This document shows, one piece after another, positions 1 through 47,102 of a stretch of 47,102 nt of DNA. The position numbers and the translations under genes were made by a program. The stretch is taken from positions 1 to 47,102 of the forward strand of contig CANQNG010000017.1 of NCBI GenBank assembly GCA_947625155.1. Reading direction: 5' to 3'. Numbering within the stretch: the first letter of the stretch is position 1; each line of letters begins with the position of its first letter. The notes below the pieces were generated by a model. The model was not told where the DNA came from and made no database searches. It saw nothing but the letters and a program-made list of their open reading frames with translations. The stretch comes from an uncultured Clostridia bacterium. Its GTDB lineage: Bacteria > Bacillota > Clostridia > Oscillospirales > Ruminococcaceae.

Positions 1-69
1 ACGGCTCGGCGGCTTCATTTTACCTATGCACTTTTGGAGCCCTTTTTCTGCATTTCTATTTTACCATAA

Positions 70-960
70 ACAGTCATTGTTACAAACATTGTTACAAACA
101 TACGAAATGCGCAGATATTAGCAACATTTCCAGAAGAAGATAAAGTATGGTTAGCAGCAGGAGGTGCGTGCACAGTTGGAGTGAATGAAGACGGTAAGGT
201 CGTGGCAACTGGTAACAATAGAGATGGACAATGTTCTGTCTCTGACTGGAGTCAAATCGTGGCTGTGACAGTAGAAAGTGAGCATACAGTAGGATTAAAA
301 GCAGATGGCACGGTCAAGGCAACTGGTAACAATTATTATGGACAATGTAATGTTTCCGACTGGAGTGACATTGTGGCTGTAGCGGCAGGAAGCTGGCACA
401 CAGTCGGATTGAAAGAAAATGGCAAAGTAGTAGCAACTGGTGACAATGGAAATGGACAATGTGATGTCTCTGACTGGAGTGATATTGTGGCTGTGGCAGC
501 AGGATATGATTTTACGATCGGACTGAAAGAAGATGGTACCATCGTAACAACTGGTAGCAATTCTTATGGACAATGTGATGTCTCCGACTGGAGTGACGTT
601 GTGTCTGTAGCAGCCGGAGATGATTACACAGTCGGACTGAAAGCAGATGGCACGGTCGTGGCAACTGGTAACAATGAAGATGGAAAATGTGATGTCTCTG
701 ACTGGAACGATATTGTGACTGTATCAGCAGGAGTGCGTCACACAGTCGGACTGAAAGCAGACGGTACGGTCGTAGCAACTGGTTACAATTCAGATGGACG
801 ATGTGATGTTTCTGACTGGAGTGACATTGTGGCTGTAGCAGCCGGAGAGAAGCATACAGTCGGACTAAAAGCAGACGGTACGGTCGTAGCAACTGGTCTT
901 AATGGCGATGGACAATGCAATGTCTCCGACTGGACAGACATCGGACCGAAACAAAATTAA
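70..960 (+). CDS. RCC1-like repeat protein, 5' end unresolved
   Basis: The open frame holds seven tandem repeats of about 38 residues. Each has the pattern DGTVVATGxNxxGQCxVSDW followed by xDIVAVAAGxxHTVGLKA, typical of RCC1/beta-propeller blade repeats with the AAG-HTVGL core. At DNA level the 114-bp units are strongly conserved. The frame is closed upstream by a TAA at 67-69. Repeat-like sequence (VWLAAGGACTVGV) already starts near 148, before the first in-frame GTG at 181, so 181 is not a natural start. No ATG with a ribosome binding site fits, so the gene has probably lost its 5' end, through truncation, frameshift or a rearranged junction. Such repeats usually mediate protein-protein contacts; the partner is unknown. 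It ends 13 bases before the HEPN-like gene. The repeat family is clear, the function is not. Confidence 0.6.
   Translation, partial: TVIVTNIVTNIRNAQILATFPEEDKVWLAAGGACTVGVNEDGKVVATGNNRDGQCSVSDWSQIVAVTVESEHTVGLKADGTVKATGNNYYGQCNVSDWSDIVAVAAGSWHTVGLKENGKVVATGDNGNGQCDVSDWSDIVAVAAGYDFTIGLKEDGTIVTTGSNSYGQCDVSDWSDVVSVAAGDDYTVGLKADGTVVATGNNEDGKCDVSDWNDIVTVSAGVRHTVGLKADGTVVATGYNSDGRCDVSDWSDIVAVAAGEKHTVGLKADGTVVATGLNGDGQCNVSDWTDIGPKQN
75..98. repeat. 12-bp tandem duplication
   Basis: CATTGTTACAAA occurs twice head to tail, directly in front of the RCC1-like frame and just after its upstream stop. It marks the disturbed 5' end of that gene. Confidence 0.6.
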
Positions 961-973
961 GGGGGAATTTATC

Positions 974-1456
974 ATGCAAGCAACAGCAGAATTACAAGAA
1001 ACGGAAGCACAGGAACTCCCGGAAAATATGCGCAAATACTACAACTATCGGGAACAGATGGGGCGGCTGAAAAAGGCGATCAACATGGAATTTTACCTCG
1101 AAGCTGTGTTTATTGAGTATGCTGTCATGGAGGATAGATTAAAATCTGTTCTGGAAAAAGAAGGAATATATGATCCGAGGGAACATAACGGATTGGACGC
1201 TAAGGTTGAGGGAACTCGTAAGCTGATTGGAGACACGGCATGCGCCCTGTACCAGTATATCACACCGAATTTACTTGATGATATTAAGCAGTGGAAAACA
1301 ACAAGAAATAAACTCATTCACGGCTTGATGAATCAGGCAATGACCACAGAAGACTTGAAAGAGTTTGCCTTGCAGGGGCAGGATCTTGCTAAAACACTCA
1401 GCAATAAAGTTACCCTCTACAAGCGTTATCTGGAAAGGCGGGAAACACATGCGTAA
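974..1456 (+). CDS. HEPN-motif protein (possible RNase)
   Basis: A 160-aa, mostly helical, charged protein. Near the C-terminus it has R-N-K-L-I-H (about R111 to H116). This matches the Rx4-6H motif with a polar residue after the arginine that marks catalytic HEPN nucleases of toxin and anti-phage systems. The ATG at 974 is chosen because AAGGGGGA lies just upstream; an earlier in-frame ATG at 902 sits inside the RCC1 gene without a binding site. Its stop overlaps the start of the SPFH gene (1449) by eight bases, so the two are co-translated. HEPN membership rests on one motif and helical character; a non-catalytic AbiV-like or unrelated helical protein is possible. Confidence 0.7.
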   Translation: MQATAELQETEAQELPENMRKYYNYREQMGRLKKAINMEFYLEAVFIEYAVMEDRLKSVLEKEGIYDPREHNGLDAKVEGTRKLIGDTACALYQYITPNLLDDIKQWKTTRNKLIHGLMNQAMTTEDLKEFALQGQDLAKTLSNKVTLYKRYLERRETHA

Positions 1457-3263
1457 ATTTGCGATCGAATGCCCGTCCTGCGGCAAATTTGCAGAAGCAA
1501 GCGAAGGCTTTCTGGCAAGCAGGACGATCCGGTGCAGCTGTGGGAATGTCATTGATGTACGCACGGAAAAATATACATCCTGCATCTGCCCGCACTGCGG
1601 AAATGATGTGGTCTATGATCTTTCCCGTGGGAGAAGAACGGTCTGCCCCGTTTGCCATGAAAGGATCAATGCAGCGGATAACCTCTCCAATATGGTAGAA
1701 TTTCACTGCCCGTCCTGTTCCTGCGGACTTTCAGCGGACAAGAATGCCGCACAGTACACCTGCCCCCTCTGCGACACGGTCATTGATGTGCAGAAGCAGA
1801 CGGCAAAGGAAGCCGAACGCAAAAAAGGGCTTGCGAGTGTCATTAAGTACGAGGGCAACAATCAGACATTTGTCTGGAAGCACCCGATCGAGGATCTCAA
1901 CCTCGGTTCACAGCTGATCGTCCACGAATCACAGGAAGCTATTTTCTTCCGGGACGGTCAGGCACTCGACCTCTTCCCGGCAGGGCGTTACACCCTCAGC
2001 ACGCAGAATCTGCCGGTTTTGCAGGAGCTTTACAAGCTGCCGTCCAATGCGGACACATTCTTCCATTCGGAAGTCTATTTCATCAACAAGACCGTGCAAA
2101 TGGGGATCAAGTGGGGAACGGATTCTAAAGTTCGTTTCTTTGACCCGGCAACCGGGCTGCATTTGGAGATCGGTGCTTGCGGGCAGTTCAACCTGAAAGT
2201 CAGCGACTCCCGCCGTCTGCTCCTGAAATTGGTCGGCACAGCGGAAGAATTTACACAGGCGGATGTCATTGACGGCGGTTATGCCCTGAAACCGACCATT
2301 GCCAAATTCAAGGCACTCATCATGACAAAGGTCAAGAGCCATTTAGCACGTATCATCAAGGAAAACAGCATCAACATTCTGGAGATCGACGAACATCTTG
2401 ACACGATCTCCGAACGCCTGCGGGACACGATCAATGAAAATCTGACGGACTACGGACTTGTCATGCCGGAATTTTTTGTAACGACCATAATGACACCGGA
2501 TGACGACCCGAATTTCAGACGAATGCGGCAGCAGCACGCAGACCTGTTCCTGAAAGTCCGTGAAGAACAGATCCGCAAAGCCGAAGCCGAAGCCAGTGCC
2601 GAACGCCAGACGGTCGAAGCACAGACAGCCGCACGCATGAAGATCATCGGTGCGCAGGGAGAGGCGGAAGCCTATAAACTCCGTGCCGCCGCCGAAGCAG
2701 AGGAAATGCGCATGAAAGGCTACACCTACCAGCAGGAAACCGCACGGCAGGTCGGGCTTGGCGCAGTCGAAAACATGGGCGGTGCAGCAGGCGGACTTGG
2801 CGATATTGCAGGGCTTGGCGTATCGCTTGGTGCGATCGGCGGTGTCATGGGCATGACACGGGAGGCATTGAACCCTGTCCTTGGCAATGCAGCCGGAATG
2901 GGTGCAGCCATGTCCGGCACAGTCTCCCCGGACACATGGGACTGCACTTGTGGAAATAAGGGAATTTCCGGGAATTTCTGCAATAATTGCGGTGCAAAAC
3001 GCCCGGAAAAGCTTGAAACTTGGGACTGCACCTGCGGCAATAGGGGCATTGTCGGGAATTTCTGCAATAACTGCGGTGCCAAACGCCCGGAAAAACCGGA
3101 TACATGGGACTGCACCTGCGGCAATAGGGGCATTGTCGGGAATTTCTGCAATAACTGCGGTGCCAAACGCCCGGAAAAGCCTGAAACATGGGACTGCACC
3201 TGCGGGAATAAAGGCATCAACGGGAATTTCTGCCCGAACTGCGGTAAGAAGAAAGGAGAATGA
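1449..3263 (+). CDS. SPFH-domain protein with N- and C-terminal zinc ribbons
   Basis: A 604-aa protein. Residues 1 to about 125 contain several CxxC pairs (CPSCGKF, CPHCGND, CPVCHER, CPLCDTV). Roughly 140-370 resembles an SPFH/band-7 domain of the YdjI (virion core protein-like) type. It is followed by an alanine/glutamate-rich coiled coil (RKAEAEASAERQTVEAQ, then GEAEAYKLRAAAEAEE), a glycine-rich linker and four nearly identical double-CxxC zinc ribbons. The ATG at 1449 has AAGGCGGG upstream and overlaps the HEPN gene. In Bacillus, YdjI acts with zinc-ribbon and PspA proteins on stressed membranes; a similar scaffold role is inferred. The gene overlaps the following membrane-protein gene region, indicating one transcript. 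Confidence 0.85.
   Translation: MRKFAIECPSCGKFAEASEGFLASRTIRCSCGNVIDVRTEKYTSCICPHCGNDVVYDLSRGRRTVCPVCHERINAADNLSNMVEFHCPSCSCGLSADKNAAQYTCPLCDTVIDVQKQTAKEAERKKGLASVIKYEGNNQTFVWKHPIEDLNLGSQLIVHESQEAIFFRDGQALDLFPAGRYTLSTQNLPVLQELYKLPSNADTFFHSEVYFINKTVQMGIKWGTDSKVRFFDPATGLHLEIGACGQFNLKVSDSRRLLLKLVGTAEEFTQADVIDGGYALKPTIAKFKALIMTKVKSHLARIIKENSINILEIDEHLDTISERLRDTINENLTDYGLVMPEFFVTTIMTPDDDPNFRRMRQQHADLFLKVREEQIRKAEAEASAERQTVEAQTAARMKIIGAQGEAEAYKLRAAAEAEEMRMKGYTYQQETARQVGLGAVENMGGAAGGLGDIAGLGVSLGAIGGVMGMTREALNPVLGNAAGMGAAMSGTVSPDTWDCTCGNKGISGNFCNNCGAKRPEKLETWDCTCGNRGIVGNFCNNCGAKRPEKPDTWDCTCGNRGIVGNFCNNCGAKRPEKPETWDCTCGNKGINGNFCPNCGKKKGE
2934..3260 (+). repeat. 84-bp tandem repeats encoding zinc ribbons
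   Basis: There are four in-frame copies of a 28-residue unit (TWDCTCGN..G..GNFCNNCG.KRPEK): 2934-3017, 3018-3101, 3102-3185 and a shortened last copy 3186-3260. Copies two and three are almost identical in DNA, which suggests recent duplication or homogenisation. Confidence 0.85.
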
Positions 3264-3265
3264 CC

Positions 3266-3964
3266 ATGCAAAAAAGACAGAAACAGCTTCTTGCTATTTT
3301 AGCGATCGTGGCAGTGGTATTTACAGTCGCAGTTTTCCTGATTCCGTTCCCGAAGGGCAGCATTTTCTGGATCGCTTATGCAGCGGAGCTCATCGCACTT
3401 GGCTTGCAAATTCCGTTTTTCAAGGCAGCATTCGACAATGCCGAGGAACTGAAAAGCAAGGTGCTGGGGTTTCCGGTATTCCGGGTAGGGTATCTGTATC
3501 TGGGGATCCAGACGGCGGTATCACTGGCATTATTTGCTTTGGGGTTTGTACCGGGATTTCCGGTATGGCTTGCAGCTTTGGCTTGCCTGTTGGTGTTGGC
3601 AGGCGGGCTGATCTGCGGTATTTCGGCAGATATAGCACATGAGGAGATCGCCAAAGCGGAGACAGTACAGAAGCCGGACACTGCCCTGATGCAATCATTG
3701 CGGACAAGATCGGCAGTACTTGTGAACCGCACAGAAGATGCACAGCTTCGGAAAGCACTGGAGTCCCTTGCGGAGAATTTCCGTTTCAGCGACCCGGTCA
3801 GCAGTCCGATAATCGCAGCACAGGAAGCAGCATTGGAGGAGGCTTTTGACAGTCTGGAAAAATGTATTTCCGACCCGGAAGCCGCAAAGAAGCAGAGAAA
3901 TATCGTTGCACAGCGCCTTGCAGAAAGGAATACCGCTTGCAGCCAGAACAAACATCAAGTTTGA
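3266..3964 (+). CDS. four-helix membrane protein of unknown function
   Basis: A 232-aa protein with four predicted membrane segments: near the N-terminus (LLAILAIVAVVFTVAVFLI), IFWIAYAAELIALGLQI, LGIQTAVSLALFALGFV and WLAALACLLVLAGGLI. A soluble, helical C-terminal half of about 110 residues follows. The second ATG (3266) is preferred: AAAGGAG at 3252-3258 is only one base from the ATG at 3260 but seven from 3266. It follows the SPFH gene almost without a gap and is probably its membrane partner. No family recognised. A strong hairpin follows. Confidence 0.75.
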   Translation: MQKRQKQLLAILAIVAVVFTVAVFLIPFPKGSIFWIAYAAELIALGLQIPFFKAAFDNAEELKSKVLGFPVFRVGYLYLGIQTAVSLALFALGFVPGFPVWLAALACLLVLAGGLICGISADIAHEEIAKAETVQKPDTALMQSLRTRSAVLVNRTEDAQLRKALESLAENFRFSDPVSSPIIAAQEAALEEAFDSLEKCISDPEAAKKQRNIVAQRLAERNTACSQNKHQV

Positions 3965-3990
3965 TAATATCCCCAAATGATATAGTACTG

Positions 3991-4021
3991 ACTGCCCGGC
4001 ATATGCCGGGCAGTCTTGCTT
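3991..4021 (+). terminator. rho-independent terminator
   Basis: A perfect 10-bp stem (ACTGCCCGGC, loop ATAT, GCCGGGCAGT) is followed by CTTGCTTTCT. It closes the HEPN-SPFH-membrane protein operon. Confidence 0.75.
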
Positions 4022-4042
4022 TCTCACCATATAAATGAACCG

Positions 4043-4186
4043 TTATTCTCCCTGTTCTATCCTGTGTTTGCAGGTGCGTATCGAGTTCTGTAAGCCGTAA
4101 AGTTCCGCTCTCAGCTCACGTTCGCTTGTGGAAAACGCATTGATCCAGTCAAGTTTCTCATCCAGTTCTTCGGCAGTTCTCTCCAT
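4043..4186 (-). pseudogene. remnant of a dynamin gene 3' end
   Basis: On the - strand this 47-codon frame ends in a sequence very like the C-terminus of the dynamin gene at 5287-6999: both finish with NSIRTCK(R/H)RIEQGE and a stop. DNA similarity extends over roughly 4036-4180 against 5280-5445. About 21 bases are missing from this copy where the full gene encodes ATCQALD. A short ORF beginning MERTAEEL could still be translated behind GGAG, but it lacks the whole GTPase domain. It is best read as the scar of a duplication around the rpn gene. Confidence 0.7.
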
Positions 4187-4273
4187 AAAACCATCTCCGG
4201 AGTTTCCAACCCGTCTTTCAACGAATCAAAATCTGGTAAAAAATCCGGCAATTCTTTTTTATTTCATTGAAAT

Positions 4274-5155
4274 TCATGTCGTGTCTCCCAATATATCATT
4301 GATTTGTTCATCCGTATATCCTTTTTGCTTCATTTTGGCAACTAATGCAGATCGCTCCTCTGCACGTCCGATGCCGATACCCTCTTCACGTCCGATGCCG
4401 ATACCCTCTGCACGTCCTTCTGCCTTACCTCTCTCATGGCCTCTCGCTTCCCCTCTTGACTCTGCCGCAAACAAAGAAGACCGCATATCGAGCATAGACT
4501 TCTCCCGCCACCTTGCAAGCTCACGGGTCTTGCCGTCCGCACTCATGTCATACACGATCTGAACAGCTCTCTCCATAAGATCACCTCCGGCTTCCTTGAC
4601 TTGTTCCAATGCTTCCTCCGTGTCCGCCTTGATGAATTGCATCCACAGTGTCTTGCGGTCATTCGGCTGAATGTTCTTTACTTTTCCCATTTCAAAGAAA
4701 TGAATGCTGAATTTATCTGAGAATATTTCATGTGTATCTTTCAGTGAAGCAACCACTTCCGTATGATACTGCTCCCGATTTTCAAACAGCGTATAGTCCA
4801 AAATGTTGATTGCAATGGTCTTTTTCAGATTTTGGTACATCTGTCCCTTTTGCAGGCTTGATGTGTACAGCTTTGCCCAGTAAAACAATGTTCTCTCCCG
4901 GAAATCATCCTGTTTGTTGATCTGTATCTCTACATCGACTGCCTTGCCATCCACATCCAAAACAAGATCCAATCTGCTGAATTTTCCCTCCTCTGTCTCA
5001 GGCGGCATTTCGGGATTGCGGATCTCAATTTTTCTGATAGAATCAGATGGTATTTCCAGAATATCAGATATAAACGCATGAAGCATATCCTCATGCTCAG
5101 TAAAAAACTTCTTGAAGATCACATCGATCTTCACGCTGACAATTTCCCGGCTCAT
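4274..5155 (-). CDS. Rpn-family PD-(D/E)XK nuclease / putative transposase
   Basis: A 293-aa protein of the Rpn/PDDEXK_2 family. The nuclease core is visible as SRLDLVLDVDGK followed by DVEIQI (the D...ExQ active-site pattern). Next come the family's conserved ERTLFYWAKLY region and the typical low-complexity tail with repeated GR/GE dipeptides (EGIGIGREEGIGIGRAEE), ending in YTDEQINDIL. The ATG at 5155 is preferred over 5164 because the AGAGG upstream is too close to the latter. It has its own promoter. Known members promote recombination and DNA cleavage and often sit alone as mobile cargo. Here it lies between the full dynamin gene and a copy of that gene's 3' end. Confidence 0.85.
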   Translation of the reverse strand: MSREIVSVKIDVIFKKFFTEHEDMLHAFISDILEIPSDSIRKIEIRNPEMPPETEEGKFSRLDLVLDVDGKAVDVEIQINKQDDFRERTLFYWAKLYTSSLQKGQMYQNLKKTIAINILDYTLFENREQYHTEVVASLKDTHEIFSDKFSIHFFEMGKVKNIQPNDRKTLWMQFIKADTEEALEQVKEAGGDLMERAVQIVYDMSADGKTRELARWREKSMLDMRSSLFAAESRGEARGHERGKAEGRAEGIGIGREEGIGIGRAEERSALVAKMKQKGYTDEQINDILGDTT

Positions 5156-5178
5156 CAGTCTCACATCCTCTCACTTAT

Positions 5179-5207
5179 AGTATAGCATAAAACGCAGGAA
5201 AATGCAA
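5179..5207 (-). promoter_or_regulatory. promoter of the rpn gene
   Basis: On the - strand, TTGCAT (5202-5207), a 17-base spacer and TATACT (5179-5184) lie about 25 bases upstream of the start codon. Confidence 0.65.
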
Positions 5208-5286
5208 GAGGAAATTTGAGATTTATAGCTTTACACGCCCTCAGATGCCTTTTGATCACTATCATATTTACCATACTGGAGAACCG

Positions 5287-6999
5287 TTATTCCCCCTGTT
5301 CTATCCTGCGTTTGCAGGTGCGTATCGAGTTCTGTAAGCTGGAAAGTTCCGTTCTCAGTTCACGTTCGCTCGTGGAGAGCGCATCGATCCGGTCAAGTTC
5401 CTCATCCAGTGCCTGACAGGTCGCTTCCATTTCTTCGGCAGCTTCCTCTACCTGACGGCGGAAATAGCTTTCTGTTTCCTCCCCCATCCCCCGGAATGAG
5501 AGCTTGACGGCTTCTTTCTGCCTGTTTAATTTCTTCTCGTTCAGCGATTCTGTGAACATTCCCACAAGTTCCGTGACAGTAGCAGCTCCGGCAAGCACGG
5601 GACCTACCCATTGGCTCATTTCAGCAATACGCTTGCTGATCTTCAATGCCTCAAACGGCTTGAAACGATGCCCCAGCTTGTTGCCGATCGTTTTCACCAT
5701 CTTGTGCAGATCAGTGCCTTTCACTGTCCAGATCGTGACATCTTCGCCTTTGGAAACATTGGCAATCTGCAAGAAATAGTCCTCTATTTTGGGTAAAGCC
5801 GTTTCCGTTGCCGCATCGATCCCCTGTTTCATATGGGAGAGCAGCGGTGCGGCTTTGTTCGTTCCGGCAGTAATGGGCTGCTCCAGTCTCCGCTTTTCTT
5901 CCGTGAAGAAATGCTCCGCCAGTTCCGAGTGTATGACACGCTGTGCCTCTGCATCTGCTTCTGCGGCATAGTGTTCAAAGTTCTCCTGTATCATACGGCA
6001 AAGATCTTCCTGTATCGGCTCGTAAAATTGCTGATACTCCTTGTCCGTGAAAGTATAGCCCTTCTCCCCAAGGCGGGCTGCGACCTCATCGCCCTTTTCC
6101 CGGAAGCACAGGCATTGCTGTTCGATCTCGCTGATGCAGCTTTTCCGGAATTGCCCTATTTTCTCTGCGACCGCATTGCGTACACGGCGGATAAGGGCTT
6201 TCCCCTCTTTCCGGTGCGCATCGTCCTCTGTTTCATCCAGCATTTCCTCAACAGAACGACCAAGCAGTGCGACCGGTGTCAGCAGCTTTCCGGACAAGCC
6301 TTTCTGCGCACAAAAACGGTTCAGCGCCGCAATGAATCCGGTAAAATGGCTGTCCTCAATGAATTCTTCGTCCTGTGTCGTTTTTCCCTCTATGTAATCA
6401 TAGGCATCCACAAAATAGTGATGAAATTCTGCCAGAGAATATTCAGGTGCGAGTGTTTTGTTGATGGAGAGGGAATAGTGCTCCACAAGTTCCTCGTATG
6501 CACCGTTCTCGGCATTCATTTTATTGATGACAAGAAACAGCTTCTGCTGATAGTCAGCGGCAAGTGCCTTGAAATCGTCCCTTGTCACTTCCCGGAACAG
6601 ATCGCTCGTAATGCAGTATACCAGCAGATCCGCTTTCCGGATCGCCTCTGCTGTTTTTTCGTCATGTGTTTTGTTTTCATTGGTATTCAGCCCCGGTGTA
6701 TCCCAGAGCAAAATATTGCTGTTCCATGGATAGCACATGACTTCGGAAGTCGAAATATCCGAATCTGTCACAATATCCGCATTGCCTGTCAGGGCTTTCA
6801 GTATTGTGGATTTGCCCGCTGAATATTGCCCGACAAAGGCTATGCTGATCTTTGCGTTCAGATCGGGTGACTGATAGGCAGCCTGTAAATTCCGGCAGGC
6901 ATCCGTTTTTCCATAACGTTCATAGAGCCTGCACAATGCCTGATAGAGTTCCTCGATCTCCTTGCTGTATGCACCGATCTTCAAATCGCTTTCTGCCAT
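5287..6999 (-). CDS. dynamin-like GTPase (second of pair)
   Basis: A 570-aa protein with a complete dynamin-type G domain: P-loop GQYSAGKST (about 57-65), a G2 threonine in the following loop, G3 WDTPG (99-103) and G4 NKMN (159-162). The rest is long and helical, ending in a coiled coil (TSERELRTELSSLQNSIR). A hydrophobic stretch near residues 465-490 (MSQWVGPVLAGAATVTELVG) could insert into membrane. Bacterial dynamins bind, tether or fuse membranes with GTP hydrolysis, and paired dynamins often form hetero-oligomers. It starts 18 bases after the first dynamin gene in the same operon. Its 3' end is duplicated on the far side of the rpn gene. Confidence 0.85.
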   Translation of the reverse strand: MAESDLKIGAYSKEIEELYQALCRLYERYGKTDACRNLQAAYQSPDLNAKISIAFVGQYSAGKSTILKALTGNADIVTDSDISTSEVMCYPWNSNILLWDTPGLNTNENKTHDEKTAEAIRKADLLVYCITSDLFREVTRDDFKALAADYQQKLFLVINKMNAENGAYEELVEHYSLSINKTLAPEYSLAEFHHYFVDAYDYIEGKTTQDEEFIEDSHFTGFIAALNRFCAQKGLSGKLLTPVALLGRSVEEMLDETEDDAHRKEGKALIRRVRNAVAEKIGQFRKSCISEIEQQCLCFREKGDEVAARLGEKGYTFTDKEYQQFYEPIQEDLCRMIQENFEHYAAEADAEAQRVIHSELAEHFFTEEKRRLEQPITAGTNKAAPLLSHMKQGIDAATETALPKIEDYFLQIANVSKGEDVTIWTVKGTDLHKMVKTIGNKLGHRFKPFEALKISKRIAEMSQWVGPVLAGAATVTELVGMFTESLNEKKLNRQKEAVKLSFRGMGEETESYFRRQVEEAAEEMEATCQALDEELDRIDALSTSERELRTELSSLQNSIRTCKRRIEQGE

Positions 7000-7017
7000 A
7001 CGTATTCTCTCCTTTTT

Positions 7018-8961
7018 TCAATTTGCCTCCACCGTCACCATTTCCCCAGTCACACGGCGGAGTTTTTCCGTATCAAATTCTTTTCCATGCCGTGTCCGTA
7101 TCCGGAACAGGTGCTCATCCCGGCTGCGTTCTGCGCTGAGAATATCACTCGCTGTAAATTTGTCTGCATCCGTGCAGATATATTCCAACACCCGCACGGC
7201 ATAGCAGGTATCCAGTTTCCGAAGACTTTTCGCAAGCAGTTCCTGATTCTGCCGGATATAGTGCAGTACCTTGTCGATCTGCTCCAGCAATGCCTTGAAA
7301 AACTGCTCGATGACCGCCCTGTCCTGTCCTGTCGTGCGGGCAAGGTCTTTCATGATGCTGTCCGTGACACGCTTTTGCTGCCAGTCGGTGAGCTTCCGGA
7401 AATTTTCATTGGTCAGCATTTTGGCATTTTGTATCTGCTTTGCTTTCGGCTTCAGAAAATCTGTCAGAAAGCCAAGCGGTATATCAATGATCGCAATTGC
7501 CGGCATCCAAATGACTACGACATTCAATGCTGCACAGACCAGCTTGCACACGCCCCTTAATGGAATGATGCGGCGGGGTCTTCGTAAGAAATCAGCCGTT
7601 TCCTGTTCTGTGGCTTCGGAAAGATTGATCACCGCAAACTCGATCTCTTCCCCGATCTCCTGCGTTTTTTGACGGACATATGTTCTGTATTCTTCCACGC
7701 AGTCTTTGATCTGTTCCTGCAAAGCGGTCAGCACACCGGCTTCTTTGAAACAGTTCTCAAAATTTGTCTGGAGACGGAACGGACTTTGAACACGGTAATT
7801 TTCTTCTATATATGCACTGCGTTGTTTCACATAAAATTCCCGGAACTGATTGACGATCTGTTGTTGGCTATGATGTATGACCTCATTTTGCCGACTTTCG
7901 AGCGTGCCTGTAATGCGTTCCTGCAGGTTTGCTACCTTTTCCCGGAACATTGTCAGCAATTCGGTATCTTTCTCCAGTGCCTGCAAAGCCTTGTGCAGCT
8001 GTACAGACGGCTCGTCCAGCATGGTCTGTGATTTGAACAACAGGCAGTTCTTTTCGAGCATCGCACCGATCTGCGCAACAAAGGCAGGGTAATCAGAGGC
8101 TTCCACAAAATCAGGTCTATTTTCATGCTTTCCTTTCCATGCAGCGAGCAGAAATACCGGAATGACTGTCATGATCTCACGATAGCCCTTTTCAGCAGCA
8201 TGGTGTTCCAACCGATCCGTCCAGCCGGATAAACGCTGTTCGTCTGTCCTTTCTTTCCAGAGAGCCGGAGCTGCTTCAAAACGTTTCAGGTGAGAACCAT
8301 TGCTGATATTGTCCTTATGGTTGAGCAGAACGATCATAGGTCTGTGGTATTCAGCAATGCGGTCCAGAACGGTAAAAACTTCCTCTGTGATCGTATCATC
8401 CGCCACGACAAAGCAGATCATATCCGCCTGCGAGATCACCCGCATGGCAATTTCCGTGTCCTTTGCGCCGTCTGCTTCACCAGCCCCGATCCCGGGCGTG
8501 TCTATGATCTTCAGACCTTTCCATGAGAATACACGGTTGAACCGTGTCGTACGTTGTGAGCCTTTCCCGATAAAAAGATCTCCCTCTCCGCACATAATGG
8601 CATGGAGCGTGGATTTCCCTGCTTTTGTCCTGCCCATCAGAGCCAGCGAAAAGCCATGACTTGCCAGTTCTTTCTGTGCCATAGCAGATGAGAGCTGTTC
8701 GAGCGTTTCCCACACCTGTATCCGGTAAGCGGTCTGAAATGTCAGGAGTAAATTTTTAAGCTCCGAATTGGAGATGTCCCCCATACCGGAAAGCCGTTTC
8801 TGTAATACCGACCCCTCACTTTTGAGCCGTTTAAGGATGTCTTGCAGATCTCCCAGATCCGATGCTGCCACACGGCTGATCTGCCCAAGGTCAAGGTGCA
8901 GCTCTTTCTCCTCGGCGGAAAATAATGTACTTTGCTGCCGCTGCAGTTCTTCCAGAGCCAT
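7018..8961 (-). CDS. dynamin-like GTPase (first of pair)
   Basis: A 647-aa protein. The G domain begins after a roughly 100-residue helical N-terminus: GRTKAGKST (110-118), DTPGIGAG (154-161) and NHKD (214-217). A helical stalk follows. About residues 478-510 contain a strongly hydrophobic paddle-like segment (VCKLVCAALNVVVIWMPAIA), consistent with membrane insertion. It differs clearly from the second dynamin, so the pair is not a recent duplication. AGGAG within the end of the preceding small gene sets the start. The two GTPases and the 114-aa protein appear to form one operon. Confidence 0.85.
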   Translation of the reverse strand: MALEELQRQQSTLFSAEEKELHLDLGQISRVAASDLGDLQDILKRLKSEGSVLQKRLSGMGDISNSELKNLLLTFQTAYRIQVWETLEQLSSAMAQKELASHGFSLALMGRTKAGKSTLHAIMCGEGDLFIGKGSQRTTRFNRVFSWKGLKIIDTPGIGAGEADGAKDTEIAMRVISQADMICFVVADDTITEEVFTVLDRIAEYHRPMIVLLNHKDNISNGSHLKRFEAAPALWKERTDEQRLSGWTDRLEHHAAEKGYREIMTVIPVFLLAAWKGKHENRPDFVEASDYPAFVAQIGAMLEKNCLLFKSQTMLDEPSVQLHKALQALEKDTELLTMFREKVANLQERITGTLESRQNEVIHHSQQQIVNQFREFYVKQRSAYIEENYRVQSPFRLQTNFENCFKEAGVLTALQEQIKDCVEEYRTYVRQKTQEIGEEIEFAVINLSEATEQETADFLRRPRRIIPLRGVCKLVCAALNVVVIWMPAIAIIDIPLGFLTDFLKPKAKQIQNAKMLTNENFRKLTDWQQKRVTDSIMKDLARTTGQDRAVIEQFFKALLEQIDKVLHYIRQNQELLAKSLRKLDTCYAVRVLEYICTDADKFTASDILSAERSRDEHLFRIRTRHGKEFDTEKLRRVTGEMVTVEAN

Positions 8962-8967
8962 GCGCTC

Positions 8968-9312
8968 CTACTCTGCCGGCATATCTGCAAAACGTCCAAG
9001 CGTCCGGAGCAGATCCTGTTCAGCAGAACTGAGGACTGTCGGTTCAAGGCTTTCCTCGTCCAGAACAGCAAGCTGCCAGCACATCCGATAGATCCAGTTT
9101 CTGTTCCCCTCTGTTTCCGCCTGATATGTCTGTAGTGCTTCCGGGAGCGTGACACTCTTCTCTGCATCATTGAGTACATCGTAAATGATCTCCCGGTATG
9201 CAGCAAGTGCATCCGAGGAAAGCAGATGTTCGATCCACCGTATCTGTCTGGAGTGCATTTCTTCCTGCAGCACCGTCATATGCCCAAGAAGTGAAAATGC
9301 CTCGCCTGCCAT
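8968..9312 (-). CDS. small protein leading the dynamin operon, unknown
   Basis: A 114-aa, helical, acidic protein with no recognised domain or membrane segment. It carries EEMHSRQIRWIEHLLS early and WIYRMCWQLAVLDEES in the middle. The ATG at 9312 is chosen because AAAGGAGGAACCCAT directly precedes it; the upstream ATG at 9360 has no binding site and lies in the promoter. It is the first gene after the operon promoter, six bases ahead of the first dynamin, so it is probably an accessory factor for the GTPase pair. No function can be assigned from sequence. Confidence 0.75.
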   Translation of the reverse strand: MAGEAFSLLGHMTVLQEEMHSRQIRWIEHLLSSDALAAYREIIYDVLNDAEKSVTLPEALQTYQAETEGNRNWIYRMCWQLAVLDEESLEPTVLSSAEQDLLRTLGRFADMPAE

Positions 9313-9350
9313 ATGGGTTCCTCCTTTTTCAGGATATTCCTGTCTTTTAT

Positions 9351-9379
9351 AGTATATCACATCCCCCGAAATTTGTCAA
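9351..9379 (-). promoter_or_regulatory. promoter of the dynamin operon
   Basis: A near-consensus sigma-A promoter on the - strand: TTGACA (9374-9379), 17-base spacer, TATACT (9351-9356). It lies about 40 bases upstream of the first gene. Confidence 0.8.
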
Positions 9380-9400
9380 TATTGTTGTCATATATCGATC

Positions 9401-9874
9401 TCACGCAAAATAGGACCTTACATGACAGCCCGCTGCTTTTTCTACATACCCGCAGAATGCAGACACTTCCGCATATCCGCTGTGAAACATTTTCCCGTCC
9501 AGATAGGAAACAGAATTCACAACGATATGCATATGATACAAAGAATTTTCCCTTTCCTTTTCATGCAGACACCAGATCACCTGATAGGCATCCTTGAAAT
9601 ACGCTGCAATACAGATGCTCAGTGTGACTGCTTTTACCGGGTCATTTACGCTTTTATCATAGGAAATAATAAAATGGATCAACGGATCTCCGCTGACCTT
9701 ATGGAAATATTTCCGCACACACAGCATCTGGTGGCAAGTATGTTCAAGATGCTGCGCATCCACGCCATATCCTCCGATCTGTAAAGCCCTTTCCCCATTT
9801 TCCAGATACCGGCAAGCGTTGCACAAGTACGAAACACCTCCGTCCGTGCGCCGTATTACTTTAACAGCGACCAT
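9401..9874 (-). CDS. short relaxase (MobA-like)
   Basis: A 157-aa protein matching the N-terminal catalytic core of MobA/relaxase-type nucleases, which nick oriT and carry the strand into the recipient. Visible motifs are an N-terminal MVAVKVI strand, a candidate tyrosine near residue 16 or 23, IHFIISYD with H67, and the metal-binding YHMHIVVNSV (H114, H116, N120). The usual long C-terminal region is absent. The closing motif KAAGCHVRSYF with a stop suggests a natural minimal relaxase rather than random truncation, but truncation cannot be excluded. The start overlaps the end of mobC by 19 bases with AGGCGG upstream, so the pair is coupled. Confidence 0.75.
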   Translation of the reverse strand: MVAVKVIRRTDGGVSYLCNACRYLENGERALQIGGYGVDAQHLEHTCHQMLCVRKYFHKVSGDPLIHFIISYDKSVNDPVKAVTLSICIAAYFKDAYQVIWCLHEKERENSLYHMHIVVNSVSYLDGKMFHSGYAEVSAFCGYVEKAAGCHVRSYFA

Positions 9875-10134
9875 AGTGCATCCGCCTCGCTTTCCAATGC
9901 GGCTGATCGTTCCGTTGCATATTCCCGAACCAATGTACAGGCAGTATTCACTACATTCTGTATCTTTACCATTTGCGCAGGTGTAAGTCCCTTTTTTCCG
10001 TGCATTGCCTGTGAAAGAATAAAACTGCTCATAGTTTGCTTTTCTTTTTTGGCTTGTTTCTGAATGGCTGCATATTGTTTTTCAGACATTCTGAGCGAAG
10101 TGACCTTGGTTCTCTTTTCCGCTGTATCTCTCAT
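9856..10134 (-). CDS. MobC-like relaxosome protein
   Basis: A 92-aa protein. The N-terminus (TKVTSLRMSEKQYAAIQKQA) has the ribbon-helix-helix pattern of MobC/relaxosome accessory proteins, and the C-terminal half is helical. Proteins of this kind bind oriT and help load the relaxase. GGAGATGG precedes the ATG. It overlaps the relaxase gene, which confirms a mobilization module. oriT would be expected in the upstream 230 bases. Confidence 0.75.
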   Translation of the reverse strand: MRDTAEKRTKVTSLRMSEKQYAAIQKQAKKEKQTMSSFILSQAMHGKKGLTPAQMVKIQNVVNTACTLVREYATERSAALESEADALWSLLK

Positions 10135-10367
10135 AATACCATCTCCATATCAATATATTATAGGAAATTGCAGGGCTCGCTAAAGCTCGCATTATCTTAT
10201 TGTATTACATTTTTTCAATTTTCAAATATATATCATTTTAATGTATGAGGGAAATCTGATCTGAAAGGAGATAATTCCATGTAAACTGTATCTGTATCAG
10301 CTTCGCTGAACGTACACCCTCAGAACGTTCACACGGCTGCTGCCCATCACATCATCAGGAGGTCATT
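10135..10367. other. divergent intergenic region, candidate oriT and leader
   Basis: The region lies between mobC (-) and the DUF960 gene (+). It contains GCTCGCTAAAGCTCGC near 10176-10191 (a direct repeat of GCTCGC), a long AT-rich stretch, and a good ribosome binding site (AAAGGAG) followed by ATG TAA at 10279-10284, a start-stop pair. Small dyads follow (TCAGC TTC GCTGA, GAACGT...). The oriT assignment is inferred from position only. Confidence 0.4.
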
Positions 10368-10652
10368 ATGTTTCGCAATTCACGCTATCTGACACGTGGA
10401 GTGCAGTCGGAGATCCCGCCTGCACTCCAGCTTTTTCTGTGGAATTGTATCGACAACCTTCCCGAACCCAAAGACTATTTTCAGGTCTTTGAGCTAAGTC
10501 AGTCCGGATGTCTGCAAACCATCCACCATTTCAGCGAACAGCCGGAATACCATATGCACTATTGCATTCCGGAAAAACATCTCATTTCCGCCAAGGTCTA
10601 TGTCATAGATGACACAGAACACTCGACCATGCTCCTTGCAGAGGAGTATTAG
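10368..10652 (+). CDS. DUF960 family protein
   Basis: A 94-aa protein of the DUF960 family, recognised by MFRNSRYLTRGVQSEIPPAL followed by LQLFLWNCIDNL and DYFQVFELS. Members are small, of unknown function, and common on plasmids and integrative elements of Firmicutes. AGGAGG sits six bases before the ATG. It opens a + strand set with an amidoligase, a glutamine amidotransferase and an integrase, all in the same direction and closely spaced. Confidence 0.8.
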   Translation: MFRNSRYLTRGVQSEIPPALQLFLWNCIDNLPEPKDYFQVFELSQSGCLQTIHHFSEQPEYHMHYCIPEKHLISAKVYVIDDTEHSTMLLAEEY

Positions 10653-10705
10653 CCCCTGTCATTCCATCGACAGGGGTAATTTTCATGTCTTGAGGAGGAC
10701 GACCC

Positions 10706-11809
10706 ATGAACAAGATCGTATGCTCACATTGTAGTGCCGTCATTGAAGATCACGACTACTATGAGATCAGCGGGCAGATCATCTGTGGTGACTGCCGTGA
10801 CAATTACACTGTTACCTGCGACTGCTGCGATTCGCTGATCTGGGATCCCGATAATTGCAGTGACGATGAAGACATCTGTCTTTGCGGAAACTGCTATGAA
10901 CGGTATTACACCCATTGTTACAGATGCGGACGGATCGTTGAAATTGACAGAACCAGTCTTTACGACAGTGATGCCTATTGCAATGATCGTTATCAACAGA
11001 TCATGGAAGACAGTGCGATCCATGAATATGGTTACAAACCGAAGCCGAAATTCTTCGGCAAGTACGGTGAGACTTCTGACCGCTATTTCGGTGTGGAACT
11101 GGAGATCGATGATGCAGGTCAGGACAGGGACAACGCACAGGAGCTGCTTGACATTGCCAATGTATCTGAAGAACATATCTACATTAAATCAGATGGTAGT
11201 CTGGAAAATGGTATGGAAATTGTAACGCATCCCATGACGCTGGCGTATCATGAAACCCAATTTGATCGGGGTGCCATATTACATAAAGCACTTTCCCTTG
11301 GCTATCGTTCACACCAGTCAGGTACTTGCGGGCTGCATATCCATGTCAACCGGAAAAGCCTTGGCAGTTCCGAACAGGAACAGGATGAGATCATTTCAAG
11401 AATCCTGTATTTCGTAGAGCATCACTGGAATGAAATGATGCGTTTCAGCCGCCGTTCGGAATCTGCTATGAACCGCTGGGCAGCCCGATACGGGTACGAA
11501 GCGACGCCCAAAAAGATTCTGGACAAAGCGAAAAACAGCTATGCCCGCTATTGTGCCGTGAACCTTACCCCAAGAGAAACTGTAGAATTTCGTTTGTTCC
11601 GTGGCACGCTCCGGCTGAATACGCTGCTTGCTACCCTGCAACTTGTCGATCACATCTGCTGTCTCGCCTGTGAGCTGACAGACAAGGAATTGCAGGAACT
11701 CTCTTGGTCGGAATTTGTTTCTGAAATTTCAGAACCGGAATTGATCCAGTACCTGAAAGAACGCAGACTTTACATCAACAATGCTATTGAAAGTGAGGAG
11801 GAAATATAA
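10706..11809 (+). CDS. amidoligase family protein with zinc-binding N-terminus
   Basis: A 367-aa protein. The first 100 residues hold many CxxC pairs (CSHCSA, CGDCRD, CDCCDS, CGNCYE, CYRCGR), forming LIM/treble-clef-like zinc domains. The rest matches the Amidoligase_2 family of the COOH-NH2 ligase superfamily: FGVELEID, KSDGSLENGMEIVTHPMT, CGLHIHVNR and TVEFRLFRGTL give the conserved E, D, H and R residues of the ATP-dependent active site. The family is predicted to form amide bonds on peptides or amino acids. Its partner downstream is a class II glutamine amidotransferase. GAGGAGG precedes the ATG; the stop overlaps the next ATG as TAATG. Confidence 0.85.
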   Translation: MNKIVCSHCSAVIEDHDYYEISGQIICGDCRDNYTVTCDCCDSLIWDPDNCSDDEDICLCGNCYERYYTHCYRCGRIVEIDRTSLYDSDAYCNDRYQQIMEDSAIHEYGYKPKPKFFGKYGETSDRYFGVELEIDDAGQDRDNAQELLDIANVSEEHIYIKSDGSLENGMEIVTHPMTLAYHETQFDRGAILHKALSLGYRSHQSGTCGLHIHVNRKSLGSSEQEQDEIISRILYFVEHHWNEMMRFSRRSESAMNRWAARYGYEATPKKILDKAKNSYARYCAVNLTPRETVEFRLFRGTLRLNTLLATLQLVDHICCLACELTDKELQELSWSEFVSEISEPELIQYLKERRLYINNAIESEEEI

Positions 11810-12024
11810 TGCGGGTTGTATCCATCATTCTTCGGATGTTCCGTCAGATCTCATGGAAAGAGATCCAGCTTTTCTGCCAGACGATCATCAATTTGTTTTC
11901 GATCATTCAGTGCAAAGGCAAATTTCTGAGGTTATTTCAGAAAATCAACGCTCTCTATGTGTTTCTGCTTTTGCTGAGTCATGTCACCATACGTTTCGGA
12001 ATGCAAAAGGGGGTAGTTCTATAA
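11809..12024 (+). CDS. small ORF between amidoligase and amidotransferase, frame uncertain
   Basis: A 71-codon frame starts at an ATG with an ideal AGGAGG (spacing eight) and ends TAATG at the start of the amidotransferase. Its translation is hydrophobic/basic and not recognised. The -1 frame over the same bases also has no stop, shows more G-first codons and gives a balanced sequence (HHSSDVPSDLMERDPAFLPD), running straight into the downstream gene. So either this frame is real, or a one-base change near the start has moved a small gene out of phase. Confidence 0.4.
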   Translation: MRVVSIILRMFRQISWKEIQLFCQTIINLFSIIQCKGKFLRLFQKINALYVFLLLLSHVTIRFGMQKGVVL

Positions 12025-13004
12025 TGTGTTCACTGTTCGGGTATCTTGATCACAAAGGAAAAATCGGAAGTAAAGCCCTGCAGCGACTGGTACAGAAACT
12101 TGCCGACGCTGCGGAGGAACGTGGTACAGATGCTACGGGAATTGCCTATTTTCAGCATGAAAAGCTGCATATTTACAAACGCCCCAAGCCAGCTCATAAG
12201 ATGCGTTTTCACATCCCTTCCAGTGTACGTACAGTCATGGGACACACTCGTTTCGCTACACAGGGGAGTGAAAAACAGAACTGGAACAATCATCCCTTTG
12301 CAGGAAAAGCCAGCGGAGATGACTTTGCGCTTGCACATAATGGGATACTCTACAATGACAAGACGTTGCGCAGATCGCAGCATCTTCCGGAAACCAAGAT
12401 CGAAACTGACTCCTACATAGCTGTGCAGCTGTTGGAACACTACGGCAGCATCACACCGGAAACCATGCAGAAAATGGCAGAAACCGTTCAGGGCAGTTTT
12501 GTGTTTACAATACTGGATAAACAACAGACACTGCACATCATCAAGGGAAGCAACCCATTGCATATTTACCACTTTGAAAGATCCGGATTGTATGTATATG
12601 CCTCTACGGAATCGATCCTGAAAGCTGCACTTTCCGAAACAATCCTGAAAAAAGCAGTCTACACGGAGATCCCGTTTCATGAAGGTGAGATCCTTTCCAT
12701 CGACTGTAACGGAAATATCACCCGGAATACATTTGTACCCGAGCCATTCATCACAGGAAACAAATGGCTTCCGCAGAGTGCATGGTATGATGACTATTTA
12801 TATGAGGAGGAACTGTTGCTGGATAATTGCAAATACTATGGCGTGAGTGAAGGTGCAGTGACAACTCTGCTGGCATATGGCTATACACCAACGGAAGTGG
12901 AAGATATGCTGATGGACACAACCTCACTGGAGCGGTCACTCCGGCAGGTAATGTACTCTGACGAGGCACCTCCACGAAAGGAGGAATTCTATGCGCAGGG
13001 GTAA
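12024..13004 (+). CDS. class II glutamine amidotransferase
   Basis: A 326-aa Ntn-hydrolase. The start is fixed by the catalytic cysteine directly after Met (MCSLFGYLD), which must become the free N-terminus. Further family signs are RGTDATGIAYF, VMGHTRFATQGS, NNHPFAG, ALAHNGILYND and ETDSYIAVQLLE. It resembles GATase_6/PurF-like glutaminase domains, releasing ammonia from glutamine. No synthase domain is fused: the last 100 residues are acidic and unassigned, so ammonia is probably passed to the amidoligase encoded two genes upstream, or the two enzymes modify the same product. AAAGGGGG precedes the ATG. The 3' end overlaps the integrase start by 14 bases. Confidence 0.85.
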   Translation: MCSLFGYLDHKGKIGSKALQRLVQKLADAAEERGTDATGIAYFQHEKLHIYKRPKPAHKMRFHIPSSVRTVMGHTRFATQGSEKQNWNNHPFAGKASGDDFALAHNGILYNDKTLRRSQHLPETKIETDSYIAVQLLEHYGSITPETMQKMAETVQGSFVFTILDKQQTLHIIKGSNPLHIYHFERSGLYVYASTESILKAALSETILKKAVYTEIPFHEGEILSIDCNGNITRNTFVPEPFITGNKWLPQSAWYDDYLYEEELLLDNCKYYGVSEGAVTTLLAYGYTPTEVEDMLMDTTSLERSLRQVMYSDEAPPRKEEFYAQG

Positions 13005-14166
13005 TCACGAAGGCAGTATTTACAAGGATGCACAGGGACGCTGGCGTGGTGTCATTACCTTGTATAGCACTGACGGAAAATCCAAAAAGAAATATCTCTA
13101 TGGCAGAACCAAGCGTGAAGTGACAGAAAAAATGAAGAAGATGCAGCTTGAAATTCTGAGCGGCAATTATATTGAGCCTGACCACACGACACTTTACAGC
13201 TATCTGTGTACATGGCTTGACACCTATTGCCGTACAGAAGTCCGTGCAACCACGCTGATCAATTATGAAACCTATATCAAAAGACACATTCAGCCAGCGA
13301 TCGGCAAGATCCAGATGAATGAACTGAATGCCTTTACCTTGCAGCAGTTCTACAATGATCTGCTGAAACATGGTAATCTTCTGCGTGAGGGCGGTCTTAG
13401 CCCCAAAACGCTTCGTAACCTACACAATATGCTGCATAAAGCACTGGGACAGGCAGTGTCACTGGGCATACTTTCAAAAAATCCGGCGGATCTTGTCGTG
13501 CTTCCCAGACGTACCAAACAGGAACGGAAATTTTTCACAGTAGAAGAACAGCAGACATTGCAAGCTTGCCTTCCCACCGAACGCCTTGGTATGGCAGTTC
13601 TGCTGGATCTGTATACCGGAATGCGGCAGGGGGAGCTGCTGGGAATGATGTGGAAAGATGTGCATATTGATCTGAATGGGCAGAGCTATCTGCGTGTCAC
13701 GCAAACATTAAACCGTATTTTGACGAACGATCCAAACAGCAGGAACCGGACAGAACTTGCGATCGGTATCCCCAAAACAGCACATTCTGTCCGCATTATT
13801 CCTTTACTGCCGGAAATAGCAGAGAAATTGCTGGAATATCAAAAACAGCAAGCTGACCATTACCGGGAAAACGGCATCACACCCAATGGCTTTGTCTTTA
13901 CAAATAAAGACGGCGGGTTGATCGATCCGAAGAATTTTCAGAGTGCTTTCAAGAGTATGCTGAAAAGAAATGGCATCCGGGTGATCAATGTGCATGGTCT
14001 GCGGCATACCTTTGCTACAAGGGCACTGGAATCAGGGATGTCTGTGAAAACACTGTCCAAGGTATTAGGTCATGCCAATGCAGGCTTCACGATGGATACC
14101 TATATGCACGTTACCGAATCGCTCAAAGCCGATGAAATGGAGAATCTGCAAAAGTTTCTGGAATAG
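12991..14166 (+). CDS. tyrosine recombinase / integrase (element 1)
   Basis: A 391-aa phage-type integrase. The N-terminal AP2-like arm-binding region (GSIYKDAQGRWRGVITLYST) is followed by a SAM-like core-binding domain and the catalytic domain with LYTGMRQGELLG (Arg I), HGLRHTFATRAL (His-x-x-Arg), LGHAN (His III) and DTYMHV (Tyr). All catalytic residues are present, so it is probably active. AAGGAGG precedes the ATG inside the end of the amidotransferase gene. That overlap ties the amidoligase operon to a mobile element. A strong hairpin follows. Confidence 0.9.
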   Translation: MRRGNHEGSIYKDAQGRWRGVITLYSTDGKSKKKYLYGRTKREVTEKMKKMQLEILSGNYIEPDHTTLYSYLCTWLDTYCRTEVRATTLINYETYIKRHIQPAIGKIQMNELNAFTLQQFYNDLLKHGNLLREGGLSPKTLRNLHNMLHKALGQAVSLGILSKNPADLVVLPRRTKQERKFFTVEEQQTLQACLPTERLGMAVLLDLYTGMRQGELLGMMWKDVHIDLNGQSYLRVTQTLNRILTNDPNSRNRTELAIGIPKTAHSVRIIPLLPEIAEKLLEYQKQQADHYRENGITPNGFVFTNKDGGLIDPKNFQSAFKSMLKRNGIRVINVHGLRHTFATRALESGMSVKTLSKVLGHANAGFTMDTYMHVTESLKADEMENLQKFLE

Positions 14167-14168
14167 AT

Positions 14169-14197
14169 GTTCAGCTCCCCTGCATGGGGAGCTGAAC
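14169..14197. terminator. hairpin between convergent genes
   Basis: A perfect 12-bp stem (GTTCAGCTCCCC, loop TGCAT, GGGGAGCTGAAC) lies between the integrase and the opposing unknown gene. It has no long T run on either side, so a bidirectional terminator is likely but not certain. Confidence 0.55.
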
Positions 14198-14231
14198 TGA
14201 CATCTTTCATCAAAATGGAAATAGGATACGC

Positions 14232-15977
14232 TCACTTTGTTTCTATCTGGTGAAACTCCAGAACGATCTTTTTCCTCATCAGATCCTCCTTAAGCAGTCT
14301 TTTCATTTCATAACTCAACTGATCATATACAAATTGTTCTGGCTGTTCTGCTCTGTCAGGATCAATCGTTTCATTTTTTAGAACATTGACAGCTCTCTGA
14401 AGCCATTCCATCGCCTCGATCCCTTTTTTCGCTTTATTTACGAAAATCTCGACTTCAGTGATACTCATGTATTCCTTAAAAATGCACACCAGTTTTTTAT
14501 GATTCTGATGGATCATCCTTGCAAACGTTGAAATTGCCTTCTCCAGATCTGCATATATTCCTGCGATCAGTCCAATATTTTCCATATTATCTTCATTTTC
14601 AAAAATGTGAAACACAAGCATCATTTTCTTGTAGTATTTCTGTAGACTGGATCTCGGAATATAAAAAAGATCCAGTTCCTTTCTCATTTCTTTTTCACGT
14701 TCAGGTTTTACAGGAGCATTATCCTTACTATCCCGCTCAGAACTGAAAAGTTCCTTCATATTCCAAAACAGCTCCAGATCCAGATAGTTTATTTCTCTTC
14801 CAAGTGCTTTTTTTAACAAGTCTGCCAGCCGTAAGTCACGTTCCTTTTCAGACAGCGTATCCAGTTCACTCAACACCGGATCATTCAGCAAGGCTTCCGC
14901 TTCCTCCGGACTAAGTGCCTGCTGTTTAGCCTCATGCAGCAAGTCATGATAAGCACTTGTGAGTTTATCCAAAACATCTTCTATAGAACCGATCACAGAG
15001 AACACGAACTGCCGCAGTTCATCTTGATGATCAGCCTTTATAATAGCTTCACATTCTTTTGCACGATCTTTGAATGTTTTACTGAACCGGTAATTGGCAG
15101 TATCATTGATATGTGTTAATTTTTTTGATCTTGTTATGTAATAAATATATTTCTGTACATATATATTCCTGACTTCTATAGTGGATATAGGTATCTGTTC
15201 CATTTTTTCAGTCTTATGATCCAATTCTTCATCCAGAAAAGGTTTTTCTCCCACGTCTTCCTGCAATGGGTACTTTAGAAGTTTACATCCTGACTCTTTG
15301 TTCTTGGCTCTTGTTCTTTTTTTCGACTTTATGATCTCTACACAAGGTATTTTCCATTGAAAGATGGGAATCATGAGATCCTCCTCTGTGTTGATCGGGA
15401 GCGCACGGCAAGAAGCGTAAGGATATGATAACGTCTCATCCATGATCTGTGTAACATCTTTCTTTTTCATTTTCCCTTTGTTGATAAAATCAATGTAGTC
15501 CCTGAGCAGTGCTTCTGCCTGTGAGAGTTCCCATTTGTACTCTAATTCAATATCATCGTTTCCAGAATTTGCATCTCGGAAAACTACCCGGTTTGTGTAA
15601 ATAGCAAGTATCACACACTGCATTACCTGATACAAGATCTCCGGAAACCGTTTACTCCACTGGACCTGTAACTGCATCAGCATCTCTACACCGTTCGGTG
15701 ACATTCTTTTCTTCAGATATTCTATACAGTTTTCTATGACTACCTCTCTACTCAGATTCGGGAATCTGTTATATTTCAGCTCGCTGTTGCACAGGGATTC
15801 TCTGAGCAGAATTTCACATTGTTTTTTTTCGCATGGTATGAACCTGTATTTTGCCATTTTGTTTTTGGTCTTAGACAATTTTTTGCAACCTTCCGAGTTG
15901 GAATTAGTCACCCCGATACAGATCTCATAGTATATGTCTGTCAGCATATCATCGAGTGCATCTTTTCTTGATAACAT
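14232..15977 (-). CDS. unknown 581-aa AT-rich cargo protein
   Basis: No family recognised. The protein is lysine/glutamate-rich and largely helical, with no signal peptide or membrane segment. It contains an internal basic segment (KSKKRTRAKNKE), a helical block ending LLNDPVLSELDTLSEKERDL, and a C-terminal helical region. The ATG at 15977 is preferred because AGAAAGGAAG directly precedes it; the earlier ATG at 16007 lies in the leader hairpin. Its base composition is clearly more AT-rich than its neighbours. It stands alone between the two integrase modules and is best seen as horizontally acquired cargo. Defence or regulatory function is possible but nothing in the sequence shows it. Confidence 0.7.
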   Translation of the reverse strand: MLSRKDALDDMLTDIYYEICIGVTNSNSEGCKKLSKTKNKMAKYRFIPCEKKQCEILLRESLCNSELKYNRFPNLSREVVIENCIEYLKKRMSPNGVEMLMQLQVQWSKRFPEILYQVMQCVILAIYTNRVVFRDANSGNDDIELEYKWELSQAEALLRDYIDFINKGKMKKKDVTQIMDETLSYPYASCRALPINTEEDLMIPIFQWKIPCVEIIKSKKRTRAKNKESGCKLLKYPLQEDVGEKPFLDEELDHKTEKMEQIPISTIEVRNIYVQKYIYYITRSKKLTHINDTANYRFSKTFKDRAKECEAIIKADHQDELRQFVFSVIGSIEDVLDKLTSAYHDLLHEAKQQALSPEEAEALLNDPVLSELDTLSEKERDLRLADLLKKALGREINYLDLELFWNMKELFSSERDSKDNAPVKPEREKEMRKELDLFYIPRSSLQKYYKKMMLVFHIFENEDNMENIGLIAGIYADLEKAISTFARMIHQNHKKLVCIFKEYMSITEVEIFVNKAKKGIEAMEWLQRAVNVLKNETIDPDRAEQPEQFVYDQLSYEMKRLLKEDLMRKKIVLEFHQIETK

Positions 15978-16006
15978 AGTGATCTTCCTTTCTGATACAG
16001 TCTTCA

Positions 16007-16046
16007 TTTTTTTGGAGAAAACCTAAAGGCATTTTCTCCAAAAAAA
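16007..16046 (-). promoter_or_regulatory. perfect 15-bp hairpin in leader of unknown gene
   Basis: TTTTTTTGGAGAAAA (16007-16021) and its exact complement (16032-16046) are separated by ten bases. It lies about 30 bases upstream of the start at 15977. The A/T-rich outer arms make it terminator-like, so it may act as an attenuator or separate the two elements. Confidence 0.5.
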
Positions 16047-16081
16047 TGCTTGATTTTTAGAACCGGAAATGGCATAATGGA

Positions 16082-16111
16082 TTTGTAAGCTCCGGAGCTT
16101 CGCTTTACAAA
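16082..16111. other. nested palindrome upstream of integrase 2
   Basis: A 14-bp perfect palindrome AAGCTCCGGAGCTT (16087-16100) sits inside a wider dyad TTTGTAA...TTACAAA (16082-16111). It lies 50 bases before the integrase start, so it could be an integrase/excisionase binding site, part of att, or an operator. Confidence 0.4.
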
Positions 16112-16161
16112 CAATGATTTTACGCAAAACCAAACCATCTTCTATGAAAGAGGTGATCTGA

Positions 16162-17364
16162 GTGTCTAACTATAAACAGCGTCGGAAAAAAGGCGAAGGG
16201 ACTATTGTCAAGCGAAAAAATTCCACATCATGTCAGGCAGCGATCTATGTTCCTCAGCCTACAGGCAAAAGCAAGCGAACCTATTACTATGGCACGGAAC
16301 GAGAATGTGTAGACTGGCTCACGCAGATACGATATGACATTCATACCGGCAAGGCAGTGACCAGTGCAGACACTACTCTCTATGAGTGGCTGTACAAATG
16401 GCTTGACCGCTATTGCATCAATATACGGGATAGTACCCGTATGAACTATGTTACCTACATAGAAAGGCATATCCGTCAGCATCGAATCGCATCCATTCCC
16501 CTGAAGCACCTCACAACGGATGATATTCAGGGTTACATCGCTTTCCTGAAAAAAAGCGGAAAACTGTCCGGAGACGGCGGACTTAGTGCGAAAACCATAC
16601 GGAACATACTCCAAATGCTGAGGACATCGCTGAAGCAAGCTGTTGGAAATCGCCTTATATGGTCAGATCCGGCAGACTACTGTCAGATGCCACGCATGGA
16701 AAGCAAGGAAACACATTTTCTTTCTACTGACGAGATGCAGCGGCTTTTATGTGCTGCAAAACGTCAAAAGTGGGAGATAGGAATTGTCTTGCTCATGTTC
16801 ACAGGTATGCGCATTGGAGAGCTTATGGCACTTTGGCATGACAGCCTGTGTACCAAAGAGGGTATAACCTATTTGGATATTCGCAGCTCGCTGAAACGTG
16901 TCTCAAACTATTATGGCAAAGCGGGAAGATCCAGAACTGTTCTGGAAGTATTTGAAACCAAAACAGAACATTCCAGACGACAGATACCGCTCTTACCCGT
17001 AGTCGCCGCACTTCTTAAGGAACATATGCACGCACAGGAAAAGACAACGTGTGTGATGGATCCCGTCATCATCAGCAATGATGACGGCAATTTCGTAGAC
17101 CCCACGACTTTTCGGAAATGGTTCCATACTATGGTGGAAAATGCCGGGATCACTACCCATGTCACGCCGCACACACTGCGTCGGACTTGGGCAACGCATA
17201 GCCTTCGTAAAGGGCTTTCTGCGCAATATATAGCGGATATGCTCGGACACAGCTCCACTTCAGTCACTGAAAAGTATTACCTTCTGTCAGATATGGAGGG
17301 TAAAAATAACGAACTTCTGAAGCTGGAGAAAATGGCAAATGACCTGTTGGAAAATGAAAACTAA
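16162..17364 (+). CDS. tyrosine recombinase / integrase (element 2)
   Basis: A 400-aa integrase, clearly different in sequence from the one at 12991. Catalytic-domain signs are LMFTGMRIGELMAL (Arg I), HTLRRTWATHSL (the usual HxLRHT, with Arg in place of the second His), MLGHSS and EKYYLL with the tyrosine. It starts at a GTG with AGAGGTGAT upstream; no ATG fits. It heads a + strand module of primase, MobC and relaxase, the usual layout of small integrative mobilizable elements. The H-to-R change is common among recombinases and need not inactivate it. Confidence 0.85.
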   Translation: MSNYKQRRKKGEGTIVKRKNSTSCQAAIYVPQPTGKSKRTYYYGTERECVDWLTQIRYDIHTGKAVTSADTTLYEWLYKWLDRYCINIRDSTRMNYVTYIERHIRQHRIASIPLKHLTTDDIQGYIAFLKKSGKLSGDGGLSAKTIRNILQMLRTSLKQAVGNRLIWSDPADYCQMPRMESKETHFLSTDEMQRLLCAAKRQKWEIGIVLLMFTGMRIGELMALWHDSLCTKEGITYLDIRSSLKRVSNYYGKAGRSRTVLEVFETKTEHSRRQIPLLPVVAALLKEHMHAQEKTTCVMDPVIISNDDGNFVDPTTFRKWFHTMVENAGITTHVTPHTLRRTWATHSLRKGLSAQYIADMLGHSSTSVTEKYYLLSDMEGKNNELLKLEKMANDLLENEN

Positions 17365-17405
17365 GTTTCACAGGGTGGGGCAGCTCCCACCGGAAAGGAA
17401 AATGG

Positions 17406-17975
17406 ATGAACATATTGAATAGCCTTCCGGAATGCATGGATGCCGAGGAAGTCCTCTGCCATGCGATCATTAGCAATAAACTGCTGTATTTCAGCAATAC
17501 CGCCATCTATCGGTATTGCGAGGAACAGAACTACTACCGTTGTATCACAACAGAAGAAGCTGTTACCTTTATCGCACAGAACCTCAGCACAGACGAACTT
17601 TGCAGACTGCCAAGCCGTTCCATACCGGAGTGTATCAAGCGTGTCAGAAACTGCAAAGAGCTGCATATTGACATGGGATCAGCTTTCAAAACCCATCAAA
17701 TGGAGCTGGATCTGCAAAATGGGGTCTACCAGATCCAGTCACAAAGCCTTCGTAGACATCAAGAAAATGACATTTTTGACTATGTACTGAATTTTGCATA
17801 CAACAGAAACACCAGTTCCCGGATGCTCAATTTTGAAAAATTTATTTCCACAAGTGTCCGTGAGGAAAATCGTGACTGTCTGCTGCGTTCCATAGGATAT
17901 GTGCTTTCTTCTCTTGCGCAGGAGGAAAAGCCATCCTGCTGCTGGGACTGCCGTCTACCGGAAGATCCGTATTGA
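17406..17975 (+). CDS. N-terminal part of D5/P4-like primase-helicase, frameshifted
   Basis: A 189-codon frame that begins well (GGAAAGGAAA upstream). Its last codons (after SSLAQEEKP) look like an out-of-phase tail. In the other frame the sequence continues as ILLLGLPSTGRSVLMDLIG, a Walker A-like segment. One base missing from the A-run at 17926-17929 explains the break. With the next fragment it would make one protein of about 437 residues, resembling the C-terminal D5/SF3 helicase part of plasmid and phage primases. As it stands, no helicase motif is joined to this part. Confidence 0.65.
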   Translation: MNILNSLPECMDAEEVLCHAIISNKLLYFSNTAIYRYCEEQNYYRCITTEEAVTFIAQNLSTDELCRLPSRSIPECIKRVRNCKELHIDMGSAFKTHQMELDLQNGVYQIQSQSLRRHQENDIFDYVLNFAYNRNTSSRMLNFEKFISTSVREENRDCLLRSIGYVLSSLAQEEKPSCCWDCRLPEDPY

Positions 17976-18718
17976 TGGATCTCATCGGTGCTGCCTTCCC
18001 ACAGGAACTGGTAACGAATGAACGTTTCCATTCTATGGCAAAGGAAACCGCCAAAGCCTCCTACGTTGGCAAACGCCTGGATCTTGCCAGAGAAGCCGAC
18101 AGCCGGGCAATGAGAGATGAGGATGGCTTCAAGAGTCTTGTCAGCTGTGAGGAAACAAGCGGAAGATGCCTGTATGAAAATACAAAGACGATCCATCCGC
18201 ATATCAAATTTGTCATCGCTTCCAACAACGACCTGAACTTTGCACATCCGGATATTGCAATTTATGAAAGGCTGGTTGTGATCCGTTTCACGCAGGTGAT
18301 CAGCGAGTCACAGAAAGACATGGATCTGGAGAAACGCCTCCTCATAGAGCGGGATCATATCTTCTCCGCAGCGATCGATACCCTGAAAGACCTGATCAAC
18401 AGTAAGTACGATTTTCATATGTCAAAGGATGCCATTGCTTACCTTGCACATAAGCGCATGGAACTGAACAGCTCCCGTGAATACCTGAAGGATGAAACGG
18501 AGCTGATCGAAACAGGTACAGTTTCTTCCGTAAAACTGTTTGCTTCCTATTGCAGCTGGTGTAAGAAGAATGACCTGCCGCCTGTTGGTCGTAACACCTT
18601 CCGGTCAGAAATTCTTGCTTACAGTACACAGATCTTACCCGGTAAAATTTCTGATCCCGGCTCAATTGTCAGGGGTTACAAAGGCATCCGTCTCAAGGAG
18701 GAAACGCACCCTCCATAG
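17972..18718 (+). CDS. C-terminal part of D5/P4-like primase-helicase, frameshifted
   Basis: A 248-codon frame from an internal ATG within the Walker A region. It continues the preceding fragment. KFVIASNNDLNF resembles the sensor-1 segment of SF3 helicases, and IAIYERLVVIRF is the typical following stretch (arginine-finger region). Without the bases upstream it lacks the P-loop, so it is unlikely to work alone. The frame would be restored by one extra base near 17929. The product would have served replication of the excised element. Confidence 0.65.
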   Translation: MMDLIGAAFPQELVTNERFHSMAKETAKASYVGKRLDLAREADSRAMRDEDGFKSLVSCEETSGRCLYENTKTIHPHIKFVIASNNDLNFAHPDIAIYERLVVIRFTQVISESQKDMDLEKRLLIERDHIFSAAIDTLKDLINSKYDFHMSKDAIAYLAHKRMELNSSREYLKDETELIETGTVSSVKLFASYCSWCKKNDLPPVGRNTFRSEILAYSTQILPGKISDPGSIVRGYKGIRLKEETHPP

Positions 18719-18875
18719 GTGATCTCACTACATATCCCCGGTAATAACATTTGGTACAAGATCCCGGACTGTCACTACAGAAAAACGGGAGCAGATGGAT
18801 ACAAGTATTTTGCAGATCTGATGAAGCGTGAAGTACATCTGTTCTCACCGATACGATTTGGAAGGAGAGATCTGT

Positions 18876-19223
18876 ATGAAAAAACAAAACAACACAAAGA
18901 CAATTCAGCTTCGTATTTCCGAAGCGGAAAAAGAGAGGATCACAAAGTATGCAGCACAGGCAAATACTTCTTGCAGCGAGTATATCCGGACCTGCTGTCT
19001 CTCGGATGAGAAAGTTATCTTCCTTACTGAGGGAGCCGATATAGCCAAAAACTTTGCAGAACTGAATGCAATTCTATATCAATGCAAGTACCGCCATTGC
19101 ATGGAAGAAGAAACGGCAGAAAAGCTGACCGCAGACATGGAGCAGATCACAGAGCTGCTCCTGAAAGTATTGGAAAAATGCACCAGCATCCACAGTGAGG
19201 AGGACGAATATGTCAATTGTTAA
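18876..19223 (+). CDS. MobC-like relaxosome protein (element 2)
   Basis: A 115-aa protein starting KKQNNTKTIQLRISEAEKER, a ribbon-helix-helix beginning, followed by AAQANTSCSEYIRTCCL and a helical C-terminal half typical of MobC. GAAGGAGAGA precedes the ATG. It overlaps the relaxase start by 14 bases. The 157-base gap upstream (18719-18875) contains CCCCGGTAATAAC and GATCCCGG and is the expected place for oriT, though no nick site was identified. Confidence 0.75.
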   Translation: MKKQNNTKTIQLRISEAEKERITKYAAQANTSCSEYIRTCCLSDEKVIFLTEGADIAKNFAELNAILYQCKYRHCMEEETAEKLTADMEQITELLLKVLEKCTSIHSEEDEYVNC

Positions 19224-20341
19224 ATTCACAAGCACAAACGATCGCTGTCTATCAGCAGCAGATGTTCCGCTGCATTACAGCTCCCGTCAAAACAGAAGGC
19301 TGCATCGGGGCAAATACCTGTTCTCCTGAAAAAGCACTGCCTTGTATGCAGATCGTAAAAAAGCTCTATCACAAAATCGGAGGACGGGATACCATACAGC
19401 TCATCCTGTCTCCCACGCCGGATACAAAGGAAAGAGCCGACCAAGTTTATATGGAACTTGGTGAAGAAATTGCAGCGTTGTTCCAAGATTTCCAATGCTA
19501 TTACGCACTGCATAAGGACAGCCGGTTCCGGCATCTGCACATGGTATTCAACACGGTCAATTTCCGAACCGGAGCCAAATTTTCCCAGAACCGAAGCGAC
19601 CTCAACCGTTTCCGCTGTAAGGTGAATACTATTTTTACCCAAATGGGATCTGCACCCATGGAACAAAGTGCCAACAGCCTATGGGATGAAACGTCATACC
19701 CCATGACCGGATCATTTGATTTTCTGGAAATAGCAGAAGAAAACGGGCTTGGCATTTTCAACCAGTTACATTCTCCACAGCAGGGAAATACCGGAAAGTC
19801 CTACGGGAGTAAAGAATTTTCACTTTACAAGCGACCGATCAACGCATATCTTCCGTTGAGAAACATGAGGTACGGTGTGCAGGAGATCCCGGAAACAGAC
19901 GATACCACACCGTTTCCACCCTTGCCGGGTATCCGCTATGGATACCAGTTTACATCACAGCAACCGGAGATCTATGATCCAAATTATCAGAAAGGGGAAT
20001 TATCCATGAAACAGTATGAAAATCAAGTGCCAGCACCTGTACAGGAGTATCTCGAAACACCTGTCTTTCAAAACGATTATCCATGCATGATGATCGATGC
20101 AGGCAGTCATCTGGATCTGCATATTGACCGCCCGGAGCAAGTACTGCCTGTCATGGATCCAATCAGACGATCAACCGCACAGCAGATGTATAGCGCTGCG
20201 GAGGCTAGACTGGCAATGTTTCACAAAGTACGTGAGACCAACTGCAATGCCAATATCTACATCGACATTTCTCCCAAAATTGACATTTACTTTTCCGGAG
20301 AGAGCAGCTCCCTGCTTGATAACAGAAACCACGAAGAATAA
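19210..20341 (+). CDS. MobA-like relaxase (element 2), frameshift near start
   Basis: The true start is ATG 19210: AGGAGG is seven bases upstream and the first residues (MSIVKFTSTNDRC) are those expected of this relaxase family. That frame stops at 19327. The conserved body (VKKLYHKIGGRDTIQLILSP, then SRFRHLHMVFNTVNF with the histidine metal site) is in the +1 frame, open from a TTG at 19217 to 20341. A one-base indel between about 19240 and 19327 must separate them. The catalytic part of 374 codons is otherwise intact, and its C-terminal half is proline-rich and variable. As written, the gene is probably non-functional unless the indel is a sequencing error. Confidence 0.75.
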
Positions 20342-20348
20342 ATTGAAT

Positions 20349-20378
20349 TAAGCAGGGCGGATCTCACCGTCCTGCTTA
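20349..20378 (+). terminator. terminator after relaxase 2
   Basis: A 12-bp stem with one mismatch (TAAGCAGGGCGG / CCGTCCTGCTTA) lies just after the relaxase stop. A T-run (ATTTTTTG) follows about ten bases later. Confidence 0.6.
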
Positions 20379-20379
20379 C

Positions 20380-20408
20380 AGTATACCATTTTTTGAAAAA
20401 TTTGTCAA
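20380..20408 (-). promoter_or_regulatory. orphan sigma-A-type promoter facing into the element
   Basis: On the - strand, TTGACA (20403-20408), a 17-base spacer and TATACT (20380-20385). It would transcribe leftwards, antisense to the relaxase; no - strand gene lies downstream. Confidence 0.55.
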
Positions 20409-20496
20409 GCCTTTTTGGGCGGTGTTCAGCCGCTTCTGGATCCATGTGGATGTACATTGGATGTATTTTCTCTCAAAAACCGAAAAGGACAAAATT

Positions 20497-20530
20497 TTAG
20501 CCCATGTTTTTTTGGCTAAACATGGGCTAA
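20497..20530 (-). terminator. terminator of tRNA-fMet
   Basis: A perfect 13-bp inverted repeat TTAGCCCATGTTT / AAACATGGGCTAA with an eight-base loop. On the - strand it begins about ten bases after the tRNA 3' end and is followed by AATTTTGT. Confidence 0.65.
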
Positions 20531-20539
20531 GATCATATA

Positions 20540-20613
<74 letters not shown>

Positions 20614-20646
20614 TTATAGAAGCGTTCCTGTTCAGAACGCTTTTAT

Positions 20647-20675
20647 ATTATAGCACAAAACAAGAGCGAGGTCAA
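20647..20675 (-). promoter_or_regulatory. promoter of tRNA-fMet
   Basis: TTGACC (20670-20675), a 17-base spacer and TATAAT (20647-20652) on the - strand. A short hairpin AAGCGTTC...GAACGCTT (20620-20642) lies between it and the tRNA. Confidence 0.8.
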
Positions 20676-20759
20676 CACCCTTTGCAAATTTTTGGCTGAT
20701 CGCACAATGTTTCTCCCCAAAGAGATTTGATTTTTGACCAAAACAATAGACGATACGCT

Positions 20760-22031
20760 TTATACTTTCTCCTGTTTCCGCCGGAGTGCGCCGCCCGTGA
20801 ACAGAACGTCCGAGTTGTACAGCTTCAGCGCCGCAAGGACAAGCACCCCCAGAAAGACAGCCTGATACACCAGTCCGCCCCAGAACAGCCCGTAGTCGTG
20901 GAAGTGCATCGCTTCCGTCGCTACAAATGTGTGTGTAAAGGGGATAGCATACAAGACCCACTGCCCCACACCATCCATGCTCCGGATGTCCGAGACCATA
21001 GAAAGCATATACGGGAACATCGTGCAAAGCAGAATCGGCATACTTGCCGTCTGTGCGCTTTTGGCATCTTCCGTCAGCCCGCCTAAAATGACAGAAGCCG
21101 TCAGTGCAATGCCCAGTGTCAGAGCAAGCTGTGCCAGAACCCCCACCCAGCCAAGCACCGGAATGTCGATGCCCAGCTCCAGCACCGCCTGCCTTACAGA
21201 AGCCATATCGGCTAATGCCGTGCCGATCTCCAGATCTTCCGTGTTCTGTCCGCTGACCGTCAGCAGCATTGCAGCCACAAACCCAAGCGCATACACCGCC
21301 GCATAGGTCAGTGACACGAGCAGCGCTGCCAGCATCTTGGCAGCAATGATGGAAGACCGTGACACCGGAGATGTCAGCAGCGCTTCAAGGGTCTTGTCCG
21401 TTTTCTCCGTGGCGATCGCCGTGATGATCGTCTGCGCTGTCAGCACCACCAGCAGGAACAGCGCCAGCGGCAGCAGCCTGTCAAACAGCGAGACCGAGCT
21501 AAGGATCGCCGAACGTTCCGCCTGTACCGTTTTCCCGTTGGCATAGGTGTAGGGGATCAGCTCCGCCGGTGCATCTAAAAAGGCAAGGTCGCCCTGCAAA
21601 TACTCTTTCGTCAGCAGTTCCCGGATAGCAGCCTGCACAACATCCGCATTTCCGGCACTGCTGAAAGCCGATGTTGACCGCAGCACTTCCACGCATTCTA
21701 TTTGACATGGCTGATGTGCATCCAGCAGCGCCGTCATGCCTGCCGGCAACACCGTTGCATCCGCCCAGTCCTTTTCGGTAAATCCCGCTTCCGGACTGTC
21801 AGCCGTGTCAACGGTGTAGCCCCATTCCTGAAGCTGCGCCTGTACCTGTTGTGTAAAGCCAGTCTTGTCATTGTCCACGATATGTACCACGCCCCCGCCC
21901 AGCATATCCGAGGAAATGACCCCCGTCATCAGTACGCCGAGCGCAATGATCAGCACAAAGCTCACAGCAAGCCCGATCAGCATCTGCTTGTTGTACAGCT
22001 CCGACAGCTCTTTTTTCAGTACGTGTATCAT
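20760..22031 (-). CDS. ABC-2 type transporter permease (NatB-like)
   Basis: A 423-aa membrane protein. One N-terminal helix (MLIGLAVSFVLIIALGVLM) precedes a large extracytoplasmic domain of about 140 residues. A C-terminal block of roughly five helices follows, with TEKTDKTLEALLTSPVSR, the conserved cytoplasmic loop of NatB/ABC-2 exporters. The start overlaps the stop of the ATPase gene by four bases (ATGA), so subunits are translationally coupled. Family members export sodium, drugs or peptides; substrate cannot be read from sequence. No terminator is obvious before the tRNA promoter region. Confidence 0.85.
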   Translation of the reverse strand: MIHVLKKELSELYNKQMLIGLAVSFVLIIALGVLMTGVISSDMLGGGVVHIVDNDKTGFTQQVQAQLQEWGYTVDTADSPEAGFTEKDWADATVLPAGMTALLDAHQPCQIECVEVLRSTSAFSSAGNADVVQAAIRELLTKEYLQGDLAFLDAPAELIPYTYANGKTVQAERSAILSSVSLFDRLLPLALFLLVVLTAQTIITAIATEKTDKTLEALLTSPVSRSSIIAAKMLAALLVSLTYAAVYALGFVAAMLLTVSGQNTEDLEIGTALADMASVRQAVLELGIDIPVLGWVGVLAQLALTLGIALTASVILGGLTEDAKSAQTASMPILLCTMFPYMLSMVSDIRSMDGVGQWVLYAIPFTHTFVATEAMHFHDYGLFWGGLVYQAVFLGVLVLAALKLYNSDVLFTGGALRRKQEKV

Positions 22032-22759
22032 GTGTTCCGCACCGCCCTTTCAAACGCTTCTTCCAGTGTCTCCGCCCCGAACTGCTCCCGCAGTGCCGCC
22101 GGCGTTCCCTCAGCAAGCAGGCAACCGTCTTTCAGGATCGCCCCCCTGTGCGCCGTTGTCTCCAGTTCGTGCAGATGATGTGAGGACAGCAGGAATGCCG
22201 TCCCGAATTCTTCTGCACACCGCCGGATGGTCTGCCGGATGTCGAGAGAATTGAGCACGTCCAGTCCGCTTGTCGGTTCGTCCAGAATAGCAAGTTTCGG
22301 CTTGCACATGACCGCCCTTGCCAGTGAGAGCTTGCGTATCATGCCCCGGCTGTAGGTGCGTATCTTCCGGTCAAGGTCGTCCCCCAGCCCGCAGATCTCC
22401 TCCCCCCGCTGCACACAAATTTTCTGTTCGCTTTCCTCTTTTGTCCACAGCCCTGCAAAAAAGGCAAGGTATTTCCGCCCCGTCATGCTCCGGTACGCCC
22501 CTGCCTCATCCGGCAGATAGCTGATACATGCCCGTACTTTTTCCGGCGCCTGCACGATACTGTTCCCGGCAATGTACGCATCCCCGCTGTCCGGTTTGAG
22601 CAGTGTAGCAAGCATCCGCAGCAGCGTCGTCTTGCCAGCCCCGTTCATCCCCATCAGCCCAAAGATCTCCCCCGGCGCAATGCAGAAAGAAACTTCCCGC
22701 ACCGCCTGCTTTTTCCCATAGGACTTTGACAAGCCCTGTATCTCCAATGTGTTTTCCAT
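22028..22759 (-). CDS. ABC transporter ATPase (NatA-like)
   Basis: A 243-aa ATP-binding subunit with Walker A GMNGAGKTTLLRML, a Q-loop near YLPDEAGAY, signature YSRGMIRKLSLARA, Walker B KLAILDEPTSGLD and an H-loop in LLSSHHLHELE. It pairs with the downstream permease to form an ABC-2 exporter. The gene is divergent from the DtxR-like regulator, with which it shares a 121-base intergenic region. Confidence 0.9.
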   Translation of the reverse strand: MENTLEIQGLSKSYGKKQAVREVSFCIAPGEIFGLMGMNGAGKTTLLRMLATLLKPDSGDAYIAGNSIVQAPEKVRACISYLPDEAGAYRSMTGRKYLAFFAGLWTKEESEQKICVQRGEEICGLGDDLDRKIRTYSRGMIRKLSLARAVMCKPKLAILDEPTSGLDVLNSLDIRQTIRRCAEEFGTAFLLSSHHLHELETTAHRGAILKDGCLLAEGTPAALREQFGAETLEEAFERAVRNT

Positions 22760-22815
22760 AAAATACCGAATACCTCCCTATTATTCCGCCAACAGATAAA
22801 AATTTGCAGCACCCG

Positions 22816-22844
22816 TTGATTTTTTCTGCAAACTATGGTAAAAT
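22816..22844 (+). promoter_or_regulatory. promoter of the DtxR-like gene
   Basis: TTGATT (22816-22821), a 17-base spacer and TAAAAT (22839-22844). The inverted repeat TTTGCAG (22803-22809) / CTGCAAA (22826-22832) overlaps it and could be an operator for either divergent gene. Confidence 0.6.
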
Positions 22845-22880
22845 AAAAGTAATATGTTCCCAACGAAAGGAGTACCCGCC

Positions 22881-23267
22881 ATGTCATTACATGAATCCGG
22901 TGAGGATTATCTGGAGACCATTTTGCTCCTCACCCGCAAGGATCCGTTTGTCCGTTCCGTAGACATTGCCAACGAGCTAGGCTTTTCCAAGGCAAGCGTC
23001 AGCCGTGCCATGCGCCTTCTCCGGGAAGAGGGCTATGTCAGCGTAGCAGATGACGGTCAGATCAGGCTTACCAAAGCCGGACAGAAGCGTGCCGCTGCCG
23101 TCTACGAACGTCACACCCTCATCACCGATTTCTTTGCGCAGGAGCTTGGTGTCAACCCTGTCACCGCCGAAAAAGATGCCTGCAAGATCGAGCATGTCAT
23201 CAGCGAAGAGACTTATCTCCGTCTGCGTTCCTACATGACAGACCGGGGCTACGAGCCACGGCAGTGA
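22881..23267 (+). CDS. DtxR/MntR-family metal-dependent regulator
   Basis: A 128-aa protein: an N-terminal winged helix (ESGEDYLETILLL, SVDIANELGFSKASVSRAMRL) and a short dimerization domain. Potential metal ligands match MntR: the acidic pair in EDYLET, the histidine of YERHTLITDFF, and the acidic/His set in KIEHVISEE. Length equals MntR; there is no C-terminal SH3-like domain as in DtxR. ATG 22881 follows GAAAGGAG; an earlier in-frame ATG at 22854 lies upstream of that site. It overlaps the phosphopantetheinyl transferase gene by four bases. Manganese or iron sensing is inferred from the family. Confidence 0.85.
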   Translation: MSLHESGEDYLETILLLTRKDPFVRSVDIANELGFSKASVSRAMRLLREEGYVSVADDGQIRLTKAGQKRAAAVYERHTLITDFFAQELGVNPVTAEKDACKIEHVISEETYLRLRSYMTDRGYEPRQ

Positions 23268-23836
23268 CACGCCTGCTGCTCCCGGAAACGCTGGGGATGC
23301 TCTTTGTCTGTCCTGCCGCTGGATCGCCGGAAGCGCAGCATACCGCTGCCCATGCCCTGCTCCGGGACTGTCTCCCGGTATTTGCGCCTGAACTTGCTGC
23401 CTTTCCCCGCATGGAGCGCACCGCAGCAGGAAAGCCGTATTTTCCGGCACATCCGGAGCTGCATTTCAGCCTGAGCCATTGTAAAGGGCTTGCCGCCTGT
23501 CTTTTGTCCCACCGGGCATGCGGTGTGGATGCCGAGGGCTTACGTCACGTGAGGGAAGGCGTGCTTCGCCGGGTATTCACACCGGAAGAACAGCAAGCAG
23601 TCCGGAATGCCCCCGCCCCCGACCTGCTTTTCACCCGCATCTGGACGATGAAAGAAGCCTATGTCAAGGCGATCGGCACGGGCATTGCCTACCCCATGCA
23701 GGAAATTGTCATACAGACCGCAGACGGCACACTGCAATGTAGCCGCACGGACTGCACATTCTGGCATACCGTCACAGAGGATGGCTTTGCGGTCAGTGTC
23801 TGTGTCCAGCATGCACAGCAAGCCTACAGTTCATAG
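23264..23836 (+). CDS. 4'-phosphopantetheinyl transferase, Sfp type
   Basis: A 190-aa enzyme that moves phosphopantetheine from CoA to carrier proteins. The family's motifs are all present: GKPYF, FSLSHCKG, CGVDAE (Mg-binding Asp) and WTMKEAYVKAIGTG (Mg-binding Glu and the Lys). It starts at a GTG overlapping the regulator's stop (GTGA), so it is translationally coupled. No carrier-protein synthase lies nearby; it may serve fatty-acid ACP or a pathway elsewhere. Its last 13 bases overlap the opposing phosphatase gene. Confidence 0.85.
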   Translation: MTRLLLPETLGMLFVCPAAGSPEAQHTAAHALLRDCLPVFAPELAAFPRMERTAAGKPYFPAHPELHFSLSHCKGLAACLLSHRACGVDAEGLRHVREGVLRRVFTPEEQQAVRNAPAPDLLFTRIWTMKEAYVKAIGTGIAYPMQEIVIQTADGTLQCSRTDCTFWHTVTEDGFAVSVCVQHAQQAYSS

Positions 23837-24360
23837 ATCCGCAGCTCACAGTTCCCCATAAAGAAACCCATGAACCGTTCAAGGGTCATATCATAAAAAT
23901 AGCTGTCCACCACCCGGCAAATGCCGCCGTGACTGACCAGCAGCACCGTTTCGTCCGGATACAGCCGTTTCACGCTGTCAAGAACATTGTATGTACGCTG
24001 TACGACCTGAAATACAGATTCTCCGCCGTCCGGCATTTTGCAGCCCCATGCAGCCTTTGCTTCGGGAAACCCGGGTGTCTGTCGGTCTTTCCCCTCAAAG
24101 CTGCCGTAATCCCATTCCCGCAGGCGGACATCGGTCTGTATCGGTAAGCCGAGTTTCCGGGCGACTGCCTGTGCCGTCTGCTGCGCCCGCAGCAGGGGAG
24201 AGGCGATGATCCTCTGGATGTCGCCGTACCGGGCACAGGTCTCGGCAAGTGTTTCCGCCTGCTGCAAGCCTTCTGCGGACAGCGGCAGATCGGTCGCCCC
24301 GCAAATGATGTTGTTCTGGTTGAACTCCGTCAGACCGTGACGTGTCACATATAATTTCAT
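23824..24360 (-). CDS. histidine phosphatase family protein
   Basis: A 178-aa enzyme of the phosphoglycerate mutase-like superfamily. The RHG motif (VTRHGLTEFN) provides the phosphorylated histidine. IASPLLRAQQTA gives the second phosphate-binding arginine, REWDYGSFEG the acid, and LVSHGGICR the second histidine. Typical substrates are small phosphorylated metabolites such as alpha-ribazole phosphate or sugar phosphates; no neighbour points to one. AGGAGG precedes the ATG. Confidence 0.85.
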   Translation of the reverse strand: MKLYVTRHGLTEFNQNNIICGATDLPLSAEGLQQAETLAETCARYGDIQRIIASPLLRAQQTAQAVARKLGLPIQTDVRLREWDYGSFEGKDRQTPGFPEAKAAWGCKMPDGGESVFQVVQRTYNVLDSVKRLYPDETVLLVSHGGICRVVDSYFYDMTLERFMGFFMGNCELRIYEL

Positions 24361-24419
24361 AGGATCCTCCTATTATGTAGGCGGCAGCCTGCCGCCACAG
24401 ACCGTGCCGCCGTTACAAG

Positions 24420-24857
24420 CTAACGGAACAGCGCATAGAACGCTCCATACAGCGCCGCAGCCGCACAGCCGTAGAGAATGACAGGTCCTGCGATGGTGAA
24501 GATCTTTGTCCCCACCCCAAGCACAAAGCCCTCTGTCTTGGCTTCAATGGCGCAGGACGTGATCGCGTTCGCAAACCCCGTGATCGGCACGAGCGTCCCT
24601 GCCCCGGCATGGCGGGCAAGCTTTTCGTACAGCCCGAACCCCGTCAGGACAGCACTGCATGCCACCAGCGTGACCGACACCCATGCGGAAGCCTGTGTTT
24701 TCTCCAGACCCAGCCGCATGTACCACTCCAGCAGGAGCTGCCCGACCACGCAGATCAGCCCACCGACCAGAAATGCCACGGGAATGTTGACCTTGCTGTT
24801 GGACTTCGGCTCGACCTGTTTTTGCATATCTTTGTAAAGTTCCGGTGTTACTTTCAT
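24420..24857 (-). CDS. spoVAC: stage V sporulation protein AC
   Basis: A 145-aa membrane protein, full length and close to Bacillus SpoVAC. It has AFLVGGLICVVGQLLLEWY near the start, then LTGFGLYEKLARHAGAGTLV, TGFANAITS and EGFVLGVGTKIF. SpoVA proteins form the channel that moves Ca-dipicolinate into the forespore and out at germination. Here it stands alone: spoVAD and spoVAE are not adjacent in the window. Its presence supports a spore-forming host. Confidence 0.9.
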   Translation of the reverse strand: MKVTPELYKDMQKQVEPKSNSKVNIPVAFLVGGLICVVGQLLLEWYMRLGLEKTQASAWVSVTLVACSAVLTGFGLYEKLARHAGAGTLVPITGFANAITSCAIEAKTEGFVLGVGTKIFTIAGPVILYGCAAAALYGAFYALFR

Positions 24858-24968
24858 CGTACCACTCCTTTCCAGAAGAAGTATACCCGGTAAACCGGAA
24901 ACTATTCTTTTATCAGTATATCATATTTCACCGTGTTTTGCAAGTGTTTTCTGAAAGGAGGCATTTTC

Positions 24969-25646
24969 GTGAAAATTCTGATCGTAGAGGATGAAGTCGC
25001 CCTTGCCGATGCCCTCAGTGAGATCCTCAAGCGCAACAAATACGCCGTCGATGCCGTCTATGACGGGGAGGACGGGCTGGACTATGCCCTGACCGGCATT
25101 TATGACTGCATCCTGCTGGACATCATGCTCCCCAAGCGCAGCGGGCTGGACGTGCTCCGGGAGATCCGGAAACAGCACATCTCCACGCCCGTCCTGCTCC
25201 TGACGGCACGCTCTGACACGGAGGATAAGATCACCGGGCTGGACAGCGGCGCAGATGATTACCTCACCAAGCCCTTTGTCAGCGGGGAACTGCTCGCACG
25301 GGTGCGTTCGCTCACCCGGCGGCGGGGCGAAGTGGTGACGGATGCTTTCACGTTCGGGGATGTTGCCCTGAACAAGAGTACCTTTTCTCTGAGCAGGGAG
25401 GAGAACTGTGTCAAACTCAGCCTGAAAGAGTACCAGATCATGGAAATGCTCATTGCCAATCCCCGCCAACTCATCCCGAAAGAGCGTTTTTTGGAAAAGA
25501 TCTGGGGTTATGACAGCGATGCGGAGTATAATAATGTAGAGGTCTATATCTCCTTCCTCCGTAAGAAACTGACCGCACTCGGCTCGTCCGTCACTATCCG
25601 GACAGCACGGGGCATCGGCTATTTTCTGGAAAGCGGGAAAAGCTGA
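24969..25646 (+). CDS. OmpR-family response regulator
   Basis: A 225-aa regulator. The receiver has the acidic pocket (IVEDEVA), phospho-acceptor Asp in ILLDIMLPKRSG and the switch Lys in YLTKPF. The OmpR/PhoB winged helix shows LSLKEYQIMEML and SVTIRTARGIGYFLE. GTG 24969 is chosen because AAAGGAGG lies seven bases upstream and KILIVEDE follows at once. Its stop overlaps the sensor kinase ATG. Confidence 0.9.
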   Translation: MKILIVEDEVALADALSEILKRNKYAVDAVYDGEDGLDYALTGIYDCILLDIMLPKRSGLDVLREIRKQHISTPVLLLTARSDTEDKITGLDSGADDYLTKPFVSGELLARVRSLTRRRGEVVTDAFTFGDVALNKSTFSLSREENCVKLSLKEYQIMEMLIANPRQLIPKERFLEKIWGYDSDAEYNNVEVYISFLRKKLTALGSSVTIRTARGIGYFLESGKS

Positions 25647-27415
25647 TGGGCAGCCGTCTGCGCATCTGGGTGCAGGATCTCCGGCGGGATGTCATCCGCA
25701 TGATGCGCCTGAAATTCATCTGTATGGCAATGACGATCCTGTTGCTGGTCTTTCTGATCATGCTCGGTTCGATCAATATGATCATGCAGACCGTCAGTCG
25801 GTCGCAGTCTTTGCAGCTGCTCCGTCAGATCGCAGCAAGCGACCGTTACAACAGCCTCGAGCCCGCACAAGAGGCAGCGCCGCACCCGGAGCAGCCCCCG
25901 GCTGAGACTGTTTCTGTACAGCCCCCGGCGGAAAATATCTCCGTGCAGCCCCTTGCCTACGGGCGGAACGAGCGTTTCCCGGAGGACGACCGGCAGCCGC
26001 CTACCCTGCCGGAAGGGGAGACCTTTGCACCGGGCTGGGGAGAACCGCCCGAACAGCGCCCGCCGCAAGGCTGGGGCGGCGAACACGGGCAGTTCGACAT
26101 CCCACCGTCAGAGTACGAGCCGCCCGATGAGGACGGACCGGAGGAGAAAGACGAGGACGACCCGGAGGAGAAAGACGAGGACGATGACCCGGAGGAAGAC
26201 CCCACAGAGCGCAAAGAACCCCCGGAAGAAACGGTATCTGCCCCGGCACAGCCTGAAACTGTCCCCGTACAGGCGACCGAAGCAGCGCAGAACGTTTCGG
26301 AAACGGAGATCCTGCCGTCCGAGACCGGTGCCGGAACGGAGACCGTTTCTCCCACACCGCCTGCCCCTGCAAACGACCCGCCTTTCCCGAAAGAACCCCG
26401 ACCCGACAGGTGGAATGTCCCGATCACGATCGACCATTTTGCGGTCTTAGCCGATGCAGAGGGGCATTTTTTAGGCTTGCGGAATACCGAGGACTACACA
26501 GACGAGGAAGCTGCCACGCTCCTTGCGGGCATCCTGGCACAGGACAAGGAGGAGGGCATGTATGGCTGGTTACAGTACTGCCGTGCTGAAAAGCCCTACG
26601 GTACGCTGCTTGTCATCACGGACAAGACCTCCGATCAGGGCTTGCTGAACGGTCTGTTCCGGACGACGGTCATTCTCGGCACGCTGATGCTGCTTGCCTT
26701 GCTGGTAGTCGTGATCGTGCTGTCCCGGTGGATCACAGCGCCGGTGCAGCATGCTTTCCAGCGGCAGAAGCAATTCGTCTCCGATGCCGGACATGAGTTA
26801 AAGACCCCGCTTGCCGTCCTGACGACCAATGCCGATCTCTTACAGGACGAACTGGGGGAGAACAAATGGCTTGTCTATATGCAGGAACAGATCACCCGCA
26901 TGGACCGTCTGGTCGGTGATCTGCTGCGGCTGGCAAGAATGGACAATGCCGCACAGGAATACACGATGACAGATCTTGACCTGAGTCTGGCAGTTGCGGC
27001 ATCCGTGCTGCCCTTTGAGGGACAGGCATTTGAAAGCGGCCGCACGCTGGAGACCGACATCCAGCCGGAGATCACCTACCGGGGCAGTGAGACCCACATC
27101 CGGCAGCTCTGCGCCATTTTCATGGACAATGCCCTGAAATATTCCAACGAGAACGGCATCATCAAGGTGACGCTCCTCCGGAAAGGCGACCATGCCGTGC
27201 TGGAATTTTACAACACCGGCTGCGACATCACACAGGGGGAGGTATCCCGCCTGTTTGAACGGTTCTACCGGGGTGACAAGGCACGGAGCAATGCCGGAAA
27301 AAGCGGCTATGGTCTGGGACTTGCCATTGCGAAAAGCATCATGGACATCCACCGCATCCGCATTCAGGTGACCTGCGAACAGGATGCGTGGATACGGTTT
27401 TTGCTGATATTCTGA
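25646..27415 (+). CDS. sensor histidine kinase with acidic/proline-rich extracytoplasmic domain
   Basis: A 589-aa kinase. Transmembrane helix 1 is near residues 25-48 and helix 2 near 333-355. Between them lies a 285-residue exposed region whose first 190 residues are low complexity: proline, glutamate and aspartate with repeats of DDPEEKDE. The cytoplasmic part has the HisKA box DAGHELKTPLAVL (His about 383), N box FMDNALKYSNENG and G2-type GYGLGLAIAK. The usual DxGxG of the G1 box is changed to NTGCDI, as in some Firmicute kinases. It partners the overlapping upstream regulator. The stimulus is unknown; the acidic region could bind cations or cationic peptides. Confidence 0.9.
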   Translation: MGSRLRIWVQDLRRDVIRMMRLKFICMAMTILLLVFLIMLGSINMIMQTVSRSQSLQLLRQIAASDRYNSLEPAQEAAPHPEQPPAETVSVQPPAENISVQPLAYGRNERFPEDDRQPPTLPEGETFAPGWGEPPEQRPPQGWGGEHGQFDIPPSEYEPPDEDGPEEKDEDDPEEKDEDDDPEEDPTERKEPPEETVSAPAQPETVPVQATEAAQNVSETEILPSETGAGTETVSPTPPAPANDPPFPKEPRPDRWNVPITIDHFAVLADAEGHFLGLRNTEDYTDEEAATLLAGILAQDKEEGMYGWLQYCRAEKPYGTLLVITDKTSDQGLLNGLFRTTVILGTLMLLALLVVVIVLSRWITAPVQHAFQRQKQFVSDAGHELKTPLAVLTTNADLLQDELGENKWLVYMQEQITRMDRLVGDLLRLARMDNAAQEYTMTDLDLSLAVAASVLPFEGQAFESGRTLETDIQPEITYRGSETHIRQLCAIFMDNALKYSNENGIIKVTLLRKGDHAVLEFYNTGCDITQGEVSRLFERFYRGDKARSNAGKSGYGLGLAIAKSIMDIHRIRIQVTCEQDAWIRFLLIF

Positions 27416-27438
27416 ATTTCACAGAGAGGGGAAACGAT

Positions 27439-29979
27439 ATGCGTTTGTTAGTCATTGATGGCAACAGCATTCTCAACCGTGCTTTCTACGGGGTGAAACT
27501 GCTGTCCAATCATAAGGGAGTATTCACGAATGCCCTGTTTGGGTTTTTGCAGATGTACCTCAAGGAGACTGCCGAGGTGCGCCCGGACGGCGTGGCTGTG
27601 GCTTTTGACCTGAAAAGCCCTACATTCCGCCATAAAGCTGTTTCCTATTACAAAGCGGACCGCAAGGGTATGCCGGAGGAGCTTGCTGTGCAGCTCCCCT
27701 ATATCAAGCAGATCCTGACCGCAATGGGCATTGCCGTCCTTACGGCAGAGGGCTTTGAAGCGGATGATATTCTCGGAACGCTTGCCCATGCCTGCGATGT
27801 ACAAAAGCAGGAATGTTTCCTCATGACGGGCGACCGGGACAGTTTGCAGCTCGTTTCGGACTGCACTACCGTGCGCCTTGTCAAGACGAAGGAAACTGTC
27901 GAATACACCCCCGACCGCTTCCGGTATGAATACGGCTTCGACCCCGTTCACATCATCGACCTCAAAGCCCTCATGGGCGACAGTTCTGACAATATCCCGG
28001 GTATCAAGGGTGTCGGCGAAAAGTCCGCTATGCCCCTCATTCAGACATTCGGCACAATAGAAAATATGTATGACCATATGACCGAAGTGCAGGGAACGGA
28101 AAAATTCCGGCAGAAACTGCTGGACGGAAAAGCCGATGCCGAACAGAGCAAATGGCTTGCGACCATCGTCACGAATGCACCTGTTTCCACGCAGCTGGAC
28201 GACTACCGACCGAGACCGCAGGACACCGACACGCTCCGACAGCTTCTGACCGAACTGGAAATGTTCAAGATACTGGAACGTTTCGGCTTGCAGCCTTTGG
28301 GCGGCGGCGAGGAAGTTCCGGCAGCCGAACAAGCTCCCGTGCAGGCACCGGCATTGCAGGAAAGGGAATGGGATACAGCGGCAGTCATCGCTTTCCCGCA
28401 GCCGGTCTGCTACACGTTCCGGGAAGGAACGCTGACGGTGTGCAGCGGAAATACAGTCTGCCGGACGGCGGAAGAGGCGGCAATTATGGACTTTCTCACA
28501 GCGCCCGTGCAGAAAGCGACCGACGATGCAAAGCCCCATTACCGCTATGCCCTGCAGCAGGGGAAAGCCCTGACGGGGATCGTCTTTGATGTTGCTGTCT
28601 GCGGCTACCTGCTTGATCCGTCTGCGGCAGGCTACCGTGCTGCCACGCTCTGCGCATGGCTGAAAGTGCCATATTTTACGGAACTGGGAGAATTTGCCGA
28701 TGTGCAGGCATTGGCAGGACTAACAGAAAAAGGCATACAGCAGCTCACGGAAAACGGTATGCAGCAGCTCTGGCAGGAAGTGGAACTCCCCCTCACACGG
28801 GTGCTTGCCTCTATGGAACACACGGGTGTTCTGGTCGATCAGGACGGCATACGGGCTTTCGGGAAGAAGCTGACCGGGCGCATCACAGAGCTTGCGGATG
28901 AGATCTACCGCCATGCCGGCGGCGCATTCAACATCGGCTCTCCGAAGCAGCTGGGTACTGTCCTCTTTGAAACGCTCGGTCTCCCTGCCGGGAAGAAAAC
29001 CAAAAGCGGCTACTCCACCAATGCAGAAGTGCTGGAGTCCCTCATGGACAAGCACCCTATCGTGCCGCTGATCGTGGAATACCGCCAGTACACGAAGCTC
29101 CAGTCTACCTATGTGGACGGTTTGCTGAAAGCTGTTGCTGCTGACGGGCGCATCCACACGAATTATAAGCAGACCGAAACACGGACGGGGCGCATCTCCT
29201 CGACCGAACCGAATTTGCAGAACATTCCGGTACGTACTGCGCTCGGACGGGAAATGCGGAAATTCTTCCGGGCAGCAGAGGGCTGTGTGCTGCTCGATGC
29301 CGACTACAGCCAGATCGAACTGCGGCTGATGGCGCATTTAAGCGGAGATACGGCAATGCAGGAGGCATTCCGGAGCGGAGCGGACATCCACACGGCAACT
29401 GCCGCCAAAGTATTCGGTATGCCGGAAGAGTTTGTCACCCCCGAAATGCGAAGCGCTGCCAAAGCCGTGAATTTCGGCATTCTGTACGGTATGGGGGCAT
29501 TTTCCCTGTCAAAGGACATTCACGTTTCGCTCCCGAAAGCGAAGAAATATATCGCAGACTACCTCGGCTCGTACCCGAACGTTTCCGCCTTTCTCGACAA
29601 CACCGTAGAGCAAGCCGCCAAGAACGGCTATGTCTGCACCATGCTCGGCAGACGGCGCTATGTGCCCGAATTGCAGGCGAAAAACAAGGTCGTGCAGGCT
29701 GCCGGACGGCGCATTGCCATGAACACGCCCGTACAGGGGACGGCTGCCGACCTCATCAAGCTTGCCATGGTACACGTGCATGACCGCCTTGCCAAAGAAG
29801 TCCCGTCCGCAAAGCTCCTGCTTCAGGTGCATGACGAATTGATCGTGGAAGTGCCGCTTGCCGATGCAGATGCCGCCGCTCAGGTGCTCCATGAAGAAAT
29901 GCTCCGGGTGGCAGACCTTGCCGTGCCGCTGACAGCGGACGTGAACCGGGGAGAAACATGGTATGCCGCCAAAGGTTAA
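27439..29979 (+). CDS. polA: DNA polymerase I
   Basis: An 846-aa polymerase for gap filling and primer removal. Residues 1 to about 290 are the 5'-3' exonuclease (LLVIDGNSILNRAFYG, LMGDSSDNIPGIKGVGEKSA). The middle region is short and lacks the acidic DxE pair of a proofreading 3'-5' exonuclease. The polymerase domain is complete: RTGRISSTEPNLQNIP, LDADYSQIELRL (motif A), AAKAVNFGILYGMG (motif B) and LLQVHDELIVEVP (motif C). ATG 27439 follows GAGAGGGGAAAC. Its end overlaps rimI by 17 bases. Confidence 0.95.
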   Translation: MRLLVIDGNSILNRAFYGVKLLSNHKGVFTNALFGFLQMYLKETAEVRPDGVAVAFDLKSPTFRHKAVSYYKADRKGMPEELAVQLPYIKQILTAMGIAVLTAEGFEADDILGTLAHACDVQKQECFLMTGDRDSLQLVSDCTTVRLVKTKETVEYTPDRFRYEYGFDPVHIIDLKALMGDSSDNIPGIKGVGEKSAMPLIQTFGTIENMYDHMTEVQGTEKFRQKLLDGKADAEQSKWLATIVTNAPVSTQLDDYRPRPQDTDTLRQLLTELEMFKILERFGLQPLGGGEEVPAAEQAPVQAPALQEREWDTAAVIAFPQPVCYTFREGTLTVCSGNTVCRTAEEAAIMDFLTAPVQKATDDAKPHYRYALQQGKALTGIVFDVAVCGYLLDPSAAGYRAATLCAWLKVPYFTELGEFADVQALAGLTEKGIQQLTENGMQQLWQEVELPLTRVLASMEHTGVLVDQDGIRAFGKKLTGRITELADEIYRHAGGAFNIGSPKQLGTVLFETLGLPAGKKTKSGYSTNAEVLESLMDKHPIVPLIVEYRQYTKLQSTYVDGLLKAVAADGRIHTNYKQTETRTGRISSTEPNLQNIPVRTALGREMRKFFRAAEGCVLLDADYSQIELRLMAHLSGDTAMQEAFRSGADIHTATAAKVFGMPEEFVTPEMRSAAKAVNFGILYGMGAFSLSKDIHVSLPKAKKYIADYLGSYPNVSAFLDNTVEQAAKNGYVCTMLGRRRYVPELQAKNKVVQAAGRRIAMNTPVQGTAADLIKLAMVHVHDRLAKEVPSAKLLLQVHDELIVEVPLADADAAAQVLHEEMLRVADLAVPLTADVNRGETWYAAKG

Positions 29980-30427
29980 GCGCCTGAGCGCCGAGGATAC
30001 GGCATTGCTGTGGGCGTGTGAGGCTTTGGGGACAGCCTGTCTGCCGGAGGGCTGGCATTTTGCGAGCCTGCTTGCCGAAACGAAAAAGCCGGGCGGCTGC
30101 GTGCTTGCGGCATTGGATGAAAACGGCGGACTTTCGGGCTTTCTGACCGCCTGCTGTATTGCAGGAGAGGGGGAACTGACGACCATTGCCGTTGCCCCGG
30201 CATACCGGCGGCAGGGCATTGCAGCATACCTGCTCCGGGAGCTGCTTGCGGCATGGGGGGAGGCGGATGTGTACCTGGAAGTCCGGCAGTCCAATGCCCC
30301 GGCAATTGCCCTCTACCGGAAACTCGGCTTTACAGAAGCCGGGGTGCGGAAACGGTTCTACACCGCTCCGGAAGAAGATGCAGTCGTTATGAAACGGGGG
30401 AATACAAATGCTGCAAAAAATAATTGA
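29963..30427 (+). CDS. rimI: GNAT acetyltransferase, RimI-like
   Basis: A 154-aa GNAT enzyme with the acetyl-CoA loop VAPAYRRQGIAAYLLREL and the RimI-like end VYLEVRQSNAPAIALYRKLGFTE (split here as VYLEVRQSN and ALYRKLGF). RimI acetylates the N-terminal alanine of ribosomal protein S18 and commonly sits beside tsaD, as here with one gene between. GGGGAGAAAC within the polA end precedes its ATG. The name rests on motif and context. Confidence 0.8.
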   Translation: MPPKVKRLSAEDTALLWACEALGTACLPEGWHFASLLAETKKPGGCVLAALDENGGLSGFLTACCIAGEGELTTIAVAPAYRRQGIAAYLLRELLAAWGEADVYLEVRQSNAPAIALYRKLGFTEAGVRKRFYTAPEEDAVVMKRGNTNAAKNN

Positions 30428-31250
30428 ATTTTTATCCAAGCTGTTCGGTCAAAGCGATACGACCGCTTCGCCTTACGAAAGACAGACACCGGAAGAAAGT
30501 GGCACGACCGCTTCGCCTTACAAAGGACAGACAGTGGAAGAACTGATGGGCATGATAGGTGAGAAAAATGTCTACTTTGATGTTAGAACAGCTGCACGTT
30601 TTCAAGCTCAAAACATGAAGTTCCTTTCCAATGTCTATGTTCCAAAGAAAAATGGGGAAACATCTGAGATCGATCTGATCGCTGTTACATCAAAAGGGCT
30701 TTTGGTGATAGAAAGCAAAAATTATTCGGGCTGGATATTTGGAAATGAACAGAATATGTACTGGACTGTTACGTATCGAGATGGTCAAAGACATAGGATC
30801 TATAACCCTGTCAGGCAAAATCGTAATCATATTATTGCATTATTGGCTTATCTGGGGAAGAACATCCCTGTTTATTCCATGATCGTTTTCTCAAATAAAG
30901 GTAAATTAAAAAACGTAAGTGTGCAGAAAGAAGGGCTTTGGGTCATTCAGGAATATGAGGTCTATCCTGTTATGCGCCATATCAAGGAGAACATTGCTGA
31001 CTGTCTGACAGCGCAGCAGATAGAAGAGATCTATCAGAAACTACTCCCGCTGACAAATGTCGATGAAACTGTCAGACAGGCACATAAAGAGGATATCAAA
31101 CGAAAATTTGGTGCTGATGCACCTTTAGTCTGCCCGATCTGTGGAAGTCTCCTTGTACTGCGCCGGGCAAAAGCCGGTGTTTATGCGGGAAACCTGTTTT
31201 ATGGCTGCTCAAACTATCCAAGATGTAGGTATATCAGAGATCTTACATGA
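30408..31250 (+). CDS. NERD-domain protein with topoisomerase-type zinc finger
   Basis: A 280-aa protein. After a short amphipathic start and two copies of a 15-residue unit (TTASPYERQTPEESG and TTASPYKGQTVEE), the NERD nuclease-related domain covers about 45-200: FLSNVYVPKKNGETSEIDLI, LLVIESKNYSGWIFG and YSMIVFSNKGKL (the D...ExK core of the PD-(D/E)XK fold). The end is a four-cysteine topoisomerase zinc ribbon (CPICGSLL, YGCSNYPRCRYI). It overlaps rimI by 20 bases and leads into tsaD, yet is more AT-rich than both. DNA processing is inferred from the domains. Confidence 0.85.
   Translation: MLQKIIEFLSKLFGQSDTTASPYERQTPEESGTTASPYKGQTVEELMGMIGEKNVYFDVRTAARFQAQNMKFLSNVYVPKKNGETSEIDLIAVTSKGLLVIESKNYSGWIFGNEQNMYWTVTYRDGQRHRIYNPVRQNRNHIIALLAYLGKNIPVYSMIVFSNKGKLKNVSVQKEGLWVIQEYEVYPVMRHIKENIADCLTAQQIEEIYQKLLPLTNVDETVRQAHKEDIKRKFGADAPLVCPICGSLLVLRRAKAGVYAGNLFYGCSNYPRCRYIRDLT
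30459..30548 (+). repeat. 45-bp direct repeat inside NERD gene
   Basis: Two in-frame copies of a 45-bp unit starting ACGACCGCTTCGCCTTAC (30459 and 30504) encode the repeated TTASPY segment. Confidence 0.75.
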
Positions 31251-31267
31251 TTAATTATGGAGGTATC

Positions 31268-32293
31268 ATGTTACTATTAGGAATCGAAAGCTCCTGCGAT
31301 GAGACAGCAGCGAGCGTAGTGGAAAACTGCACATCACTGCGTTCCTCGGTGATCGCATCACAGGCAATGGAACACCGGAAATACGGCGGTGTCGTCCCGG
31401 AACTGGCTTCCCGGCGGCATTGTGAGAATATCCTTGCCACCGTGCAGCAGGCGCTGGACGAGGCGGATGTGACCGTGGAAATGCTCGACGGCGTGGCAGT
31501 GACCTATACTCCCGGTCTGATCGGAGCGCTGCTGGTGGGGGTGAATTTTGCGAAAGGGCTCGCTTATGCCGCCGGAAAGCCGCTGATCCCTGTCCACCAC
31601 ATTGCAGGGCACATTGCGGCAAATTATCTGGCACACCCGGAGCTGAGACCGCCCTATCTCTGTCTGGTGGTAAGCGGCGGACATACGATGCTCGTGGAAG
31701 TGCAGGACTACACGGTGTTCCGGCTGCTCGGCACGACAAGGGACGATGCAGCAGGGGAGTGCTTTGACAAGTGCGCCCGGGTGCTTGGCTACCCGTATCC
31801 GGGCGGTGTGCAGATCGACCGAGCCGCACAGCACGGCGACCCGGAGAAATACCCCCTCCCCCAGCCACATGTTGCTGGCAGTGCGCTGGACATGAGCTTT
31901 TCCGGCTTGAAAACGGCTGTCATCAACACCGTCCACCACGCTGCACAGACGGGAGAAGCCATAGATGCCCCGTCCATGGCAGCCAGCCTGCAAACGACCG
32001 TCGCCCGCATCCTGACCGAAAAGACGGAGCTTGCCGCTGCACAGACAGGCTACAAGACCATTGCCATGGCAGGGGGCGTTTCCGCCAATTCCGGGCTGCG
32101 GCGAGCGATGCAGGCAATGTGTGACAGGCACGGCTATTCGCTGTACATGCCGCCGCTCTCGCTGTGCGGAGACAATGCGGCGATGATCGCCTGTCAGGGT
32201 TCGTATCAGTTCCTTGCGGGCATCACCGCAGACGAAAGCCTGAATGCCTACGCCAGCAAACAGCTTGCCGCCATGCTGCCCGGAAAGGGCTGA
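31268..32293 (+). CDS. tsaD: tRNA N6-adenosine threonylcarbamoyltransferase
   Basis: A 341-aa ASKHA-fold enzyme that transfers threonylcarbamoyl to A37 of ANN-decoding tRNAs. Motifs are LGIESSCDETAAS, TPGLIGALLVGV, the metal-binding PVHHIAGHIAANYL, VSGGHTMLV, AGECFDKCARVLGYPYPGG and SFSGLKTAV, with GGVSANSGLR near the end. Length is normal. ATG 31268 follows GGAGG; the in-frame ATG at 31247 overlaps the NERD stop without a site. Its partners TsaB/TsaE are not in the window. Confidence 0.95.
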   Translation: MLLLGIESSCDETAASVVENCTSLRSSVIASQAMEHRKYGGVVPELASRRHCENILATVQQALDEADVTVEMLDGVAVTYTPGLIGALLVGVNFAKGLAYAAGKPLIPVHHIAGHIAANYLAHPELRPPYLCLVVSGGHTMLVEVQDYTVFRLLGTTRDDAAGECFDKCARVLGYPYPGGVQIDRAAQHGDPEKYPLPQPHVAGSALDMSFSGLKTAVINTVHHAAQTGEAIDAPSMAASLQTTVARILTEKTELAAAQTGYKTIAMAGGVSANSGLRRAMQAMCDRHGYSLYMPPLSLCGDNAAMIACQGSYQFLAGITADESLNAYASKQLAAMLPGKG

Positions 32294-32302
32294 TCATCCA
32301 AA

Positions 32303-32330
32303 AAAGGACGCTCCGGAAAGAGCGTCCTTT
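32303..32330. terminator. bidirectional terminator between tsaD and the kinase gene
   Basis: An 11-bp perfect stem AAAGGACGCTC / GAGCGTCCTTT with loop CGGAAA. A- and T-rich ends on both sides suit termination in both directions. Confidence 0.8.
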
Positions 32331-33691
32331 CAGTTTGCAGGCGTTTGGGGCGTTTCCGTGCCGAGCGGGAACCACAAGGTGATCTCCGTTCCCCAGTCGG
32401 GAGCGCTTTTCAGGGTGATCTCTCCGCCGTGCAGCAGCATGCCATGCTTCACGATGGAAAGCCCCAGCCCCGTGCCGCCGACTTCTTTGGAATGGCTTTT
32501 GTTCACCCGATAGAACCGTTCAAAGATCCTGCCCTGATCAGCCAACGGGATGCCGATGCCGTTGTCCTGCACCCGCACAAAAGCCATGCCGTCCTCCGTT
32601 CCGGTCGTCATGCGGACAGAGCCGCCCTCCCGGTTATATTTGATAGCATTGTCGCAGACATTGTAGACGATCTCCTCCAAAAGCCGCCGCATCCCGGAGA
32701 CCGTGACCTGTTCCCCCTCGCAGGAGAGTGCAACATCCTGCTTGGCTGCGTTCAGGGAAAGGCGGCTTGCTGCCTCCCGGCACAGCCCAAATAGTTCCAC
32801 CGATGTGCGTTCTTCCTGCTGACTGCCGTCTGCCTCCAGCCGGGACAGTTTCAGGATGTCGTTGACCAGCAGGATCAGCCGCTGTGCTTCATGGTAAATA
32901 TTGTCCGCAAAATGGGCAATATCCTTTTCCTGCACCATGCCGTCCCGCATGATCTCCGCAAAGCCGGAGATCGAGGTCAGCGGCGTTTTCAGTTCATGGG
33001 AAACATTGGCAGTAAATTCCCGCCGCATGGCATCCTGCTTTCTGTGTTCTTCTTTCAGCTCGCTCATCTGCCGGTAGATCTGCTGGTTCTGTGTCATGAT
33101 CTGCCGGACAAAGGGCTTCATTTCGTCATAAATATCTCGGTCGTCCGGATTCTCCACATCAAGGGCATTGATCGGCTTCATGATCTTCATCGAGAACTGT
33201 GCGGCGATCAGCATCGACAGCAGCACCATCAGCAGCACCAGCACCAGAAGCGGCGTTGCCATGTTCAGCAGCAGCGCCCACACCGGATCCTGCTTTATGC
33301 TGACCTGTATCACGCTCTGCCCGTTCGGGAGCTGCGCTGCATATGTAAAGCGCCTGTGCAGAGGACCTTCCCATGTTTCGCTCCTGCCTGTCCCGCCTGC
33401 CAGTGCATCCTGGAAGGCTTCGCCCGTTTCTGGTGCGCTGCCGGAAGCAAACCGCACCGTGCCGTCCTTGGCAAACACCGTGATCTCCATTTGCCCGGCA
33501 TCCGTGAACTGCCCGAGCAGCTCCGTGCCGCTCTCTTCCATCACGGAAATGAGATCTTCGGTCTGCTCCTGCACTTCACTGCGGGCTTGTTTCTCCTGAT
33601 ACCGTTCCATCACAAACAGCACCAGTCCGATCGTCAGGACGAATACCAGCATACATGCCGTAAAAATGCGCCGTGTCAGTTCATGTTTCAT
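32330..33691 (-). CDS. PhoR-like sensor histidine kinase
   Basis: A 453-aa kinase with two membrane helices (about 10-30 and 155-175) bordering a roughly 125-residue extracytoplasmic sensor. Catalytic boxes are complete: SHELKTPLTSISGFAEIM, VCDNAIKYNREGG, VQDNGIGIP and GGTGLGLSIVKHG. ATG 33691 is preferred over 33697, which is only about three bases from AGAGGTCG. It overlaps the regulator gene and pairs with it. Layout resembles PhoPR or WalKR-type systems; phosphate signalling is not demonstrated. Confidence 0.9.
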   Translation of the reverse strand: MKHELTRRIFTACMLVFVLTIGLVLFVMERYQEKQARSEVQEQTEDLISVMEESGTELLGQFTDAGQMEITVFAKDGTVRFASGSAPETGEAFQDALAGGTGRSETWEGPLHRRFTYAAQLPNGQSVIQVSIKQDPVWALLLNMATPLLVLVLLMVLLSMLIAAQFSMKIMKPINALDVENPDDRDIYDEMKPFVRQIMTQNQQIYRQMSELKEEHRKQDAMRREFTANVSHELKTPLTSISGFAEIMRDGMVQEKDIAHFADNIYHEAQRLILLVNDILKLSRLEADGSQQEERTSVELFGLCREAASRLSLNAAKQDVALSCEGEQVTVSGMRRLLEEIVYNVCDNAIKYNREGGSVRMTTGTEDGMAFVRVQDNGIGIPLADQGRIFERFYRVNKSHSKEVGGTGLGLSIVKHGMLLHGGEITLKSAPDWGTEITLWFPLGTETPQTPAN

Positions 33692-34364
33692 GTGCATCGA
33701 CCTCTAATTTATACCCGATGCCCCGGATCGTGCGGATGTATGCGCCCGCTTCTCCCAATTTCTGGCGGAGCGTCCGGATGTGAACGTCCACCGTCCGGTT
33801 CTCCCCGTCAAATGCATAGCCCCACACCTGATCGAGAAACTGTTCTCTCGTCAGCACCATATTTTCATGGCGGAGCAGAAGCAGGAGCATCTCAAATTCC
33901 TTGCGTGTGAGGATGACATTTTCGCCGTCCACCTGCACGATATGGCGTTCCGGGCTGACATACAGGCAGCCCACCCGGTAGCCGTCCGTTTCCGCATCCT
34001 GCTGGGTGCGCCGGAGCAAAGCCCGCACCCGTGCGATCAGTTCCATCATGCCGAAAGGCTTGGGCAGATAGTCGTCTGCCCCGGAATCCAGACCAATGAC
34101 CTTGTCATATTCACTGCTGCGGGCAGTGAGCATCATCACCGGGATCCGTTCCGTCCGCTTGTTCCGCCGGAGCTTTTTGAGTATCGTAAGCCCGTCCTCC
34201 TCCGGCAGCATGATGTCCAGCAAGATCAGATCCGGTAACTGCTGCTCCATTGCCTTCCAGAACAGCGACGGCTTCTCAAAGCCCTGTGCTTCCATGGAAG
34301 CACCCGACAGCGTATAGACCACTAGCTCCCGGATGCCGTTATCATCTTCCACAAAATAGATCAT
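33681..34364 (-). CDS. PhoP/PhoB-like response regulator
   Basis: A 227-aa OmpR-family regulator: receiver with YFVEDDNG, LILLDIMLPEEDG and YLPKPFG, then a winged helix with LTRKEFEMLLLLL and YIRTIRGIGYKLE. ATG 34364 follows CGGAGG; the earlier ATG at 34382 overlaps the tatD stop. It lies 17 bases after tatD and overlaps the kinase, so it is probably transcribed with both. Confidence 0.9.
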   Translation of the reverse strand: MIYFVEDDNGIRELVVYTLSGASMEAQGFEKPSLFWKAMEQQLPDLILLDIMLPEEDGLTILKKLRRNKRTERIPVMMLTARSSEYDKVIGLDSGADDYLPKPFGMMELIARVRALLRRTQQDAETDGYRVGCLYVSPERHIVQVDGENVILTRKEFEMLLLLLRHENMVLTREQFLDQVWGYAFDGENRTVDVHIRTLRQKLGEAGAYIRTIRGIGYKLEVDAHET

Positions 34365-34381
34365 ACTGTCCTCCGAAAGCA

Positions 34382-35149
34382 TTATTCTATGCCGAACAGC
34401 CGTTTCCCGTTTGCGCAGCAGGTGTCGATCAAAATCTGCGCATCCGTACCCCGGATCTCTGCCGCACGTTCTGCCACGGCTGCGATCATCCTGCTGTCAC
34501 AGCGCTGTCCCCGGTAGGGAACAGGCGCAAGGTAGGGACAGTCGGTCTCCAGCACCATCCTGTCTGCTGGAACACAGGCTGCCGCCTCCACGGCTTTCCG
34601 GGCATTCGGGAATGTCAGCACACCGCCGAAGCCCAGATACAGCCCCAGCCCTGCCGCCTCCCGTGCCGTCTCTTTCGAGCCGCCGAAGCAGTGGATGACC
34701 CCCGCCGGGCGTTCCTGCCGGAGGATCTCCATCGCATCGCCCATTGCTTCCCGGATGTGGAGCATGACCGGCAGTCCCAGTGTTTTCGCAAGCCGTATCT
34801 GCCGGATGAGGACATTTTTTTGCCGTGCCGCATCATAGCCGGGCGTATGATAGTCCAGCCCGATCTCCCCGATGGCTTTTACTTTCGGGTGTTCAGCAAG
34901 GGCGGCAAGTTCTTCCAGCCAGTTATCCTGCAGTGTATCGGCATTTTCCGGATGTATCCCGACCGCACAGTACACATGTGCAAAACGTTCTGCCAGCGCC
35001 ACGCACGCTGCCGAATCTGCCACACTGCACCCGGCAAGCATGACATGGCTCACGCCTGCTGCCGGCAGCCCGGCAAGCAGTGCATCCCGGTCAGCAGCAA
35101 AGCGTGTATCCGTATAGTGGGTGTGTGTGTCGAATATATTTGTATACAT
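34382..35149 (-). CDS. TatD family metal-dependent hydrolase
   Basis: A 255-aa TIM-barrel hydrolase. Metal ligands are visible: FDTHTHYTD, AIGEIGLDYH, LPVMLHIREA, GVIHCFGG and LETDCPYLAPVP. TatD proteins are 3'-5' DNases or deoxyribonuclease-like hydrolases, and this one has the standard length. ATG 35149 follows CGGAGTAAT, and the gene overlaps the end of the preceding LCP-like gene region. The longer frame to 35287 is out-of-phase reading of that gene. Confidence 0.9.
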   Translation of the reverse strand: MYTNIFDTHTHYTDTRFAADRDALLAGLPAAGVSHVMLAGCSVADSAACVALAERFAHVYCAVGIHPENADTLQDNWLEELAALAEHPKVKAIGEIGLDYHTPGYDAARQKNVLIRQIRLAKTLGLPVMLHIREAMGDAMEILRQERPAGVIHCFGGSKETAREAAGLGLYLGFGGVLTFPNARKAVEAAACVPADRMVLETDCPYLAPVPYRGQRCDSRMIAAVAERAAEIRGTDAQILIDTCCANGKRLFGIE

Positions 35150-35150
35150 A

Positions 35151-36071
35151 TTACTCCGAAGCCGCCTGTGTTTCCGTACTGCCGCTGTCCGCAAACAGGT
35201 CTTTGACCGAGTCCTTGAAATCCCCGTTGAGCATGAATACATCGTTCTCCTCACCGTTCTCACCGGTCGCAATGCGGAAAGAAGCAATGTTGCTGCCGTA
35301 GGTGTACATGTATTTCAGGGCGCTTTTCTTATCATTGTAATCAAGGGACGTGATGTCAGTCTCCATCATGTTGATGAGTGTCTTGAAATTGTTGTCCATG
35401 GAGTCGATGATGCGCTTATAGCCGTCCTGTTCGGATTCCAGACCTGCCTGATCGACCATCTCGGTAATGATGTCTGCGACCATGGGGCTGCGCTCGATCT
35501 CCCCCTGTTCAAACAGAGGGTAGGTGATAAGTTTCTCCATCTGTCCGGGGCCAAGATACTGCGCATCCGAACTGTCGGTAAAGCCGACCGTTCCTGCGGG
35601 GACCTGATAATACACACCGCCAAAGATATTGCAGATCTTCTGGAACGCTGCCGAATCCAGTATGATATAGCGGTCAGTGGAAATGCCTGCCTCGCTCTCA
35701 ATGGCTGCCTCAGCTGCTTGGATACCGCCGTTTTCGTAAAAGCCTGCCAGCGTGTCCTGCCTGCCGTTCACAACGGACAGCATGTTGGACGGGAAGCAGA
35801 TGAACACCATCTTCTTGTCCGCCGGCATGACCCTTGCCGTCAGGAATGTCAGCGGTTCGTTGTCTGCCGGTTCGTCCAGCACGAACAGCAATGTCATGTT
35901 GTCTGCTGCGGTCGGCTTCTTGACAGTGCTGTTCCATTCGATGACATTGATGTCATTGATCCCCAGATTGCGGAAAATGAACATTGCCACCCCGCCGATG
36001 AGCAGGATGCCGACCAGCAGCGTGATCAGGAACGGGATCGCCACATGTCCTTTTTTCTTTCTTTTTGCCAT
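35151..36071 (-). CDS. divergent LCP-like (LytR-CpsA-Psr) membrane protein
   Basis: A 306-aa protein. A basic start (MAKRKKKGH) leads into one membrane helix (PFLITLLVGILLIGGVAMF), with the rest outside the cell. The outer domain follows the LCP order: MTLLFVLDEPADN, MVFICFPSNM, a FYENGGIQAAEAAIESEAGI segment, and ICNIFGGVYYQVPAG. The catalytic Arg/Asp residues of LCP ligases (usual IPRD) are replaced by FPSN. LCP enzymes attach teichoic acid or polysaccharide to peptidoglycan; this one may have lost that activity. AAAGGAGGAAGATC precedes ATG 36071. It heads the operon with tatD and the two-component pair. Confidence 0.7.
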   Translation of the reverse strand: MAKRKKKGHVAIPFLITLLVGILLIGGVAMFIFRNLGINDINVIEWNSTVKKPTAADNMTLLFVLDEPADNEPLTFLTARVMPADKKMVFICFPSNMLSVVNGRQDTLAGFYENGGIQAAEAAIESEAGISTDRYIILDSAAFQKICNIFGGVYYQVPAGTVGFTDSSDAQYLGPGQMEKLITYPLFEQGEIERSPMVADIITEMVDQAGLESEQDGYKRIIDSMDNNFKTLINMMETDITSLDYNDKKSALKYMYTYGSNIASFRIATGENGEENDVFMLNGDFKDSVKDLFADSGSTETQAASE

Positions 36072-36175
36072 GATCTTCCTCCTTTTCGGGCAGTGCCGGA
36101 TGCTGCCGTCATGCCCTGATGAAAACAAAGTGCAGTATAGGTTTTTCTTTTTCTGCGAAAGTTCAAATTCCCCAC

Positions 36176-36204
36176 TTGCTTTTTTTGCAAGGAAGTGGTA
36201 TAAT
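36176..36204 (+). promoter_or_regulatory. promoter-like sequence without a + strand gene
   Basis: TTGCTT (36176-36181), a 17-base spacer and TATAAT (36199-36204). Transcription would run antisense into the SLOG gene; the next + strand gene is alr, 800 bases on. Confidence 0.4.
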
Positions 36205-36228
36205 AGAATGAGTGCAGTGTGGAACAGC

Positions 36229-36813
36229 TCAGAAACCGATGCGCTCCACCTGCCAGTCTGACGGTTCCGGCAGCCCCCCGCCCGGCGGGATGGGAGAGAT
36301 CCGGCAGCCTGCCAGCCCCTGCTTTATCCCATGCCGAAAGGTGAACAGAGAACCGGAACTGTCTCCGGAGCAGACGGCAAGCACAGCCATACAGTGGTCT
36401 ACCATAAAGCTGTTGCGCCGCAGGAATGCCCCCCGCATCCAGCTTTTCTGCGGCAGTACCACCAGTCTGTCCACATTCTGCTGCATGATGTGCAGCCGTT
36501 CCAGATCGTAGCCTGCTTTCCGGAAGAATGCTTCGTAATCCTCCGATGGCTGGACACCGATCACATACAGTTCCGGGTTCGTTTCCCGCAGCCGGAACAG
36601 ATATTCCGCTGCATAGAAGTCGATCCCGTCCGCAAGCCCGTCAAAAAAATGCGTATATCCCTGTTTAACTGCATATTCTAAATAGTAGTACAGTGTTTTC
36701 TTGAGGCATTCCAGTTTTTTCCCGCCGGGCAGCTTTTCCGGACGGTGACCGGTAATGCACAGCGCATTCAGCCGTGAAATGTCCCTGAGAAGACCATGCT
36801 GTTCTTCAAACAT
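36229..36813 (-). CDS. SLOG-family protein (DUF1273/YpsA-like)
   Basis: A 194-aa protein with the DUF1273 hallmark CITGHRPEKLPGG, the YTHFFDGLADGIDFYAAE segment and a Rossmann-like fold with a C-terminal FTFRHGIKQG. SLOG proteins are thought to bind nucleotides or nucleotide-derived ligands; YpsA affects cell division in Firmicutes. ATG 36813 follows GGAGGG. It has its own promoter 40 bases upstream. Confidence 0.85.
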   Translation of the reverse strand: MFEEQHGLLRDISRLNALCITGHRPEKLPGGKKLECLKKTLYYYLEYAVKQGYTHFFDGLADGIDFYAAEYLFRLRETNPELYVIGVQPSEDYEAFFRKAGYDLERLHIMQQNVDRLVVLPQKSWMRGAFLRRNSFMVDHCMAVLAVCSGDSSGSLFTFRHGIKQGLAGCRISPIPPGGGLPEPSDWQVERIGF

Positions 36814-36849
36814 TGCTCCATCCCTCCAAAGCATAGCAGTCACTCTTTC

Positions 36850-36878
36850 ATTATACCACACCTGCCGCAAGATCACAA
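36850..36878 (-). promoter_or_regulatory. promoter of the SLOG gene
   Basis: TTGTGA (36873-36878), a 17-base spacer and TATAAT (36850-36855) on the - strand. Confidence 0.7.
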
Positions 36879-37003
36879 GGGGCAGATCCGATTTTTTGGA
36901 AATTTTTTTTGATATTTTTCCTATTTGATACCAAATTTTCATTTTTTCGGTAGAATGGGAACGAATACAGCCATTTTAAGTCAGTCAGAAAGAAGGAACT
37001 TTC

Positions 37004-38173
37004 ATGCAGTATCGTCAGCGTGCATGGGCAGAGATCTCACTGGATGCCCTTTCCCACAATGCCGCCCTCATCCGCAGGCAGCTCCCGGAGCAGATCGGAT
37101 CTTGTGCCGTCGTCAAGGCGGATGCCTACGGTCACGGTGAGGAACAGGTCTGCCGCCGGCTTTATGCGGACGGCATACGGTCCTATGCCGTTTCCAGCTT
37201 TGAGGAGGCAGTGCGGGTCAGAAAATGGTGTCCGGAGGGGGATATTCTGATCTTAGGCTACACATCGCCGGAATGTGCCCCCATGCTTGCAGAATGCGGC
37301 ATCATCCAGACCATTGTGTCCGGCGAATATGCAAGGGCGCTGTCGTCCTTTGCGCAGCCGGGTGCGCCCGTACGCTGCCATATCAAGCTCGATACGGGCA
37401 TGGGGCGCATCGGCGTACAGACACAGGAACGTGCCGCCTGCTACTGGGAACTGGAGAATATTTTGGAGCTGTCCGGCTTGCAGGTCGAGGGACTGTTCAC
37501 GCACTTTGCCGCAGCCGATGAGGATGATGAGGAGAGCATCGCCTACACCGAACAGCAGGCAGAGACGATCCTCCACATTGCTGCCAAGCTCCGCAGCAAA
37601 GGCGTGGACCTGAAACACGTCCACTGCATGAACAGTGCAGCTGTCTGCTATCACCCGCAGCCGGAGACCACACTGGCAAGGGTCGGCATCATCCTCTACG
37701 GGCTGAAGCCGAATGCGGCACTGCCCGCCTTGGAGGGCTTGCAGCCAGTGCTTTCGCTCCGGTCGAGGATCAGTCACATCAAGACCGTCCCGGCAGGCAC
37801 GTGCATCAGCTACGGACGTACCTACACAACGCAGGAGTCCCGGCAGATCGCTACCGTGACCATCGGCTATGCGGACGGCTACAGCCGGCTGCTTTCCAAC
37901 AAGGGAGAGGTGCTGGTCGGCGGCGTGCGCTGTCCGGTGCGGGGCAGGGTCTGTATGGATCAGCTCATGATCGACATTACCGATGCGCCCATGCCGGAAG
38001 TCGGTGACGTGGTGACACTCATCGGCACGGACGGAAACGAATGCATCACTGCCGACGATCTGGCAGGCATGTATGGAACGATCGGCTATGAGGTCGTGTG
38101 CGGCATTTCCAAGCGTGTACCCCGTATCTATCTCGAAAACGGACGGCTGGTGCATGAAGACCGTTTATTTTAG
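37004..38173 (+). CDS. alr: alanine racemase
   Basis: A 389-aa PLP enzyme making D-alanine for peptidoglycan. AVVKADAYGHG carries the PLP lysine near residue 38; HIKLDTGMGRIGV and HCMNSAAVCYHP line the active site; ISYGRTYTT holds the catalytic tyrosine and GRVCMDQLMIDIT the C-terminal domain. Length is standard. GAAGGAAC precedes the ATG. The 190-base upstream gap is AT-rich; a clear sigma-A promoter for alr was not found. Confidence 0.95.
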   Translation: MQYRQRAWAEISLDALSHNAALIRRQLPEQIGSCAVVKADAYGHGEEQVCRRLYADGIRSYAVSSFEEAVRVRKWCPEGDILILGYTSPECAPMLAECGIIQTIVSGEYARALSSFAQPGAPVRCHIKLDTGMGRIGVQTQERAACYWELENILELSGLQVEGLFTHFAAADEDDEESIAYTEQQAETILHIAAKLRSKGVDLKHVHCMNSAAVCYHPQPETTLARVGIILYGLKPNAALPALEGLQPVLSLRSRISHIKTVPAGTCISYGRTYTTQESRQIATVTIGYADGYSRLLSNKGEVLVGGVRCPVRGRVCMDQLMIDITDAPMPEVGDVVTLIGTDGNECITADDLAGMYGTIGYEVVCGISKRVPRIYLENGRLVHEDRLF

Positions 38174-38263
38174 TTTTTTGTAACGGATCGGCAGTCCAGG
38201 GTACTAAATACATAGACAGAGAATAGCACTGCACGCTGCAGCGTTTGGTATTGGAGGAATTAC

Positions 38264-41197
38264 ATGAATATCTATGCTTTGGGGATCGACGTAGGGTCTA
38301 CCACCGTCAAGACGGTGGTGTGCGATGAAAAGGGAACTGTCCTGCATTCCGCCTACGAACGGCATTTTTCAAAGGTAAAGGAAACCGTTTCCGCACAGTT
38401 GGAGATCATTGCCGGGAAGTTTCCGGAGGCGCAGTTCCGTTCTGCCATGACAGGTTCGGCAGGGCTGGGGCTTGCCAATGCAGCCGGGATCTCCTTTGTA
38501 CAGGAAGTACACGCAGCATTCCTTGCCGTGAAAATGCTCTATCCAAAGACAGATACCGTCATCGAGCTTGGCGGTGAGGATGCGAAGATCATCTTCCTGA
38601 CCGGCGGCGTGGAACAGCGCATGAACGGCTCTTGTGCAGGCGGAACGGGCGCATTCATCGACCAGATGGCAACGCTGCTCGGCATCACCGTGCAGGAACT
38701 GGATGCGGCAGCGCTCCGGGCGAAGCGGACGTACCCCATCGCTTCCCGGTGCGGCGTGTTCGCCAAGTCCGACATCCAGCCTCTCCTGAATCAGGGTGCA
38801 GCCCGTGAGGATGTGGCTGCCAGTATCTTCCGGGCAGTGGTAGATCAGACAGTCGCCGGTCTGGCACAGGGCAGGGAGATCAAGGGCAATGTGCTTTTTC
38901 TCGGCGGTCCGCTGTACTTCCTGAAAGGCTTACGCAAGGCATTTGTTGGCACGCTCGGATTGACCGAAGAACAGGCAGCTTTCCCCGAACAGGCACCGGT
39001 ATTCGTGGCACTGGGCAGCGCCCTCTATGCCGATCAGAGCAAGGATCAGCCGAAAACGGCTGCCATGCTTCTGGAAAAGATACGGAACGCCCATGCCGCT
39101 TCGGATGTGCTCACCGGCGATGTGCTCTTTCAATCCAAAGAGGAATATGCCGAATTTGTCGAACGCCACAAGCAGTGCGACCTTGCCTATGCGGACCTCA
39201 AACAATATGAGGGGGATGCCTACCTCGGCATCGATTCCGGCTCGACCACGACGAAACTCGTTCTGATCACGGAGGACGGGCGGCTGCTGTACAGCCATTA
39301 TGCTTCTAACGAGGGACAGCCCCTCGACCGCATTGCTGCCAAGCTGAAGCAGATCTACGCCGACAAGAACCCGAAGCTGAACATCCGGGCAAGTGCCGTC
39401 ACCGGCTATGGGGAAGATCTCATCCGGGCAGGGCTTTCGGTGGACTATGGCATCGTGGAAACGGTCGCCCATTTCAAGGCAGCTTCTTTCTTCTGTCCGG
39501 ATGTGGATTTCATCATCGACATCGGCGGACAGGACATCAAGTGCTTCAAGATCAAGAACGGTGCGATCGACAGCATCATGCTCAATGAAGCCTGTTCTTC
39601 CGGGTGCGGCTCGTTCATCCAGACCTTTGCCATGGCAATGGGCTATGACATTGCGGAATTCTCGCAGATGGGACTGTTTGCCAAGCATCCCGTGGAACTT
39701 GGTTCCCGCTGCACTGTGTTCATGAACAGCTCCGTCAAGCAGGCACAGAAAGACGGTGCAACGGTGGAGGACATCTCCGCCGGGCTTTCCTCGTCCATCA
39801 TCAAGAATGCCATTTACAAGGTCATCCGGGCACGCAGCGTGGACGAACTGGGGAAGAATATTGTCGTTCAGGGCGGAACTTTCCTGAACGATGCCGTTTT
39901 GCGCTGCTTTGAGCGTGAGATCGGGCGGCGTGTCATCCGCCCGGCGATCTCCGGGCTGATGGGGGCGTTCGGGGCGGCACTGTACGCCAAGGAACAGGCT
40001 GCACTCACGGATGCACCGAGTACGCTGATCTCACCGGAAGCCCTGAAACAGTTCTCCTATACGTCCCAGAACGTCCGCTGCGGCGGCTGCACGGCGAATT
40101 GCTCTCTGAACGTGATCAAATTCTCAGACGGCGGACGGTTCGTCTCCGGAAACCGCTGCGAAAAGGGCGCAGGTGTCAAGCGTGACACCGAAGTCCCCGA
40201 CCTTTACACCTACAAATATGACAGCCTCATGGTACTTGCCAAAGAACAGCCCGCCCGCAGCCGGGCGACAGTCGGTCTGCCGATGGTACTCAGCTTCTAC
40301 GAACAGATGCCGTTTTGGCATACCCTGTTCACCAAGCTCGGTTTCCGTGTGGAGATCTCAGGCGAGAGCGACCGGAAGGTCTACTTCAAGGGGCAGCACA
40401 CCATTCCGTCTGATACGGTATGCTATCCGGCAAAGTTAGCACACGGACACGTTGAGACGCTGCTCGAAAAGGGCGTGGACTTCATCTTCTGGCCGTGCAT
40501 GAGCTATAATTTGCAGGAGGCAGACACCAATAACCACTTCAACTGCCCGGTCGTTGCCTACTATCCGGAGCTGATGCGGGCAAACCACAGCGGCTTGAAC
40601 GCAGACAATTTCTGCTATCCCTATCTTGACCTCAACAACCGGAAGAACGTCATCCAAGTCATGAAAAAGACCCTCCGGAAGTACAACATCGGCGGAGAGA
40701 TCGCCGGAGCTGTGGATGCTGCTTATCAGGCATTTGCCGATTTCCGGAAAGACATTGCCCAGAAAGCGCAGGAAGTCATCGCACAGGCAAGGGCGCAGGG
40801 GCGGAAGATCATCGTCCTTGCGGGCAGACCGTATCACCTTGACAAGGAGATCAACCACGGTATCCACAAACTCATCACCAGTCTTGGGCTGGCGGTGGTG
40901 ACGGAGGAGAGCGTTGCGCCCCTCGGCGAGATGCCCCACCTGCACGTCCTCAACCAGTGGACATATCACAGCCGTCTGTACCGGGCTGCCCAGTATGTCA
41001 CCACACAGCCGGATATGCAGCTTGTGCAGCTCGTTTCGTTCGGGTGCGGCATCGATGCGATCACGACTGACGAGGTGCGCAGCATCCTCGAATCCCACGG
41101 AAAGCTCTACACGCAGTTGAAAATTGACGAGATCAATAACTTAGGCGCTGCCAAGATCCGCCTGAGAAGCCTGCTGGCGGCGATGAACAGTCAGTAA
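38264..41197 (+). CDS. acyl-CoA dehydratase activase-like protein (two ATPase domains plus DUF2229)
   Basis: A 977-aa protein. Two BadF/HgdC-type ATPase domains lie in tandem: GIDVGSTTVKTVV and ELGGEDAKII (first), then GIDSGSTTTKLVL and DIGGQDIKCF (second). Each has a cysteine-containing loop (NGSCAGGTGAFI, EACSSGCGSFI) that would hold a shared [4Fe-4S] cluster. The last third is DUF2229-like with CGGCTANCSLNV and CYPAKLAHGHV. HgdC-type activators pass electrons to 2-hydroxyacyl-CoA dehydratases at ATP cost. In many clostridia this protein and the next are one chain of about 1,400 residues; here they are two genes 24 bases apart. GGAGGAATTAC precedes the ATG. The true substrate is unknown. 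Confidence 0.85.
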   Translation: MNIYALGIDVGSTTVKTVVCDEKGTVLHSAYERHFSKVKETVSAQLEIIAGKFPEAQFRSAMTGSAGLGLANAAGISFVQEVHAAFLAVKMLYPKTDTVIELGGEDAKIIFLTGGVEQRMNGSCAGGTGAFIDQMATLLGITVQELDAAALRAKRTYPIASRCGVFAKSDIQPLLNQGAAREDVAASIFRAVVDQTVAGLAQGREIKGNVLFLGGPLYFLKGLRKAFVGTLGLTEEQAAFPEQAPVFVALGSALYADQSKDQPKTAAMLLEKIRNAHAASDVLTGDVLFQSKEEYAEFVERHKQCDLAYADLKQYEGDAYLGIDSGSTTTKLVLITEDGRLLYSHYASNEGQPLDRIAAKLKQIYADKNPKLNIRASAVTGYGEDLIRAGLSVDYGIVETVAHFKAASFFCPDVDFIIDIGGQDIKCFKIKNGAIDSIMLNEACSSGCGSFIQTFAMAMGYDIAEFSQMGLFAKHPVELGSRCTVFMNSSVKQAQKDGATVEDISAGLSSSIIKNAIYKVIRARSVDELGKNIVVQGGTFLNDAVLRCFEREIGRRVIRPAISGLMGAFGAALYAKEQAALTDAPSTLISPEALKQFSYTSQNVRCGGCTANCSLNVIKFSDGGRFVSGNRCEKGAGVKRDTEVPDLYTYKYDSLMVLAKEQPARSRATVGLPMVLSFYEQMPFWHTLFTKLGFRVEISGESDRKVYFKGQHTIPSDTVCYPAKLAHGHVETLLEKGVDFIFWPCMSYNLQEADTNNHFNCPVVAYYPELMRANHSGLNADNFCYPYLDLNNRKNVIQVMKKTLRKYNIGGEIAGAVDAAYQAFADFRKDIAQKAQEVIAQARAQGRKIIVLAGRPYHLDKEINHGIHKLITSLGLAVVTEESVAPLGEMPHLHVLNQWTYHSRLYRAAQYVTTQPDMQLVQLVSFGCGIDAITTDEVRSILESHGKLYTQLKIDEINNLGAAKIRLRSLLAAMNSQ

Positions 41198-41221
41198 ATT
41201 TCGCAGAAAGGAGTACCTGTC

Positions 41222-42466
41222 ATGGAGGATCATGCGATCTTTACCCGTGAAATGAAAGACACGCACACCATACTCATCCCGAATATGCTGCCCATCCAGT
41301 TCCGGCTGCTGATCAGTGTGTTTGAGTTCTACGGCTACCATTGTGAATTGCTCGAAAGCGAATCCCGCACGGTCGTGGAGGAGGGGCTGAAAAATGTCCA
41401 CAATGACACCTGCTACCCGGCGCTGCTTGTGATCGGGCAGTTCATGGAAGCGCTGAAAAGCGGCAAATACGACCCCAACCGCACTGCCCTCATGCTGCCG
41501 CAGACCGGCGGCGGCTGCCGGGCTTCCAATTATATCCACCTGCTCCGGAAATGCCTGAAAGACACATTCCCGCAGGTGCCTGTCATTTCCCTGAATTTTG
41601 TCGGTCTGGAGAAAGACCCCCGCAACGGCTGGCAGCTCACCATGCCCATGATCATCCGGGCGATCTACAGCATCATCTACGGGGATATGCTCATGACACT
41701 CTATAACCAGTGCCGTTCCTATGAACTGATCAAGGGCAGCTCCAAAAAGGTGCTGGATAAATGGATACGCTATATGTCCAAAGAGCTGCGGAAAAACGGC
41801 TACACGAACACCACGAAGTATTACAAGCTGATGCTGGCAGATTTTGCTAAGATCGAACGTTCCTCCATCCCGAGGATCAAGGTCGGCATTGTCGGGGAGA
41901 TCTACGTGAAGTATTCGCCGCTCGCCAACAATCATCTGGAGGACTTTCTCATCTCGGAAGGCTGTGAACCGGTCGTGCCGTCCATGCTGGAATTTATTCT
42001 CTACTGGTCGATCAACAAGGTCAACGATGCCCGGATCTACGGGAAATACACGGCAGCGACCCCGGTCTATCACATGATCTACAAAATGTTCCTTGCCGAG
42101 CAGAAGCGGGTCATCCGGACTATGAAAGAGCATAGCACATTCACACCGCCGCATGATTTTGAGAAGCTCCGGGCTTCTGTGACACGCTACATCGGGCAGG
42201 GCGTGAATATGGGCGAAGGCTGGCTGATACCTGCTGAAATGGGCGCACTTGCCGAAAGCGGCACGGAGAATATCATCTGCACCCAGCCCTTCGGCTGTCT
42301 GCCGAACCACATCATTGCCAAGGGCATGAGCCGGGCGATCAAGGAATACTACCCGGATGCCAATATCGTTGCCATTGACTATGACCCCGGTGCGACCCGT
42401 GTCAATCAGGAAAACCGCATCAAGCTCATGCTTGCCAATGCAAGGGCAAAGCGGGGAGAAGTATAG
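41222..42466 (+). CDS. DUF2229-type / 2-hydroxyacyl-CoA dehydratase-like partner
   Basis: A 414-aa protein matching the C-terminal part of the long activase family (DUF2229/HgdB-like). It has cysteine-containing motifs in VHNDTCYPALLVIGQ, LPQTGGGCRASNY and CTQPFGCLPNHI, the last two likely Fe-S ligands, and GIVGEIYVKYSPLANN in the middle. GAAAGGAG precedes the ATG. It presumably forms a complex with the preceding ATPase. No separate dehydratase subunits are in the window, so its metabolic role is open. Confidence 0.85.
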   Translation: MEDHAIFTREMKDTHTILIPNMLPIQFRLLISVFEFYGYHCELLESESRTVVEEGLKNVHNDTCYPALLVIGQFMEALKSGKYDPNRTALMLPQTGGGCRASNYIHLLRKCLKDTFPQVPVISLNFVGLEKDPRNGWQLTMPMIIRAIYSIIYGDMLMTLYNQCRSYELIKGSSKKVLDKWIRYMSKELRKNGYTNTTKYYKLMLADFAKIERSSIPRIKVGIVGEIYVKYSPLANNHLEDFLISEGCEPVVPSMLEFILYWSINKVNDARIYGKYTAATPVYHMIYKMFLAEQKRVIRTMKEHSTFTPPHDFEKLRASVTRYIGQGVNMGEGWLIPAEMGALAESGTENIICTQPFGCLPNHIIAKGMSRAIKEYYPDANIVAIDYDPGATRVNQENRIKLMLANARAKRGEV

Positions 42467-42496
42467 CAGATGCAAAATTTGGGGTTTTCCCATGAA

Positions 42497-42540
42497 ATAC
42501 CTTCCGGGGATCGGATCTAGAAAAATTTCCCGGAAGGTAT
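42497..42540. terminator. hairpin between activase locus and secDF
   Basis: A 12-bp perfect stem ATACCTTCCGGG (42497-42508) / CCCGGAAGGTAT (42529-42540) with a 20-base loop. Its right arm touches the secDF promoter -35 box. No T-run follows, so a terminator is likely but an operator is possible. Confidence 0.5.
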
Positions 42541-42568
42541 TGACATTTCGTGCGTTTTATACTATAAT
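42540..42568 (+). promoter_or_regulatory. consensus promoter of secDF
   Basis: TTGACA (42540-42545), 17-base spacer, TATAAT (42563-42568): both boxes are perfect sigma-A consensus. Confidence 0.9.
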
Positions 42569-42651
42569 AGGAATGTATGTCGTTTGTTTTGCGGCAAAAA
42601 GAGATTACACCGTCCGATGTTCCGACAAGGGCGGCAACAGGAGGTCAGATC

Positions 42652-44985
42652 GTGAAAAAAAGAGTAGGAAAACCCGTCTTTTTCATTGTCGTGCTATTTA
42701 TACTGGCATTCACCTATACAACGGTATTTGGTGTACTGCGGTATAAGGGCGATATCCCGCATATCTATGTACATGGGCTGAATGACATTCGTCTCGGCAT
42801 CGACATTCAGGGCGGTGTAGATGTCACCTTTGAGCCGGAGGGCGGCGTGGATGCGACCGAGGAGCAGATGAATGCTGCCTTGCAGGTCATTGATCTGCGG
42901 CTGGCAAATCTCGGTATCCATGACAGCGAAACGTATGTAGACTACAACAACAGCCGCATCATCGTGCGCTTCCCGTGGCAGTCGGACGAGGAAAATTTTG
43001 ACCCCGCTGCCGCTGTAGACGAGTTGGGACAGATGTCCGAGCTGACATTCCGCTATGGGCAGGATGCTGACGGCGAGGTCATCATCTCCGGTGCGGATGT
43101 CAATGAAGCCATGGGTGGCTATGACCAGCAGAATTCCCAGTGGGTCGTACAGCTCAGGCTGAACGACACCGGAAAGAGCGCCTTTGCCTCTGCAACGGCG
43201 GAACAGGCTGCCAACGGCGGCTATATCTCCATCTGGATGGATGATACCTGCATCTCCAGTGCGACCGTCAATGAAGCCATCAGCAACGGCGAAGCGGTCA
43301 TTTCCGGCAATTTCACTGCCGAATCCGCACAGGAGCTTGCCGAACAGATCAATTCCGGTGCGCTGCCGTTCTCTCTGGAGCCGACAAGCACCAAGACCCT
43401 TTCCCCGACGCTGGGTTCCGGTGCGCTCCGTGCCATGATCCTGAGCGGGCTGATCGCACTGTGTTTCATTGCGGTCTACATGATCGTACTCTACCGCATC
43501 CCCGGTCTGATCGCCGTGATCGGTCTGATCGGACAGGCAGCCGGTATGCTGGCAGCGGTTTCCGGGTGGTTTGGTTTCCAGCCAAGCTCCACGCTGACGA
43601 TCCCCGGTATTGCCGGTATCATCCTTTCGATCGGTATGGGCGTTGACTGCAACATCATCACCGCCGAGCGTATCCGTGAGGAACTGGCACGCGGCAAAAG
43701 CGTGGAGACTTCCCTCAAGGCAGGCTATCAGAACGCTTTCTCCGCTATCTTGGACGGCAACCTGACACTTGCGATCGTTGCGGTGATCTTGATGGGTGCT
43801 TTCGGTACGAACACCAATCCGCTCACAAGGATCCTCGATGCGACTATTTTCTTCCCATTCGGGGCTACGACGGAGGGCTTTGTGTACTCTTTCGGCTTCA
43901 CGCTGGTCGCTGGTGTGATCCTGAACTTCATCATGGGCGTGGGCGCAGCAAGGCTGATGACGATGTCTCTCGCACGCTTCAAGGCGTTCCAGAAGCCTTC
44001 TCTCTACGGCTACAGCGAAAAGCGCTATAAAGCGCCGAAGATCCGCAAGTTCAGCGAAACGAAAAAGGTGTTTTTCATCCTCTCTTCTGTTCTGATCGTG
44101 CTTTCGTTCTGCACTTCGTTCCTCGGTGTAGAGATCGCCATCGACTTCAAGGGCGGTACGATCGTTTCGTACTCCTACAGCGGTGATCTGGACGAGAACG
44201 CCTGCAGATCTGCCGTGGAAGAGGTGCTTGGTACACCTGTTACGCTCCAGAAGGGCGAAAGCTTTGATGCGGATACCAATATCCTGACCATTTCGTTCAG
44301 CTATGACGAGAGCCTGACACTGGACAAGCAGTCGGAAATGCTGGAAGCCGTTCAGAATGCTTACCCGGACAACAGCATTGAGGAACTGGAAAGCAATGAA
44401 GTCAGCCCGTCCTCCGGTCGGGAGTTCTTCGGGAAGTGTATCGTGGCAGTCATTTTTGCCGCACTTCTGCTGATCATCTACATCGCTCTGCGGTTCAAGA
44501 AGATCAGCGGCTGGTCGGCGGGTGTGTTCACGATCCTGACGCTGCTGCACGACATCATCATCACCTACGGCAGCTTCGTGCTGTGCGGATTTGAGATCAA
44601 CTCCAACTTCATGGCAGTGATCCTGACGATCTTCGGTTACTCGATCAACAACACGATCATCGTCTACGACCGTATCCGTGAGAACCAGCGCCTTATGCTC
44701 CGCACGACGACCATCGCCGAACTGGTCAACACCAGTGCGAGCCAGACGCTCCGCCGTTCTCTGCGCACCTCGATCACGACCATTTCGACTATGATCATCA
44801 TCAGCGTGATCGCCTATCTGTTCCATGTGGAGAGCATCCTGAGCTTCTCCGTGCCGATGACGTTCGGACTGATCGCTGGTACGTACTCCTCCCAGTGCAT
44901 TGCCCCGACCCTGTGGGTATGGTGGAATGAACGCAGAGGGGCAAAGACCATTGCCGACACCGCCAAGCCAACGGCTGCTGCATAA
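42652..44985 (+). CDS. secDF: protein translocase SecDF fusion
   Basis: A 777-aa membrane protein combining SecD and SecF, which use the proton gradient to pull secreted proteins through SecYEG. The SecD half has one N-terminal helix, LGIDIQGGVDVTFEPEGG, the P1 domain, then helices with GMGVDCNIITAERIREE. The SecF half starts near 44080 with IAIDFKGGTIVSYSYSG and has YSINNTIIVYDRIRENQR, the conserved D...R motif. GTG 42652 is chosen because GGAGGTCAGATC directly precedes it and KKRVGKPVFF leads into the first helix; an upstream ATG at 42577 sits just after the promoter. Confidence 0.95.
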   Translation: MKKRVGKPVFFIVVLFILAFTYTTVFGVLRYKGDIPHIYVHGLNDIRLGIDIQGGVDVTFEPEGGVDATEEQMNAALQVIDLRLANLGIHDSETYVDYNNSRIIVRFPWQSDEENFDPAAAVDELGQMSELTFRYGQDADGEVIISGADVNEAMGGYDQQNSQWVVQLRLNDTGKSAFASATAEQAANGGYISIWMDDTCISSATVNEAISNGEAVISGNFTAESAQELAEQINSGALPFSLEPTSTKTLSPTLGSGALRAMILSGLIALCFIAVYMIVLYRIPGLIAVIGLIGQAAGMLAAVSGWFGFQPSSTLTIPGIAGIILSIGMGVDCNIITAERIREELARGKSVETSLKAGYQNAFSAILDGNLTLAIVAVILMGAFGTNTNPLTRILDATIFFPFGATTEGFVYSFGFTLVAGVILNFIMGVGAARLMTMSLARFKAFQKPSLYGYSEKRYKAPKIRKFSETKKVFFILSSVLIVLSFCTSFLGVEIAIDFKGGTIVSYSYSGDLDENACRSAVEEVLGTPVTLQKGESFDADTNILTISFSYDESLTLDKQSEMLEAVQNAYPDNSIEELESNEVSPSSGREFFGKCIVAVIFAALLLIIYIALRFKKISGWSAGVFTILTLLHDIIITYGSFVLCGFEINSNFMAVILTIFGYSINNTIIVYDRIRENQRLMLRTTTIAELVNTSASQTLRRSLRTSITTISTMIIISVIAYLFHVESILSFSVPMTFGLIAGTYSSQCIAPTLWVWWNERRGAKTIADTAKPTAAA

Positions 44986-44995
44986 AAACAGATCG

Positions 44996-45029
44996 CCCCG
45001 CCGCTTCCCGAAAGCGGCGGGGTCAGTTT
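44996..45029 (+). terminator. terminator of secDF
   Basis: An 11-bp perfect GC-rich stem CCCCGCCGCTT / AAGCGGCGGGG with loop CCCGA, followed by TCAGTTTTT. Confidence 0.9.
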
Positions 45030-45205
45030 TTCAAAAAACCCAGTCATCGTTTGCAGCAGCCATTTGAAGTTCGTGATAGTTAGCCATACCAGCCAAAATC
45101 GAGAGATAGAGATATGGCAACATCCGAGCATGACATAGAAAGAGCGGCAGACCTTTTGCTGGCTGACACTTTGCGCACAAGGACTTTCTTTTAGGATCTG
45201 CCCCT
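45030..45205. other. spacer without a supported gene
   Basis: Between the secDF terminator and the metK promoter. The only frames are 18 codons (- strand, MANYHELQM...) and 26 codons (+ strand, MATSEHDIE...). Neither has a convincing ribosome binding site. Nothing else seen. Confidence 0.5.
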
Positions 45206-45234
45206 TGACAAGATACGCCGAATATGGTATAATA
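45206..45234 (+). promoter_or_regulatory. consensus promoter of metK
   Basis: TTGACA (45206-45211), 17-base spacer, TATAAT (45229-45234). It drives the SAM riboswitch leader. Confidence 0.9.
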
Positions 45235-45308
45235 TCGACAGCGGCATAACTCTAGCTATCGTTCCGCTGTGAAACAGTTGTGTTTGCAGCAGCGTTTAGC
45301 CTAAATAC

Positions 45309-45407
45309 CCTTATCAAGAGAGGCTGAGGAACAGGTCCTGTGAAGCCCGGCAACCTGGCAGAAATTGCTGATGGTGCTAAATCCTGCGGTATTACCGAGA
45401 GATGAGG
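45309..45407 (+). ncRNA. SAM-I (S-box) riboswitch aptamer
   Basis: The S-box core is plain: TTATCAAGAGAGGCTGAGGA, GAAGCCCGGCAACCTGGCAG, and the closing CGAGAGATGAGG. P1 is formed by CCTTATC (45309-45315) and GATGAGG (45401-45407). AAGAGAGG and the kink-turn are conserved. Bound S-adenosylmethionine would favour the downstream terminator and lower metK expression. Confidence 0.95.
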
Positions 45408-45423
45408 AATTTTCAGTTCATTC

Positions 45424-45453
45424 ACGGCATTCGGGAGACCGGATGCCGTTTTT
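45424..45453 (+). terminator. riboswitch expression-platform terminator
   Basis: A stem of 11 pairs with one G-T pair (ACGGCATTCGG / CCGGATGCCGT) closed by a GAGA loop, followed by TTTTG, 16 bases after the aptamer. Confidence 0.85.
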
Positions 45454-45495
45454 GACCGCCTCTGTGTGCCGCATGAAACTACAGGAGGTCAGAAT

Positions 45496-46665
45496 ATGAA
45501 ACGACTTTTTACATCCGAATCCGTCACTGAGGGACATCCGGACAAGATCTGCGACCAGATCTCCGATGCCATTCTGGATGCCATTCTGGCACAGGATCCC
45601 CTTGCCCGTGTTGCCTGTGAAACGGCTGTCACAACGGGGATGATCCTTTGCATGGGCGAGATCTCCACCAAGGCAAAAGTGGACATCGCCAAGATCGCCC
45701 GGCAGGTCGTGGTCGATATTGGCTATGATCGTGCCAAATTTGGTTTTGACGGGCATACGTGCAGCGTATTGACTGCCATTGACGAACAGTCGCCGGACAT
45801 TGCCATGGGCGTGAACGGTTCCTGCGACAGCGGCGGTACACCGGAAACGGGGGCAGGCGATCAGGGGATGATGTTCGGGTTTGCCTGCAATGAAACGCCG
45901 GAACTGATGCCGATGCCCATTTCTTTGGCGCACAAGCTTTCTATGAGACTGACAGAGGTGCGGAAAGACGGTACGCTCCGCTATCTGCGCCCTGACGGAA
46001 AAACACAGGTCACTGTGGAATACGATGCAGCCGGTAAGCCCAGCCGTGTGGATGCTATCGTGCTCTCCACGCAGCATGCCAATGACATTCCTGCCGAGCA
46101 GATCCGTGAGGACATCCGGGAACTTGTCATTGATGCCGTTATCCCTGCCGAATTGATGGACAAGGATACCAAGATCTTCATCAACCCGACCGGACGTTTC
46201 GTGGTCGGCGGACCGCAGGGGGATTCCGGTCTGACCGGTCGGAAGATCATCGTGGACACCTACGGCGGCTATGCAAGGCACGGGGGAGGGGCTTTCTCCG
46301 GCAAAGACCCGACCAAGGTGGACAGAAGTGCTGCCTATGCAGCACGCTACATTGCCAAGAACATTGCAGCAGCCGGACTTGCGGAAAAGTGTGAGATCCA
46401 GCTTGCCTATGCCATCGGCGTGGCAAGACCGGTCTCGATCCGGGTGGATACCTTTGGGACGGGAACTGTTCCGGACGAGGCGCTTGCCGATGCTGTCGCA
46501 GCGACGTTTGATCTGACACCGGACGGCATTATCCGGATGCTGGATCTTCGCCGCCCGCAGTACAGAAAAGTCGCTGCCTACGGGCATTTCGGGCGGGAAA
46601 ACCTGAACGTTGCGTGGGAACGCACGGACAAAGCCGAAGCCCTCAAACAGCTTTTTGCAAAATAA
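45496..46665 (+). CDS. metK: S-adenosylmethionine synthetase
   Basis: A 389-aa enzyme making SAM from methionine and ATP. Signature stretches are present: [52 protein letters not shown] and [19 protein letters not shown]. Length is standard. ATG 45496 follows AGGAGG and lies about 45 bases after the riboswitch terminator. The enzyme's own product regulates it through that riboswitch. Confidence 0.97.
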
Positions 46666-46669
46666 GACC

Positions 46670-46703
46670 AGAAACAGCACCGCCCGAAGGCGATGCTGTT
46701 TCT
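46670..46703. terminator. terminator between metK and the collagen-like gene
   Basis: A stem AGAAACAGCACCGCC / GGCGATGCTGTTTCT with loop CGAA and one mismatch. T-rich on the + side (TTTCTT) and positioned for both convergent genes. Confidence 0.8.
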
Positions 46704-46712
46704 TCCGTGAGA

Positions 46713-47102
46713 TCAGGTAGCCACCAGTCCTGCAGCCTGCAAAGCTGTCACCAGTGCATTGAACTGTGTAGCGATCTGCTCGGTGGTCGCCGTAGCCGGA
46801 TCGGCAAGCGCTGCCACTGCTGCTGCCGGAGTCAGCACTGCGTCTGCGCCTGTCGCACCCGTTGCTCCGGTAGGTCCTGTCGGTCCAGTCGCACCAGTAG
46901 CCCCGGTAGGACCAGTCGGACCGACCGCACCGTCTGCTCCAGTCGCACCAGTAGCCCCGGTAGGACCAGTTGGACCGACTGCGCCGTCTGCACCCGCTGC
47001 ACCAGTAGCCCCGGTAGGACCAGTCGGACCGACTGCGCCGTCTGCACCCGCTGCACCAGTAGCCCCGGTAGGACCAGTCGGACCGACTGCGCCGTCTGCA
47101 CC
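46713..47102 (-). CDS. collagen-like repeat protein, C-terminal part
   Basis: On the - strand the frame ends at 46713 and is open to the window edge (130 codons, start not included). It encodes Gly-X-Y triplets, mostly [18 protein letters not shown], an 18-residue (54-bp) unit repeated several times. A non-collagen end of about 47 residues ([17 protein letters not shown] to [10 protein letters not shown]) follows. Such BclA-like proteins form triple-helical filaments on exosporium or cell surface, with the C-terminal domain used for trimerization. This fits the spore-former evidence, though the N-terminal targeting region is outside the window. Confidence 0.85.
46870..47102 (-). repeat. 54-bp tandem repeat array (collagen-like)
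   Basis: Near-identical 54-bp units within the collagen-like gene, clearest from about 46,970 to the edge. They continue beyond the window. Confidence 0.8.

Follow-up and report, generated by a model that had tools for sequence, protein, structure and literature searches.

Two convergent operons in a region of mobile DNA

The window analysed here is a stretch of 47,102 nucleotides (nt) from an uncultured Clostridia bacterium, near the start of which two operons converge. On the plus strand, three genes with overlapping ends encode a HEPN-like protein of 160 amino acids (aa; positions 974 to 1456), an SPFH protein of 604 aa (1449 to 3263), and a membrane protein of 234 aa (3260 to 3964), here called TM3. 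The minus-strand operon begins with a gene for a 114-aa protein (8968 to 9312) and continues, across gaps of 6 and 18 bases, with genes for dynamin-like GTPases of 647 aa (7018 to 8961) and 570 aa (5287 to 6999), which are of LeoBC and LeoA type, respectively. An initial annotation of this DNA had listed these six genes, all of which are open where it placed them, but it overlooked or omitted the features between the operons and the RCC1 repeats upstream.

A strong hairpin at about 3990 to 4020 (-27.2 kcal/mol, z -7.5) is probably a terminator between the convergent operons. Next to it, on the minus strand at about 4026 to 4219, are the remains of a further LeoA gene, reduced to its 3' end and recognized by a 141-nt repeat that is 88% identical to 5270 to 5410 and by an alignment that matches LeoA residues 514 to 570 at 65%. 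The minus-strand gene at 4274 to 5164 encodes an Rpn-type PD-(D/E)XK nuclease or putative transposase of 296 aa (Pfam PDDEXK_2, 2e-49; TIGR01784, 8e-36). The surroundings hold two integrases and two relaxase/NikA pairs, in keeping with the initial remark that mobile elements lie nearby. A short relaxase gene occupies 9401 to 9874. A search for a direct copy of the tRNA-Met 3' end that could serve as an attachment repeat found none of at least 12 bases.

The RCC1 repeats (about 124 to 960, plus strand) run into the plus-strand operon. They correspond to the C-terminal region of a TIR/TPR/RCC1 protein found in relatives, with 64% identity to residues 575 to 876 of the 881-aa protein of genome G135, and the similarity is convincing from about base 124. 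An in-frame stop lies upstream at 67 to 69, and the TIR half was found neither on the window's contig nor in the rest of the assembly (86.5% complete). The plus-strand genes, hereafter module 1, are probably cut at their start by the contig end. Given the absent TIR half and the stop ahead of the repeats, module 1 may be broken in the window; alternatively, the contig may simply end before it reaches the beginning of the TIR gene.

SPFH and TM3 form a conserved pair often accompanied by a TIR protein

The SPFH protein matches Band_7_1 (Pfam, E 7.9e-39). Its gene contains 84-bp repeats at 2928 to 3245, and the protein carries cysteine-rich N-terminal ribbons and four C-terminal zinc-ribbon-like repeats. 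Of the earlier description as an SPFH protein with two sets of zinc ribbons, the domain is thus confirmed by profile, while the ribbons are judged by eye only. Similarly, three strong helices of the proposed four-helix membrane protein are evident from the hydropathy of TM3, but the fourth is likely by eye only.

To place this pair in context, we compared 46 SPFH loci, the window included, which are 46 of the 48 places found with E up to 1e-50 (G517:C3 and G091:C49 were left out); at most three candidates per genome were scored in one survey, and contig ends cut many flanks. TM3 is the conserved partner of the SPFH gene, present at 36 of these loci, again counting the window. A zinc-ribbon/TPR/TIR protein is encoded at 27 of the 46, and in relatives the SPFH, TM3 and TIR genes lie together on one strand. 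The TIR counts were made by tblastn, which replaced an iterated TIR profile that had drifted onto zinc ribbons, and are lower bounds; one locus, L113, ends within the start of a TIR-type gene and is uncounted. The fetched flanks of the other 19 loci, the window's among them, contain no TIR gene, so the SPFH-TM3 pair has other company as well. In a tree of SPFH proteins the window falls within a set of 10 rows (support 83/98, below the tool's mark for strong support), all of them TIR-first, the window being counted through its RCC1 remnant.

A membrane-spanning topology is often predicted for the TIR proteins of relatives, whose C-terminal domain can be RCC1, DUF6273 or LRR. Half of the TIR open reading frames (ORFs; 17/34) have a single membrane helix after the TIR domain, followed by at least 200 residues on the predicted outer side; LRR_5 repeats occur in 1 of 32 scanned. 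The W-x3-E motif, which we take to mark the position of the catalytic glutamate in TIR NADases, is retained in 32 of the 34 ORFs, all from relatives, the window not being included. PADLOC, run on four relatives' TIR proteins, gave PDC-S66 as best match (1e-4), and the TIR protein of locus L101 scored 27.9 bits against the NCBIfam Thoeris ThcB4 model, far from its cut-off of 220. The flanks of 21 TIR genes held no clear A-biased repeat pair of the kind expected for a diversity-generating retroelement. A retroelement motif search gave one weak match, at a locus without a TIR gene (L108).

Among plasmids, SPFH matches occur in 22 records, the best being 40%, in Butyrivibrio (L127), where no TIR gene is annotated; the G135 TIR/RCC1 protein matches 18 plasmid records, and the best place in each covers the RCC1 part only. 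Phage records yielded three partial or weak SPFH matches. PADLOC returned no row for the HEPN-like, SPFH, TM3 or 114-aa proteins of the window. The window's plus-strand genes form part of a conserved operon that is invisible from the window alone. Among the matching papers listed, none describes a TIR-SPFH-TM3 operon, and the gene set is apparently undescribed.

A HEPN-like protein occupies a variable position between core genes

In the window, the gene between the core genes of the plus operon encodes the HEPN-like protein. Its R-N-x3-H motif (RNKLIH, residues 111 to 116) is kept in all eight aligned rows (the window and seven relatives), but its Pfam scores lie below cut-off (PF05168, 14.1 versus 22 bits; PF18735, 13.7 versus 28.4), so that the HEPN label first given to it stands on the conserved R-x4-6-H motif and not on a family match. 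A structure model was uninformative on the fold: none of the 50 VIA-align rows listed for it is a HEPN entry, and the rows include BAR, IKK/TBK1 and designed helical bundles. Searching PDB sequences with the HEPN profile gave chance-level rows only. Three viral-contig matches to the HEPN query span just 18 residues and were disregarded. The window's HEPN family adjoins SPFH in none of eight other loci, two of which are on contigs of merely 3.9 and 7.0 kb.

Other loci carry different genes at this position: SIR2_2 in L101 (also PADLOC PDC-S25, 2.7e-6), DUF4365 in L102 (also PADLOC Aga_REase, 3.2e-9), a pEK499_p136 HEPN-like gene just below the Pfam cut-off in L103, and Trypsin_2 in L095. Only 7 of the 27 TIR loci have such an additional gene in intact form among their core genes. 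The HEPN-like protein is likely an accessory effector.

An Eleos-type dynamin pair and a small companion on the minus strand

What had been described as two unlike dynamins are indeed two GTPases, and they match a known pair. PADLOC identifies the first as LeoBC (2.5e-52; protein residues 38 to 582, model 24 to 566 of 601) and the second as LeoA (1.5e-79; residues 9 to 567, model 11 to 555 of 559). The G1 and G3 motifs are intact in both (GQYSAGKS and DTPG in one, GRTKAGKS and DTPG in the other). The profile matches assign the operon to the Eleos type, with LeoBC followed by LeoA. It resembles Eleos/LeoABC in this tandem order and in the matches, which cover most of the models; it differs in having a separate 114-aa companion and in a LeoA that scores 67.8 bits against the NCBIfam LeoA/HP0731 model (NF041922), below the cut-off of 325. 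Millman and colleagues reportedly described phage defence by Eleos in 2022. Enterotoxigenic Escherichia coli (ETEC) has the order leoC-leoB-leoA, as in the window (PMC4159319).

Among 394 genomes of the order, the LeoBC model matches 9, one of which is that of the window. Seven of the eight others were inspected (all except G239), and none of the seven was counted as a Leo pair: three matches are to other dynamins, and the remaining four are to GTPases of about 400 to 420 aa, HydF-like by eye. No LeoA or LeoBC relatives were found in viral contigs, no LeoBC relatives in phage records, and no 114-aa homologues in plasmids. A PDB sequence search with LeoA returned GTPase Der only.

A homologue of the 114-aa protein forms the front of LeoBC in a fused relative (L039), making this small protein a candidate additional subunit of Eleos-type dynamins. 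The protein is possibly a diverged TerB-like domain: a Pseudanabaena LeoBC has a Pfam TerB match (1e-11) at the equivalent position. The 114-aa protein itself has no Pfam TerB match, hhalign against TerB gave a probability of 1.0% over 26 columns (control, 0.1%), and its structure model was too poor to use (pLDDT 45). PDB sequence searches gave chance-level rows only with the 114-aa profile and none with the Pseudanabaena TerB. The Leo pair of genome G552 has a PF10112 protein upstream, not TerB.

Co-occurrence points to two separately inherited modules

The initial annotation had joined both operons into one unit in which SPFH senses or marks damage, dynamins remodel the membrane and HEPN kills. 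In the loci sampled, the homologues are mostly found independently, the outcome named at the outset as speaking against such a unit. Dynamins lie near SPFH at 2 of the 46 loci, the window and G135, and are missing from the fetched flanks of the other 44, including that of the next-nearest relative (L051 in G027, on a 9.5-kb contig); conversely, homologues of SPFH, TIR, TM3 and the window's HEPN are absent from all four other Leo-type loci. Gene content, conservation, and the existence of each module's homologues without the other are established.

On these counts we rejected a single composite system of membrane surveillance and killing as the main explanation and regard it as improbable. In its favor, the SPFH gene of the sister locus in G135 (L050, SPFH 80% identical) lies tail to tail with a three-dynamin operon, the second dynamin of which matches the LeoA model at 1e-22, and in the window TM3 is adjoined by the LeoA remnant. 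Dynamin_N genes are scarce in SPFH genomes (4/43), so chance closeness in G135 would be about 1 in 20 by a hand estimate that takes five dynamin clusters, each with about 1 in 100 of lying no more than 10 kb from an SPFH gene; the clusters are undercounted, since the Leo pair escapes detection by PF00350 at the limit applied. The G135 dynamins are, however, distant from the window pair (27% identity over 81 aa in the best blastp match). As the G135 locus faces a different, three-dynamin operon, a weak dynamin link may exist.

About equally improbable is a membrane-stress role for module 1, comparable to that of YdjI/PspA in Bacillus subtilis, with SPFH and TM3 guarding the membrane rather than serving immunity. 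An SPFH/Band_7_1 protein with a membrane-protein partner does recall pspA-ydjGHI, where YdjG and YdjH anchor YdjI (PMC8581546), and the TIR gene is missing from 19 of the 46 fetched flanks. However, PspA occurs in 4 of 30 genomes and never on the SPFH contig, so that the pspA company weighed at the outset as an alternative is absent; the window genome's own PspA is on another contig. A TIR protein is found instead at 27 of the 46 loci, and this company, with the varying SIR2, HEPN-like and nuclease-like genes, indicates a role in conflict. Least probable is a decayed, little-functional island scarred by the Rpn gene and the duplicated LeoA tail, for although the TIR half is missing, a stop lies at 67 to 69, and the relaxase at 9401 to 9874 is short, the HEPN, SPFH, TM3, 114-aa and both GTPase genes are open and tightly spaced with motifs kept, and the TIR start may lie beyond the contig end.

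The initial view of the locus as defensive is strengthened by the PADLOC LeoA and LeoBC matches and by the TIR proteins that often accompany the SPFH-TM3 pair. We infer an immune function from these sequence relationships, and with a probability of about two in three the locus consists of two adjoining, separately inherited, membrane-linked immune modules in a region of mobile DNA. The best reading of module 1 is a TIR-SPFH-membrane-protein immune operon with a plug-in effector, beside the Eleos-type module.

Proposed mechanism and implications

In the proposed mechanism, SPFH and TM3 would gather the zinc-ribbon/TPR/TIR protein at the membrane. Either a membrane disturbance or a signal sensed through the C-terminal domain would activate TIR, which would consume NAD or produce a signal; the accessory effector, here the HEPN-like protein, might contribute RNA cleavage, and growth would halt ahead of phage release. 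LeoBC and LeoA may assemble jointly on the membrane upon infection.

Module 1 shares with Thoeris, SpbK and other TIR anti-phage systems a TIR domain with W-x3-E, in relatives; it differs in having an SPFH scaffold and a membrane protein as partners, and its TIR half is missing from the window. In Dictyostelium, TirE also combines TIR and RCC1 repeats within one protein, but is eukaryotic and has two diverged TIR domains, and the part of its description available mentions no SPFH partner (PMC13142454).

A bolder reading, which we put forward as possible but tentative, is that the plus strand encodes components of a bacterial receptor assembly of Toll-like type, with outer recognition, inner TIR, an SPFH raft and effectors. 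A membrane-spanning protein would carry an exchangeable outer domain (RCC1, DUF6273 or LRR repeats) and TIR inside, and SPFH would supply the raft on which it clusters, together with a dedicated membrane protein; plug-in effectors (HEPN, SIR2-like, nuclease, protease), and in some cases nearby dynamins, would receive the alarm. The likeness to animal Toll-like receptors is a resemblance only, in that relatives' TIR ORFs have a membrane helix and a predicted outer part, one with LRR_5. The chain order is reversed in the relatives, TPR and a zinc ribbon are added, the topology is predicted, and we claim no homology for the outer part.

If module 1 is a TIR-SPFH-membrane-protein immune operon, it would unite in one conserved operon SPFH membrane scaffolds and TIR immune signalling, themes that are usually separate. 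It would also offer a testable bacterial setting for how TIR enzymes are activated by membrane microdomains, together with gene slots where new effectors can be sought.

The plus-strand genes resemble a conserved SPFH operon

The initial annotation had read six genes as a single candidate membrane-surveillance or defense system: HEPN-like (974 to 1456), SPFH (1449 to 3263), and membrane protein (TM3; 3260 to 3964) genes on the plus strand, with a 114-amino-acid (aa) protein (8968 to 9312) and two dynamins (7018 to 8961 and 5287 to 6999) on the minus strand. A sequence check confirmed that all six are present and tightly spaced. That inventory had left out a minus-strand Rpn-type nuclease gene (4274 to 5164), a 3'-end remnant of a second LeoA copy (about 4026 to 4219), and a strong hairpin, all between the two operons. 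RCC1 repeats lie 5' of the HEPN gene.

Sampling 148 genomes from the family and 394 from the order, we obtained 46 SPFH loci, including the window, from 48 places with E values of ≤1e-50. Neighboring genes were sought by tblastn at 1e-6, using five TM3 queries for that gene. At this threshold, 36 of the 46 loci have a TM3 homolog and 27 a TIR domain; dynamins occur at 2 loci, and members of the window's HEPN family and the 114-aa protein at 1 locus each. The genes of the 27 TIR loci are all on the same strand, ordered TIR-SPFH-TM3, SPFH-TM3-TIR, or with TIR at both ends. TM3 was not seen in four (L095, L097, L120, and L122); frames are broken in L051 and L090. The SPFH tree places the window in a 10-row set (support, 83/98, short of the tool's strong mark) in which every row is TIR-first, the window being counted through its RCC1 remnant. 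One more TIR-first locus, L094, lies elsewhere in the tree. The window's sister is genome G135 (96/67), whose TIR/RCC1 protein shares 64% identity with the RCC1 part of the window. This similarity is convincing from about base 124, and a stop codon is present at 67 to 69. The TIR half was not found elsewhere in the window's assembly (86.5% complete). Judged by sequence comparison, the plus-strand genes are part of a conserved operon.

Extra genes lie between core genes (TIR, SPFH, and TM3) in 7 of the 27 TIR loci, a count that omits L051 and L090, where extra pieces are mostly broken core-gene fragments. Between TIR and SPFH, L101 has a SIR2_2 protein, L092 a 404-aa protein that appears SIR2-like by eye with no supporting Pfam match, and L091 a 245-aa protein with no family given; L095 has a Trypsin_2 protein between SPFH and TIR. 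Between TM3 and TIR are DUF4365 (L102), a pEK499_p136-type HEPN-like protein narrowly below the Pfam cutoff (L103), and a protein of no named family (L116). The L103 layout recurs in L084, an IMG/VR contig classed as viral (SPFH-TM3-HEPN-like-TIR, 9992 to 15034), with the same gene lengths. The window's own HEPN gene lies between the RCC1 repeats and SPFH. Its family adjoins SPFH in 0 of 8 other loci, four of which (L139, L140, L143, and L144) adjoin repeat proteins, BspA-like by eye; in genome G167, a HEPN-family fragment adjoins an RCC1 protein.

TIR proteins of the related operons

A domain scan covered 32 of 34 TIR open reading frames (ORFs), leaving out two fragments, and found TIR_2 in 31, TPR_14 in 26, and C-terminal RCC1_2 in 9, DUF6273 in 8, and LRR_5 in 1. 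W-x3-E is kept in 32 of the 34 ORFs. A hydrophobic helix follows TIR in 22 and is lacking in 12; in 17, a single helix precedes at least 200 residues. All 17 have the more positive helix flank facing TIR, which predicts that TIR lies inside and the remainder outside. According to PMC11792537, the regions that vary in phage diversity-generating targets are borne by DUF6273, a hint that the TIR proteins bind ligands; no diversity-generating retroelement was seen beside the relatives' TIR genes. A Dictyostelium protein likewise joins TIR and RCC1 repeats, according to PMC13142454. The TIR proteins of seven loci (L053, L088, L095, L101, L104, L117, and L120) share a zinc-ribbon/TPR/TIR body with differing C-terminal domains, and several loci hold two such genes.

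The minus-strand operon resembles Eleos

The two GTPases match the PADLOC LeoBC and LeoA models, respectively, across most of their length and have intact G1 and G3 motifs. The LeoBC-LeoA order is that of leoC-leoB-leoA in ETEC, as described in PMC4159319. We regard the pair as diverged because LeoA scores 67.8 bits against the NCBIfam LeoA/HP0731 model (cutoff, 325). By these matches, the operon is of Eleos type. Eleos, in the work of Millman et al. in 2022, reportedly defends against phages. LeoBC relatives are rare in the genomes, plasmids, and phage records searched: 1 of 148 family genomes at 1e-20 (the window's own), 2 of 398 phylum genomes at 1e-15 (the window's own counted), one locus among genome contigs (L039), nine plasmid records, all below 60% identity, and none found in phage records. 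A 2026 review (PMC12926258) credits membrane-stabilizing dynamins to Millman et al. 2022, and PMC10482375 counts Eleos as a defense system.

The 114-aa protein is taken, from sequence, as a LeoBC subunit. In L039, its homolog forms the front part of a 775-aa LeoBC (31% identity over 102 residues; E, 6e-22). A Pseudanabaena plasmid LeoBC has a Pfam TerB domain (1e-11) at that place, and a Klebsiella LeoBC has no such front part. Direct similarity to the Pseudanabaena domain, with a control comparison run, is too weak to prove kinship, and the structure modelled for the 114-aa protein was of too low quality to inform the comparison; the protein is perhaps a diverged TerB-like subunit.

Mobile surroundings

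The window is one entire contig of a 1.96-Mb, 38-contig assembly. Its first 21 kb are poorer in G+C (0.38 to 0.54 per kb) than the remainder (0.485 to 0.604, exceeding 0.53 in 22 of 26 windows), hold two tyrosine integrases and two relaxase/NikA pairs (9401 to 10134, with a relaxase of only 157 aa, and 18828 to 20341), and end at a tRNA-Met (20540 to 20613); no attachment repeat was found. The integrases and relaxase/NikA pairs may represent two stacked mobilizable elements. Inside this region, an amidoligase gene (PF12224) adjoins a class II glutamine amidotransferase gene (10706 to 13004), and a minus-strand gene between the integrases (14232 to 16007; G+C, 0.38 to 0.41) encodes a 591-aa protein with no Pfam match at 1e-3. 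A SAM riboswitch (RF00162; E, 1.3e-19) lies at 45308 to 45408.

The two operons are mostly found apart

A flat rejection of the proposal that both operons form one system is countered by the G135 locus (L050), where three tandem dynamin-like GTPases (188 to 7149), flanked by 186-aa and 174-aa proteins of unknown family, face a TIR-SPFH-TM3 operon tail to tail. Dynamin_N genes are scarce (4 of 43 SPFH genomes), and by rough arithmetic the chance of one of five dynamin clusters lying so near SPFH is about 1 in 20. However, the fetched flanks of 44 of the 46 SPFH loci hold no dynamin, and SPFH, TIR, TM3, and window-HEPN homologs occur in none of the four other Leo-type loci (L126, L128, L146, and L039, the last with about 1 kb of contig beyond LeoA). 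The claimed six-gene association thus mostly fails; it is simpler to suppose that defense genes cluster within a single island. These comparisons establish gene content, order, conservation, and the separate occurrence of the modules.

None of the window's HEPN, SPFH, TM3, and 114-aa proteins received a PADLOC row, and for the four TIR proteins scanned the best row was PDC-S66 (1e-4). No description of an SPFH-TIR defense operon was found among the literature matches listed, one of which names SPFH in its reference list only; this is weak evidence of novelty, since subscription papers were mostly outside the search. By family, TIR would be an NAD-using or signal-making enzyme and HEPN an RNase, while the dynamins would remodel membranes. 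SPFH would be a membrane scaffold and TM3 its anchor, a role comparable to that of YdjG/YdjH for the SPFH protein YdjI in PMC8581546.
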